Assembly (NCBI GenBank): GCA_964035015.1 | Contig: CAXIUP010000135.1 | Coordinates: 780,411 to 844,410 of the forward strand | Length of the DNA: 64,000 nt | Source: Corallium rubrum | Lineage: Eukaryota > Cnidaria > Anthozoa > Scleralcyonacea > Coralliidae | Direction of reading: 5' to 3' | Shown here: in pieces, positions 1 to 64,000 of the stretch | Layout: each line of letters opens with the position of its first letter | Numbering within the stretch: position 1 is the stretch's first letter | Made by a program: the position numbers and the translations under genes | The notes under the pieces: model-generated | The model's database searches: none | The model's input: the letters and a program-made list of their open reading frames with translations, nothing else | What the model was told of the DNA's origin: nothing

Positions 1-378
1 ACAGAATATGGGTATGTTGTCGGGAGATATCAGGCGGCTGTTGGTCCCAAACACCCCGGACACTCGAGAAACCGTTGGATGAGGGGAAAGGTTGCTAGAG
101 TCGTTAAGGAACAGTTTGTTGATATTATCTTACAAGATTTTTCCAAGGTTCTCTACGTGATGGACAGAAAGGGTTTGATAAAAGGTCGTAACCTATCCAA
201 ATACAATTATTACATCATCAGATTGTGCTCAAGAAGAGGAATTGAGTTATTGGATAGCTTGAAGGATCTTAAGAAGGGGAAAACGAAGGATCTGTTTGAT
301 GGCAATCTGTTTGGGGTTGTGTATAAGGAACTTGGTTGGGATACCCCGGACAAGTTCTACGCCGAGTGGTTGGGATGA
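1..378 (+). CDS. Partial ORF upstream of the polymerase gene, function unknown
   Basis: The frame is open from the window edge through an internal ATG at 79 to a TGA at 376-378, so the protein may begin outside the window. The visible C-terminal part is rich in Lys, Arg and Leu and ends in a short segment with a KELGW motif. It lies 13 bp upstream of the first ORF of the polymerase gene on the same strand, so it may be another gene of the same virus-like element. I considered a late-transcription-factor (VLTF3-like) identity because of the KELGW ending, but no zinc-binding cysteines are present. I do not recognise it with confidence. Confidence 0.4.
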   Translation, partial: TEYGYVVGRYQAAVGPKHPGHSRNRWMRGKVARVVKEQFVDIILQDFSKVLYVMDRKGLIKGRNLSKYNYYIIRLCSRRGIELLDSLKDLKKGKTKDLFDGNLFGVVYKELGWDTPDKFYAEWLG

Positions 379-391
379 CACCTAACGGAAT

Positions 392-2494
392 ATGATCACC
401 CCTGTTATAACGATGAGCTCAGGTGTTATGATCCACCAGGATGACGACTATTCCGACGAAGACCTCCATCTCTACGAGAGACTAATCGGTTATGACATAA
501 ATCAGTTAGACAGAGCCCTGAGGGGTAAAACCAAGTCGTTCAGTTGTGCTGTTGTGTCTCAACACCCACTAGAACAGGTAAACACCCTTAGGAATGATGT
601 GGTACAGTTACTACGTCGGGAACTGGCTGAGATGAGGGGGTTAAAGTTCGCCGAAACGTTGGTTGTAATGCTTGAAAAGGAGGTGTCCGGCGGAACAACT
701 TATAAGACGGCTCACTTCAACAGCCACATCAGAACCGTGATCAGTGGGGTAATGGAATCGGTCAGGACGTTGACGTCGCAAATGAGGAGGTGGTGGCTAG
801 GATAGCTCGGTGGATAAGCGAGGGATCCGGCTGGACAGTAAACTCAGTAGACGGTCACTACATCAATCTGACTGTACAGTCCACTGGAAGGCTCGTCTTA
901 CATCGACCTCCCTAAGGAGCTGAAAAACAGTCGAAAGGGGTTGATCAACGTTAAGAATGATGACAGGTGTTTTATGTGGTGTCATCTGGCTCATAAGTTT
1001 CCCGTCCCAAAAGACCCACAAAGGGTCACAAAGTACCGGGACCATGTTGACGACTTGAATTATAGTGGAATCAGCTTTCCAGTGAGTCAGAAACAGTACA
1101 ACCGGGTGTAAAAACAGAATGAGATACGTATCAACGTCTTTGGTTACGAAGACGGGTTAACCTTTCCGGTTTACGTCTCAGAGGAAAGGTTCACCGACCT
1201 CATGAACCTACTGATTATAACCAATGAGAACAACAAACATTACGTCCTCATCAATGACTTTGATAGGTTTATGTACAATAAGACGAGGCACAGGGAGAAA
1301 AAGCACTACTGTGTCTACTGCTTCCAGTGTTTCAGCTCAACAGAGGTTCTGGATAGACATAAGGTTGTGTGTATCAGTGTAAATGGTAAACAGGCTGTTA
1401 GGATGCCTGACCCCGGTAAGAACGTGTTGAAGTACAGTAATTTCCACAAACAGCTAAACGTTCTATTTGTTGTGTACGCTGACTTCGAGGCGATCACGGA
1501 AAAGGTCGACAGACCGGAGGTGTTGGGGTCAGACCAAGAGGAGAAAGATAAGAGACCGTACATGGAGAAGTATCAGAGACACACTGATTGTGGTTATGGG
1601 TATAAGGTTGTCTGTTGTTATGACGATAGGTACAGTAAACCCGTTCAGGTGTACAGAGGTCCTGGTGCTGTCAACAAGTTCATCGGAAAGATGTTGGAAG
1701 AAGTGGAGTACTGTAAGAACACAAAGAAAGATCACTTCAACCAGGATATGGTTTTGAGTGATTCCGATAGGGTAGACTTTAGAAACGCTATAAAGTGTCA
1801 TATCTGTGGTCGGGAGTACACAGCAGAGGACGTTAGGGTCCGGGACCATTGTCATGTAACAGGAAGGTACCGAGGATCTGCCCATCAGCTTTGTAACAGA
1901 AATCACAGACTAACTGATAAGATACCAGTCATCTTACACAACCTGAGGGGTTATGATAGCCATCTCATCATGGGTGAGATTGGGAAGTTCGGACAGGAGA
2001 TTAATGTCATACCGAATAATATGGAAAAGTACATGGCCTTCATGTTAGGTAAAAACCTTGTGTTTCTGGACAGTCTTCAGTTCATGAGTAGTTCATTGGA
2101 AAAATTGGTTGGAAATCTCCCGGTTGGGTCGTTTAGGTACACAGCTGAGGAGTTTGGTGAAAGGTCGGATCTGATGAGGACGAAGGGTGTTTACCCCTAT
2201 GACTACATGGACAGCTTCAGTCGGTTTGGGAAAACGGGGTTACCACCAAAGAGTGAGTTCCACAGTGTGTTGAATGATGAGGAAATATCAGACACCGATT
2301 ACCAACACGCTCAGGAGGTCTGGAGAGAGTTTGAGATGAGAACGATGGGGGATTATCATGACGTGTATCTGAAATCGGATGTTCTGTTGTTAGCTGACGT
2401 CTTTGAGAACTTTAGGAAGACTTGTGTTCAGTACTACAAGTTGGACCCCTGCCACTACTTCACCTCACCTGGGTTAGCCTGGGACGCTATGTTG
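392..2494 (+). pseudogene. Protein-primed family B DNA polymerase, N-terminal half (degenerate, split)
   Basis: This is the 5' half of a Polinton/Maverick-type DNA polymerase of the form seen in animal genomes. The longest open part (1202-2494) has a Cys2-His-type finger (CVYCFQC, about 1309-1329), exonuclease motif I (YADFEAI), an endonuclease VII-like Cys/His segment (CHICG then RDHCHVTGRYRG), exonuclease II (NLRGYDSHL) and exonuclease III (YLKSDVLLLAD). Upstream, the family's N-terminal region can be followed through 392-1201, but it changes frame near 760 and near 893 and meets an in-frame TAA at 1109-1111. The ATG at 1202 is therefore not the ancestral start. Coding stops at 2494, where a 30.6 kb insertion begins; the C-terminal half resumes at 33059 in the matching frame. 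At least three lesions precede the insertion point, so this is an old copy and not a working gene. Confidence 0.88.
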
Positions 2495-2506
2495 CCCTTA
2501 CAAAAA

Positions 2507-2800
2507 TAAACTATAGTTTTTATGGAACAAAACTATAGTTTTCAAAACTAAAGTATTTTGGAACAAACTATAGTTGTAAAAACTATAGTTTTTAAACCAA
2601 AACTATAGTTTTTAAACCAAAACTATAGTTTCATAAACTATAGTTAATGCTTTAAACTATAGTTTTTTTTAACTATAGTTTTAAAACCATGAAAGTATTT
2701 TGGAACAAAACTATAGTTTTCAAAACAAACTTTCGTTTAACAAACTATAGTTTTAAAGAAAACTATACTTAAGAAAATTATAGTTTGCAGAATGCCAGAA
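2507..2800. repeat. Left subterminal array of AACTATAGTT palindromes
   Basis: About ten copies of the palindrome AACTATAGTT, some degenerate (for example CTATACTT), are spaced roughly 14-40 bp apart directly inside the left end of the 30.6 kb element. A matching array sits at the right end. Clustered subterminal motifs are the usual transposase-binding sites of CACTA elements; binding here is inferred. Confidence 0.85.
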
Positions 2801-3335
2801 TCATAGTTTTCTTTACGTTTATTATTTTCCAACCAGTATTTTTTGCGAGAATGAAATATTTTTGTGGGGAATAAGCAAGCCTGTAGGTTTCACCTTTGAC
2901 ATTTTCAGGCACCTTAATATTTGGTTTACACAAGCACATAGTCTTTCCCTGGTTGATAACATAATTGGCTAAGATGCTTTGCCAATTGTGTAATCAAACA
3001 GGGAAACACCTATTTTGCAAGTTGGATTCAAAGTAATAAATAACAGCATTTTCATTTCATATATTTAAAGGTTTATTAACTTGATAAAAACATGCAATAA
3101 AGTTAAACTATTAAGTACGAAGTTAACATGCAACATTTTTTAATGGAAATAATAATAAATATAAACTAATTTTAAATCAAGTTGAATGTTTTCATTTTGA
3201 GGGGAAATGTTCTCTTTTGATGCCACATCTTCAACTAAGTTGTTTTATTTCTTCCATGCGCCTTCTTCATTGTTTAGCTTAAATTTAATAGCTTTTATAA
3301 CATCTTCTTCTATCACAGGTCTTTTAACATTCATG
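2801..3335. other. Internal sequence of the 30.6 kb element, no gene seen
   Basis: AT-rich sequence with only short ORFs. It appears to be original left-hand internal DNA of the CCCTTAC element. No domain, RNA gene or repeat was recognised. Confidence 0.5.
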
Positions 3336-3710
3336 CAGGGGTGGATTTAGGATTTTGAAAATGTCAGTCAAAGTTATGGTCGACAGATCTAGGGCACAGA
3401 ATAAAGACTAAGCAGAAGGGCCACTCGGGTCGGAACCTTTGAAGTTTTTGTCTCCGCGCATGTCGCATTACGCATGTTGCTCAGCCAGTAAACTGCATGT
3501 TCTGGCCAATAAGCACGCTGAACTGGCTGTCCTAGCCAGTAAACTGCATATTTTTGCATAAAAATACGAGGACACGTTGTACCGCTAAGTGGCCCTTCTG
3601 TATAGTCTTTATTCTGCGTCTAGGGGGTGTGGGGGCATGCCCCCCTGAAAATTTTTGAAATTGGGGTTTCTAAAATGGCATTTCCCGCGATCTGACAGCC
3701 TGCGTAGCCG
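3336..3710. mobile_element. Truncated hAT-like fragment (CAGGGGTGGATTTAGG end)
   Basis: It begins with CAGGGGTGGATTTAGG, nearly the end of the hAT element at 24892. After a 224-bp insertion it continues with a GGGGGCATGCCCCCCTGAAA stretch, then a segment ending in a motif like GGCATTTCCCGCG. The last two also occur in inverse orientation near the right end of that hAT (about 31010-31090). No right terminus is visible, so it is a truncated non-autonomous relative. Confidence 0.55.
3395..3618. mobile_element. 224-bp inverted-repeat element inside the hAT-like fragment
   Basis: The ends match as inverted repeats (left CACAGAATAAAGACTA, right TAGTCTTTATTCTGCG, continuing into GGGCCACT and AGTGGCCC). 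TCTAGGG is repeated at 3388-3394 and 3619-3625, giving a 7-bp target duplication. It has no coding capacity. Confidence 0.75.
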
Positions 3711-4359
3711 GCGTGATTGGGGAAGGGAGCGGCTGCAGGCACCTATTGTTATTTTTCGCGCCGCTCCCTAATTAAAACGTTAAAAAAAAGTTAAACATTT
3801 TCGAAACATCGATATATCGATATATGCGTGTTTGCGTTGGTGAGAGGTATACACTGTAAAAACTGACTGGTTGAAACAACCAAATGCATTGGTCAAGAGA
3901 AATTCAAATGGTAGATTCAACCAACTTTTAATTGGTTGAAATAGTAACTATAACAAATACCAGCAACATGAAAAAGTATCAGTTTTGCATGTTTTACTCA
4001 CTGCTTACTTGCAAGAAATGTTGCCTACAATTCACATACATTTAAATAAATAATTAAGGTTGTGGCAGAAGTCAAAGCTAATTGGTACAAGTGAAACTTT
4101 CTTTTATCCAAAAAATGCTAACTCAGAGATCGCACCATCTTGTTGGACCCATAAATTAGAATAACTCACTCTAAGAAAAGGTGTGTTAAATAATTAACAC
4201 ACCTTTTTTGTCCAAATTTTAACACACCTTAAGTTAGGTTTTCTAACACACCTTAAGAGTTGGTTATTTAACACACCTTGGTATGTTATATTAACACATG
4301 TTAAGATGTGTTACTGTATACTGTAGGTGTGTTAATACAGAGGTGTGCTATGCAACATG

Positions 4360-4900
4360 CCCTGTTTAACATTGTCAACATAATTAATATATTTTAACAC
4401 ATGAACTGTGAGTGTTTACATCAGGATGACATTAAAGTATATGTATACAGTCACTTACTATAATAATAACTACTAATTATATACATGGTATACAGGAAAA
4501 TGGTCATATGCAAACCATTTTTGGCAGTTCAAATTCCCAAATATTAACTGATAGCTAAAAATCCTAGACTAACCACAATGTTACATGTATGTGGTTCTGC
4601 ATCTATATCCGAAATACGTCATTCAGCATTTAGGATACTACATGAGATATTTTATAGAATGTTGGTTATTTTCAAAGTGTACTTAACAACAATCCAATCA
4701 GCAATGACACAATGACAAGGGAACATCAGCTGAATCATCTTGAAGATCAACAACCCTTTTCTTTCGTTGAGAAGTTGGCTTTTGCATCACTCAATGTGTA
4801 CTGGTCTGGTCCTGTAACATGGGAATTTAAACTCAAAATTTCAATTTATAAGCTAAAATTTTGATTTTGTTCAGTTGTAATTTTTGTTTGTTTAAATATT
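4360..4900. other. Internal sequence of the CACTG element, no gene seen
   Basis: AT-rich DNA with no open frame of note. The 5' boundary of the following LINE lies somewhere between about 4880 and 5020 and could not be fixed, because no target duplication was recognised. Confidence 0.4.
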
Positions 4901-5360
4901 CACTCCATTTAACCCATTGATGCCTACAATATGTATATTAGCGCCTTTGACGGCTGCTTTTTTTTGAGCTCTTCAGTTTTTTATAGTTTTAGCTTTCCTC
5001 TCTTGTTCTGTCATCGATTTGGTTTGCCTAGGGACTACAATTGTTGTTTATCTTCGCTATGATGTTACTCTATTCGAGAAAATTTTTGTTATCCCTTCAA
5101 AATGTTTGGAAAACGTCCACCTTTGCCCGTTCTGCTTCGTTGGGCCGTCCGCTTTCTACGCAAGTTTGGAAGAATCTATCAACGCTCAAGATCCTCACTC
5201 CTTCGAAGGGTATACGTGGTGGAGTTCGTTCAAGAAGCTCAAGGAGCTGGTCTATTCCTTCACTTGTATCCTTACGATCACAAACAGTCTATTCTTTGAC
5301 AAATAACCAAAGGGTGCTAACTTTGAGAACTTATTAAGTATTCAATGCAAAGTCAGAAGC

Positions 5361-6765
5361 GTGACTTCTGGTAATTTGCATTCGTCTCGATATTTTGTTC
5401 CCTCTTTAATGATGTCCAATGTCATGTCACTGGCCCCTAAATTGGATGAGTTACGATGCTTTTTTGAGTCTAACAATCCCGACATTGCCCTAATTACTGA
5501 AACATGGCTGAACGACAACATCGACGACGCGGTAATTGACATTCCAAATTATTCAGTCACTCGTCTCGACCGCCAAAGTGCTAGTCACGGGGGAGTATGT
5601 GTTTATCTCAAATCTGACTTAAATTACATTGTTTTGCATGCGTTTACTCATCCAACTATTGAAGCTTTGTTGTTAAAGCTTCGCCCTTCAAGGCTTCCTA
5701 GAGGTTATAGTTGTTTAATTATCGCTGTAATTTACCATCCTCCATCGGCAAACGACCACCTGCTAGAAGAATATCTTCATGAATCGCTGTCGTCTTTGGA
5801 AAGCCAATTCCCCAATTGTGGTTTTGTGATCGGTGGCGACTTCAATCGAATGGATGTTTCTTCAATTCTTAACCATTTTAAATTCAAACAGTTGGTCAAG
5901 TTCCCTACAAGAGGTGACCGCATACTCGACTATATTATTACAAACTTATACGATTATTACCTTAATCCAAATAGAGCACCTCCCTTCGGCCTGTCAGATC
6001 ATTTCACGGTTGTGGTGAGCCCAGCAACACGCCGTCAGCAATCTCGTGGATTTGCAAAAAAGGTTGTGCCAATACGGAAAAAAACCTCTTCTGGTCTTCG
6101 TAGTTTGGAAGCCTATCTAAGTGAGTTTGATTGGATTTCGCTTTTTTCAAACTTTGACGATTCTGTCGATTCTGTTGATGCCCAGCTTGAAGCTCTTGAA
6201 ACAATTATTAAATTTGGCCTGGATTTATTCCTCCCAACCAAACTGGTTTGTTTTCATCCCAAAGATTTTCCTTGGATTACTCCTGAACTCAAACTATTAA
6301 TAAAGGATCGTCAGATTGCCTTGGCGACCGGAAATATGGAACTATTTCGCGAGTTACGAAATAAAGTAAATCGAACCAGGAAAGTTTGTAGGAAATGTTT
6401 TTATGATACGAATATTGATACCATCAAAAAATCTGACCCGAGGCAATGGTGGAAAGAGATCAAACGCTTGTGTGGGCTTCGTAAGACGTCTGCAGTGTTG
6501 CAAGTCAATCTTCCGGGTGGTCAAGCAGTTTCCTCATGTGAAGATAAATTACGTCTTGCTAATATTATCAATGCTGCTTTTATTAAGCCTACAGTCCATT
6601 CCGAACCTATCGACGCCCGATCTAAACTTAGTGTGGGAGACGACACCATTCCCTTTCAAGTCCATCCAGATGCTGTATACAATAAACTAACAAAAATCAA
6701 ATCTCATAAGGCTGGAGGTCCTGATGGTATTCCCAATTGGATATGGAATAAATTCCCTTCTATTC
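5361..6765 (+). pseudogene. LINE endonuclease and start of reverse transcriptase (5' part)
   Basis: This is an APE-like endonuclease domain. It contains NPDIALITETWL, a GGVCVY segment, GGDFNR near residue 158 and the LSDH signature near residue 212. A linker follows, then the first reverse transcriptase block (KAGGPDGIPN near the end). The frame runs into the IS3EU-like element at 6766; the apparent stop belongs to that element. Upstream frames at 5041-5340 resemble a basic leader, but a stop and frame change separate them from this start. The endonuclease nicks target DNA and primes reverse transcription of the element's RNA. Confidence 0.85.
6760..6765. repeat. Target duplication CTATTC, left copy
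   Basis: CTATTC at 6760-6765 recurs at 20679-20684, directly outside the TATGAGGGG... termini. A 6-bp duplication is characteristic of IS3EU-type animal transposons. Confidence 0.9.
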
Positions 6766-7110
6766 TATGAGGGGTGATTACCGCCAAAATCCAATACTGT
6801 ATTATGCAATTGCATTTGGCATTCTGCAATGGAAACTTTCGTTCTACAATTCTGTTTCACATTTCATTATGCTCATGCAACATTATACATGACTTGCATT
6901 TGGCATTCGGCGATGGAAACTTTCGTTCTGCAATTCTGTTTCACATTTCATTATGCTTTTGCAACATTATACATGACTTGCATTTGGCATTCGGCGATGG
7001 AAACTTTCGTTCTGCAATTCTGTTTCACATTTCATTATGCTTACGTCACATTATGCATGACGCTCAGTTGAACATTTTTTGGACTCCAGACCGCGTAGCC
7101 CTGGGACTAG
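6766..7110. repeat. Left terminal inverted repeat with three 84-bp units
   Basis: Each unit contains TGCATTTGGCATTC then GGAAACTTTCGTTC and TTTCACATTTCATTATGC. The right terminal repeat has the same sequence inverted, with only two units. The repeat ends near ACCGCGTAGCCCTGGGAC. Confidence 0.88.
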
Positions 7111-7156
7111 TTGTTTTCACTCTATTTTGCATTTTTGGCGCCTTCTTGTATCCAAC

Positions 7157-10100
7157 ATGGCGAATAGGGGCGCTGAAAACGTCGGTCGGGCAATGAACTT
7201 ACTTCGTGAAGCTACAGTGTTGCTTTCAGGCAATTCTGTTTCACTGAATCACAACCATGATCACAACACTGCCACTGGTAATCAAGCTTCTAATCCGTCA
7301 ACAAGCAGTACGAGTTTAGTAACGCCTACCATCGCTAGTGGAACGTCGAGCTGTCCATCTGGTTCGACTATTTGCCAGCCTGGAACCAGCAGCAACGGAA
7401 CAGAAACTGCTTTGCGTAATTTTCAAGCACTTTTTCGTCCTTACCAAAACGCCTCTGTACGTGATGTATTACACAAACCTCCAAACAAAAAGGTTTGCAA
7501 GCGCAAACAATCGACTGCTAGGGAAACGTGGACCCACGAAGTGTTATGTCTAGCCAACACGGCTCAAGAAGCGACGCCGTCGAGAGCCCAGAAAGAAGAA
7601 CTTCAACGTGCTGGGTTAGGGCGCAGCAAGATACGCTTTGATGGCAATGCCACTCCCAGGGCATTTAAGGAGAAGCTGGAAGAAGTATTCCCAAAGTTGG
7701 TAGACGGAGGGGGGTTCGAGCTTTTTCGACGAGGATCTTCAGCAAACGAGTTAGTTGAAATTCACCCACCACCGAGTGGTTACTCAGTACCTTTCCTGCG
7801 AGATTCCTCTGGTATAGGTCAAGCCCTAATCTTTGTACGGCCTCTTCAAATGAACCTTGACGTGTCACCTGGAAAAGTTGATGTCACTAACTTCGACTCA
7901 AAGGTAAATAAGCTCAGTTAAAGCTCTGTTTAATACATGTATTATAAATAATGCAAAATTGCATTTTTTATTTGCATAGGGGGGTTGAGGACCTTGGAAA
8001 AACCAGGGAAAATCCCAGGAGGGAGAGGATATGTGGCTTGGAATAAAAGTTTTAGGAAATTCCAGGAAGTTGCCTGAAAATGAGCTGTTTGGTCAAGCAT
8101 GTCCTCAACCTGTGAAAAAAATGCAATATGTCAGTATGTACTGTAGGTGTGTGCACGAAATGACATGATGGACATAAAAATGAAAAAAAAATCATTTGTT
8201 GCATATGCCATTTCATTTTATCTGTTATGTATTAAACCATGTACACTGTAGCAAAAAACTCACATGAAATTGGGTGGTAATCGACTATGTTTTATGTTTT
8301 ATAACTAGCAGTTAATATATCTAAACTGTTCTCCTTAGAGGTCCAGTAAGGGTCCTCCCCCATTGGTCCAGTGTTACTACAGGAGGAAACAGGACCTGTG
8401 GTGTTTGGTGGAGTCAAACGAACTTGAACCACTCTTATATGCGGCTAAGGTGAAATTTTAGGTTGCAGATCGCAGCAGTGAAAAGCATGTGCACTAACCA
8501 CTGTGCCACCCCCATGACACTTAAGCTTACTGTACATACTGTAAATTGGATTTGATTTTTTTTTCATACTAATACTGTATAACGGTTTGATTTTTCCTAA
8601 TATTTGCCTAATTTCTTGGACATTCCACTTTGGATTTACCCTTTCTCTTTTCATTCTATTTGAATTTTCATTGAAAATTGGAGGGGTGCCTAAAGATTGA
8701 ATGGGTCATTCCAGAAAATATCCATCCTCCCCCCACAGAAAAAATGGCAAATTTTTCTCCCCCTCTCTGGACATCCTACAATAATTTTAATTCTAAAGTT
8801 AATTTTACCCTATCCCCCTTCAGACAGTGCAAATTTCCTCTGAAATGTTCATACAAACATTGATTATTCAGTAAAAACCCGCGTATAAGAACCTACATTT
8901 TCCCAGGTCAGCCTGAATAGGTTCTTATATTTTTGATGCATAAGAAAAAATCAGGCTGTTTAGGTTCTTAAATAGGTTCTTATTTTTCAAAGACTGTGGT
9001 GTGGGTCATGAGTTTGTAGATACAGATGTATTACCTGGGTGTGGTCCTATATAGGTAAAATTATGATTAATGACTTCAGTAACATGGAATGGATTGACGT
9101 GATGTACAAAATTCAAATTCTATTACTCCATTGCAATACAAAATGCCCTTTTTACTTTTATTTATATTCAGTTTATACCTGATTTAGTGCTATTTAGCTA
9201 GATTAGCTTTGCTATTCTAAATAGCCAGTGCTTTAGTGATTTGTTTCAATGTAATTTAGAAATAACTTTTGTATTATAATTTTCTTATTGGCACAAATAA
9301 ATCTGTTCTGTTCTGTTCTGTTCTGTTCTGTTCTGTTCTGTTCTGTTCTGTTCTGTTCTGTTCTGTTCTGTTCTGTTCTGTTCTGTTCTGTACTATAATT
9401 GTAACTGTAACTGACCTCCCAAATAAGAATCTATTTTAAATTTCAGGCTGAACAGGTTCTTATAAAATGGGTGGTAGAATGCATATATACATGTATAGAG
9501 TATATTGTATGTTTAAATTTTGTAACTACTGTACACTTACATGTTACATGATTAACAACAATTTATTATTTTATTCTACAGGGGATCGAAGATGCACCAA
9601 AAGTGATTTGTGTCCATTGTAATTTGAATATTCCTGTTACTATGATGAGAAATCACCAAACAGAATGCAGTGGGTAAGTACGGTTTTCAAGTTATTTTGT
9701 ACAATTTTTAGATTAGTTGGATAAATACTACTGTAAAAGAGAAATTTTAATTGGTATGGGATAAAATATACAGTATGGTATACTGTACTGTAGGTACACA
9801 TATCCCACCTTTAGAAATTCAAAAGTACATGTACAGTATGTGTAATCTTATTAAACTCTTGTCAGTGGTTTTAGGTAAACTTCAAAAAACCAATTGGACA
9901 GATTTTTGGAAAAAAATTGCACAAGAGATTATCAGGCATTCCTTACATGCATGTGTATCCCTTTGCATGCTCCCATTTTACAATAGTTGCCAGGGGCGTC
10001 GGAAGTAGGGGGGCCTGTTGGTGGTGGTGGTGGGGGGGAGCTGAATATGTTTGCCCCCCCCCCCCACTTTTTAACAAGGCCAGTAATAAAGAAGGCCAGT

Positions 10101-13100
10101 ACTAAAGTTATGATTAACAAAATCCCTAACCCACGATTTTAAATAAAGATATAATAAAGAAATTTGAATGCAGATATTCAATGTCCAGAAAGTGTTGTCT
10201 TTTGAGTATTTTATGACGTTTTTGGACCTTTAGAATTATGTAAATCCTTGTCCTCAAATGCAGGAAATGGCATTTCAGAGACTCTAGATTTCAAAATTTC
10301 CCAGGGGAACATGCCCCCGGACCCCTCTAAAATTGTTTTGCCCCTCCACCCACTTTTAGTGTTGCTTCGACGCCCCTGATAGTTGCATATACTGTTTGGT
10401 TTTTTGTTTGTTTGTTTGTTTGTTTGTTTGGTTGTTTGGTTGTTTGGTTGTTTGGTTGGTTGGTTGGTTGGTTGGTTGGTTGGTTGGTTGGTTGGTTGGT
10501 TGGTTGGTTGGTTGGTTGGTTGGGTTTTTTTTTGTTTTTTGGGGTTGTAATATTTTTTTTTTGTTTTTTTGGGGTTTTTTTTTGGGGGGGGGGTTATGGG
10601 TGGGACACTTGAACTTTACTAAATTACTAAATATACTGGTTCAACTTCATCTATTTTGCAATATGTACACAATCCCACCCTCCCCTTCCCTTTACAATGT
10701 TGTCTAATGAAACGAGTTAACAATACTGGTGAAATTCAGCATAAACAATGGTATACAACATTGAACAGGAGGTTCGGGGAATTGGAAAACCGATAAATGA
10801 CACAAATGTCCCAATACTTTTGAAAATGATTGTAGCAGAAGTGTGCTGGGAAATTGACAGCATATCTTCCTCCCTAGAATTAACCAATAATTGTTAACTT
10901 AATTGTAACATGTTCTTATCCATCGGTGCCATTTGGCACTTTTTATTTTTTGCTATACCTAATGCCAGACGATTTTACTCGTCAAGGGATGAAGGGAAGA
11001 CCTCCTGACATGGTGGGGGTTAAAGGGTAAAAAATTAACAATAATCGTTAATTCTAGCCCTAATTCCAGACCTTAATCCTAACGTTTATAAACCTAAACC
11101 AGGAAAACAAACAATCATAATATAATATAAATTGTACATGTACAAAACATGTTGACTGATATTGGTAAGGTAGTTAAACATATCATCTACCAGTAAGTGA
11201 ATTTTGTATAACACATTGCCTTTAGAATATCAGCTTTAAGTGCCCAGACTGTGGTGGATAATCCTTGTTGTTCTTCTAGTTGTTGTGATGATGCCAATGT
11301 AGGTGATGAAATGGTACAGTATGTTTGATTTCTTTATTAGTGCACAAATAGAAGTTTTAACTAATACAGTAGAAAATAATTGCCAATTGTGGCATACTTA
11401 GTGTTGATCCGAAATTAATACATGTAAATTAATTTAAATGATTTATTGTTCCCTCAGCCAGCAGATATCAGAATGTCAATCATGTTGCCTCAACTGAAAC
11501 AAGCATTTCCAAATCATGATGAAACTTGCCTACAGTCTGCTCTGCAGGATTCCAATTTTAATTCAAGCAGAGCAATTGATATAATTTTAGGACAAGGTAT
11601 GTAGGTCAATGATACAGTACGATTATACTGTATATACAATAATTATATCTACAGGTACATTTCAGAATCATTGTTTCTTTCATAATTCAGCCACATACAG
11701 TACTGTAGCCTGGGCACCAAATGCACTGGTGTCCAGATCACATTCCCAAACCCTAGATGCTTTTGGCACTTCTTGTCCCCATATTATATTTTAGCGATGA
11801 TTTTTGGAGAAGTTAGAGTATTCGGGAAAAAGTGCTGGGCACCATGAAAATCCTGTTCAGATGGGTACTAGCTCTTGAGATAGTCCCTGTGCCTGGGCAC
11901 TGCTCAGTTTTTCACTCGGGTACAGTATTAAGACTAGTGCTGCCACCATAGAAACTCTTATTTACATTGCTTGAAACCATTGTAATGATCCAGTGTTCTT
12001 GTGTACATACTTTAATAGCCAGCTCCCCCTGGAGAGGTATAAGATCATGGGTCTTAGCCAGAGTAAAATTGTTAGAGGCTACAGTACTGTATCTAGACCA
12101 GACTACATGTACATGTAGATGAATTGAGACAATTGATTTCAGAATGTGACATACAGTATGCTTATGATTTACCAGTAAGTAGATACATGTACATTACATA
12201 ATATTTAAAACACAAGCAGGAGTGTTTTATCAGATTTAAAACTACGAGGGTGCAGCCTGAGTGTTTTAGATCTGATAAAACATGTGATGCGAGTGTTTTG
12301 AATGGCTTCAAAAATGATTCGTTATTGGATGTTATGTTCATTAGTATTCTTTATATAAAATTGTATGTTCATTAGTATTCTTTATATAAAATTGTATGTT
12401 CATTAGTATTCTTTACATAAAATTGTATGTTCATTAGTATTCTTTCTGACGTCAAGAAGTTTTATCAGGTATAAAACCACGGACATGGTACTGATTTCCT
12501 TTGTGTTTTCCTCGTGAATTATTGAGTTTTTGAATGTATATTTTATCTCTTTTAGATGTGAAAAATATTTCATCAAATTCAAGTGACTCAGAGGACCTAG
12601 ACCTTCCTCTTGCATATACTTCACACAGTGCCCACGAAAATACTGCAGAAAACACTGATCCTTTGCAAAAAGCAGTGGAGACATTCAGAACTAGAAATGT
12701 TGATTGCACCATTCCTCGTCAATTATTTTCTGTCTGTCGAAGTGATGGTGATGAAGATCTAAAAATGGATATATTCTCAGTCTACAAAAATCCTAACACT
12801 AGTCTAAGAGCAAGGCCGAGGGTCAGATTTGAAGGCGAGGAAGGTGTAGGTGCTGGCCCCACCAGGGAATTCCTTGTGTCGGCTATTAAAATAGCCCAAG
12901 ATGGAATTGGGTTCTCTCCAAAACCAGTGTTATACTTTGAAGGGGAGACTGACCACAAACTTCCAATTCATAACCAGGGTCTCAGACAAACTGGTAGTTT
13001 TCAAGCTATTGGACGTATACTTGGACATTCATTTCTGCACGATGGTCCAACTCTATGTGGGTTATCCCCAGCAGTTAAAAACTATTTCACATACAAAGCT

Positions 13101-15210
13101 GGTGATGATGTATCCACAAACCCACTTCCACTAGAAATCAAAGATATACCAGATGTGGAACTACAAATACTTTTGGAACAAGTAAGAATCACAACTAATT
13201 TTCAGAATCACTGCGGTCATGGCTTGCATCAATATGGTTGGGGTGGGGGTGGGGTGGGGTGTGCTGATCTGAAATTTTCAAATCCAACTGTAGAGTCCTC
13301 ACATTGCATTCATTGCATTTGTACAAAATATATATTTAATGCTCCCTTGTTCTTCACATACATTCTACGTTCTCTCCCCCCCCCCCCCAGATCCCTAGTC
13401 CCTTGCGGACTCACTCCAAAACCTGCTTGGGCCCTGGACACTACATCTCTCCCCAAATTAGTTAAGAATAACAACAAACAAAGCTAAACAAAATACCAAC
13501 AGTAACCTATTAAAGTAGTCAAGGTTTTCACACCAACACTATTCCTACTCAGTTAGCACTGAGAAAACCAGCACGTTTAAAGGACTTTATATAATATTAG
13601 CATATTATATAAAGTCCTTTAAACATGCTGGTTTTCTCCGAATGCGGGTAAGGCGCGTTGGCACACCCATCATCTTCTCTCCTCCCTTCTTGTTCGTTCC
13701 TGTTGCGGTGCATGAACTTGACTCATTGTTCGATGACATTGACTCGTTTCTCGACTCTTTAGTCTCTTTCTTTTGATCTCTCTTCGGGTGACCATCGCTT
13801 GCTGACATTCTTACTCCCAGCTTACAGTATATGCGGTAGGAGGTGTGAAAAAAAAGAGGAAGGCCAAGAACAACATGGGGATCAGGCAAGCCTGTGTAGG
13901 TGTCCTGGTACCTGACCAAAATACATTGTTCAGTAGTGGTCACTACTACCTGGTTTCTTTTCATTGGTTGGGCTATCCGAAACTCACATTCAACAAGTTT
14001 ACCCTCTGACTCCCAAGAGTGCCAATTGAATTGGCACTCTTGGTATTTTACTGTCTAACTCTCGGCACAGTGGGAGTCGAAGGATTAAGGCAAACAAATG
14101 TTAAGTCTTCAATGAACATACACTGTATACATGCATGTATAAACAATTTTTGAACTAAGAAGCCAAAGATTTCAAATTTACTAGTAGTACTATTATCACA
14201 ATTACTTAAAACAATTTTAAACTTAGATGTTGTATGCACTTCTAGAGACCTTGCACATACTGTAATTGGACTGTTTGTATATAAATAATTTATTTTACAA
14301 ATTTGTTTCATTGTACATGTAGCTGCAAGGTGAACCTAACAGTGGACAGTTACCTGCTGGTGTGTCTGACGACATAACACCCTATTTATTAGAGGCCGGT
14401 ATTGATGTTGAGCTTCTGCATACAGACAAAAAACTGATCATTCAAGGACTGCTCATATTCAATGTCATTGAGAAACGAAAGTTGGAGCTAGATGACATAG
14501 CAAAAGGTATGACATGTTAATTGTTATTTTGCTAGTACAGTATCCTGAATAAAGTTTATTCTGCATCAAATCTGAAATCTTACCCCTACTTTAGGAAATG
14601 ACAATCCTTATTTAATTAACCATTGCAGGTTTGGAAAGTGTGGGTTTAAAGTCATTCTTGGAGAGTAATCCTCAGTGTGTTAACTTGGTATTTCCAACAG
14701 AAAGAGAAACCGTAATTTCTGGTGAGGAAATGAAACTGAAAATACGGTTCCAAGAGGCTGACTTATCTGAAAGGAACCAAAAAGCTAGAGAATTGTTTCT
14801 CATGTATATTGACCATATTGAATGCCGGAATGAAGGTGAGATACTACAATTGTCTGGTGCATAAGCTCATTTGAAAACGGTTTTCATAATATACATGTAC
14901 AGTACAATACACAGTAGGTTTCCATTGCTTTCATGAAATATTTAATAATACTGTTATTTTTGTCGTTTCATTTGCAGATGGGGCACAGTTGGCAGACCTC
15001 TGTTGTTTTTGGACTGGTTGCAACCAATTACCACCCCGTTCAACGATGCTGACTGCAAAATTTGATGAAAGTGGTGACATACTTTTACCCATGGCTGAAA
15101 GTTGCTTTCTGTCCCTTACACTGCCAGTGAAACATACAACATTTCCTGATTTCACCAAAAATATGGATGTGGCCTTAAAATATGGCTCTAAAGGCTTTTG
15201 CTTTACATGA
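7157..15210 (+). CDS. HECT-type E3 ubiquitin ligase with zinc-knuckle and CUE-like segments (8 exons)
   Basis: My model joins 7157-7903, 9582-9673, 11226-11313, 11458-11596, 12556-13181, 14323-14506, 14629-14835 and 14978-15210. All junctions are GT-AG and phases match throughout, giving 771 aa. The N-terminus is Ser/Thr-rich. Exon 2 has a C-x2-C-x12-H-x4-C knuckle (CVHC...HQTEC). Exon 4 is CUE/UBA-like ([14 protein letters not shown] then SRAIDIILG). Exons 5-8 form a HECT domain ([28 protein letters not shown]), with a probable catalytic cysteine in [11 protein letters not shown] near the C-terminus. HECT enzymes pass ubiquitin from an E2 to a substrate through this cysteine. The start at 7157 has an A at -3 (AACATGG); a longer frame opens at 7079 inside the terminal repeat. 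The protein resembles the G2E3-like proteins that are numerous in coral and fish genomes. Its role in the transposon is unknown. Confidence 0.8.
8310..8520 (-). repeat. tRNA-derived SINE copy in intron 1 of the HECT gene
   Basis: On the minus strand a tRNA-like head (GGTGGCACAGTGGTTAGTGC, an A-box-like segment) begins near 8517. A core containing GTAACACTGGACCAATGG and TTACTGGACCTCTAAGGAG runs to about 8320. The same core recurs at about 29563-29700. This is an old, diverged copy. Confidence 0.5.
8868..9480. repeat. Degenerate repeats and LINE 3' end with (TTCTG)n tail
   Basis: CAGTAAAAACCCGCGTATAAG at about 8870 and GGTTCTTAT-containing pieces to 9465 look like parts of an inverted-repeat element; a related end (TTATACGCGGATTTTTACTG) lies near 56176. 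In the middle, sequence ending GGCACAAATAAATCTG runs into about 17 TTCTG units (9304-9390), the usual form of a truncated LINE 3' end. Confidence 0.5.
9991..10378. mobile_element. 388-bp hAT-type non-autonomous element
   Basis: The ends CAGGGGCGTCGGAAG and CTTCGACGCCCCTG are near-perfect inverted repeats. ATAGTTGC at 9983-9990 is repeated at 10379-10386, an 8-bp duplication as in hAT elements. It contains poly-G/C runs and a CATGCCCCCGGACCCCT segment like the hAT at 24892-31129. It sits in intron 2 of the HECT gene. Confidence 0.85.
10398..10600. repeat. (GTTT)n / (GGTT)n microsatellite
   Basis: Tandem GTTT then GGTT units, followed by poly-T and poly-G runs. The ORFs predicted here (poly Gly-Trp-Leu-Val) are artefacts of the repeat. 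Confidence 0.9.
13561..13638. repeat. 78-bp near-perfect hairpin
   Basis: GAGAAAACCAGCACGTTTAA is mirrored by TTAAACATGCTGGTTTTCTC around a 4-bp centre. It lies in intron 5 of the HECT gene and may be a tiny palindromic element or the end of a larger inverted-repeat element. Confidence 0.7.
13998..14087. repeat. Degenerate CCCTTT-CACTCCC-type MITE copy
   Basis: ACCCTCTGACTCCCA on the left and GGGAGTCGAAGGATTAA on the right are diverged versions of the termini of the TTAA-flanked MITE at 16522-16633. An internal hairpin (AGAGTGCCAATT / AATTGGCACTCT) is present. Confidence 0.5.
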
Positions 15211-16517
15211 CAATGGTAATATTACAGAAAGATTAATGCAATACTGTAATACGTAGTGGAATACGACTTACATATAACATTCATGAAATAGTAACCACCA
15301 GACTAATCATGAAACTTAGTAGTCATCTGTTCACCTTTTGCTTAATTTATTGTTGAGTTTTAGTTTCACACTACAGAAAAGTCACACTTAGTGGTCATCT
15401 GTTCACAGTCTGTTAATTGTTGACTTTTAGTTTTGCAGTACAGAAGTGAGAAAAAGAAAGGCACAAGCCAAGGGTGAAAAAGCGGGGGAGGGGGAAGGGA
15501 ACCTGCACGTATAGAAAAATTCCACATAGGTTGAAACTCGAATTAATCAGTTACATGTATAACCGGGATTTATTTTTGGAACGTAAACAACATACTGTAC
15601 CAAAATAGGCAAAATACACTTAAATTGGTTGTTATTTAGTTACATGAGCATTCCAACATGGAGTACAAAGCATTCTGTTCTTATCTTTTCTCTTTGGATT
15701 GACCAAATTGTTACCCTATCACTTCTTTCTACTGAAACGCCAACCAAAAGTCGTGTTTTTGCCAACACAGAAAAATCAATAGCTATTCTTTCCCATGGCA
15801 AGATTCCCATCCTTTCCAACGCAAGATCTAATGATTTTGCTACGATTTTTAATTCAATTAATAGCATGACCCTTCTCAATGAACCGAATGGTCATTAATT
15901 ACCTTGGAAACATGACTTAAAATCTTATGTACTGATCAATTTGAAACTTTAACATCACCTGGGCACACCCCAGCAAACTGGTAATATACTTTGTACTTAA
16001 ATAAATAATAGTTTTTCTCTAATTTTTCTCTATTATGTTTTCCACCCCCATTGTTTGCAAAGAAAATGGCCGTTCTGCTAAGCCACCGGTAATTCTGATA
16101 GGTTGTATACAGGCATTCCACCCCCAAAATGCGTGAATTAAGAAAAGGAGACTTCAAAACCTGGGTATGGGGTTGTGGAGACTTCCAGTTCAAATCTCCC
16201 TATCTACCAAATTCCCCACCCAAAGAAGGTGTCAAGTCAAATTCCCTACTGCCCAGAGACTACTAAGTCAAATTCCCAAGGTATCCGGGGGGGGGGGTAT
16301 GTTGAAGTTTCAAATTGACCAGTACATTATCTGCCCATTGAAGAACATAATAACTTTTAACAATGTTTTACAACAATGGCAAAGGTCTACACGAGCAATA
16401 TTATTGACTATTTTTTAGAGTCTGAACTTAGCAAGTCTTAACTTAGTTAGAAGGACTATTATCAGGCTGTGTGTTATGTTCTTACAAAAATTATGTTTGT
16501 AAAAATAAGTCATTTTT
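15211..16517. other. Region between the convergent genes of the IS3EU-like element
   Basis: This follows the HECT stop codon. Short ORFs at 15629-15898 and around 16000-16400 lack any recognisable motif. Polypurine and poly-G stretches are present. I see no gene here. Confidence 0.5.
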
Positions 16518-16521
16518 TTAA

Positions 16522-16633
16522 CCCTTTCACTCCCACATACAGAATTTTCCGTACTTTATTCTTTTATTCTGTCTAACACTAGACAATTTTAACCGTCAAT
16601 GAGAGAGCTCCCGGAAAGTTGGGAGTGAAAGGG
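16522..16633. mobile_element. 112-bp TTAA-flanked MITE
   Basis: The termini CCCTTTCACTCCC and GGGAGTGAAAGGG are perfect inverted repeats flanked by TTAA at 16518-16521 and 16634-16637. TTAA duplication suggests mobilisation by a piggyBac- or Kolobok-type transposase. A close relative lies at 60984-61101 and a decayed one near 14 kb. Confidence 0.8.
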
Positions 16634-16784
16634 TTAAATACTGGTATCACTATTTTCCCTGAGGACTGACCCTAAGAATTTGTGCCCTGAAGCATCAAAC
16701 TGCCCGACCCTACAGCATGCATATATGTAATCAAAATTACCATAATAAACTTTTTTTTTTCTAAAAGAAACAGTAATCTCTTAA

Positions 16785-17469
16785 GGTCTTCGTTAAGGTT
16801 TGCAGGGTCATTTCTGTAAAGCGTTCTCAATTCATCAGAATTTATGCCAGAAAAACAAAACAGATATCGTTAGAAAGCTATGAATTTGTAGAATACAATG
16901 GTGTCTTTGATTTCGCGATAAACGCAAACCATTAATAGTTGTGAATTTTTAAATTAAAACCAGAGGACTTAACTTGGGGCAACTTAAGTACAAAGCGTTT
17001 CATTTTGTTCAAAATCTTTTTTCGCAGTTCGATTCCGAGATAAATTTCCAGCAAAACGGTGTCAGTGTTTTTTTGATATGTCGAGTTTTGCCAAATTTAT
17101 TGACGATCAAAGTTGAAAATGCTGTATTTCGACCAACATCCGGACAAAATAAGTCATAAATTCGAAACCAGGTGATAAAATTAATAAAAAACACTGACAC
17201 CATTTTGCTGGAAGTTTATCTTGGAATCAAACTACAAAAAAGATTGTGAACAAAATAAAATGCTTTTTACTTGAGTCGCCCCGAGTGAAGCCCTCTGGGT
17301 TTAATTAGAAAATTCGCAACTATTAACAGTTTGTGTTTATCGCAAAATCAAAGACGCCATTGTATTCTACAAATAGCTTTCTAACCATATGCATTTTATT
17401 TTTCTGGCATAAATTCTGATGAATTGAGAGCACTTTACAGAAATAACCCTGAAAACCTTAACAAAGACC
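16785..17469. mobile_element. Foldback element 1 of a TTAA-sharing pair
   Basis: Most of the 685 bp is a long inverted repeat: the left arm (GGTCTTCGTTAAGGTTT onward) matches the complement of the right arm (CAAAGACC at its end) over about 300 bp with scattered mismatches. TTAA flanks it at 16781-16784 and 17470-17473. Open frames in it on both strands are mirror copies of each other and not genes. Confidence 0.8.
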
Positions 17470-17473
17470 TTAA

Positions 17474-18059
17474 GGTAGCAATAGGGTTATCCGGTATCGT
17501 TTTGTAAACAGCTGGCATCGCGCCACTATTAAGGTGATCGCAAAGTGTCATACACCAATTTAAAGCCAATTAACCATGGAAGACGATTATAAAATCTAAA
17601 ATTATAGAAAATTTAATGGTTATCCGTTGTATTTACCGAAAGAAAAAAGGTTTTTGGCTTCACAAGTTTATAGTTTTGAAATTTATATCATTGTAATCGC
17701 TGATAAATTATCTACAAAACTGTGTCAGCGATTTTTGGAATTCTGTTTCATTCATTTTTTACCAACGATTTACGTTGTAGTCACAATATACATATTTCAC
17801 AACTTGTAAATTCAAAACGCGATAAAATCAAAATTATGCAACTAATAAAAAATCGCCAACACGTGTTTGTAGAAGAGTATGTACTTAGTAATGCCAAACG
17901 TTTCAGTGAAAAATGTTGAAACGCTGCAATGTTCTAACTGTTGAAAAACACAAATTTTGGCAAAAAATCGAAATTTTTGTCACTGACAGATAATGTTGCA
18001 CTTGTTTAAAAATTGGGAAAAAAGAAGAGATTTTTTACATTTTCCCCCCTATTGCTACC
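17474..18059. mobile_element. TTAA-flanked element 2, directly abutting element 1
   Basis: The termini GGTAGCAATAGGG and CCCTATTGCTACC are inverted repeats. TTAA lies at 17470-17473 (shared with element 1) and at 18060-18063. The right-hand TTAA overlaps the stop codon of the IS3EU-like transposase (TAA read from 18062 to 18060), so the insertion sits exactly at the end of that gene without altering the protein. Confidence 0.8.
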
Positions 18060-20393
18060 TTAATCAGTTGTTTGTAACCGTTCAGATATGAACTGCAGTA
18101 CCTCCATATAAATATCTAATCCATGACTCTGGGATAGACGTTGAGGGTTGATAGTCCTTCTAAGTTCAGACCATTGCTCCTCATTAAAAGATAATCTTGT
18201 TTCAGGAATGTCCACATGATTCTCATTATCAGGCTGTGTTGCAACAGGGCCTTCCCAATCAACACCATAATCATCTATGTCAACCTAAAAGTTTTTGAAA
18301 TGTCCATTACACAAAACTTAATAACAACTTTGGCAACCAAATTGCTTACCTCTCTGTTAAATTCTGTTGCAACTCTGCCAGTTGAATTTCTACATGCTAA
18401 CATACCACGTATCCACAGCTGCTCAGGAGAACTGTTCTGCTCACTACTGATAGGACCAGTGTTGTGCCCTGCTTTGAAAGTTGCTAAACTATGGTTGATG
18501 CGAGGTAAATAAACAAAATGAAGAGCCACTAAGTGGCATTCGTTTGAGGGATCCAGAATTCCTGATTCTTCCATGAAATAAAACAAGTGATAGAAGAGAT
18601 GTGTGCATCCAGCAAACAAATCTCTCCACAACCGTTCGATTCTTTGGTTGTGGACACTGCGACCGGTAATATGACTTCCTCTATCTGGGCCACGCAGTGG
18701 GTGTGTTAACATGAACCATGCCACATCAACGTTCTCGCCACCTTTGTCAGATCTCACTCTTGAAGGCAAACCAAACTGAGTGACTGCATTTGAAAAATGT
18801 TGATAAACAGTTGCAGCTTTATTGTTTGTGGAACAAGCCAAGAAAACAATCATTCGTGAAAACCCATCAATACCCCCATGTATTACAAACCTCCATCTAT
18901 ATAAAACAATGGTAATAGATAAAATCATAAATTAATTAGTCAGTTTATCATAATCATCTTTTTTATCTTTGCTAGAGTTCTTTTGAGCTCTTGCAGATGA
19001 CATAAACATCACCATGTTGGGTGGCAACTTCAGAGTTCCAATGTTTACTTGACCAAATAATGAAATGGAAAAGCTTTTGTTTATGGATTCACCACCCAGC
19101 TTGAGAATGCATGCAAGAGCTGAATATAATTGTAAACACCCATACCATAGATAGTCTAAATAAACTGACAAAATTTTACAATTTTTTAAATTTTTGAGGT
19201 ACAGTATTTTAATTTTTTTTGTAATTGAAACATCACATTATGCTTTGTCAATGCTTCTTTTACACTTAGTCAAAAATGGTATATTGAAGGACTGATTTTT
19301 AACTGAAATAAAGATTTAAATTTAAAAAAAATCTAAATCAAAATTGTAGGTTCGTCTACCCTTTTAAAAATCTAAAAATTGTCAGAATAAAATCGCGAAA
19401 TGTCTCACTATTGTCGGACTTGGAGGTAGATCTCTGACGTTTTTAAAAGCTTATCTTGAACTATATACAATATATTTCACAACAAAACTGTCATTTTACT
19501 TCATATATACTTTAAAATATTTAAGTAACGTTGTTTTGACTTTGCATTTCATTTATACCAGTACTGTATAGTACAGTATTAAAACATGAAATACATGATC
19601 ATTCATATTTTTAAGTTGAGGATTCATTTTCACTAAATTTTCTAAACAGATAGCATTTAAACAGAATGTCTTACCTTATCAGCTTGTGGTTACCATCAAT
19701 ATGCCACAAAGACAATGGACCTGGAACTGAATAACTTCTCCGTTGTATTACATTCAACTCCAGCGCCCGCAGCAAGGTCCCTTGCGGATCCACGCGACGC
19801 ATGGAGTTGCGAACCCTTTCTTGTTGTATTCGTATTCCTCGAGCTAACAAGTAACCGGTCATTCTCTTATAACCAGTGTTCGGAAAATTTGACAATGTTT
19901 CTCGCACAACAGAGTCTAGTTCGTCTTGTGTAATATTGCTGTAAGATGCTCTAATTGAAATACCGAACTCTTGCAACCTTCGTTCAATGGTGCGTTGACT
20001 TACCCCAAGTAGCACAGCCATTTGTCTGGCAGTAAAACGTCTTTCGACAAGAAAGGCCAACTGTTCGTATGGTATTTCAAATTTCGGTTTTCCCGAATTA
20101 CCAGTGAAAACCCTTGCCACTTGAAAGTTGTTTGACGTGTTACGTGGTACAGATAAACAAATCAGCGCCTCTGTAATACAGTGAAGAACATCTGCTTCGA
20201 TCATACCACACTGATAATATCTTGTTACCACGCTTAATAACCATTCTAACCTGTGCTGTATATTTTCCAAACACTCAGATTCTACGTTACGCACATCCAA
20301 CTGCTGTAAAATATTTAAAAGACAGTGCCTAACACGGTTTCTCACAAGTTCTCTCGTACGAATATTTATTTCTTCCTCGCTTTCGCCCTCCAT
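18060..20393 (-). CDS. IS3EU-like DDE transposase (integrase-core family, 3 exons)
   Basis: My model joins exon 1 (20393-19675), exon 2 (18896-18350) and exon 3 (18284-18060). All junctions are GT-AG with matching phases, giving 496 aa with no lesions. Exon 1 has a helix-turn-helix ([20 protein letters not shown] then RTIERRL) and the first acidic residue of the integrase core (WHIDGNHK). Exon 2 has the second (RSDKGGEN) and the glutamate (NQRIERLW) 36 residues later. Exon 3 is an acidic tail. It is expected to bind the terminal repeats, cut and join, and make the 6-bp duplication seen here. The family is often annotated in cnidarian and fish genomes simply as an integrase core domain protein. 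The start lies about 30 bp inside the right terminal repeat. The intact frame suggests recent activity. Confidence 0.85.
18931..19670. other. Intron 1 of the IS3EU-like transposase
   Basis: An AT-rich intron between exon 1 and exon 2 on the minus strand. It has no recognisable insert beyond simple AT-rich sequence. Confidence 0.55.
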
Positions 20394-20420
20394 TACTCCT
20401 CCATATTAAATACTTAGCCT

Positions 20421-20678
20421 GGTCCCAGGGCTACGCGGTCTGGAGTCCAAAAAATGTCAACTGAGCGTCATGCATAATGTGACGTAAGCATAATGAAATG
20501 TGAAACAGAATTGCAGAACGAAAGTTTCCATCGCCGAATGCCAAATGCAAGTCATGTATAATGTTGCATGAGCATAATGAAATGTGAAACAGAATTGCAG
20601 AACGAAAGTTTCCATTGCAGAATGCCAAATGCAATTGCATAATACAGTATTGGATTTTGGCGGTAATCACCCCTCATA
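20421..20678. repeat. Right terminal inverted repeat with two 84-bp units
   Basis: The reverse complement of the left terminal repeat, but one 84-bp unit shorter. The outer end is followed by the CTATTC duplication at 20679-20684. Confidence 0.88.
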
Positions 20679-20684
20679 CTATTC

Positions 20685-22017
20685 TTGCTACTCCTGTTTG
20701 CATGGTCCTTAACGCTTCTTATCGTTTAATGAGTGTTCCAAGATCATGGAAAAGCGCGGATGTGTGTCCCATTCCGAAAGTTAAACCAATTGCTGATGTA
20801 GACAAAGACTTACGTCCAATATCCTTGACGCCTACTCTGTCGAAGGTCGCGGAAGACTTCGTCCTCGAAAGCTTTATCAAACCAATGGCAATGGATGTCC
20901 TTGCAAGCGATCAGTATGGAGCAATTCCAAATTCTTCCTCCACAGAGGCTATCATCAGCATGGTTCATCACATTGCAAGTGAAACTGACGGCGGTTCGGG
21001 TTCAACAGTTAGAGTAGTCGTCTGTGATTTCCAAAAAGCCTTTGACCTGGTTGACCACAAGCGGTTGATTGAGAAAGTTTACAGCCTTGGTTTATCCCCG
21101 TGTATTGTTAACTGGGTGGCTGATTTTTTGACTAACCGTCGTCAACGTGTAAAACTAGCGAGTGACTGCGTTTCCGAATGGTCTAAGGTCTTTTCTGGCG
21201 TCCCCCAGGGAACAAGGTTGGGTCCTTGGCTCTTTGTGTTAATGCTAAACGACTTACAATCCGAAGCAAAACAATGGAAATTCGTAGATGATTTGACAGT
21301 GATGGAAACTATCAAACGGAGCGAATGCAGTAACATCCAATCAACTCTCAATTACATTTGTCAATGGTCAACAGAGAATAAATTCACCCTCCATCCTACC
21401 AAGTGAAGGGATTGAGATTCTCCTTTCAACGGGTCAAAGATACCTTTAATCCACTTATGGTTGGTGATAATTTGTTAGACGTCGTCTCACATGCAAAAAT
21501 CCTGGGGGTTATTATAAGTAACGACCTGAAGTGGAATCTTCACGTCGATAATATCATCAAAAAAGCATCCAAGAAATTGTATTTTCTCATCCAACTCAAA
21601 CGTGCTGGTGTGCACCAAAACGAACTTGTACTTTTCTATTCTGCATGTATTAGGTCATGCATTGAGTATGCTGCCCCTGTTTTTCACTATGCGTTGCCTA
21701 AATTTTTATGTAATAATTTGGAACGTGTCCAAAAAAGAGCATGTAAAATTATTCTTGGTTATGGGAACTACTCTAGTTATGATGAGGCTCTGGTGGAATT
21801 GAATTTACCATCTTTAGTGACGCGACGTGAGTCTCTTTGCCGTAAGTTATTTACGAAGACACGAAATGACAAATCATCTAAGTTGTTTGATCTACTTCCG
21901 CCCGAAGTTACGCATTCTTACTCCCTGAGGAATCCTAATCGTTTTAATCAAGTTAAATTTAATACTAATAGGTTTGGCAATACCTTTATAATGAAATGTG
22001 CCAGACATAAATTGTAG
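20685..22017 (+). pseudogene. LINE reverse transcriptase (3' part)
   Basis: This continues the frame interrupted at 6765. Blocks seen in order are LRPISLTPTLSKV, DFQKAFDLVDH, SGVPQGTRLGPWLF and the catalytic box KFVDDLT, which is FVDD where most LINEs have YADD. A one-base frame change at about 21400 then shifts into the C-terminal domain (21403-22017; LGVIISNDLKWN, RSCIEYAAPVFH, RVQKRACKIILG). The element is therefore dead from this frameshift as well as from the insertion. A short 3' UTR leads to the TTCAA tail. Confidence 0.85.
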
Positions 22018-22140
22018 ATTTATTGTAATTTTAATTAGAATAAGTTTTATGTGTAAATTTATACGCAATTCAGCCTATGCTGCAAGGTTTTAAATTTTTA
22101 ATAAATTCAATTCAATTCAATTCAATTCAATTCAATAGGA

Positions 22141-22700
22141 ATCATCAGCTGCTGATAAACTTAGTAACACAATAAAAGAGACATTTTTGGCTGGTTCAGG
22201 CAGGAATAAGTAATAATCACTTGACCCAATACCATTGTTACCCCCCCTTAGAGAGTAAAATCATCTGCTGGAGTGTGAATTAATGTCAATATTAAACTTT
22301 ATAATTACGAAGTATAATTTAGGGACTATCTTCCATCATACATTGTATCACAGATGGGCTCTCAGATGTGATAATGACCTACTAGCTGACTAGCTTCCCA
22401 GGATCAAGAGTAAGATTCCCTCCAAAGGTCACATGCTCATACATTCCTCCTAACTACAAGATTGCAGTTACTGAACAAACAATTTGGACAGAAAATTCTA
22501 CTTTCCTAGCAGAATTCTTGTATTTTTGAACACAATTAGAATATAGGGATGTTCAGTAATGTATAAGGAATATACAGTATCTGTATGTCACTAAAATTAT
22601 ACCAATATTATTAGTATGACATTATACCAGTTTGAGACTTATATTTTATCAAACCGGTCAACTTTCTAAAATATCCAGATGTGTGATATGTGTTCTTAAC
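22141..22700. other. Internal sequence of the CACTG element, no gene seen
   Basis: Unique AT-rich DNA between the LINE tail and the microsatellites. No domain or RNA signal was recognised. Confidence 0.45.
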
Positions 22701-23300
<600 letters not shown>

Positions 23301-25557
23301 TAAAAATCTCAGTATACAGCATCAGTGTCACTTTAAAAAAGACATACAGTTAGACCAATATATAATCTGCTAATAGTATTTTGAGATATAAACATGCCTA
23401 TTGGAATAAATCATTATGTCATTGATCAATAAATAAACTACCAGTATTATTTAAGGATTTTACTTACCAATATAGACAGCAAGTTGAATGGTTGAACACA
23501 ACTGGACATGGTAACTCTACCCTATGGACTAGAAAGCAAGAGAAAATAATATATGAATCAATAAGCAGACAAACAAACGCACACAAAACATACTTTACTT
23601 AGTCTGTTTAATACCAACAATTTAATATTTCATGAACACAGGCGGCCCAAGTTCAAGGTGTGTGGTAGCCCGCAGTGCGGGTGTTTTAACGGTAATTTGA
23701 AAATATGTGACTTGACATAAACCCGTAAACAAACGAACGAATTTGTCTTAAATATCAACATTATGTGAATAAAATCTACTAACCTTGTCAATATGATGTC
23801 TTGTCTCATGTTTTATTCGTCGTCGAGTTGGTTTGCAGCGATTTACAGCGAGTTCTTTTCGACGCCGTTGCTTCCCGTACTTTCGGCGAGACGGCGACTC
23901 TTCGTATAATATTACCATATAAAATAGAAAGGCTGCACACTTCAGCGACGACACCCCGAACTCAAAGTCAAACATCTCCGCTCAAAATCGTCGTTTGAAC
24001 ATAATTCTTTCACGAGCGCATAGCACGAAGGTTGGGCTTGCCATAGAATACGGTTTGTTGACAACTCGTGGAATTTTCGCCATGTACGAACCCATTACCC
24101 TTCTCAAATTCATCAGTTTCAAATGTCCTCAGAGCCGTGGCGACGAGTTCGTGTTCTGATAGCTGGCTTAGCAGCCTGGCTTTTGAACAAAACACGCCCT
24201 GCCCGGGGTATGACAGTCAAGTTATGCACATGAATTACCGGGGGGAAATTTTGAATAAACTTGACCCTTGGCTATTGTCTCAGGCAGCCAATCGCGATGA
24301 AGTCGCGTAATGTTTACAAATTTCAAAAATCCAAACTAGCCAAGGGTCACATTTATTCAAAATTTCCCCCCGGTAATTCATGTGCATAACTTGACTGTCA
24401 TACCCCGGGCAGGGCGTGTTTTGTTCAAAAGCCAGGCTGCTAAGCCAGCTATCAGAACACGAACTCGTCGCCACGGCTCTGAGGACATTTGAAACTGATG
24501 AATTTGAGAAGGGTAATGGGTTCGTACATGGCGAAAATTCCACGAGTTGTCAACAAACCGTATTCTATGGCAAGCCCAACCTTCGTGCTATGCGCTCGTG
24601 AAAGAATTATGTTCAAACGACGATTTTGAGCGGAGATGTTTGACTTTGAGTTCGGGGTGTCGTCGCTGAAGTGTGCAGCCTTTCTATTTTATATGGTAAT
24701 ATTATACGAAGAGTCGCCGTCTCGCCGAAGTACGGGAAGCAACGGCGTCGAAAAGAACTCGCTGTAAATCGCTGCAAACCAACTCGACGACGAATAAAAC
24801 ATGAGACAAGACATCATATTGACAAGGTTAGTAGATTTATTCACATAATGTTGATATTTAAGACAAATTCGTTCGTTTGTTTACGGGTTTACAGGGGTGG
24901 ATTTAGACTACGTCAACTAAGTCGCGCGACGAAGTGAAAATTTGACGTGAATATATAATTTTCGCAAAAATTTACAATAAAATCTTACAAATAATATTTG
25001 CAGGATTTTATTATAAAAAATCATTATCTGGTAGGAACGAGTATGTTCTATTCTTAAAATGCCTATCTAGTACAGAGACTTCAGTTCAGGCCAGAAAAAT
25101 TTCCCCGTTGGCGTTTTTCCGTTTTCTTTACGCGCGAGGCCTAATAATTCTGTGCTATGACTGATTTCGAAGGGGAAGCAGTGGGATGCACGGGACATAA
25201 TGGGAGAGTCAAGGATCGGGTTCAGTCATTTCCAGGCCGCAAATGCGATGCAGGCTCTCGGCTTGATGAATTTGACGAAGTTGAGGACTTCGTCAAATTT
25301 TGACGAAGTTGGTCATTAGTTGGTTTGTTTTTCAACGTTCCTGATTGGCTAATTTTGCTCTAATTACGACTTACGATTGGTGTAGAGGCTGAAACGTCAT
25401 TTTGCAGGATACGCGCCTTTCTGAATAATCGGTATGGTTAGCGATCGCTTCTGTGGTTCTACGAGGCCATGCGCATATTCTGTCCTTGGCTCTTATATTC
25501 CCGTGATTCCCGCCTGGCCACTGTTCTCGAGTTTCGACTTCTCGTTCGGACATAGTC

Positions 25558-26805
25558 ATGAGGGAACAAGTTCGTATTGCTTTAAACAGCAAGGATACTG
25601 TAGCTCTACAAGAGCTTTATGATGAAATGTTCATGAAACTTTCGTCAAGTGCTTTACGCACTGAAGGTGAGCTTTTGCAGAGGATCGGAAAGGATATTTA
25701 TCGGAATATCAATGGCGAGATGTTTATACCAGATTGCGCAAAGAGCAAGGGGAATTCTCTGATTGCTTTGAGGTAAGAAACCCCAGCTATAAATATGATT
25801 TGAATATCATTATAATTTTTATGATAATTAGATTTACTCTTGGGTCTAGGCCTAAACTTCGCGGTGTGCTTGTATTTAGTTGTCCACAGTGTTCAGTCAT
25901 GAAACGTGTATCACAGACTAAAACTAGTGTATGCCAGTAATTTGATCTTGCTTGGAGATATGTTCATGGTTTAATATTAATTGTAATTTAATGTTTGTGA
26001 GAGTAACCCAGCTAACCAGGCAGTTTATATTCAAAAGACAAATTGAAACTTCAAACTGTCCAAAGCTGAGAAGTCATGTCATGTATTGTTTTTATTTAAT
26101 ATATTTTCTAGATCTGATGCTACTGGAAACTGCATGTACAGCTCGGTTTCCCTGTTACTTGTAGGTGACAATACTCTGGTTGATGATCTTAGAATTATGA
26201 CATCAATTGAGCTTTTCTTGCTGATTATTATGGTAAGCATCCTTGTTTCATTTCCACCTTTGAAGCCCATAAGAACGACCCTTTTGCATCACTGTCAGGT
26301 ATGGTTGCTATGTCTGTATCCTTTGAAGCCATTGATAGTGATACTAACTTGTCCTTAGATGAGTTAATTAAGGCAGAAGCTATGTATAATTTTAATGATA
26401 AAAAATGGTGTGGATTTTTATGCTTGTTGGCTTTGTCAACAGTTACTCGTAGGAATATTTTTTCGTATTACCCTGATTTTGATTCTAGGGTTAGGAGGTG
26501 GAGTTTGTTATTCAACCAAAAAATTGAACCTCGTTCGCCTGTAAAACCACTTTCTCCTGACCTATTAAGAGTATTGTTTTGTTATGAAGGAATTCTTCCT
26601 TTATCTGTTTTGTTTAAGCATAACCATTATGTACCATTAATCTGTGGTGCAGCGAAAAAAAGAAAATTAAATTCTTCTGCTTCTTCCATATCTAAAAAGC
26701 CTTGCAGGACTCAATCAAAATTACCATCTTGGCCTCCTATTAATAAAAACTTAAATGAGACAAAAAAAATTCTTCACAAGCACCCTCAACATCTGCCAAT
26801 TTATC
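25558..26805 (+). pseudogene. OTU/vertnin-like region upstream of the hAT transposase (frameshifted)
   Basis: A first exon (25558 to about 25772, ending at an AG|GTAAGA donor) joins in frame to an exon after TTTTCTAG at 26111. That exon encodes DATGNCMYSSVSLLLVGD, the OTU cysteine-protease signature (D-x2-GNC with the catalytic Cys). The frame then shifts near 26221, where the sequence continues as FEAHKNDPFASLSGM (about 26259) and runs to 26769 with ALSTVTRRNIFSYYPD and FKHNHYVPLI, as in vertnin-type proteins. A second shift in the A-run at 26761-26769 would join the linker to the transposase frame. I infer that the ancestral element made an OTU-transposase fusion or an adjacent OTU protein, now broken twice in this copy. 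OTU proteases remove ubiquitin. An AG|GTAAGT donor-like site at about 26860 allows alternative splicing instead. Confidence 0.6.
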
Positions 26806-26806
26806 T

Positions 26807-29260
26807 ATGCCAACTGAGTCTTTAAGTGATTGTTCTTCAGCTACAATGGTTACATCTACAGGTAAGTATGATATGGCTTCATCATGTACAGTAACTATGG
26901 TTGTCTCCTCTGATGTTCAAAAGGAAGTTAATTTATCTTCTCATAAAGATAATGCAACAAGTTCATCAGTTTCTTCATTAATTACTAACCCTCATGCAAA
27001 TTTAGAACATAGGAATGAGTTTGATATTGCTTTTTATAGGGAGAAGGTTAAAGGTAAGAAAAATTCTGAAATTGAAAATTTAATTAAAAATGTATTTGTT
27101 CCTGATGAATTATACTCATTCCCAAAAACTAATGGGAGAAATTTTCGCACCAGTTGGCTTAAAAGTCATTCTTGGCTTTGTTATTCACCCAGTTTAGATG
27201 GTGGTTTTTGCCTTCCATGTGTTTTGTTTGGAGATAGAATTCCAGATAAGTTATCTAAAATTAGGAAACTTTTTTATGAACCTGTAACATACTGGCCTGA
27301 TGCCAAAGCATGTTTTACAAGGCATGAAAATACGAAGGCAGCTGGTCTTCACCGTGAAACTACAGCCATTTTTACAGCATTTTTAGATAACCTCTCAGGG
27401 AAAACACAACCAATTGATGTCATGATTGATGCAAACATGAGAGAAAAAATTGCTGAAAACAGGAAGAAGCTTGTGCCAATTGTGGATACTATTATTACAT
27501 GTGGTCGTTTGGGGTTGTCTTTTAGGGGCCATAGAGATGATTCTAAATATCATCCAGAAGTGGGGGAATATTCTGAAGGTGGGGTAGGAAACTTCATTGA
27601 GTTAATTAATTATCGTGTTCGTGGTGGGGATGTAACCCTTAAGTCCCATCTCAGCCAATGTGCCAAAAACGCTTCATATATCTCAAAAACCACACAAAAT
27701 GAGCTTATTAAGTGTTGTGGCAAAGTTATTACTGATGAATTAATTGCTGAGATAAAGAAAAGTAAATTTTATGCTATTCTTGCTGATGAGGCAGCTGATT
27801 GCTCAAATAAAGAACAGATGTCCTTAGTGCTGCGATTTGTAGATGAGGAATTAAATGTAAGGGAGGAATTCCTTCGATTTATTCATTGCAAGGAAGGATT
27901 GTCAGGAAAAGACCTTGCTTCAGTTATTTTGAAATGTTTAAATGAAGATCTTACTTTAAATATTCAGGACTGTCGGGGGCAGGGATATGATGGTGCTGGG
28001 GCAGTTTCTGGCTGTGTTAAAGGTCTTTCCACAAGAATTGCTCGAATAAATAGCAAAGCTGTATATACTCATTGTTTTAGCCATCGATTAAATTTGAGCA
28101 TTTGTGGTTCTTGTTCTGTTCCCTGTGTGCGCAATGTTTTGGATCAAGTGAAGCAACTTTCCTATTTTTTCAATCTGTCCGAGCCAAGGCAGTTAATTCT
28201 TGAAAGTAATGTGTCTAAACATTGTCCTGATTCTAGAAAGTCGAAACTTAGAGATGTTTGCAGGACGAGGTGGGTAGAACGTATTCTGGGATTAGATACT
28301 TTTGAAGAACTTTTTGTTGCTATTGTTTTTACTTTAGAGGAAATGAGCTTCAATCTCGAGAAGAAATGCAACAGAGATACATCCAGCAAAGCAACATCAT
28401 TTTTGAAACTCATAACATCCTTTGATTTTATTGTTGGCTTAGTAGTAACAAGGTGTGTGTTTGATTTAACACTGCCTGTGACCGAGTTACTACAATCTAG
28501 AACCAATGATATTGCTGATGGGTTGCATTTAATTGAGTCACTAAAAAATTTAGCAATTTCAATCAGGAATAGTATTGACACTTTTCACACTAAATGGTAT
28601 GCTAAGGCTTTAGATTTAGCTGGTAAAGTTAACGTTGATGAAGTGAAACCTAGGACATGTAATCGTCAAATCAATAGAAGTAATGTTCCTGCAGAGTCTG
28701 TCTCTGATTATTTTAAGAAATCCCTTACCATTCCCCTAGCTGATCATTTGTATACAGAGTTAATAAACAGATTTGACACAGCTTCAACCAATGCCTATTA
28801 TGGTTTGTACATCATCCCTTCTAAAATGATTTGGTCACTATCCAGTCCTGAAAAGGTGGATTGGAAAGGGAAATTTTCATTGTTTTCATCTCTTTATTTG
28901 GATGATCTTCCCAATCCTCTAGCATTAGATGGTGAACTTGAACTCTGGGAGAAGTATTGGGAGACTAAGACTACATGCCATCCTGACAATATATCTTCCA
29001 CATTGAAAGATATTAACTTTCCTGGCTTTGAAAACATCAAAGTGTTACTGAGAATTTTAGCAACTATTCCAGTAACGTCTTGTGAATGTGAGAGAACATT
29101 CTCAGCTTTAAGAAGACTTAAAGATTACACCCGAAATAACATGGTTGCTGATCGGTTGAATGGGCTTGCTTTATTGTATGTACATCAGGAAATTCACCCT
29201 GATATTCAAAGAGTCATTGATGTGTTTGGTAGTGACAAAAGAAGGATTGCATTACTTTAA
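26807..29260 (+). CDS. hAT transposase, ZMYM1/DUF4371 type, 817 aa
   Basis: One uninterrupted frame. A TTF/BED-like zinc segment near residues 120-145 (SWLCYSPSLDGGFCLPCVLF) precedes a DUF4371 block (YAILADEAADCSNKEQ with the first acidic residue; GQGYDGAGAVSG with the second; CFSHRLNLSI). The C-terminal dimerisation domain carries the hallmark TSCECERTFSALRRLK near residue 760. It is expected to bind the CAGGGG ends, excise and reinsert the element. The frame is open upstream of the ATG at 26807, so the true N-terminus may lie in the OTU-like region. The intact frame inside a nearly perfect palindrome suggests a young insertion. Confidence 0.9.
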   Translation: MPTESLSDCSSATMVTSTGKYDMASSCTVTMVVSSDVQKEVNLSSHKDNATSSSVSSLITNPHANLEHRNEFDIAFYREKVKGKKNSEIENLIKNVFVPDELYSFPKTNGRNFRTSWLKSHSWLCYSPSLDGGFCLPCVLFGDRIPDKLSKIRKLFYEPVTYWPDAKACFTRHENTKAAGLHRETTAIFTAFLDNLSGKTQPIDVMIDANMREKIAENRKKLVPIVDTIITCGRLGLSFRGHRDDSKYHPEVGEYSEGGVGNFIELINYRVRGGDVTLKSHLSQCAKNASYISKTTQNELIKCCGKVITDELIAEIKKSKFYAILADEAADCSNKEQMSLVLRFVDEELNVREEFLRFIHCKEGLSGKDLASVILKCLNEDLTLNIQDCRGQGYDGAGAVSGCVKGLSTRIARINSKAVYTHCFSHRLNLSICGSCSVPCVRNVLDQVKQLSYFFNLSEPRQLILESNVSKHCPDSRKSKLRDVCRTRWVERILGLDTFEELFVAIVFTLEEMSFNLEKKCNRDTSSKATSFLKLITSFDFIVGLVVTRCVFDLTLPVTELLQSRTNDIADGLHLIESLKNLAISIRNSIDTFHTKWYAKALDLAGKVNVDEVKPRTCNRQINRSNVPAESVSDYFKKSLTIPLADHLYTELINRFDTASTNAYYGLYIIPSKMIWSLSSPEKVDWKGKFSLFSSLYLDDLPNPLALDGELELWEKYWETKTTCHPDNISSTLKDINFPGFENIKVLLRILATIPVTSCECERTFSALRRLKDYTRNNMVADRLNGLALLYVHQEIHPDIQRVIDVFGSDKRRIALL

Positions 29261-29562
29261 GTTAAAAAGAAAAGTTAGGTTATATGTATTTAAAAAAAAG
29301 TTTAAAAAAAGTTAAAAAGTTAAGTTACACGTATTTCAGGATACATGTAACTACTGTAACCTACCAGTACCAATAATTCCTTTACACCAGTACACCAATC
29401 TAAACAAGTACACTACACATAGAGCTGCTTCCACTGTGAAGATGCCGTTATATCAGTATAGAACGTAGTGTACATTGATTGCTGAATTATCCATGATATT
29501 TATTTTTTTATCTTTGGGGAGACATCCACTTTGTGGCGACCTTTCTTAATTAATATAACTTC

Positions 29563-29700
29563 AATATCTAAACTATTCTTCCTAGAGGTCCAATCCTTCA
29601 TTGGTCCAGTGGTTACTACATGCAGGTGGTAGCCAGGGAAAACCTCGAAGTGTTTGGTAAAATCAAACTGGAGGCACTCTTCTCATACATTGCTAATTTC
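29563..29700 (-). repeat. SINE core fragment, second copy
   Basis: On the minus strand it shares GTAACCACTGGACCAATG and TTGGACCTCTAGGAAGA with the copy at 8310-8520. No tRNA-like head is preserved. Confidence 0.45.
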
Positions 29701-29720
29701 TGTTTTCCTTATTATTACAG

Positions 29721-29774
29721 TATTAATATATAATATATAATATATAATATATATAATATAATATATATAATATA

Positions 29775-29808
<34 letters not shown>

Positions 29809-29810
29809 AT
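29721..29810. repeat. (TA)n / ATAATAT microsatellite
   Basis: Irregular ATAATATAT then TATATA units inside the hAT element, downstream of the transposase. Confidence 0.9.
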
Positions 29811-30097
29811 ATACATATACAACATGTCATGTAGTACTTTTTTTAACTGGTCCTGTATGATTATGTGATGTCATAATAAACTTGACTAGTAAATGGTGAT
29901 TGGTTTCTTCTTTTAATATAAATTTACATGTGTAGCTACAGTACTAAATGCTGATATCCACATGAACCAATAACTACATGTGCTGCATTACAGTTATTTT
30001 TTGCATTTTATTATCTGGCTTATATAATATCTCCTTAATTCTAGTAACTGCAGTATTCATATAAACAGGTAGTGACTTAGATTAGTTGGGGGCTAAA

Positions 30098-30668
30098 GGG
30101 TTAGGATGACCGGGATGATGTAGAGAGTTGAGCTCCTCTATGTCCATGAAATGTCCCATTATGGTCATAAATAAAAGCTTCTCTTAATCAGACATTGTCT
30201 GCTTGGGTAGAGGTGTAAAAGGCGGGTATCTGGCGCCTGAAAACCAGACAGCTCGTAGTAACGTAGATTGGTGCTTGGTGGGTAGTGGTTTGGATTAGTT
30301 GTAACTTAGGATGACTGGGATGATGTAGAGAGTTGAGCTCCTCTATGTCCATGAAATGTCCCATTATGGTCATAAATAAAAGCTTCTCTTAATCAGACAT
30401 TGTCTGCTTGGGTAGAGGCGTAAAAGGCGGGTATCTGGCGCCTGAAAACCAGACAGCTCGTAGTAACGTAGATTGGTGCTGGGTGGGTAGTGGTTTGGAT
30501 TAGTTGTAACTTAGGATGGCCGGGATGATGTAGAGAGTTGAGCTCCTCTATGTCCATGAAATGTCCCATTATGGTCGCTAGTCATAGCTTCTTCTAACCA
30601 GACATTGTCTGTTTGGGTTAACGTATAAAAGGCGAGTATCTGGCGCCTGAAAACCAGACAGCTCTGGG
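30098..30668. repeat. Three tandem copies of a ~205-bp unit in the hAT 3' region
   Basis: TTAGGATGAC or TTAGGATGGC begins the shared block at 30101, 30305 and 30511. Each unit includes AGAGTTGAGCTCCTCTATG and a short hairpin around GTATCTGGCGCCTGAAAACC. The third unit is partial. It resembles subterminal tandem repeats of other hATs, but lies about 0.5 kb from the end. Confidence 0.85.
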
Positions 30669-31216
30669 TAGGTGGGGCTCAACAGCCATGGAAGGCAGCC
30701 CACCTAGGAGAAGGAAAACTCTGATTTCAAACCCCAGTTAGACCTTCACTTTTGTGTTGGTCGGGCTGTCCATGTCGGATTCACTGACTACAGGGATACG
30801 TTTTTGGTGTTTCCTAGACATGCTGATGAGCTCTGATATAGAGCGAAACAGCCATTTTTTTTAAGTCAGTACAATATAATCACGTATCTCTACTGTTTAT
30901 CGTATTAGACCTCACTAATCCAAACCTAATTGACATTTTTTTAAAAAAATTTATAAAATGCGCTAAAAAAATATGTTTTAAGTCTTCGAAACTTCTGATT
31001 AAAAGTGTTGTCAGAACGCGGGAAATGCCATTTCAGAGACCCAAATTCCAAAATTTTCAGGGGGGGCATGCCCCCGGACCCCCCTAGATGGGTTTGACTA
31101 AGTGCTCAAAATTCCTAGATCCGCCCCTGGGTTTATGTCAAGTCACATATTTTCAAATTACCGTTAAAACACCCGCACTGCGGGCTACCACACACCTTGA
31201 ACTTGGGCCGCCTGTG

Positions 31217-32050
31217 ATCTGAATGCTTTAGTTTTACATAAGATAATCCTTAGAATGATTTGAGAGTTTGTTAGGAACCACAATTGACTATTACTGTAAA
31301 ATTGTGAAGACAAGAAGAGATTAAGCCAACATTGTTGACGACAAAAGATGATGACTTTAATAATAAACATTGACTTCAACTACACTAACTTCGATCAGCA
31401 TAAAATGGTTTGTAATGGACAATCAAACAGGAAATTGACAACGAGAGCCAGAGAAAATTTCACATTACAATAAGTAGGACAATATAAAACAAACGATTAC
31501 TGAATCTCTTTACCTTGCTGGTAGCCTCGTGCGAGCGAAGCTTCTAGGACTTTGTTGATTCAACTCGATTTCCATGGCTTTTAGTTAAATCTTTCCGTAG
31601 AAGAACATGTTATTTCGGTGAAGACTGTCTTCCTGATCTCTTCGCAAACAAAAAGTCTTATTTCCAAGGGTTTATGTAGCTTGAATCTCAAAACACCATC
31701 AGTCCATCACAAGTGAATTTCAAACGTGGCGCACTGAGATGGGATGACGCTATCCCAAGTATCAATGCGCGCTCGCTGCGTGGAGCATGCGCGGTATCGT
31801 GGCTACCTGTACCTGGGGGCTGGGTACGAAACTGGCTAGAGGGGGCCTCTGCACTGGTGACGGCGCTATTTAGCCAAAATTTGTATTACCTGTAGCCTTT
31901 CTTTCTGAATTCTGATATGCTATTCTGTTTCGAAATTACACACGTATTGATTCGGAATTGCTTCATGCACATTTAGGTATAGATATAAAGTTTTAAACGT
32001 AGGGATATTTAAGCTAAACAAATGTTGTAATGTTGTATTATATTTAAAAG
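31217..32050. other. Internal sequence of the CACTG element, no gene seen
   Basis: Unique sequence between the foldback element and the right subterminal repeats of the CACTG element. Only short ORFs are present and no domain was recognised. Confidence 0.45.
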
Positions 32051-32300
32051 ATGTGTTTTATTATTACTACCAAAGCGTTTGTTATTACTACCGAAAGTAC
32101 TCTATTTGAACAGTGTATTATTTCAAACGATGTGCTATGTTTTTCGAAAGTTGTATTCCTCATAAAGATGTGTAACTCAAAATGTGTTATTATGAAAGGT
32201 GTGTTTTTTGAAAGGTGTGTTTTTTATAAGATGTGTCAGTCAAATGGTGTGTTATTCTTAAGAAAGTCCGTGTGTTATTGTGAACGGCGTGTTTTTTTGA
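32050..32300. repeat. Right subterminal repeats of the CACTG element
   Basis: Repeated variants of AAAGGTGTGTTTTTT and AAGATGTGT. The inverse motif AACACACCTT clusters at 4183-4340 near the other end. The 103-aa ORF here is an artefact of the repeats. Confidence 0.75.
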
Positions 32301-32687
32301 AAGCTTTGTTTTTTATAAACCATTCCATATTGGTCGCAACCAAAAAAAAAAGGTTATTTTAATCAGTCAGTTTTTACAGTGTATGAGTTTAATATGTAAT
32401 ACTAATACGTAAATTAAATACCCTATATCTAAATAGTATTAATTAAAAGGAACTTTTTGTTCGTTTGTTATTCTAATTACTGTAATTATGTATATTATAA
32501 TAAAAACGTTTTTTACACTTTTCAGTTTCTGTCTTAGTTGATAGAAGTCACCATAGTTCAATTAACAATTGCCTAACCAGCAGGTATAAAATGAATAGAT
32601 TTGTGAGTTTATACCAATTGATACCTTACTGTTATACTTTTCATAGTTTCGCCATAATTCACAGATACATACTATTTGAATTGTAAA

Positions 32688-33045
32688 AACTATAGTTTCT
32701 TTAGAAACTACAGTTGTCAAAACAAACTAAAGTTTGTTTAATATTTTCCAGTTGGAAAACTATAGTTCAGCTGTAAACAACTATAGTTATTGCATAGTAA
32801 CTATAATTTGATCTTAAAAACTATAGTTTTTATGAAAACTATAGTAATCAGGTAATAACTAAAGTTTCTGGAAGGGAAACTATAGTTCATTGCCCAAGTA
32901 AACTTTAGTTACAACTATAGTTTAATTTCCAGAACTATAGTTTGAACGAAAACTATAGTATTTTGCTGAAAAACTTTAGTTTTTTATTGAAAACTATAGT
33001 TTTGGATGGAAAACTATAGTTTCTGGCATGAAAACTATAGTTTAT
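32688..33045. repeat. Right subterminal array of AACTATAGTT palindromes
   Basis: About a dozen copies of AACTATAGTT and close variants (AACTTTAGTT, AACTAAAGTT) adjoin the right terminus of the 30.6 kb element, mirroring the left array. Confidence 0.85.
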
Positions 33046-33058
33046 TTTTGTAAGGGTG

Positions 33059-34504
33059 AAAATGACTGGGGTTATGTTGGAGCTAATGACTGACATCGAC
33101 ATGTTCCAATTCATTGAGAAAGGAATGAGAGGTGGTGTCAGTTACATAGCTAATAGGTATGGGAAAGCAAACAACCCATATATGAAGGGGTATAGTGAGG
33201 ACGAGGCTGTGAAGTATATAATGTATCTGGACGCCAACAATCTGTATGGTTGGGCCATGAGTCAGTGCCTCCCAACTGGTGGATTTAAGTGGATGAGTGA
33301 AGCTGAATTGAAAAACCTGGACCTGGGAAAACTCCCTGAAGATGGTCGAACTGGAATGATACTTGAGGTTGATCTTGAATATCCCTCTGAACTCCACGAT
33401 CTACACAACGACTACCCATTAGCTCTTGAGAAGATGGAAATACGGGAAGATATGCTGTCGGAGTACTGTCGGAAAATCAAAGATAAGTTCGGCGTCAGCG
33501 TTGGTGGTGTCAGTAAGCTGGTAACCAACCTGATGGGGAAGGAAAGGTATGTCGTCCACTACAGAAACCTGCAACTGTACATTAGGCTTGGGATGAAGGT
33601 GAAGAAAGTTCACCGGGTTTTGTTGTTCAATCAGTCCCCTTGGCTGAAGCAGTACATCGACTTCAACACGGTGAAGAGAACTGCCGCCAGGAACGCCTTT
33701 GAAAAGGACTTCTTCAAGCTGATGAACAACAGCGTTTTTGGTAAGACGATGGAAAACCTGAGAAAGCGTGTGGACGTCCGGTTGGTCACGTGTGAAGAAA
33801 AGCTGTTGAGGTTGGCTTCCAAACCAACCTTCGTGTCCGCCAAAATATTCAACGAAAACCTGGTTGCCGTTCAAAAAATCAAGGAAGTCCTAACACTAAA
33901 CCGACCGGCTTACGTCGGTATGTGTATTCTGGATCTATCGAAAATCCTGATGTATGATTTTCATTACAACTATGTGTTAGAGAAATATGGGAAAAGGGCT
34001 AAGTTGTTATTCACGGATACGGACAGCCTGACATATGAAATTGAAACAGAAGACGTTTACAAAGACTTCTGGGCTGATAAAGATATCTTTGACAATTTGG
34101 ACTATCCAGAAAGCTTGGAGTACCACAAGTCGAACAAAAAGGTTATTGGGAAGATGAAGGACGAGGCGGCTGGCGTTCCCATAATCGAATTCGTTGGTCT
34201 TAGAAGTAAAATTTATTCGTATTTAAAAGACAACGGAGCAGGTGGCAAAACCGCGAAGGGAATTAAAAAGAGTGTCACTAAGAAACAAATTAAACATGAA
34301 AACTACAAAGACACACTATTTGGTAAGAAACAACTGTTTCAAAAAATGAATACAATCCGAAGTGTAAAACATAAGCTGGGTAGTTATGAAATTAATAAAA
34401 TATCACTCTCATGCTTTGACGATAAGAGATACCTGCTGGAAGACGGGGTTAGTTCCTACGCGTACGGACACCTAAACGCCTCAGAGGTAACTGCGCATGT
34501 GTAG
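33059..34504 (+). pseudogene. Protein-primed family B DNA polymerase, C-terminal half
   Basis: This polymerase domain continues from 2494. Polymerase motif A is DANNLYGWAM, the motif B region contains NNSVFGKTMEN, and motif C is FTDTDSLTYE. The C-terminus (CFDDKRYLLEDG then SYAYGH) matches the usual end of the family, with a few extra residues before the stop. This half has no internal stop or frameshift, unlike the 5' half. A GTG at 33056, made by the junction, is not a real start. In the family the enzyme copies linear element DNA from a terminal-protein primer; this copy cannot act while split. Confidence 0.88.
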
Positions 34505-34770
34505 TCCCACGCGTGGGACTGAGCATGCGTAGAAGCTACTACCTGCTGGAAGACGGGATTAATTCCTACGCGTACGGACACCAACGAAACGCGTGACACT
34601 CTCAAAGGTAACTTGTGCGCATGTGTGGTCCCACGCGTGGGACTGAGCATGCGCACAAGTCACTTAGTCTCAGGGTTTCCCGCTCTGCTAAAATACATAC
34701 ATCAGAATGACCAGAGGTTTGTGCGCATGTGCAGTCTCACGCGTGGGACTGAGCATGCGTAGAAGTTACT
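34427..34770. repeat. Tandem duplication of the polymerase 3' end with GTCCCACGCGTGGGAC palindromes
   Basis: The last coding segment (ACCTGCTGGAAGACGGG... GCGTACGGACACC) is repeated at about 34541-34583, some 110 bp downstream. The 16-bp palindrome GTCCCACGCGTGGGAC occurs at 34504-34519 and 34628-34643, with a variant at 34734-34749. Each is followed by TGAGCATGCG and preceded by a GCGCATGTG-like sequence, making larger hairpins. Confidence 0.85.
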
Positions 34771-34967
34771 TAGTCTCAGGGTCCACAACAGCTGAGCAAA
34801 ATATAATAATACAAAATAAAATAAATACCCATAACCAATTACAATGATAATAATTATTATTACAATTATTTACGATGGTTGGCGACCACCTGCAAAAGAC
34901 CGGCTGTGTTTTTTATATTAAATCCAACAATATGAAGCGTTTCTGACACCGACAAAATTTTCCGTAT

Positions 34968-35330
34968 CCCCAAAACCCATTTTCCCGTCTGCTTATACTT
35001 TGAAAAGTGAAAAAACAGTCCACCCTCTCAGACATCTCTTCCCGTTGAATCTCAACATTTTGGGGCTGTTTTTGGAAAAAAAAAAAAGTGCCGGTACCCC
35101 CAAGTCCTATACTATCCTCCTATAAAGTGTTTCAATGGGACAGTCAAGCATTTCGGGAGGGGAAAAATCTTCTGTACTTTTTAAAACCCATTTTCCCGTC
35201 TGCTTATACTTTAAAATTTAGAAAAAGACAGTTTACCCTTTCAAACGACCCTCCCCGTCGAATTCCAACTTTCTGAGGCTGTTTTTGGAAGAAAAAAAAA
35301 ATGCGCCGGTACCCCCAAGTCCTATACTAC
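34968..35330. repeat. Two direct copies of a ~210-bp repeat
   Basis: AAAACCCATTTTCCCGTCTG starts both copies (about 34970 and 35182). Both end with poly-A, GCCGGTACCCCCAAGTCCTA and TACTA. The function is unknown. Confidence 0.8.
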
Positions 35331-35729
35331 TTATATAAGAACACTAACAGCATTCAGAAACTAAATTTACTGTAGTTAACAAAACGCATTATTATTGTCT
35401 TATATTTCAACAATTGTACAAGTATGAATTAAAAAGGCTTGTTAAAATTTATAAACTTAAACATGTTTAGGCTTAGACAACGGATTTCTACAGCAGCGAT
35501 GATTAACTACAATAACTTTGATGACAAGATAATTTTAAACGGATATCTGAAATAATCCTTCTGTTCATGCTGACAGTGGGAACAGCTCCTTAGGCAATGT
35601 ATCAAGAAAACGCGTGGAATATTATCTAAGGTATTCAAAAATGACTTGTTACATTACAGTTCGCAGTTTAAGCCATTTACATCAATATATTTATATTAAC
35701 GTATAAACAGCGCCATGCAAGTTGACAAC
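35331..35729. other. AT-rich spacer, no gene seen
   Basis: Unique sequence between the 210-bp repeats and the left end of the 14 kb CACTA element. No open frame or repeat was recognised. Confidence 0.5.
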
Positions 35730-35749
35730 CCCTTACGAAAATATTCCTT

Positions 35750-36140
35750 AGGATTCTATAGAATATTCTATTGAATATGGAATATTCTCTAGAATATTCT
35801 ATGGAATTTTAAAATTCCAAGGAATATTCTATATGTTTAGAATATTCTATAGAATATTCCATAATGAGAATGGAATATTCTATAGAATTTAACATGTATG
35901 TAGAATATTCTATATGATTTAGAATATTCTATAGAATATTCCATAATGAGAATAGAATATTCTATAGAATTTAACATGCATGTAGAATATTCTATATGAT
36001 TTAGAATATTCTATAGAATATTCCATAATGAGAATGGAATATTCTATAGAATTTAACATGTATGTAGAATATTCTATATGATTTAGAATATTCCATAGAA
36101 TATTCCATAATGATACTGGAATATTCTATAGGGTTTCAAA
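35750..36140. repeat. Left subterminal repeats: ~82-bp tandem units of GAATATTC palindromes
   Basis: Units of 82 bp contain AGAATATTCTATAGAATATT, then ATAATGAGAATGG or ATAATGAGAATAG, then AACATGTATG. About three and a half copies follow a more irregular start. Related motifs recur at the right end (49450-49730). Confidence 0.9.
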
Positions 36141-37344
36141 TTTATTATAAATATAGAATATAATTTATATATAATTTGGAAATATATTCCTTTATAAAAG
36201 TTTTGAATATGGTATTTCTAGGAAATTCTGTAGATTTACTTTCTCTATATGACGAAAAGCTGTAGGTGTTTTATAAATGAGAGAAAAAATATACAGATTT
36301 TTTAAATCTTCCCATTCATCACCCGGCCATCTTTATGTAATAGACAATTAGATTGACCACATTAATTAATTATAATATTTAATCTGCATTACACTACGAA
36401 ATATTTTAATTATGGGATTTTTAATCATTTTGTGTAATTACGGTAATTAAGGAGCTAAGCTTCTTTGAACACTTAATCAGAACCTAAAAGTAATTCCATA
36501 GGAAACATAATGTGAATTAAACCAATTCAGTAATAGTGCGCAGCATAGTGACGTTGCAAAATGGCCACAATTAAAATACAGTTTAATTAAGTGTGTTTAT
36601 ATAGCCAACTCGTCCAGTGACCACCAATTTTTTAATCAAAAGTGTTCTTTAATAAATTTAACCCAAAATACGAGAAGAAAAATATCATGTGGATAAACTG
36701 CCAATTGTATTACTACCATGCCATTAGCAAACATAATAATACGATTGGTAGTTTATCACTTTAAATTTCAGAATTATTTTACTAAACACAAGAGAAGATA
36801 TCTGAAGACAATTAATTATTATTGACAAAAATGTATTTTGCATAACATTACAACTTGATCATGCAACCAGTTACGAACTTTATTAAGTAAATTATTATAA
36901 GTATCAGTTAACTAATATATATACAAACTACTGTATTATTTACTGAGATGATGTAAATAATTATTTAGACATTATAGCATGTCAATGTTGACAGTCAAAG
37001 ACTGATTTATATAGCATTGACAGTGGTTTCAGGTCTAGATAAAATTTTACATTATCTGAATTTAAGCAATAATTGTTCATATTATGCATTCAAGATGCCA
37101 TATACAAATGTAAGTTCCATGTTCCTACTGTATGGTGATAATATAAATCATGGCGATTACATTTAAGATGTTGGAATATCGACAGCATACACAGGAAATC
37201 AGCAGACCAATGAGAATCAAACATGACATTTGAATGCATAAATGATGATATTTTCAATATGTGAAAAATGAGACTATATTATTCAGTAGATTTACTCAAG
37301 AAAAATGTTGACTATTTACAAGACAGTTTAATTAATTATGAAAA
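36141..37344. other. Left internal region of the CACTA element, no gene seen
   Basis: Very AT-rich, with stops in all frames. It is presumably the 3' flanking region of the transposase gene. Confidence 0.5.
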
Positions 37345-37525
37345 CAGGTGCGGATTTAGAAGTTAGTCGCATAAATTAGATTTAGAATTTGAAATTCAAA
37401 ATACCAGTGAATAACAATCCTATTGGATAGGTTTTTGTTCTGAATTATTCTTAAGAAAAGCACAACCAATAGGGTTGTTCATGAACTGTCTATAATTTAT
37501 GCAACTAAGTCTAAATCCGCGCCTG
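37345..37525. mobile_element. 181-bp hAT-like MITE
   Basis: CAGGTGCGGATTTAGA and TCTAAATCCGCGCCTG are terminal inverted repeats, continuing as GTTAGTCGCATAAATTA against TAATTTATGCAACTAA. GAAAA flanks both sides (a possible 5-bp duplication). The ends resemble those of the hAT at 24892-31129, which could mobilise it. Confidence 0.75.
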
Positions 37526-37921
37526 GAAAAGATACTTAATTTAATGGTGTTGGTGACCCATATATATATATATCATAAATTATCCATATTGAAAACTATT
37601 TTATCTACATAATCAGAATAACATTATTACTAGCTGTGATACTATATTTATACAATTACATACAGTTTATGAAATGTATTGAAAGTGTCCACAAAGCAAT
37701 GAAAAACTGTTTTTTTTGTTAAATTTGTTTTAGTTGGCATGAACATGCAACCTTGTAGGCTTGTATACATTGCTACTTTTTTCTCGAGTAAAATAATTTC
37801 TTACTTGTCCTACTGTATCTGTCGAGCAACATAGTACTTTATATGTCACATCATAGAGACTTTAAAATTAAATGTATATATAGTAAAACAGTTATTTTAC
37901 ATCATAGACACTTTAATACAG

Positions 37922-40900
37922 CTAGTCACCATATATTCGATATGGTAAAGAGCAAATAAATGTTTTGTTTTCTATCGATACACAAATACATTTCCGTTTA
38001 ATGTGTGATGGGAATATAGCCACTATATCATCTGTAGCTAGCACTTCAGGAATAAATTTACTAGTAACATTAAAATCTGGATCTCTAACTAATGTTCTAT
38101 CAGAAACAATCATAGGTTGTATCATTACTAATTTGTATTCTACACATTTACAGTACTGAATACTTCCAACATCACATTGACACGAGGGCCTGATTACCAA
38201 TAGCCCTAGTATCACACCATATACATAGTTAGGATGAACAAATGACACACTACAGTTACTGTGTCGCTTTGCCCTGGTATAATTGTTACTCGAATACAAG
38301 TTATGATCATAAATAAATCGGTCATACAATACTGCTGATCTACTTACAACATCTTTACCCAAGAGATTTTGCACAGCAAGAGCCTTGCGAGCATCAACCA
38401 CAGTAAATCTCTCTGAACCTAGCGTAGCTAGACCATCACCAACACTACATTGATATTTGCGGTTGTCAGTCAACTTGTGAACAGCATTTGTGACTGTAGA
38501 ACTGGATCTTCCATCAATGCATGACCTTGCAAGCACTGCCACCTTGTTCTGGAGTAGAAATGTATTTACAATCTGATGAGGAACATATTGTGTTCCACTG
38601 AACATATTTATGAGGACATGATTATTTGCCTCAAAAGTGAAAGCAGACGTAGCCCACAATGGGCCACAATCTTTAACACATTGAGCAAGATGTGTTAAAC
38701 AATGAACATTGAACGTACAACACTTAAGACCATATAATTCTTCCATCTGAATAACAAATTTTGTTAAACAAGCTTCAGAAAGAATGATAGATTCGTGAGA
38801 AATGGAATCTCCCAAAAGAGTATAAACACCATACACATAAAGAAACAAATGATTTAAATATCTTGGTGGTAAAATTCCATGTAAGATGACCAGACAATAA
38901 AAAAGAAAAGCTCGCCATTCTGATGCTTTCCAAAAGCATCTTTCAGAAAGACTCCGGGGTGCTCGATGCATTTCACTTGGTGGGCTTATGCTCAACAACC
39001 TTTTGTCTACCAATGCCAATTTCCTACCAATGTAAAAACCCTCAGCATGATTTTTACTGTCCAACCACAGATTCACAATTTGTTTTGTCACACCTTGACA
39101 CACACAGTGCATATAATCTGTAGCAATGCCTCTCACCATCTCAAAAGTGGGCAAAACATCCACTACAGTCATTCCCTTAACTCCTTTCACTGGTTTGTTT
39201 GGTAAAGCCTCCATGGCATACAGAGCTTGGTTCAGTGCACTTCGCACGACAACAGGTGTTCTGTGTGGATAGTAACGGACTGGTGGGCCCCTGTTTTGTT
39301 GCACAGCTACACCAGGACTCTCGCACCAATCACACCCATAGCACCCATTGAATTGTTTGGAATTTCTTACAATTGCTCTAGCTGGTGCATCTCCACAGAA
39401 AAAAAGAGGGAAAACCTTCCTTGGTGAAAGCTCATTGGAAAATAAGAAACCATCTTCTTGCAATTTTGAACATTCGTCGACAAATGGTTTGAGGAAAGTA
39501 TTCATGACAGGCTTCCCACCAAACCATAAACCCACTAGCAAAATGTTTTTTCCTCGTAGATGAGGGGGAAGTTCGTTTAAGAAAGCTTGTAGTGGCCATA
39601 TCGAAAATTTCGATGAGTTGAAAATAGGGACACCATCTGTATTCCACGTCAAGGATATATCATTGCCAGTTAAGCCATGGCTTTCTATAAGTTCTTTATA
39701 GAGGCTTGATGTAGTGACATCATTCACAGTTTCCGTATTGATGAGCGTTTCTAAATTCCGGTTGGTCAGCAGTGCATACAGCTTAGGGTCAGATAGCATA
39801 GCTTTGATTTGCTGTTTAACTGGTATATAAATAAAATAATTGCCATCTTTCATGCTCTCTGAACCAGAAAAAGGAGTTTTACAAGATTCACATTCCCTTG
39901 GGCTTTGGTCTTTTCCCATATACGACTTGCACGATGAGCAATAATAGTGAATCTACAAATAAAAATATTTATTATTCATTGTACTATATTCTCATATTCT
40001 CATTGGTTGAGAGCCTACATATAATTATTCGTATTTCGGCACAGACAAAGTAAATCTCGTATTTATCTCAGCTTCGCTTCGGCAGATAACGCTGACCTCG
40101 GTCTGAATAATTCTGATATCCTGCTCAGCCTCATCCAATAATTCTTTAATATTTAACATATTATATCTCACATGCATCATATATTGAGTACTAGGTCATA
40201 AGCACAGTTAATAGATGAACATGGTTTGGATACTCAACAGAAGCACAATAGAACTCATTATCTATGTTGAGGATAGTTTATGCAAACGCTTGTCGCTTGC
40301 GCATCATGTGATCCCATTGTATTTTCTGTATAATAAGGCAATCATCCAATAGAAATGTTTTGGTTTACTCGCTCATGCATGCTGTTTAAACAATAATACA
40401 TCTAAAGGTTGTTATTGGAGGATTGCCTCACTATACAAAAAATACAATGGGATCACATGATGCGAAAGCGACCGCTTTTGAATAAACGGGACAATAACAT
40501 AGATAATGAGTTCTATTGTGCTTCTGTTGAGTATCCAAACCATATTCATCTATTAACTGTGGTCATAAGCAATGCAGCTATTCTGTAAATCTGGTATCCT
40601 ATTTCAAACTTCTTATTCAAATTTCAAGATATCAGATAGATAGATATACAGGTAGATAGATATAATTATAGATAACTTTTACAACATCAACAAAACATTC
40701 AAAACATGTAATAATAATATTAAATGCTTCTAAAACATACTGTACCTCAGAATTCTCCATCTTAAATGACTTGTAGAACCGATACTTTGTAGATGGCACA
40801 GTGTCAGGGAAGAATGTGTTTAAGAGCATGAGTAGATCCGTTAAAGCCACATCTGTCAATTTGTGTCTCAACATAAAACTCAATATTAAGAGAAGACTTT

Positions 40901-43868
40901 GATTCTTGGTCATTGTTGCACCAGGGTAAATTGGAGTATTACCATCTTCTAAATCCTGCAAAAAACCCAATCACTTGTCACAAAAAGTTTTAAAAATTAA
41001 AGATTTATTATGGTTTAAACAACTGCCATTATATGACAACCCCTAATGATGTCAAAACACCGGTTCCAGCTTTTAGCTACTACTTTGCGCATGACCATTC
41101 ATGCAACCTCAAGCATTAATTATTTATATACAAGGTTATCAAAGCTGCAGCTTATTTTCTCACTTATTTTCAAATGCCTTTATGTGGTCACTATTACAAT
41201 AAAAGCACATCATTGGCATCAAACAAACTTCCGAATGCATATCCAACTTCGCAAACCAAAGCAGTAATGTGAAATTATTTGTAAATGTTAACGTCAACAT
41301 TTTATGAATTAGATTTTAAACTACACACATTCTTTGGGTAGTTCAACCTTGTCAGTGTGACTTGTGTGTAATCCTAAAGCTCCATGTAGTTTTGAGAAGT
41401 GTACATGCATATGCAAGCTACTACACGCACACACAATTGACAAAGGTGTCACAAAACTTCCGAGCACCACTGTTGGTGACTATTTGTTGCATACTAATAA
41501 TTTCTTATCCTCGACTGGCATACTTTCTAGGCAGCCAACTGGATTGTCATTTTCCGACTATTTAAAACCAAAAAGTGCATTGATTTGGATCTTTCATAAT
41601 CCAAATGTTAGCAAATTTCATTCCAAAATACCATTTCTTTCCATGTATTTCCTTCTTTTTTTCACATCACATATATTTATTGTACCAGAATTAAATTCTG
41701 TGTGAATTACATAATTTGGGGGTAGCCAATCTTACCTGGTCATTGTCACTCTCACTGCTTTCTTCATTCTCAAAATCATCTTGAGATGTATCATCATCAT
41801 CTTGAATCGCTCCCCCACCATTACTCTATAAAAATAATAGCAAATTGTAATAATTCATAACATATGCATTTTTAATTCTTAATAGAACATTTAACTTTAA
41901 AGGGACTCTATAGTCCCGTTATATATTATGAGCTGTCGGCCATTACGCGAAGCGTGAAATTCTTCTGAGGTTTATTTATTTGATGCGTTTGAAAATAACT
42001 TTGAGCGCTGAAAGTATGTGCTTGTTCAGTACTTACAGTAGTGTTCGATTTTCGAATTGTCAATAAATTGTGGAAAGCAGTTAATTGTTGCCACCAAGCA
42101 GATCACACAATGGAGCCATCATCAAGCATGCTGACGACACAGCCAAGAGCACATAATATTTAATTTTTCTATAATATTCTTCCTCGCTTCTTGTTATGGC
42201 CGACACTGGCCCGCAGCTTATAATATATAACGCGGCATATATAGCCAAGTAGATTGGGGCCTACTTCCCGTTGGAGTCACCATAAGCAAAAAACATAAAC
42301 AAAGCTCACACATGCGCTGAACGGACTGTAGAGTCCCTTTAAGAATGTAATTGGAAAATGTGCTCTTTTTCATAAATAAAAGTGGCCTTCCGGATTGTTT
42401 ATAAATGTGTCAGTTTAGGTTTACTGCCTAAATCGGGAAGAATTAACGTGTCCTTTTCGTATAGAAGTATGACATTGCTATTTAGTATTTGCTGTAAAAA
42501 AGAGTGACTGTGCCGTTGCTGTTTGTTTGAAAATGGAACGTAGGATTAGGTTTTTTGGTAAATTCTGAATCTGCCAAATTTGTTGCTTTTGCTGTTACAG
42601 TAGGTGTGAAATGTATACAAACAAGAACTTACTGTTTTAAAGCTAAACTGTTTATTTATAAACAAAATAAATTATACAAATGGAAGTTACATTTTAAATT
42701 CTAAAATTAATTTGAAAATAACCAAGGTGCCCTAGCAATTTGGCGGTGCCCCCCAAGTGCTTCCGCTGCCCTTGGTAGCAACACATCACATATATTTATT
42801 GTACTGGAAATTCTGTGGGATAGCCAATCTTACCTGGTCATTGTCACTCTCACTGCTTTCTTCATTCTCAAAATCATCTTGAGATGTATCATCATCATCT
42901 TGAATCGCTCCCCCACCATTACTCTATAAAAATAATAGCAAATTGTAATAATTAATTTCAATGGAATCGAGCAATGCAATCAAGAGCTTTCGACTGCGTT
43001 GCTTCGAGTCTTCCTCAGAAATGAGCTGATTGTGTGCGATTAGATTTCTCCATATTGTCAACCACGTGTCTTTGCACTTTCAAGTTTCAATCTGTTCGAG
43101 CATATATATTAGGGTGGTCCAAATGAACAACAAATGTTTTTAATGTAGACATGTTTCGATATACAGTATGTGGCTATTTGCCCAGGGCTAAAAATAGGGA
43201 TATTTAAGATTGCCTAGTATGAAGGACCTTCGGGAACGCAGGGGGATGGGAAAGAAAATTCGGCCATGTTTAAATATGAAAAGCCTAAATGGGGGACTAC
43301 TTGATGTATGCCGACTTTTGTGTCCTGACATAGTTTCTGGTTAGGATTAGTGTTGTTTTGGGGACAGGCTTACATGAAGTAACCAGCTTTAGGCATACAT
43401 GAAGCCCCAAAATGACTATATTAAAGTCATTAATCATTATCTCTAGAAAATTACTGGAGCTATAGCCACTTCGTTAATCGCTACTTCGTCAAATTGACAA
43501 TAAAATTATTTTATACTTACATCATCATGATCATCATGTCCTTCATTTCCAATTACTTCCCTATTTACGACTGGCTGCATATCAATATCGTCAAACTCCT
43601 AGGATATAAAATATGATAATACTAAATGTGCAGGCTATTTGGAAACATATAATTATACATGTCGATACATATCGATATATTTTATATCAGTGACAGTATT
43701 CTTACTATCATTATAAAACTATCTATCAATCCTTCAAAATATCAATGCAAATGTTTTTGAACTTACCTCTGCTTCGTGTTGATGTTTACGTTTTTTTATA
43801 TAACTCGTTGATTTCGGCATAGGAACAGTAGGGTCATATTCGTATTGCTTGTATGCCCCGCGTGACAT
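37922..43868 (-). CDS. Tnp2-type (CACTA/EnSpm) transposase, 5 exons
   Basis: My model joins 43868-43767, 43598-43521, 41825-41736, 40955-40746 and 39952-37922. All junctions are GT-AG and in phase, giving 836 aa. The N-terminus is basic (SYIKKRKHQHEAE), exons 2-3 are highly acidic (DDDDTSQDDFENEESSESDND), and exon 5 opens with a four-cysteine zinc ribbon (YCSSC then ECESC). The catalytic core resembles Transposase_21: TWNTDGVPIFNSSKFSIWPL with an acidic residue near 266, then LVGLWFGGKPVMNTFLKPF and CGDAPARAIV. It is expected to cut the CCCTTAC ends. Exon 3 has a near-perfect duplicate at 42923-42834, which could be spliced instead or as well. No lesion was seen, so the gene may be functional. 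Confidence 0.83.
40203..40561. mobile_element. 359-bp inverted-repeat MITE with 8-bp duplication
   Basis: CACAGTTAATAGATGAACAT and its near-complement form long arms. GTCATAAG is repeated at 40195-40202 and 40562-40569. It lies in the intron between exons 4 and 5 of the transposase. An 8-bp duplication suggests hAT mobilisation. Confidence 0.88.
41660..41870. repeat. Exon 3-bearing segment, copy 1 of a direct duplication
   Basis: This segment, containing exon 3 of the transposase with its splice sites, is nearly identical to about 42784-42955. The copies lie about 1.1 kb apart with a TTAA-flanked MITE between them. Confidence 0.9.
41901..42338. mobile_element. 438-bp TTAA-flanked MITE (AGGGACTCTATAGTCC ends)
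   Basis: AGGGACTCTATAGTCC on the left matches the complement of GGACTGTAGAGTCCCT on the right. TTAA flanks both sides (41897-41900 and 42339-42342). It is probably mobilised by a piggyBac- or Kolobok-type transposase. It lies between the duplicated exon copies. Confidence 0.85.
42834..42923 (-). other. Duplicate of transposase exon 3 with intact splice sites
   Basis: It has the same 90 bp and 30 codons as 41736-41825, with a TATAG acceptor and a GTAAGATTGGC donor. It keeps phase, so including both copies would lengthen the acidic stretch by 30 residues without a frameshift. Which copy is used cannot be told from sequence. Confidence 0.85.
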
Positions 43869-44229
43869 ATGTACGTTTAAAAAAACAGTCAAAGAGAACA
43901 AGTTTGGTCGTTTAATATTAGTAACTTTCTAGTTTGATTTTCGCTGTGCGTGATTTTCGCTGTGATGGCGCAATCGTCTGATCGATTGGCAGTGACTGAG
44001 GCACTCTGGGACTGGGCCACACACGCACGCTCACGTGGGGGGAGAGTTGACCGTTCATTGGCTACAAGGACAATGAGATCCCATGATCCAACACTGCCTT
44101 GGCGTCAACCGCGTCATTCGAATTCTCATATTCCCAAGCGTGCCAGCGTGGTGAGAAGTTATTATTGTTGGTCAGAATCATTAGTTTATACTTTTGTTTG
44201 GTATAGTTATAGTAATACAGTAAAGTAAT
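43869..44229. promoter_or_regulatory. Putative bidirectional promoter between the two CACTA-element genes
   Basis: A 361-bp gap separates the transposase start (minus strand, 43868) from the BEN-domain gene start (plus strand, 44230). It is more GC-rich than its surroundings (for example CACACACGCACGCTCACGTG). The 43950-44228 frame on the plus strand is probably 5' leader. The promoter role is inferred from layout only. Confidence 0.4.
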
Positions 44230-46811
44230 ATGAAATACGCACTTTTCGAATTCGTGGTCGAGAAAACATGCGAGGTTGGTGAAACTCGTTGGATTGTTCG
44301 AGAAGATAAATTCGACAATGCCTCCTGGGATTTTGAAAAGGAGATCATGGTAGCTTGGCCTCGTGAATTTTCGAAGTTGTCGAAGAAGATAATCAAAGCT
44401 TCAATAGACCCCAACTCTGTGGAAACAACGACATATGTTGCCAAAGTGATTACATTTAGTGGTAAGTTGCTGTTTATATGTTTATTTTTACGTTCAGGTA
44501 AAATTAAAATCGTCGTTTATTTAGTCTAGTATTTATACTATAAAAGGGGAATATATTCTGTATAAAGTTAAATATTTCTTGTCGGAATAACTCTTTAGTA
44601 GGCTATTTCATTCTGGCTAACACCAAACATATGATTATCTGTATAAATATTATATGTCTAGCATCTAAAAAAACCCTGGAAACAAGGGTGAAGGGAAATA
44701 CACTGTATGACTTTCACTGTATCCTGCGAGATCAGAAAACTTTTCCTGGTGCTGTTGGCAGTTGCCTAGACTTTCTCAAAGTCCGGTTTTTTTTGAGGCG
44801 GAAAGCAGTTGCCGTTCTCTCTGATTGGAAATGATATGGCAAATTAGTCAATTCATATAAACTTAAATTAATTTATTTAACATGAAAAATGCCTCACAAA
44901 TTTGGCGCAATATTTTGATATTAATATAAATAAATAATTGCTTACAGATTCTTACAATGACATCCGTCAGCATGCAAAGAGCTACAGTCAAACAGGCTCC
45001 ACTGCAACTCCTCTTCATGGTCGAGGGCAAAGGGTTGCAAAGAAAAATGCCAGATATTTAGATACTGATGATGATGCAGGCGACAACGATGATGACTACA
45101 ATGATTTTGATGAAGATGATGATATTGTTATCCATGCAAAGGTTATTTTTATCTAGCATTGTACTATCAATTTAAATGGTTACTTTAAGTTTATTTTAAA
45201 ATGAGATATTATATGTTGTAGTCAATTATATGCACCAGTCAATGTAAACCCCGGGAACATTTGACCAGGGCATTTGATGCTATTAGATTAGATGCTATTA
45301 GAATAAATAAATTGCCCTGGGATGCAATCATCCTCATACCCAGGCTCTTTACTGCACAAATCAAATGCCCTGCTATGTCCCGGTGTGGGGGATTATTGAC
45401 TAGTCTATCAATAGTATCTACTGCTTATCCACATGATAACAAAATAATGGCTCATTTCTATACAACACACATTCTACTGCCATTAGGGGTTGGCCGGTGG
45501 TTCCCCCCAACAGTTTCCTTCACTTAACATGATCATGTACATCAGCTAACACTCTCGTATCCCTTTCCACCACCTGACACCATGTCAATATTTTTAGCCT
45601 AAAAGACAAAAAAAACTCATCCCTCCAAAGACGACACCAAGCAATACTTCCACGGAGATGAAAAAGTTGAAAGCAAAATACAATTTCACAAAATCAAAGG
45701 TATGACAAAATAACTAATTATGATTTGTTTGTGTAGTATTTATTATTTTTTCATCATTTTTTCCCCAAGTTGTATGTTGCTACAGTACAATGAGTGCAGG
45801 TAATAGTAAAGTCCCCTTTTTAAAAATTTTGAACAGGACACCAACACAAGTGAATTGCAAGATGATGAAAGTCATGAAACAGATGCCAAATTATATGTAT
45901 GTATAACAGTCATGGCAATAGAAGTGTCCCGAAAAATATTGAGCAATCCATATTTACCAATTCATGTATTCCTGATGAGTTCCTCAAATACTTGGCAAAG
46001 TTTGTTGGCAAGTGGATATTTCAAATTAGTTTCACTTCCTGCTTTCATCCTTATGATTACTTAGCAGAGGAAGTTTAGTTAGGGGTTTTTCAAGGAGTTT
46101 CATAAAATGTTTGTGGAACTCATCACATGAATCGGTTAAAAGTTAGCAAATGAACTGCTCAATATTTTTTGAAACGCTTTTGTTTCCACGACTGTATAAG
46201 GAAATTGGTTGTTTAATTCTTATCCTTAGTATGCTCGAATTAGTATACTCCACAGTCCACTCAGCACGATCATGTGCATCATCCCTCATCAGCCCACATT
46301 CTCTTTCTGCCACCTGACTTCATGTCATCCTTGGCCTCCCTCGTCCTCTTGCACCCTCAAGCGACATACACTTCCATACTCAGTCATCATCATCTTTCTG
46401 CAGCACATGTCCTAGCCACCTTACAGTAACTGGCTCCTCTTTAACTCTTTATAGGAAGACTTGAATGATGAGATTGATCGTCTGAAACAAAAGAATGCTT
46501 TTCTCCAACAAAAGCTTCAAAGAAAAGAGAAAGAAATTCAACATCTGCATAGTGTTATTCAGAATGCTGAATGTAAGGTTTTAATTTACCTAATTATTAT
46601 AATATAGATGCAAGTGTTTTACTAGAAATTAATTGTATAATTTACCAGTGTCCAATTATCAAAATCCTGTGCCATTTTATTCTACATTTGCTAAATAGTC
46701 AGCAACATTAGAAATTAATGTGTCACAAAGAACAACCTATTCATTAATGCATCACTGTGTGGCAGATTTATATCAGAGCCAGAGGAATAACAAAGACCGT
46801 CTTTCACAGTG

Positions 46812-46855
<44 letters not shown>

Positions 46856-49130
46856 GTGTGGGTTTTGGTCTACGAAACGCAGAGTGCTCGATAACATATA
46901 GTTAGAGAAAATATAGATTTTCGCTTACCTCAAAAGTCTGCAACAGGCTGTTTCATCTAAAAAAGAATCTTCAGGCAGAAGATTATCGTCAAACTCAACA
47001 TCAATTGACCATGTTACAACTCTTTATATAGTTGAGTTGTATAGGTATTACTTTAGAATACCTGGACACTTTTACAACTACTACATATTAATCAGGTTGA
47101 ATTTTTGTCAAATTGACTTCAAAATCATTAAATTAAATTGCTTCATTCTCTGACAGTCATTGGAATTACATGTAAATCCAGTTAGGGTCAGAGTTTATGG
47201 GTCAGGTTTTATGGGTCAGTTAAGTTTGTTTACAAATGAACAATTAAATAATTATTTGTCACCATTTATGGTAATTAAGACCATTGCTGCCCATGTGGTA
47301 TTTTTATACATGCAGATCTATATGTATTTACAAATAATTATTCCATTCTGGCATGTTTTAATAATATAATTTTTGTTTCCTCTAGATATACCTTCACTAA
47401 AAGATGTAGTGAAAGACTTGAGGAAACAAGTGGAGAGATTATCGTCAAACTCAACATCAATTGACCATGTTACTGTGTCTGATATATCAACCCCCTCGTC
47501 ATCACAGTCCTCTCGGTCATCATCGCCACGTGTTTCAGCATCAGAGTTGGAAGTTGCTGAGTCTGACTTAGTGAGTATTCAGTATAGCTACAACTACACT
47601 TACTGTAATTTTTAGTTTAATTTTGCCACATCGATTTGTAATTGTCAGCTCTTAATTCTCTATATACCTGGTATGAACAAACTGAAATCTTATATTAGGA
47701 TTGGGGTCTGGGTTAATAGTGTCAGGGTTTGCAATAATTTTAGTGCCCCTCTCAAATAATCACCTCCCCCTGTTGGAGTAACTTTCTACCAAATCAGTGC
47801 CCTTAATAAGTATTAGTAAACACTTATTCGAGTACTATTGCAAATGCTGTATTCCGATAGGCTATGGTACTTGTTATGTATCTGTCGATGGTCTATAGTA
47901 TATATACTGTAGATGCATGTTGATCGAAACAATCACCTAAGACAATGGCTTTCATATCTCGTGACGTATTCTGAAGTCTGAACTTTCCGAGGGTGAACTA
48001 CAAATTTCTACTAATTTGCCCTCCCCTCATCAACTACCACTCCATAGAAATCTTGTAATCTAATTGTTAAATAAAAATAATAGATTCAAGTATTACTCTC
48101 AATAATTGTAACTAAAATACTGTTGTATTGTTATTTGTTTTCAGATTACCTTGTGCCCAAGTGTCACCCTTTCCAAAGCACAAATTAAGATTTTAAAATC
48201 AAAGACAAACCTTAAAGACTTCACTTGTTGTGTGATGTCAATGCTGTGGAGCCGTGAGGTCCTTTATACACATACAATTACTGGGAAGGCATCAAATGCA
48301 TATAAGGATAAAGAGGCTAAACCCCAACTTGACCCTGAGACAGTCAACAGTATATGTGGTGAGTTTTTCTTTTGTTATGACTGGTATTGACGTTACTTTA
48401 TAACTATAGTTGTTTTAGAGGTTTACACTAAATCGCATGTTATAATATTATATAGTACGTTTTAACGAAGGGTTGTACAGCCAATGTGATTTACAATAAT
48501 TATTTCAATATGTTCTAGGGATTTTTGGTGAAGGAAAATTCGAGTGTAGAATGTATATATTCTACACTCGAATTTTCCTTCACCAAAATCCCTAGAACAT
48601 GCTGTGTAATCGAGTGAAATGCCCAATATTACTTATAATATACCCAATTCTGTCCTGGCATTACCACCTTAATATATACAGAACTCGCGATCAAGCTCTC
48701 GGCAACGGCCTCCGTGGCTCAGTGGTCAGAGCATTGCACTAGAATCGCAAGGTCGTGGGTTCAATTCCTGCCGGAAGGCCTGTGTAGTTGCATTTTTCGC
48801 AACTGGTCCCGGTTTGGTCTTAAAATGTATATATTCTACACTCGAATTTTCCTTCACCAAAAATCCCTAGAACATGCTGTGTAATCGAGTGAAATGCCCA
48901 ATATTACTTATAATTATTTCAATAACTTTGTGTAGTACGTTCTATACGTACATATAGATAACTGGGAACATCTCAATATTTATTAGACATTTATTTTTAT
49001 AGAATTTGTGTCAAAGAAATATGGGGTCACTGTTGCTCATGTACAACAAATCATGAAAACGAAAATGAACAATATTGTTAAAGTTATTAGGGCAAAGGAG
49101 AAACTAACTCAAGTCAAAAATGATTGTTAA
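44230..49130 (+). CDS. BEN-domain DNA-binding protein with coiled coil (8 exons)
   Basis: My model joins 44230-44461, 44948-45141, 45598-45699, 45837-45896, 46455-46572, 47386-47570, 48145-48358 and 49003-49130. All junctions are GT-AG and in phase, giving 410 aa. The N-terminal module (MKYALFEFV; RWIVREDKF) is typical of animal BEN proteins. Acidic repeats follow (DDDAGDNDDDYNDFDEDDD), then a basic exon, a coiled coil in exon 5 (DEIDRLKQKNAFLQQKLQRK), a Ser-rich linker, and a BEN domain in exons 7-8 (LCPSVTLSKAQIKILKSK; DFTCCVMSMLW; ASNAYKDKEAKPQLDP). BEN domains bind DNA and are often dimeric. Placed divergently from the transposase in an element full of palindromes, it may bind the subterminal repeats, as TnpA does in plant En/Spm. 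That role is inference. Confidence 0.78.
45240..45590. other. Intron 2 repeat remnants of the BEN gene
   Basis: It contains GGGCATTTGATGCTATTAG-type repeats and, at about 45520-45590 on the minus strand, a short piece resembling the LINE C-terminal fragment at 46240-46440. No gene. Confidence 0.35.
46240..46440 (-). repeat. Fragment of a LINE reverse transcriptase C-terminus
   Basis: Read on the minus strand it gives WLGHVLQKDDDD, then EGARGRGRPRMT, then DDAHDRAEW with stops. This is the conserved tail of many animal LINE polyproteins. A second scrap lies near 45520-45590. Both are in introns of the BEN-domain gene. Confidence 0.55.
46817..46854. repeat. (TA)n microsatellite
   Basis: About 36 bp of TA units in intron 5 of the BEN-domain gene. 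Confidence 0.95.
48511..48909. mobile_element. 399-bp insertion with 15-bp target duplication, hairpin and tRNA-like (SINE) segment
   Basis: ATAATTATTTCAATA is repeated at 48496-48510 and 48910-48924. The insert opens with an 80-90 bp near-perfect hairpin (48510-48600; arms TCTAGGGATTTTTGGTGAAG and complement). Its 3' part is repeated 274 bp later (48552-48638 and 48826-48913). Between them, 48714-48786 is tRNA-like: A box TGGCTCAGTGGTCAGAGCA, a 7-nt anticodon-like loop, and a B-box-like GGTTCAATTCC. The tRNA-like T stem pairs poorly, so it is not a functional tRNA. The long duplication points to LINE-mediated insertion. Confidence 0.65.
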
Positions 49131-49411
49131 TGAACTTGTTTATAGTGATTATATTTTATACATATATATATATATATTTTTGTAGTTTGAATACAACTTA
49201 GAATTTGCCTTTATTAGAAATTTTAGAAATGTCTTAAGATCGTCTAATATTATGTAGTTTTTAATATTTTGTTATTTAATATGATTATTGGGATATAGAC
49301 CATCCAATTTCTTTCCATATCAATCATTAAATATATATTATTTTCATTTGAATTGAAAATTTTCTATGAAACATTTTATATAATATTCTATAAAGTGTAA
49401 TCTTAATATTA

Positions 49412-49417
<6 letters not shown>
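49131..49417. other. 3' flank of the BEN-domain gene
   Basis: AT-rich sequence containing AATAAA-like signals but no further gene. Confidence 0.45.
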
Positions 49418-49449
<32 letters not shown>

Positions 49450-49453
<4 letters not shown>

Positions 49454-49730
49454 ACATAAAGAATATTCTATTGAATATTCTAAAGAATATTAGGAATATT
49501 CTAAAGAATATTAGGAATATTCTATTGAATATTCTAAAGAATATTAGGAATATTCTATTGAATATTCTAAAGAATGTTAGGAATATTCTATTGAATATTC
49601 TATTGAATATTCTAAGGAATATTCTATTGAATATTCTAAGGAATAAGTCCCAATATGTCTTAGAATATTCCATTGAATATTCAATGGAATATTCATTGAA
49701 TATTCAATGACATATTCTATAGAACATTTT
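49450..49730. repeat. Right subterminal repeats of the CACTA element
   Basis: Repeating GAATATTCTATTGAATATTC and GAATATTCTAAAGAATATTA units run up to the CGTATGGG terminus. These mirror the palindromes at the left end. Confidence 0.9.
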
Positions 49731-49736
49731 CGTATG

Positions 49737-50248
<512 letters not shown>

Positions 50249-51127
50249 GAAAAGACCTGCATGAAAAGACTTGTGCTGTTAGTATCAAAGACAGAACACT
50301 GTACAAGCTATAAGAAGCTTAGTTCTTGCATTCTACGGTATTACTAATACTATATTCATTATATATCAATTATCAACGGATAATTCTTGACACGAACTGG
50401 AATTAAAACTAGTAATTCCCGTCGACGTTGGCCTTGGCATTTATCAGCGACAACTTTCTGTATCGTGCAGGATAATAGATCCAAACACGTGGGATGTTGC
50501 GACACTGGAGAAAAGTGTAACATTTTTAGCTTTTAAAAAGTCGAGCAACATCCCAAGTGTTTTGATCACAGAATCCTGCACAAAAACCATTTGATGTTTG
50601 TTTTATAAAATTATTATTCTGTAGTCCTTTTAATTTTCTATATATTTTCGCAGTATAAATACGCAAAACCTATTTTAATATCAACCAGAACCTTAGTCAA
50701 ACTTTACTATTAAATCGTTCTAATCGCTGCATCGTTGCTTTTACGCACCAACCTCGTTCCCGGGGCCTTTGTGAGAAGATGCGGATTAAAATAATAACGC
50801 ACTACTAAAATAATAAAATTGGTCTAAATTGAGTAAATAAATAGTTTCCTCTTGTTTTGACTTTTGGGTTGGTTTTCTTAGGTTTTTCTGTGCTATTAGT
50901 ATAGGATTCTACTAGAGATTTTAGGTGGAGTTTTGTCTTCCAAATCGTGCGACTGGTTCGAATTGGGACCACAAAGCATCTATGGATTATTTGGAAGGAC
51001 AGTACTGCCCTTGCCATGGGGATAAATAAAGACTAAAGGGGGCATTCGGGGTTAAATCGGGAAACCAATTGAAGGCTGTCATCTTGGATTTTTGGGGGGA
51101 CAAATTACAAACTTGGATGTAAACTAC
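50249..51127. other. Intergenic stretch with a ~115-bp hairpin element
   Basis: 50466-50580 is a hairpin-forming repeat whose arms carry AACACGTGGGATGTTGC and GCAACATCCCAAGTGTT. The rest is unique AT-rich DNA. No gene was recognised. Confidence 0.55.
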
Positions 51128-51345
51128 TAGGGTAAATACTTGTTTCCATCTGTCAAACTGACGTGACGTCATTTTGCCATTCATTTTCTTCTTCTCGGGT
51201 TAAGATTATGGTTTCATTGAAGGTTAGTTTGATGGTTACGATTAGTTTTTTGGTTAGGATGGTAAGTTTTCAAGATTTGTTATTAAATTTTTGTTGATAA
51301 AATGACGTCATGTCAGTTTGATAGAAGGAAACAAGTGCTCACCTA
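51128..51345. mobile_element. 218-bp MITE
   Basis: TACTTGTTTCCATCTGTCAA and CAAACTGACGTGACGTCATT on the left are mirrored by AAAATGACGTCATGTCAGTT and AAGGAAACAAGTGCTCACC on the right. A TA dinucleotide at each outer edge could be a mariner-type duplication. Confidence 0.75.
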
Positions 51346-51671
51346 TTCAGAGAGACCACCAGCGCCAAGAATTATAATTTTCGAATATCTCGCCATATTT
51401 GTTCAAGGAAGAAGATGCCTAATAACTTTTAAACTACGCATTGCTGAGTAGAGTTTAGTTGGTCTCTCCGGTGCTTCGAGGGTTTTTCACCGGGTTCTCC
51501 GGTTTTCCTCCCTTCCGTAAAACCAACACCTAGGTCTTCGCTGTAATTCGTGAGCCGATATGTGTCGTATGGCGGCTGCCTGAGCACCTTTAATATGCCT
51601 TCGACTCGGCCATGTCAAAAATGATTGTAAGGCGCATTTGAACACACACATTATACACGGTCGGTCTGAGC

Positions 51672-54600
51672 ATGGCGGTCTGTTCGTGGCTGCTTGTTAA
51701 AGTTGTATTTTATTCAATTTTATTGATTCTGCTTGATATCAAGGCTTATAATAATGAATCTATGCAAGTGTACAACCTCAGGGAGAACTTTCGGGCTGTT
51801 AGCGAATTGTCTCGTCCAGTATTTAACGACATTTGTCATCTAAAACGTCGACGATCGTCTCAGCTCGCTGATTCTACGGCAAATTTTAAAGCGACCAAAG
51901 TTATTCATCTTACAAGGGATATGTTGTTGGTAACGTTACTAAAACTCTGTGGTGATGTTGCTCTAAACCCTGGCCCTGTTCAACTAAATTTGCAATCGCC
52001 AATATCTAAAGGATTAAAGATCTGCCACTGGAATATACAACGGCTTACAACAACCAAACAAGACGAAATAAAGATTAGCCTCACGGAAAATTCGAACAAT
52101 TCTAACAAGATCGATATTCTGTTTTTATCGGAGACATTCTGCACGAACAAGACTCCTGACTACCTATACGCTATCACGGACTATAAATTATTTCGTAAGG
52201 ACAGAATAGGTAAGCTCGGCGGTGGGGTTATGGCGTTTGTACATAAAGATCTGGAAGTTGAACGGCGAATCGATATGGAGGACGATGACTTAGAGGCACT
52301 GTGGCTAGAAGTTAACCCGCACAAATCTAATAGATCATTGTTCGTTGCTGGGGTATATCGTCCGCCATCATCGAATGTAGATATGGACAAGAAACTTGGT
52401 AGAAATATTGAGAATGCGAAACTGCGTAATAAAGAGCTTATTATCATGGGGGATCTTAACGTTGACTATATGACACCTGAAAAGTTTTGTAAACAAAAAC
52501 TAATGAAGAGCTTATTGAATCTTAATCTGTCCCAGTTGGTAAATCAAATCACAAGACCTATGTCGCAATCATGTCTGGATCATATATGGTGCAGTCACCC
52601 AGAACGAATCAGACAGGTAGAAGTGTTGTCATCAGGTATGTCTGATCACTTACCTATAGTTGCTGTAAGAATATACAAACAATTGAAAGACAACAAAGGT
52701 GAGCATCATAACATTACGTATAGGGACTTAAGGAATCTGAATGAACAAGCTTTTTGTGAGTCTTTGTCTTCCGCTCCATGGGATTGTGCATTCACTTTTG
52801 ATGACCCCGATGATATTGTTTATGCATGGTATAATATTTTTAACAGTATTGTTGATCAACACGCACCATTGAGACAAAAACGAGTTAAAAGAAAGTCTCA
52901 ACCTGATTGGTTTAGCAAAATTCTTGAAGATGTGCTAAAGAAAAGAGACAAGCTACTCTACAGAGCTAGACAATCTCAATCTGATTCCGGCTGGTCAGCT
53001 TTTAGAAAGGCGAAAAATAAAGCCACTAATTTGTTACGAAAAACTAAACAAACGTATTTTAAGAATAAAGTGGCCGAAAATAGAAACGATCCTAGAAAAT
53101 TATGGCGTCTAATTCGCGAACTTGATGGGGTGAATGTCAAAGAAAATTTTACATGGCGTTTGAATGACGGTGGCAAGTTAGTATCGGACAAGTATCAAAT
53201 TGTTGAAATGTTTAACTCATATTTTATCGAACTACCGAAATCAATTTTAACTGAATTAATTAATATAACTGGAGACTATATTTTCCCAGAGAAACGAGTT
53301 CACTCGCAGCTCGAAATCCCCCACATCACACCTGAGCAAGTGAATGATTTTCTGGATCAAATTCCTGTAAATAAAGCTACCGGCCCAGATGGTGTAGGTA
53401 TACGGCTTCTCAAGTTAGCTGCTCCTGTAATATCAGAATCGCTCAGCAGAATAATTAATTCCTGCATAATAACTGGAAAATTTCCAACAAAGTGGAAAGA
53501 GGCGAGCGTTACACCTATCTACAAGGGTAAAGGTTGTAAAAGTGAAGCCTCAAATTACAGGCCCATATCAGTGTTGTCCGTCTTGTCTAAGGTGTTTGAA
53601 AGGCACATTGCGTCATCATTGCGTGCTCACTTGAAGGAGAACGCCTTGTTGTATGGATTACAATCCGGCTTCCGGAAGTCATTCTCCACTGAAACTGCTT
53701 TAATAAGGCTTTTGGATCAGTTGCTTTTCAACCTTGATGAAAACTGTGTTAGTGGTCTGGTCCTCGTTGATTATAAAAAAGCATTTGATCTAATAGACCA
53801 TAACATATTGATTAAGAAGCTTTTCTCATATGGAGTACATGGCCAGTCTCTGGAATTGTTCAAAAGTTATCTTTCTGATCGATCCCAATATGTCAATGTG
53901 GACGGTGTTAAGTCATCCTCTAGGCCTGTTGAATGTGGTGTGCCCCAAGGATCTATACTTGGGCCCATTTTATTCATTATATTCATTAACGATCTTCCAG
54001 ATCAGATTAAACATTCTGTTGCTGATATTTATGCTGATGACACGACGCTTAGCTATGCACATGATTACTCTTCTGCCCCTCAGTCAATTACGGTTGAATT
54101 ACAGAAGGACATTACAAATCTTGCAGATTGGTCAAGAGTTAATCATATGGTTTTGAATGAAGAGAAAACTAAAACTCTACTGATCGCCGGTAAGCGCCTG
54201 AAGAAGAAAATGGACACAATTGATATTGATCTTATGCTGAATGGGGAAAAACTCGAACAAGTCACCTCGTTTAAATTGCTTGGAGTTACGCTCGATGATG
54301 AACTGAGCTATGATATACATGTTGACAATATATGTAAGAAACTATCTCAACGAATCGCGGTACTCTGTAAAATAAAGCGTTGCCTTCCATTTAGAGAACG
54401 CTGTCTTTATTATAATGCTATGATAAAGCCTATCATTTTCTATGGTTCAGCTGTTTGGACAACAACCTCGAAAGAAAACCTAAACAGAGTTTTTAAGTTA
54501 CAGAAAAGAGCAGCTCGGGTTATTTTAGATTTGGACATGTCAGCGCGAACAGTTAACATGTTTCAGCAACTAAACTGGATACCATACTATGACGAAGTGA

Positions 54601-54905
54601 AGATTCTTAAAGCAACAATAGCCTATAAACGTATAAAGAATGATTCTCCGAACTATATTGATAATATGCTGAAACTGAATTCTAGTGTAAATAGTAGATC
54701 CACTAGATATTGTAATTTAAATTTCCTATGCCCTAAATATAAGCGAGAAACCGAAGGTGGTCGTACATTTGCCGTTTCGACCATAAAACAATGGAACCAG
54801 CTGCCTAAGACTGTGCGTGATAAGGGGACGGTGGCTTCGTTTAAACACAGCATGAAACAGCTTTTTAAAGAGAGCTATGAAAACATCGATCATTTTACTA
54901 TATAA
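51672..54905 (+). CDS. LINE polyprotein: leader, 2A-like motif, APE endonuclease, reverse transcriptase (1077 aa)
   Basis: The frame is intact. Residues 1-25 are hydrophobic (LLVKVVFYSILLILL) like a signal peptide. A 2A-like motif, GDVALNPGP, ends at residue 102. An APE endonuclease follows (KICHWNIQ; LSETFC; GGGVMAFVHKDLEV; MGDLNVDY near 260; GMSDHLPIV near 325). Reverse transcriptase blocks are KATGPDGVGIRLLK, NYRPISVLSVLSKVFE, VDYKKAFDLIDH, CGVPQGSILGP and the catalytic YADD near residue 787, then a C-terminal domain (FYGSAVWTTTS; LQKRAARVILDLD). The enzyme nicks DNA and reverse-transcribes its own RNA at the nick. All catalytic motifs look complete, so the copy may be active. The ATG at 51672 is used because it puts the leader and 2A motif in frame. 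Confidence 0.92.
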   Translation: MAVCSWLLVKVVFYSILLILLDIKAYNNESMQVYNLRENFRAVSELSRPVFNDICHLKRRRSSQLADSTANFKATKVIHLTRDMLLVTLLKLCGDVALNPGPVQLNLQSPISKGLKICHWNIQRLTTTKQDEIKISLTENSNNSNKIDILFLSETFCTNKTPDYLYAITDYKLFRKDRIGKLGGGVMAFVHKDLEVERRIDMEDDDLEALWLEVNPHKSNRSLFVAGVYRPPSSNVDMDKKLGRNIENAKLRNKELIIMGDLNVDYMTPEKFCKQKLMKSLLNLNLSQLVNQITRPMSQSCLDHIWCSHPERIRQVEVLSSGMSDHLPIVAVRIYKQLKDNKGEHHNITYRDLRNLNEQAFCESLSSAPWDCAFTFDDPDDIVYAWYNIFNSIVDQHAPLRQKRVKRKSQPDWFSKILEDVLKKRDKLLYRARQSQSDSGWSAFRKAKNKATNLLRKTKQTYFKNKVAENRNDPRKLWRLIRELDGVNVKENFTWRLNDGGKLVSDKYQIVEMFNSYFIELPKSILTELINITGDYIFPEKRVHSQLEIPHITPEQVNDFLDQIPVNKATGPDGVGIRLLKLAAPVISESLSRIINSCIITGKFPTKWKEASVTPIYKGKGCKSEASNYRPISVLSVLSKVFERHIASSLRAHLKENALLYGLQSGFRKSFSTETALIRLLDQLLFNLDENCVSGLVLVDYKKAFDLIDHNILIKKLFSYGVHGQSLELFKSYLSDRSQYVNVDGVKSSSRPVECGVPQGSILGPILFIIFINDLPDQIKHSVADIYADDTTLSYAHDYSSAPQSITVELQKDITNLADWSRVNHMVLNEEKTKTLLIAGKRLKKKMDTIDIDLMLNGEKLEQVTSFKLLGVTLDDELSYDIHVDNICKKLSQRIAVLCKIKRCLPFRERCLYYNAMIKPIIFYGSAVWTTTSKENLNRVFKLQKRAARVILDLDMSARTVNMFQQLNWIPYYDEVKILKATIAYKRIKNDSPNYIDNMLKLNSSVNSRSTRYCNLNFLCPKYKRETEGGRTFAVSTIKQWNQLPKTVRDKGTVASFKHSMKQLFKESYENIDHFTI
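51951..51977 (+). other. 2A-like ribosome-skipping motif (GDVALNPGP)
   Basis: It matches the D-V/I-E-x-N-P-G-P consensus except that alanine replaces the glutamate. It is preceded by a hydrophobic helix-like stretch (MLLVTLLKLC), as in active 2A peptides. 2A sequences of this kind are known at the N-terminus of animal APE-type LINEs. Activity of the alanine form is uncertain. Confidence 0.7.
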
Positions 54906-55850
54906 TCTTCGGATTTTAGATATATGTATAAATAGTATTTTATAATTTTAGTACTTAGGTTTAATGTTATTTGTATAATTTATTGAGAGCCACAAATTTA
55001 TCAGTGCAAACTGGCATGTGTAACTCTCGTTAAATAAAGTCTTCATTCATTCATTCATTCACAAAGTTGAATTTGCGCGGTATAAATACATGTTATTACT
55101 CTTACATATAATAACTATGAATAAGATAATATTTGAAGTATTTAATAAACGAAGTGCGTTCTGAGCTCTCAATAAACTCGCTGTAAATCAACAATATTTT
55201 TTCTATCAGTCAAGTAAAAAATAAACAAAAACCGTATATCCTTGCATGGTTCAGTTGATTGTTTTACTTCTGCGTTGCCTGCGAATCAAGTCTCACTAAG
55301 AATATCTTCAGACGCTTCCGCGCTCCATCCATGTTAGGGAGCTTGAGCAAATACAACGCGAACGTCAAGGACAACGTCCTTAATACAACAGATTTTTCCT
55401 CACAACAAAGAAAATGAATAATTTTTAGCCCCAAGAGTAATCCTTACGCCGTCCCCGTTCTACATACAACGTTATTCAGATCATTTTCACGTCTTCAGGA
55501 CGACGGTAACTCTTGAAACGGCGAAACCTGTTAGTTGAGTTTGATTTCAAACTGTGCGACAAAAATCCTTTTGGAACTCTGAAGCTTTTGAATGTCGGAA
55601 AACATAGTTTATGTATTCAATACTACGCAAATGATTCGTGGTTTCTGCTAGATACTGAACTTTAGATTGCCGTTGCCATCCTAGCTTGCTTAAGCTCCCT
55701 GTTAACGAAGGAGGGAGGGGTGATGGGGTGATCTTGTCAGTTTCATGGCCTATATGTTTGACCATCGTGACGTCACAGTATGAGAAGCGAGTCATCAAAC
55801 AATGTTGGCGGCTTTCACCGTACTTTCACGAAGGTTCGTGTGTCGATAAA
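54906..55850. other. LINE 3' UTR and unique sequence, no gene seen
   Basis: After the LINE tail (about 55062) the DNA is unique and somewhat less AT-rich. Short ORFs at 55547-55898 on both strands lack motifs. Confidence 0.45.
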
Positions 55851-56002
55851 CAAGGCCGGCGAGAGGGGGGCAGAGGGGGGAAAATACCCAGGGCCTAGTG
55901 AAGCTGAGCAAGCAATTTGCATTTTACTTTTCAGGCAAAATTGGCAGGGGGGGGCACACTCATGTCCATCTTGGGGCCCGGGTTTGACTCTCGCCGGCTT
56001 TG
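55851..56002. mobile_element. ~150-bp inverted-repeat element
   Basis: CAAGGCCGGCGAGAG and CTCTCGCCGGCTTTG are inverted termini. G-rich runs lie inside. No clear target duplication. Confidence 0.5.
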
Positions 56003-56444
56003 TCTATGAATATAGTGGGGTTTTTTGTAGTGTCCAATGTGTATATATAACAACAATTCATGGCTGAAAGATTCTTCAGCGGCAAGATGAGTCGAAAAGG
56101 TAAGTAATTCGTTGGTTATTAATACCTTTTTGGCGAAAACGTCACGACGGGGGACACATAAAGTCCTAGGTCCTTATACGCGGATTTTTACTGTACGTAT
56201 TGATTAAGTAGCACTCTCTATTCGTATCCTTGCTCTAATAAACTAAATTTAAACAAGACCTATGTGGACAGGAGTGTTTACAAGGTCACGGCATTTTCCT
56301 AGGAAATCATCTCCCTCCTGTGTTAACGTTACAGTGGGTTTGTTAGCTGCTGACCATGAAGATTTCGTGCTATCTCCCGGGTGAGGATCGAGGATGAGCA
56401 CACCCCAACATTTCAAATTGTCAAAACTCAAAATCTCCAAATGA

Positions 56445-56730
56445 TAGAGGCTATATACAACGGATAGCTCTAAAGATGGAACTCTTAAAGGTAAGAAAAT
56501 GTTCTGTCATAGAATTGTTTATATTTTCGGATCAATTTTGATCGTATGTGTCGTTTGAAAGATGTCAAGTTGAAGCCTTAGGCGTAGCGACGTGGCCACG
56601 TAAGTCAATGAGCATGACAGTTAAAACGTTTGTTTCAATTTTGTTGTATATGTACCACCTCCGAAATTTTACTAAAACAATTAGTCACCTCAGCGTCGGT
56701 GAAAATAGGTAAATATTATATTCCCCCGAT
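56445..56730. repeat. Diverged direct repeat, copy 1 (copy 2 at about 60470-60740)
   Basis: Shared blocks include GGATAGCTCTAAAGA / CGAATAGCTCTAAGA, then CTTAAAGGTAAGAAAA / TTTAAAGGTAAGAAAT, and later ACGTTTGTTTCAA and TCACCT. The copies are about 4 kb apart, in the same order and orientation. The identity of the repeat is unknown. Confidence 0.55.
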
Positions 56731-56856
56731 ATTAAAAACTGCACCAGTCAACTGAAATCCCGGCTCCCCTTTTCACATTTTATGTGTGTTAAAAACCCAG
56801 CCCAAGAATATCCGCGTTCATTTGTGAACATGCCGTCTCCCCGGGCCGGTATATCT

Positions 56857-57341
56857 CATTAGTGGCGGAAGATGTTGTGTTTTGGGGAGCTAAATCGAAC
56901 CTCTATAAGGGGATCTGGGGCATGCTCCCCCAGAACATTTTGAAAACTAGAGTCCCTGGAACGGTATTTCCTGCATTCTGGGACTGTTCATAACAGACTT
57001 GTCAGGTTCATTGGTTGCGCCCAAAATGAGCACGTTGGGACTCAAATTCGAGAGTTGTCATGACCAGAGAAAGTCTATAAGAACAGACATGGCACCAGAA
57101 TTGTAGTGAATTCATAATGCAGCTTGACATCGTTCCTTCAGTAACATCTTGGAAAATCGGTTGGCGTTGCAAGCTCGCTTTACTTAATTAAACCACCAGT
57201 TAAACAAGGGAACAAGCAATGTTTTAGTTCTAAAATCCTAAAATTCTAAAAAAATTTGGAGGGTGGGGGGGGGGGAAGAGGGGCTTAGCCCCCCTTCTGA
57301 AATATTTGGGGGCTATAGTCCCCGCTATTCCGCCGCCCTTG
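56857..57341. mobile_element. ~485-bp hAT-like non-autonomous element
   Basis: GTATATCT at 56849-56856 is repeated at 57342-57349. The termini CATTAGTGGCGGA and TCCGCCGCCCTTG are imperfect inverted repeats. Inside is a GGCATGCTCCCCCAGAACAT segment, like the other hAT relatives in this window. Confidence 0.65.
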
Positions 57342-57349
57342 GTATATCT

Positions 57350-58030
57350 GGTTTAATTTGTCTTATTATTCCATTACCTATGAAAGTTAAACTCCAGTTC
57401 TACTGTCCCCGCTTTTTTCATATCAACGTTACGGAACCCTGGCTTCCAAAAGATCAACGTTTGTTATTAAGTACTGACCTTGAGTTCACCGGCAAAGTCA
57501 TGTTAAAACCCTGCGTAGTCCCGGGGGTCGGGATTTCAAATGACTAGCGCATAATATCACCGACTTCGGTGACTATTGTTAATCACTAAAATTTCAGAGG
57601 TGACTATTGAATTTCTCGTGATTTGATTGGTCGAGCTGATCAGTCTATCCCGCGACAGTCACCTGGAAATCTGCATGGAATCAGCGTTTTGACCAGGGCC
57701 GTTGCGATGGAATGTAAATTGAGGGTGTTGAAGGTCGAAATGCCGAGTAAGAATAACATAATATGCTGATTCTGTTTTCAAAAGTGTTAAACATTTTTAA
57801 TATTAACCAGAAGCGTGGAAGATGCGGTTTAAAGGAGAATGAAAGGTAGTTGAACAGCCAACTAGGTCTGGGGATTCTCCTACATTTTGAGACGCGTTTT
57901 AAGATAATCCGAAGGTCACAAATAACATTATTACTATACATGGCACGGAACATATCAGCTTTGCTTTTTGCATGAATCAATCATGTCTGAAATTTTCTCA
58001 GTTTAAGAAATTATTCACTCTACGGAAACA
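57350..58030. other. Unique sequence, no gene seen
   Basis: Short ORFs at 57263-57547 (+) and 57681-57980 (-) have no recognisable motif and no splice context, so I leave them unannotated. Confidence 0.4.
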
Positions 58031-58034
58031 GAAT

Positions 58035-58430
58035 TTAGGTTTACCTAACACCGCTGCCAAACGTTTGCGCATGCGTGAATTCGCTGAGTAAACATTGCAA
58101 GAGAAGTGGTAACTAGCCGTGGCGACAACAACCAGACAGTGAAGACTAAGTAAGACTCGACTATTCGTTTGTGTTTTAAAAAAAGGGTAAAGAAAATTAC
58201 GAAGGGGTAAATTCAGAATATGTTACAATATTGACAAAGAAGCCATGCACAAATTACCTACCTTATCTTTTTGGTAGTATGCTTATAATTTTAACTTTTG
58301 TGTCAGACTCTTGGACAAGTCCAAACATTTCAGTGTTTTCCCGCTCTTTTTCGGAGGACGAGCCTGGGACGAGCTCGGTTGTCGCGCATGCCCAAAACGT
58401 TTGGCAGCGGTGTTGGTTTACCTGCATGCA
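58035..58430. repeat. Inverted repeat pair around ~300 bp
   Basis: CTAACACCGCTGCCAAACGT at about 58047 and its complement near 58398-58420 (ACGTTTGGCAGCGGTGTT) face each other, each with GCGCATGC-like sequence inside. This is possibly a small non-autonomous element with unclear edges. Confidence 0.5.
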
Positions 58431-58441
58431 TGTAATTCACG

Positions 58442-60198
58442 TAGCCTAGTTTCTATGCCTTTCGTTTCCACCATGAGCATGGCCGCGTAATCGGTTTGGG
58501 TTCTTGGGAAGGCTGGGGAGAGGCTGGAAACGAGAAGGCCTAGCAACATTCAATCTCGTTCCCAGAGCCTTCTCACGCGGGCCGCGCAAACGAAGGCTCT
58601 GGGATAATCCATTTCAAATCGACATTCTATTGGTTGAATAATTGACAATGGTTTTTATATGAAGGGACATTTGAAAATCTGTATTCCTTGTTCTTTCGAA
58701 AGCCTTGAGGGTTTCAAATTTTATCTGGCGACTGAAACTTGTCAAGAACCAAACCTCTGGAACCAAACAGCAGTTGAACAGGAAGTATTCGGTGGCTTAT
58801 GAATGGTTTCGAAAGGGAAAGCGATGAGTACTGAAGTGGCGTGTTGCCCGAGGTGCGGTAATTTCAGAACTACATATCGTTGAAGTATATGGTGTACGTA
58901 TGTTGTTAGGTGTTGAACAAGCTTTCATTTGATGTATAGTTCAAGATTCTGCGTTTTATCAAACTTACTAAAATGTCCAAAATGTGCGAACCACTGTTTG
59001 AAATAATATTACAAATAAACAGGAAATTGACTTCTCACAAGTATTACAGAATTTTAGATATCTTTTGAAATACTTAACGCACAACATCGACATATATATC
59101 ATACAGAAGCTATTGAAAAATTCTATTCGTGGTGGAAATTTAAGCTTCTAGTTAAACGGGAAATATTTAAAAATTGGAAAAACGTCTGTCGCGTTTTGGT
59201 TCATAGCGTCGGTTTCCTGTTTATATTATTACGAACAGTGGTTCGCAGTTCGCACATTTTGGACAGTATAACAAGTTTCATAAAACGCAGAATCTTGAAC
59301 TACACATCAAATGAAAGTTCATTCAACATCTAACAACATACGTACACAATATATTCCAACGGTACGTAGTTCTTAAATTACTAGTCATCTTGTTCCACTG
59401 ACAATATGCCGCGTATTGCCGCCGTGCCACCTTGCCTACGACAAGTTTGCTACTCACCGCTTTCTCTCTTGGAACCATTGAAAAGTCATCGATTACTTGC
59501 TGTTTAAAATGCTGTTTAGTTCTTGACAAGTTTATCCGCCAGATAAAATTTAAAACCCCTCGAAAAAATACTACTTCCTACCATTTGCGAAGATCTCGAT
59601 CACAGAATAATCTAGTTCTGGCGGCGCATGCTCTTTTCAATCGGCAACCGGTTTTTCGGTTGTCTGGCGATGGATTATCCCAGAACCTTCGTTTGCGCGG
59701 CCCGCGTGAGAAGGCTCTGGGAACGAGATTGAGCAACATTCGCAAAAAGGTCCTGCCCAGAATCGTTCTGGCCCTTCGAGTGTCCCTGGGATCTAGCGTA
59801 GCGACAGTCTATTACAGTAAAAAGCATAAGGATGTCTGGCGAAGATTTTACCAAAGACCTTGGCGATCGGAAAAAGGAAATTATGGAATATATTCCAATT
59901 GGAGCTCGAAATGAAAATTTAACTGTTTAACTTTCAACTTTTGGCGGTTGCAGAAGGAAAGCTAGTGATAAGAAAGCTAGGCCAGTGAACCTTCGTCGAT
60001 CCGAGGTGAGATAGAGCTTGTATTAAAATAGTAAGTGTCGGGAAACACTTAGGACGTCATAACATCACAATTCTTACCTCAATAAACAACTGAGCTGTAA
60101 AGTGAAAGTGTTTACCAATGTTGCTAGGCCTTCCCCAGTGGGTCCGTTCGGATCACTTCCGAAACGTGTCAACCGAGGAAGGCCTAGAAACTAGGCTA
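58442..60198. mobile_element. 1757-bp inverted-repeat element with 9-bp duplication (MULE-like)
   Basis: The ends are TAGCCTAGTTTCTATGCCTT and the complement of AAGGCCTAGAAACTAGGCTA. TAATTCACG is repeated at 58433-58441 and 60199-60207. A 9-bp duplication is typical of Mutator-like elements. No transposase is present, and a second element with the same kind of duplication lies inside. Confidence 0.8.
58551..59731. mobile_element. 1181-bp foldback element with its own 9-bp duplication
   Basis: CAATCTCGTTCCCAGAGCCT and its complement begin long arms that continue through GCGGGCCGCGCAAACGAAGG and, farther in, through a matching stretch around GCGAACCACTG / CAGTGGTTCGC. Almost the whole element can fold on itself, with the centre near 59.1 kb. 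AGCAACATT lies at 58542-58550 and 59732-59740. Confidence 0.82.
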
Positions 60199-60983
60199 TA
60201 ATTCACGTACTTCAGCTACACATGTCATGGAGCCAGACAAGAAAAGATAATTGGATGCTTTTTTGAGCCATCTAAACCTTAGCGATGTTACCCGCAACAT
60301 TTGGGCTACGGTTCCACAATTATATTTCGTCATAATATTTTCTGATTGCCGAGAAAGCAAGACAGCCGATCTATGGCCCTGATTTTGACAGATGATTTCC
60401 ATTGGCAAACTGTTTTCAAAATGGCGACTATGTTGTTCAAAATTATTACATATCGTCAAAGAACCCAACAGACAGAGACTTTATAGACCGAATAGCTCTA
60501 AGACAGAACTATTTAAAGGTAAGAAATAGACTTGTTTGTATTATCATATGTGTACTTTTATAAAAGCTGTCGAAGTGTAAATTATAATTTCAAAAGGCAA
60601 TAATTATTATATTTAATATAATTAAGCTTACACGATATAACTACCACAGTTAAAGAGTAAAGACGTTTGTTTCAAATTTCTTGGGTATTCATCTCCACTG
60701 AAAGTTTAATAAAACAAATACTCACCTTACAAGCAAAAACAAGAAATCTACAAAAATATCCATATCGACAATTATACTTCAGATCTCGAACTTCAGGCCC
60801 TTCAACTATTTTATGAATAATATCTAATTAACTGAGTCAAGTTATGGGAAACGATACAATGGAATAACAATGCTGACTGCGTTTTGCCGAAGTAACATAG
60901 TGAGTGAGTTGAGTGAGTGAGCAAGTGAGCAACCTCTAAATATCATATACAGTATCATATACCATGACTTGATACTGTATTAA

Positions 60984-61101
60984 CCCTTTTACCACCGTAG
61001 TGGCCCTTTAGTATTTTACTCTGGCTAACGCCAGAGTATTTTACTCTGGCTAATGCCAGATGATTTTACTCGTCAAGGGAGAAGGTCTGGTGGCGAAAGG
61101 G
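60984..61101. mobile_element. 118-bp TTAA-flanked MITE
   Basis: CCCTTTTACCACCG and TGGTGGCGAAAGGG are imperfect inverted termini with TTAA at 60980-60983 and 61102-61105. A duplicated internal TTTTACTCTGGCTAA is present. It is related to 16522-16633. Confidence 0.75.
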
Positions 61102-61105
61102 TTAA

Positions 61106-63645
61106 ACAGAGATATATACAACCAGGAATACCGCTTATTCAGACCCCAGCTCTAACAGGTCCTCTTTAAAATATAAATAATGTATTCATCAGTTCAAACT
61201 TCAAACAATACACAAGTTCACAATACAAGACGGTAAATGCAGTATTTGCTCCGGGCTCTGATTGGCTGCTCCGAAACACATCATATGCCCACGATACACT
61301 AGTTCTGCACTTGTAAATTTTAAAACATTCTCTCATTGCTTACGCTGGGTGCCAGAGGTTCTTCCACGCTCGTAGGGACAATAGGGATAGGGGAGGACAC
61401 CAGGGGGTAAATTTGCAGGGTGAGCGGGAAGAACCTCTGGAACACCGAGCCGTTTCTCTGATCGCGCCGAGCTAATGAAAAGGTTACGTTCCAAAATCTG
61501 GACGTAAGACGTTGATTGGTCAAGCGAAGGATCTTTTTATTAACAATAAGTTTCATTGGCTACACTCATGTTATTAATCGAGATGTGCGATAATGTTAAA
61601 CTTCGTCTAGAAGGTGCAGTCATCAGCAGTAATTTCCTTGTATATATATTCTCTCTCTGTTTTGGTCCTTTTGGAGTCTATACTTTCGCTTCACATTGAT
61701 ATACAACTCACACTTTTTTTGGATTGCCTTTGCCCTTTTGATTGCGTGGGAAAAGTCTCGACTCGTTACGAGCTCAACGAGCATCAAAGCGACTACCTGT
61801 TACTTTAGCTTCATTCCACGAGACGTCTTCGTCATTGAAAATATATATAACAAACAACAAGATAACATCTTTGAAATATATCCTGTAAGTATGTTGTTAG
61901 AAACCTATAAGCTTTCATTTGAAGTGTAGTTCAAGTCGTTCAAGTTCTTGCGTTTATTACTAACATCTGAAATTCTATAATCGACCAGAGGAGGTTGGAC
62001 AAGTCACACAAAGCATCATGGTCCTAACGCTAAAATCGATTCATTTGCATCTGACCCGCAGACGAGGAATGAACTCGCCCTTGTGGACTAGATGCACAAA
62101 AACTGTTGAAAACTCGTCACAGTTGATCCAGAATTTATAAATCTGATGGGCAGGAAAATACGAGAACCATCAGTGACGATCATAGACAATTAATATGATC
62201 AGATTGTACTTTATTTGGCGTATATTCATGACGATGGCGGATGGGCATTCAAGATAGTTTTCAAGGACTACTCAATCCTTCGGATTCGACGCATTTTATG
62301 TTACAAATAATGGAACAAATCAGAAATGAATTTAGATATTTACAATGAAGGATGATTTGGTTGTGTGGTGCAACGTGTGATTCGTTACAACTGGAGAAAA
62401 GCGTGAGGTGAGATTTGAGAAATCAACATTATTTGTTGTTTAGTGGTTTATGATTTCCCTCTTCCTTCATACTTTAGCTTACTTGTATCCCAAATTTTAT
62501 AAAATTGTGAAAGCTAGCCTAAAATTTATTATTCAATAACTATCTTGTATTTTTCTTTGTATTAAGGTGAATTCAAAATCCAAAATCGATTTAATGAATT
62601 GCCTCCAGGCTCCAGAATCTATTGATAAACTTGGTATATAACTGGTCAAATGTTCAAATATTCCTATTTTATCAAACAAAGTGTATTTCCTGTATCCTAA
62701 ATATAAATGTAAATAAGGAACTTGAGTAAAATTAAACTGTTGCTCAATATTGATCTTACATTTTTGCAGTCAAGCACCCCCTCCCCCCCCCTGCCAAGAA
62801 AACAACCACTTTAGAGAGGGCATCAGAAAAGTGAATGGGTAATCAAACTATAAGACAGACAAAGTCCAATAAATGAACTATAAGACAGACAAAGTCCAGC
62901 CCAAGGGTGTCTGTCTTAGACAGAGTTCACTGTCTATCAGTATGTACATGCAGTAGCACTCAAAGGCAAAGGGATGGATAATATCCAGGCATTTATTAGG
63001 CTTTGAGACACAGCATTTGAATTGTATACTATGTGAGATAATACCTCTGTTAAAATTTTATTAGTTATATCCACAATTATGCATTGTTATGATGTAATTA
63101 TACAACTGATAACATGCAAAACATCAAACTACATATTTGAATGTTATTTGGCAAAAGAGAATCCATCAATTTATAATCATAAAAATCCTGTTCAGATCGG
63201 TGCTTGTGCCCAGGCAAGTTATTCCAACACTGACATCTGTACTGTATCTCTTCACTTCCTGTAAAAAATAGGAAGTGAGATGGAATTAGTAACCCTTTCA
63301 TGTCTTAAAAGTTGACTGTACAGCCAATGCCTAACTATTGTATTCACTTCATGGGTGTACAAATCAAGGGGTGGACACAAGGGTACATGCCGCCCCCCCC
63401 CCCCCCCACACACACACACTTGGCTAAAGTCCTATAATAAATATTTGTATACTAAAAAACAATATGAACAACAACAACAAATTATAACAAATTAGCAAAA
63501 AAAAAAAATTAATACTACAACTACAATATATTATTCACAATAACAATGACCAACAACAATAAACTACAAATAATTATCCACACATCAATTTTAATAATTA
63601 TATGCTGTCATGGAAGACAATGTTAATTAATATATAAAAAAAATA
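61106..63645. other. Unique AT-rich sequence, no gene seen
   Basis: Short ORFs at 61320-61556 (-), 61614-61929 (+) and 63079-63301 lack motifs. A piece near 61885-61960 resembles part of the foldback element at 58551-59731 (AAGCTTTCATTTGAAGTGTA). Poly-C tracts occur near 62780 and 63393. Confidence 0.45.
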
Positions 63646-63647
63646 TC

Positions 63648-63750
63648 TATACATATCAGGCCTGTATACATATATAGCAGATCTTTAAGAAAATTCAGTA
63701 CATTCTGTAATAATATTTACAGAATATATGTAGGCCTGATATGTATACAT
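63648..63750. repeat. ~100-bp hairpin
   Basis: ACATATCAGGCCTGTATACA is mirrored by GTAGGCCTGATATGTATACA around an AT-rich loop. This is probably a tiny inverted-repeat element. The remaining sequence to 64000 holds nothing recognisable. Confidence 0.65.
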
Positions 63751-64000
63751 TTTTCCAGAATGATGGTGTTTTGGACCATAAAACAGACAAATACCAAATT
63801 TTACTCTTTAATAATTCTCCACCACTCATTCTACACTTACTCTAAAGAATAAAGCTCGAAATATTAAGAAACTTCCAAAATTCTTGAGAAAAAAACAAGC
63901 TTTAGTGGCGAAAGGCCCTCTTAAATTTATTAGGCGCCATCTTAGCAAATGCCGAAATACCATGGTCGGTTCAAAGGCGAATATCTCGAAAACGGTTGAG

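Follow-up and report, generated by a model that had tools for sequence, protein, structure and literature searches.

Structure of the element and its insertion site

The window, i.e. the whole 64,000-nucleotide stretch of Corallium rubrum DNA that was analysed, contains a complete IS3EU-type DNA transposon inserted into a LINE of the host. The element carries two genes, one for a DDE transposase and one for a HECT ubiquitin ligase. The features, in window coordinates, are as follows.

5307..6765, forward strand: host LINE (endonuclease part), split by the element and resuming after 20684
6760..6765, forward strand: target-site duplication CTATTC, left copy
6766..20678, no strand assigned: complete IS3EU-type DNA transposon, 13,913 bp, TATGAGGGG...CCCCTCATA
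6766..7110, forward strand: left terminal inverted repeat (TIR), three 84-bp internal units at 6810-7061
7157..15210, forward strand: HECT ligase gene, 8 exons, 771 aa (Pfam)
7157-7903, 9582-9673, 11226-11313 (weakly supported) and 11458-11596, forward strand: HECT gene, exons 1-4
12556-13181, 14323-14506, 14629-14835 and 14978-15210, forward strand: HECT gene, exons 5-8
9582..9673, forward strand: exon 2, C2HC zinc motif CX2CX11HX3C (UBZ-like)
11458..11596, forward strand: exon 4, CUE domain (Pfam PF02845, 1.7e-7 for the exon alone)
12556..15210, forward strand: exons 5-8, HECT domain with the catalytic Cys in exon 8 (Pfam PF00632, C-lobe alignment, homologue profile)
18060..20393, reverse strand: DDE transposase gene, exons 20393-19675, 18896-18350 and 18284-18060, 496 aa
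20419..20678, reverse strand: right TIR, two 84-bp internal units at 20467-20634
20679..20684, forward strand: target-site duplication CTATTC, right copy

The limits of the element agreed with those of the initial annotation and are fixed by the TATGAGGGG and CCCCTCATA ends, the TIRs and the 6-bp duplication, both copies of which are perfect. In the TIR alignment (the first 342 positions) 256 of 257 aligned bases were identical, and the gap corresponds to one 84-bp repeat unit, present three times on the left and twice on the right. When the flanks were joined without the element, a single LINE reverse-transcriptase frame ran across the empty site. The ATG codons of the HECT and transposase genes lie 391 bp and 285 bp, respectively, inside the opposite element ends; the two genes are convergent, their stop codons 2,849 bp apart. 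The coordinates thus bear out the layout proposed initially, with both genes starting just inside opposite terminal repeats and running towards each other.

The transposase and superfamily placement

The three-exon transposase model is an open frame. Its product matched the Pfam family rva_4 with an E-value of 3.3e-84, above the curated cut-off, and has the catalytic triad D233, D290 and E327, with 36 residues separating the last two, in agreement with the full DDE transposase of the initial annotation. IS3EU elements are described as having TA..TA termini, usually 6-bp duplications and no HHCC motif ahead of their integrase-like DDE core (PMC10045372, in the part available). We observed the same combination here: TA..TA termini, a 6-bp duplication and an integrase-like DDE core; residues 1-225 of the transposase showed no HHCC pattern. 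The HHCC zinc finger that precedes the DDE core in Ginger1, as in Gypsy integrases, is accordingly absent. Judged against the published description of the superfamily, the IS3EU label fits on termini, duplication length and transposase core.

The HECT ligase gene and its product

The eight-exon, 771-aa model was open throughout, as the initial annotation had it, and every intron was of the GT..AG type. Its weak part is exon 3 (11226-11313), around which 132 splice combinations were compatible with the frame; the best candidates for this exon scored -2 in the C25 copy and 16 in the C208 copy, compared to a self-score of 157.

Exon 2 codes for a zinc motif with weak matches, below the Pfam cut-off, to XAF1_C and zf_UBZ. 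In the 43-row protein alignment A3, the first two cysteines and the histidine were kept in 40 of the 41 rows spanning the motif and the last cysteine in 38 of 41. The "zinc knuckle" reported earlier is a zinc motif indeed, but its CX2CX11HX3C spacing is nearer to UBZ/C2HC fingers than to a CCHC knuckle. The suggested CUE-like segment was recovered as a Pfam CUE match above the curated cut-off, both in the whole protein (1.4e-5) and in exon 4 alone (31.2 bits vs. 21.1), and it would be expected to bind ubiquitin. Among relatives, the L059 match (15.7 bits) was below the cut-off and P0001 had no match at E<=0.1.

A C-terminal HECT domain was detected by PF00632 at residues 487-769 of 771 (5.9e-10; 39.7 bits, cut-off 23.9). 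A profile built from 42 homologues matched the HECT domain of E6AP at 2.8e-17 and aligned the cysteine of the E6AP TCFN motif with that of the element. Together with the C-lobe alignment, these matches confirmed the claimed domain and its catalytic cysteine. A phmmer search of the PDB with the 771-aa protein gave no match, though the homologue profile did. A protein database search with the element's own HECT protein also returned no match; the intronless relative P0001, used as a query, matched 43 proteins. No relative appeared in two scans of viral contigs.

G2E3-like ligases carry PHD fingers ahead of the HECT domain. Scanning the 771-aa product against Pfam gave no PHD match at E<=1, and the resemblance to G2E3 noted earlier, as judged on PHD fingers only, found no support.

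The gene pair in other elements of the host genome

All counts of recurrence given here refer to one genome read in depth. HECT genes were sought within about 15 kb of this integrase family, as the initial annotation had proposed, and all 26 HECT-transposase pairs found at that distance (23 from a first list and 3 from a second) were convergent, against 0.12 expected for the 23 of the first list; the 26 are not independent, as several are near-identical copies of one family. When ten flanks downstream of transposases were fetched as a test, nine had a convergent HECT gene and the tenth was a tandem repeat. Two of the HECT-bearing flanks adjoin low-ranked transposases that had no HECT nearby among the matches listed.

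The 30 best transposase rows correspond to 28 loci, and HECT was present at 24 of these; of the four others, one was a tandem repeat and three had been read to no more than 1.5 kb downstream. Over all 83 transposase loci, evidence of HECT was found at 32, or 34 with L059 and L060 added, and most of the remaining 49 were unread downstream. From the side of the ligase, 64 of 89 HECT loci had no transposase within 15 kb among the matches listed, i.e. among the best 58-86 of 574-1428 candidates. Adding 20 transposase loci from the second list supplied a convergent partner to 3 of 67 unpaired HECT loci. Some of the unpaired loci may be stand-alone or host copies.

The Pfam HECT match was above the cut-off in seven of the eight HECT-region pieces taken from other elements. 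The C-terminal piece exceeded it in L059 and in L060 too, whereas no Pfam HECT match was obtained with the N-lobe piece of either L054 or L059. The eight further copies for which both ends were fetched all had perfect 6-bp duplications. Two further families with other termini, TATGGAGTT and TATGGGGTG, also had TA..TA ends and perfect 6-bp duplications; TIRs were found for these two of five further families and not for the other three in the stretches searched. Among database proteins there were six pairs whose partners come from contigs of exactly equal length. As expected for old copies, some genes were found interrupted: HECT in C25, C299 and C203, and the transposase gene in C208.

Copies without HECT were inspected, since the initial view of the ligase as a built-in component would suffer if the element occurred without the gene and the gene alone. 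Among the copies read end to end, only one bore a transposase without HECT (C28:13219026-13223787). It is a deletion derivative, in which the sequence of the left end recurs, inverted, as the right end. Another copy, C1:32171350, is a 2.2-kb deletion derivative that retains both first exons, and the short copies on C12 and C23 have neither gene. HECT-free copies as the ancestral form were rejected on these copies, and the built-in view stood.

Conservation and co-inheritance of the two genes

The catalytic cysteine was found in all 17 elements compared, with C-lobe identity down to 18%, and in all 37 A3 rows spanning the position (at which P0019 and P0026 are either cut short or misaligned). 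Transposase and HECT distances were correlated (Mantel r 0.75, reached by 0 of 20,000 permutations). The two trees were congruent only in part; they had 5 of 14 splits in common, a number that none of 5000 label shuffles reached. For the two of three pairs with finite dS, dN/dS was 0.143 and 0.156 for HECT and 0.112 and 0.104 for the transposase, values that are approximate, with dS near saturation. Judged from these sequence comparisons, the HECT gene is under purifying selection.

Since the pairing recurs in convergent orientation in divergent families, the distances are correlated, selection is purifying and the HECT-less copy is a deletion derivative, we infer that the element has long carried the ligase as a selected component and did not acquire it by chance.

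Discussion

Our main reading, to which we assign a probability of about 80%, is that the element is an autonomous two-gene cut-and-paste transposon of the IS3EU type with the HECT ligase as an old, selected partner gene. The transposase would cut at the TA..TA ends and insert the element with a 6-bp target duplication; the ends, the duplication and the empty site were observed, and the catalysis is predicted from the DDE core. The ligase, by homology of its domain and cysteine, would accept ubiquitin from an E2 on the conserved cysteine and hand it to a substrate. Because both genes begin a short way inside TIRs that are nearly identical, the promoter sequence is probably common to both and the two proteins would be made together. 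In its most likely role, the ligase would be a nuclear enzyme that targets the transposition complex, or the chromatin or repair proteins of the host that meet this complex, and could be recruited through its conserved N-terminal region and through ubiquitin binding by the CUE and C2HC parts. As the substrate, the transpososome or the transposase itself is the leading candidate, at slightly below an even chance; a host silencing or repair factor is a plausible second candidate, and something else would be a less expected outcome. Action of the ligase in trans is also probable, as HECT is missing from deletion derivatives that are flanked by correct duplications.

Purifying selection and co-inheritance would be explained equally well if the ligase were a stable passenger with a benefit outside transposition, e.g. 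against viruses or rival elements, so that its carriers do better. Fungal TET+ IS3EU elements do carry an extra gene, for a TET dioxygenase, between the transposase and alpha-kinase genes (PMC12730594, in the part available). However, the convergent orientation of all 26 pairs and the gene start just inside the opposite TIR, wherever ends were mapped, suggest a structural partner and not an interchangeable cargo; therefore, we regard the passenger role as rather unlikely.

It is still less probable that the HECT fold is kept as a ubiquitin-binding scaffold devoid of ligase activity. The domain is divergent (Pfam E-values of 1e-5 to 3e-17, with the N-lobe pieces noted above unmatched), yet the cysteine persisted in every element and every spanning A3 row, even where the C-lobe had changed most. 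Least credible of all is that one element captured a host HECT gene by chance, or that unrelated neighbours lie inside coincidental repeats. HECT genes are common in animals, which makes such an event conceivable, but divergent families, each bounded by TIRs and duplications of its own, repeat the same layout, the distances are correlated, and chance capture was rejected on this recurrence.

Beyond the selected partner gene itself, a broader proposal is tentative, and we lean against taking it as established: that animal IS3EU elements were ancestrally two-gene, with HECT required for transposition or defending it; that the superfamily pairs its transposase with a convergent gene for a protein-modifying enzyme (HECT in animals, alpha-kinase in rust fungi); and that many cnidarian "host" HECT genes are transposon genes or their domesticated descendants. 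Some of the genes tallied as HECT genes in cnidarian genomes may belong to transposons. An element with its own thioester-type ubiquitin ligase could change what becomes of its transposase, or of the silencing and repair proteins of its host. Ubiquitin/SUMO enzymes in transposons, and a suggested role for them in transposition, are already known, as fused domains in Ginger1 and RAG1; here the ligase has a gene of its own, a selected partner of the transposase gene that was seen in many families within one genome. With a separate gene, the part of the ligase in transposition becomes testable.

Comparison with known systems

A prior account of the same two-gene element, which would have removed its novelty, was not found: among the open-access papers listed, no title or abstract described a HECT gene in IS3EU or any other transposon. 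The words "HECT" and "ubiquitin" have no occurrences in the available text of PMC10045372 or PMC12730594. Only a transposase is described for IS3EU in the available part of PMC10045372, whereas here a HECT ligase gene is its regular partner.

A close parallel is offered by the fungal TET+ IS3EU elements, which, in the part of PMC12730594 available, have transposase and alpha-kinase genes in opposite orientations (with the TET/JBP dioxygenase gene mentioned above between them), TAYGG..CCRTA ends and 6-bp duplications. The element described here likewise has a transposase gene and an oppositely oriented second enzyme gene, with duplications of the same length; the second enzyme there is an alpha-kinase (plus TET/JBP) and here a HECT ligase.

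Ginger1 transposons have C-terminal OTU or Ulp1 protease domains, and participation of the ubiquitin/SUMO pathway in transposition was already proposed by the authors of that work (PMC2836005, in the part available). Both are thus integrase-related DNA transposons with an enzyme of the ubiquitin/SUMO system. In Ginger1, however, proteases are fused to the transposase; here a conjugating ligase is encoded by a separate convergent gene next to a transposase without HHCC. A RING finger is present in RAG1/RAG2, Transib and Chapaev elements (PMC4411706, in the part available), where the transposase is similarly linked with E3 ubiquitin-ligase activity, and RAG is also a two-protein element. While the E3 of RAG1, Transib and Chapaev is a RING finger inside the transposase, the present element has a ligase of the HECT thioester type in a gene of its own.

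Structure of the transposon and its two genes

At 6766-20678, where the initial annotation had placed an IS3EU-like element, the window carries a complete IS3EU-type DNA transposon of 13,913 bp. Its termini are TATGAGGGG and CCCCTCATA. Across the first 342 positions, the terminal inverted repeats (TIRs) match at 256 of 257 aligned bases once one 84-bp unit is set aside; the left repeat has three copies of this unit and the right repeat two. The 6-bp target-site duplication CTATTC is present on both sides. When the flanks were joined with a single CTATTC, a LINE reverse-transcriptase frame became continuous across the site, the part of the LINE broken by the element being the endonuclease (Pfam). 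Two genes lie within the element.

Genes of the window element
20393-18060, minus strand: transposase, 3 exons, 496 aa (Pfam rva_4, 3.3e-84)
7157-15210, plus strand: HECT gene model, 8 exons, 771 aa

The claim that both genes start just inside opposite ends and converge was borne out: the start codons of the two genes are 391 and 285 bp inside opposite ends, and 2,849 bp separate the stops. Both genes are open, likewise in C1:48446242-48453918, an element of a wider family (C numbers denote contigs of the same genome). The DDE residues of the transposase are D233, D290 and E327, with 36 residues separating the last two; no HHCC pattern was found upstream of them. The HECT protein has a C2HC motif as well as CUE and HECT domains, both above the Pfam cut-off, with HECT extending to residue 769. 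Exon 3 is the weakest piece of the eight-exon model: many alternatives keep the frame, and related copies give little backing.

We also observed a conserved N-terminal region of the HECT protein (window 7157-7903) with the pattern WTHDFCLL ... AGLG ... FPKL ... YIRP in several families (the intronless relative P0001 and the loci L052, L056 and L058). Pfam scans of the window protein, P0001 and L058:947-1783 gave no match for this part.

Other features of the window
1112-2509: type-B DNA polymerase-like open frame (Pfam DNA_pol_B_2, 4.3e-7; weak Endonuclease_7, below cut-off)
26759-29260: hAT-type open frame, 833 aa (DUF4371, 5.3e-25; hAT dimerisation, 1.9e-8)
33041-34504: type-B DNA polymerase-like open frame, resembling the later polymerase part by eye; no Pfam match at 0.001
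37922-39952, minus strand: 676-aa frame (weak Transposase_21 match, below cut-off)
51642-54905: open LINE frame, 1087 aa (endonuclease and reverse transcriptase)

Copies in the host genome

A TIR search of the 474-Mb host genome retrieved eight further copies with both ends, all with perfect 6-bp duplications, and two more single-end matches (C28:15339107 and C13:407784). Both genes, arranged as in the window, were found in C299:504455-517357, C208:57219-69450, C25:11226059-11236826 and C203:1052351-1085686, with matching HECT exons in C25 and C208. The C203 element is a 33-kb copy with a large nested insertion; it is 96.6-98.6% identical to C208 in long aligned blocks and occupies a different site. 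HECT is interrupted in C25, C299 and C203, and the transposase in C208. The C28 copy has the transposase only; its right end repeats the left end in inverted orientation, so it derives from the C208 family by deletion. C1:32171350-32173594 arose by deletion within the C25 family and retains the first exons of both genes. The short copies in C12 and C23 have neither gene.

Linkage of transposase and HECT loci

HECT queries of the host genome gave at least 61 and at least 68 matches, clustered into at least 89 loci; a transposase query gave at least 93 matches and at least 83 loci. Among the loci listed, 23 transposase-HECT pairs from 22 HECT loci lay within 15 kb, compared to 0.12 expected under independent, even placement, and all 23 were convergent. 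A second transposase list (20 further loci against 67 unpaired HECT loci) added three pairs, all convergent. The 26 pairs are not independent, since several are near-identical copies of one family.

Of the 89 listed HECT loci, 25 were paired within 15 kb and 64 were not; for two of the latter a convergent transposase lay farther away, 17 kb off on C8 and 26.7 kb off on C203, where the insert is present. The lists comprised the best 86 of 1428 and 85 of 1410 transposase candidates and the best 58 of 742 and 67 of 574 HECT candidates; therefore, unpaired HECT loci may have partners outside the listing. They may also be decayed or be stand-alone genes.

Many of the listed transposase loci consist of one open frame of roughly 500 aa, with 41-50% identity. 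For 29 of them (L022-L050, five of them fragments of the window, C25, C208 and C1:75127855 elements) 1.5 kb of flank was used, and a HECT end converging on the transposase was found in 10; a broader profile raised this to 11, counting one weak match. Ten longer downstream flanks, two of which adjoin low-ranked transposases with no listed HECT match nearby, showed convergent HECT in nine cases (L051, L052, L054-L060); the tenth, L053, is occupied by tandem repeats. At L053 (C246:4500-9700), about 5 kb of degenerate GCTCA- and CCAGT-type repeats lie where HECT was expected downstream of an open IS3EU transposase.

HECT was present at 24 of the 28 loci behind the best 30 transposase rows; three of the remaining four had no HECT match within the 1.5 kb examined downstream, and one was L053. 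Overall, HECT evidence was found at 32 of the 83 listed transposase loci (34 with L059 and L060), few of the other 49 being covered by downstream sequence. TIR ends with perfect duplications were recovered in two of five wider families tried.

Wider-family elements
C1:48446242-48453918: duplication CATAAG
C23:1827299-1835918: duplication CAAAAT

Conservation of the two proteins

We compared 17 elements that have both proteins; where copies were near-identical, a single one stood for the family (L025, L026, L037 and L039 were left out; L059 and L060 were found later). The HECT C-lobe cysteine was present in all 17, though C-lobe identity drops as low as 18%. Transposase and C-lobe distances correlated with r 0.75, equalled in none of 20,000 permutations; the C208 transposase row includes a mis-framed stretch from the interrupted exon 1. 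The two trees had 5 of 14 splits in common, which none of 5000 label shuffles attained; that they differ in part is expected with about 75 residues or some exchange. For two pairs among window, C25 and C208, dN/dS was 0.143 and 0.156 in HECT (exons 2 and 4-8) and 0.112 and 0.104 in the transposase (exons 2-3); dS of the third pair was saturated for both.

P0001 was also aligned with 42 database proteins, P0045 being dropped as the weakest of the 43. The cysteine was found in all 37 rows spanning the site, P0001 counted, although two of them (P0019 and P0026) are cut short or misaligned at this point. A profile built from 42 homologues found E6AP at 2.8e-17, with the element cysteine aligned to the TCFN motif, whose cysteine is catalytic in E6AP. 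Pfam HECT was above cut-off in seven of eight HECT-region pieces (P0001, L052, L055, L056, L058, L050 and L034, not the L054 N-lobe fragment). The C-terminal pieces of L059 and L060 also passed the cut-off; the L059 N-lobe piece did not.

Of the 43 database proteins related to P0001, 33 have a precomputed HECT domain; named sources are Paramuricea clavata (octocoral) and Oculina patagonica. Named sources of transposase relatives (best 120 of 1003) include cnidarians, sponges and fish, and the named relatives point to a cnidarian host. By eye, contigs of 5151, 10225, 608551, 750594, 1605955 and 1861808 bp appear in both lists; we took them to be the same contigs, in which case the 5151-bp contig must carry both genes side by side; some may come from close relatives of the host.

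Possible working and comparison with known systems

The structure, insertion, reading frames, conservation and linkage are observations, to which a working can be added. The transposase would excise and insert the element. The near-identical TIRs may drive both genes, so that these would be expressed together. The ligase would load ubiquitin onto its cysteine and then modify a substrate near the transposition complex; candidate substrates are the transposase itself and factors of silencing or repair.

No description of a HECT gene in IS3EU was found among the open-access papers listed, PMC12062965 included; an earlier annotation in Repbase may exist. IS3EU elements have TA..TA termini and duplications usually of 6 bp (PMC10045372), and fungal TET+ IS3EU elements hold a TET gene between the transposase and an oppositely oriented alpha-kinase gene (PMC12730594). 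A RING finger is found in RAG1 and two Chapaev subgroups (PMC4411706), and in Ginger1 the transposase includes an OTU or Ulp1 domain; the authors proposed that the ubiquitin pathway plays a role in transposition (PMC2836005).
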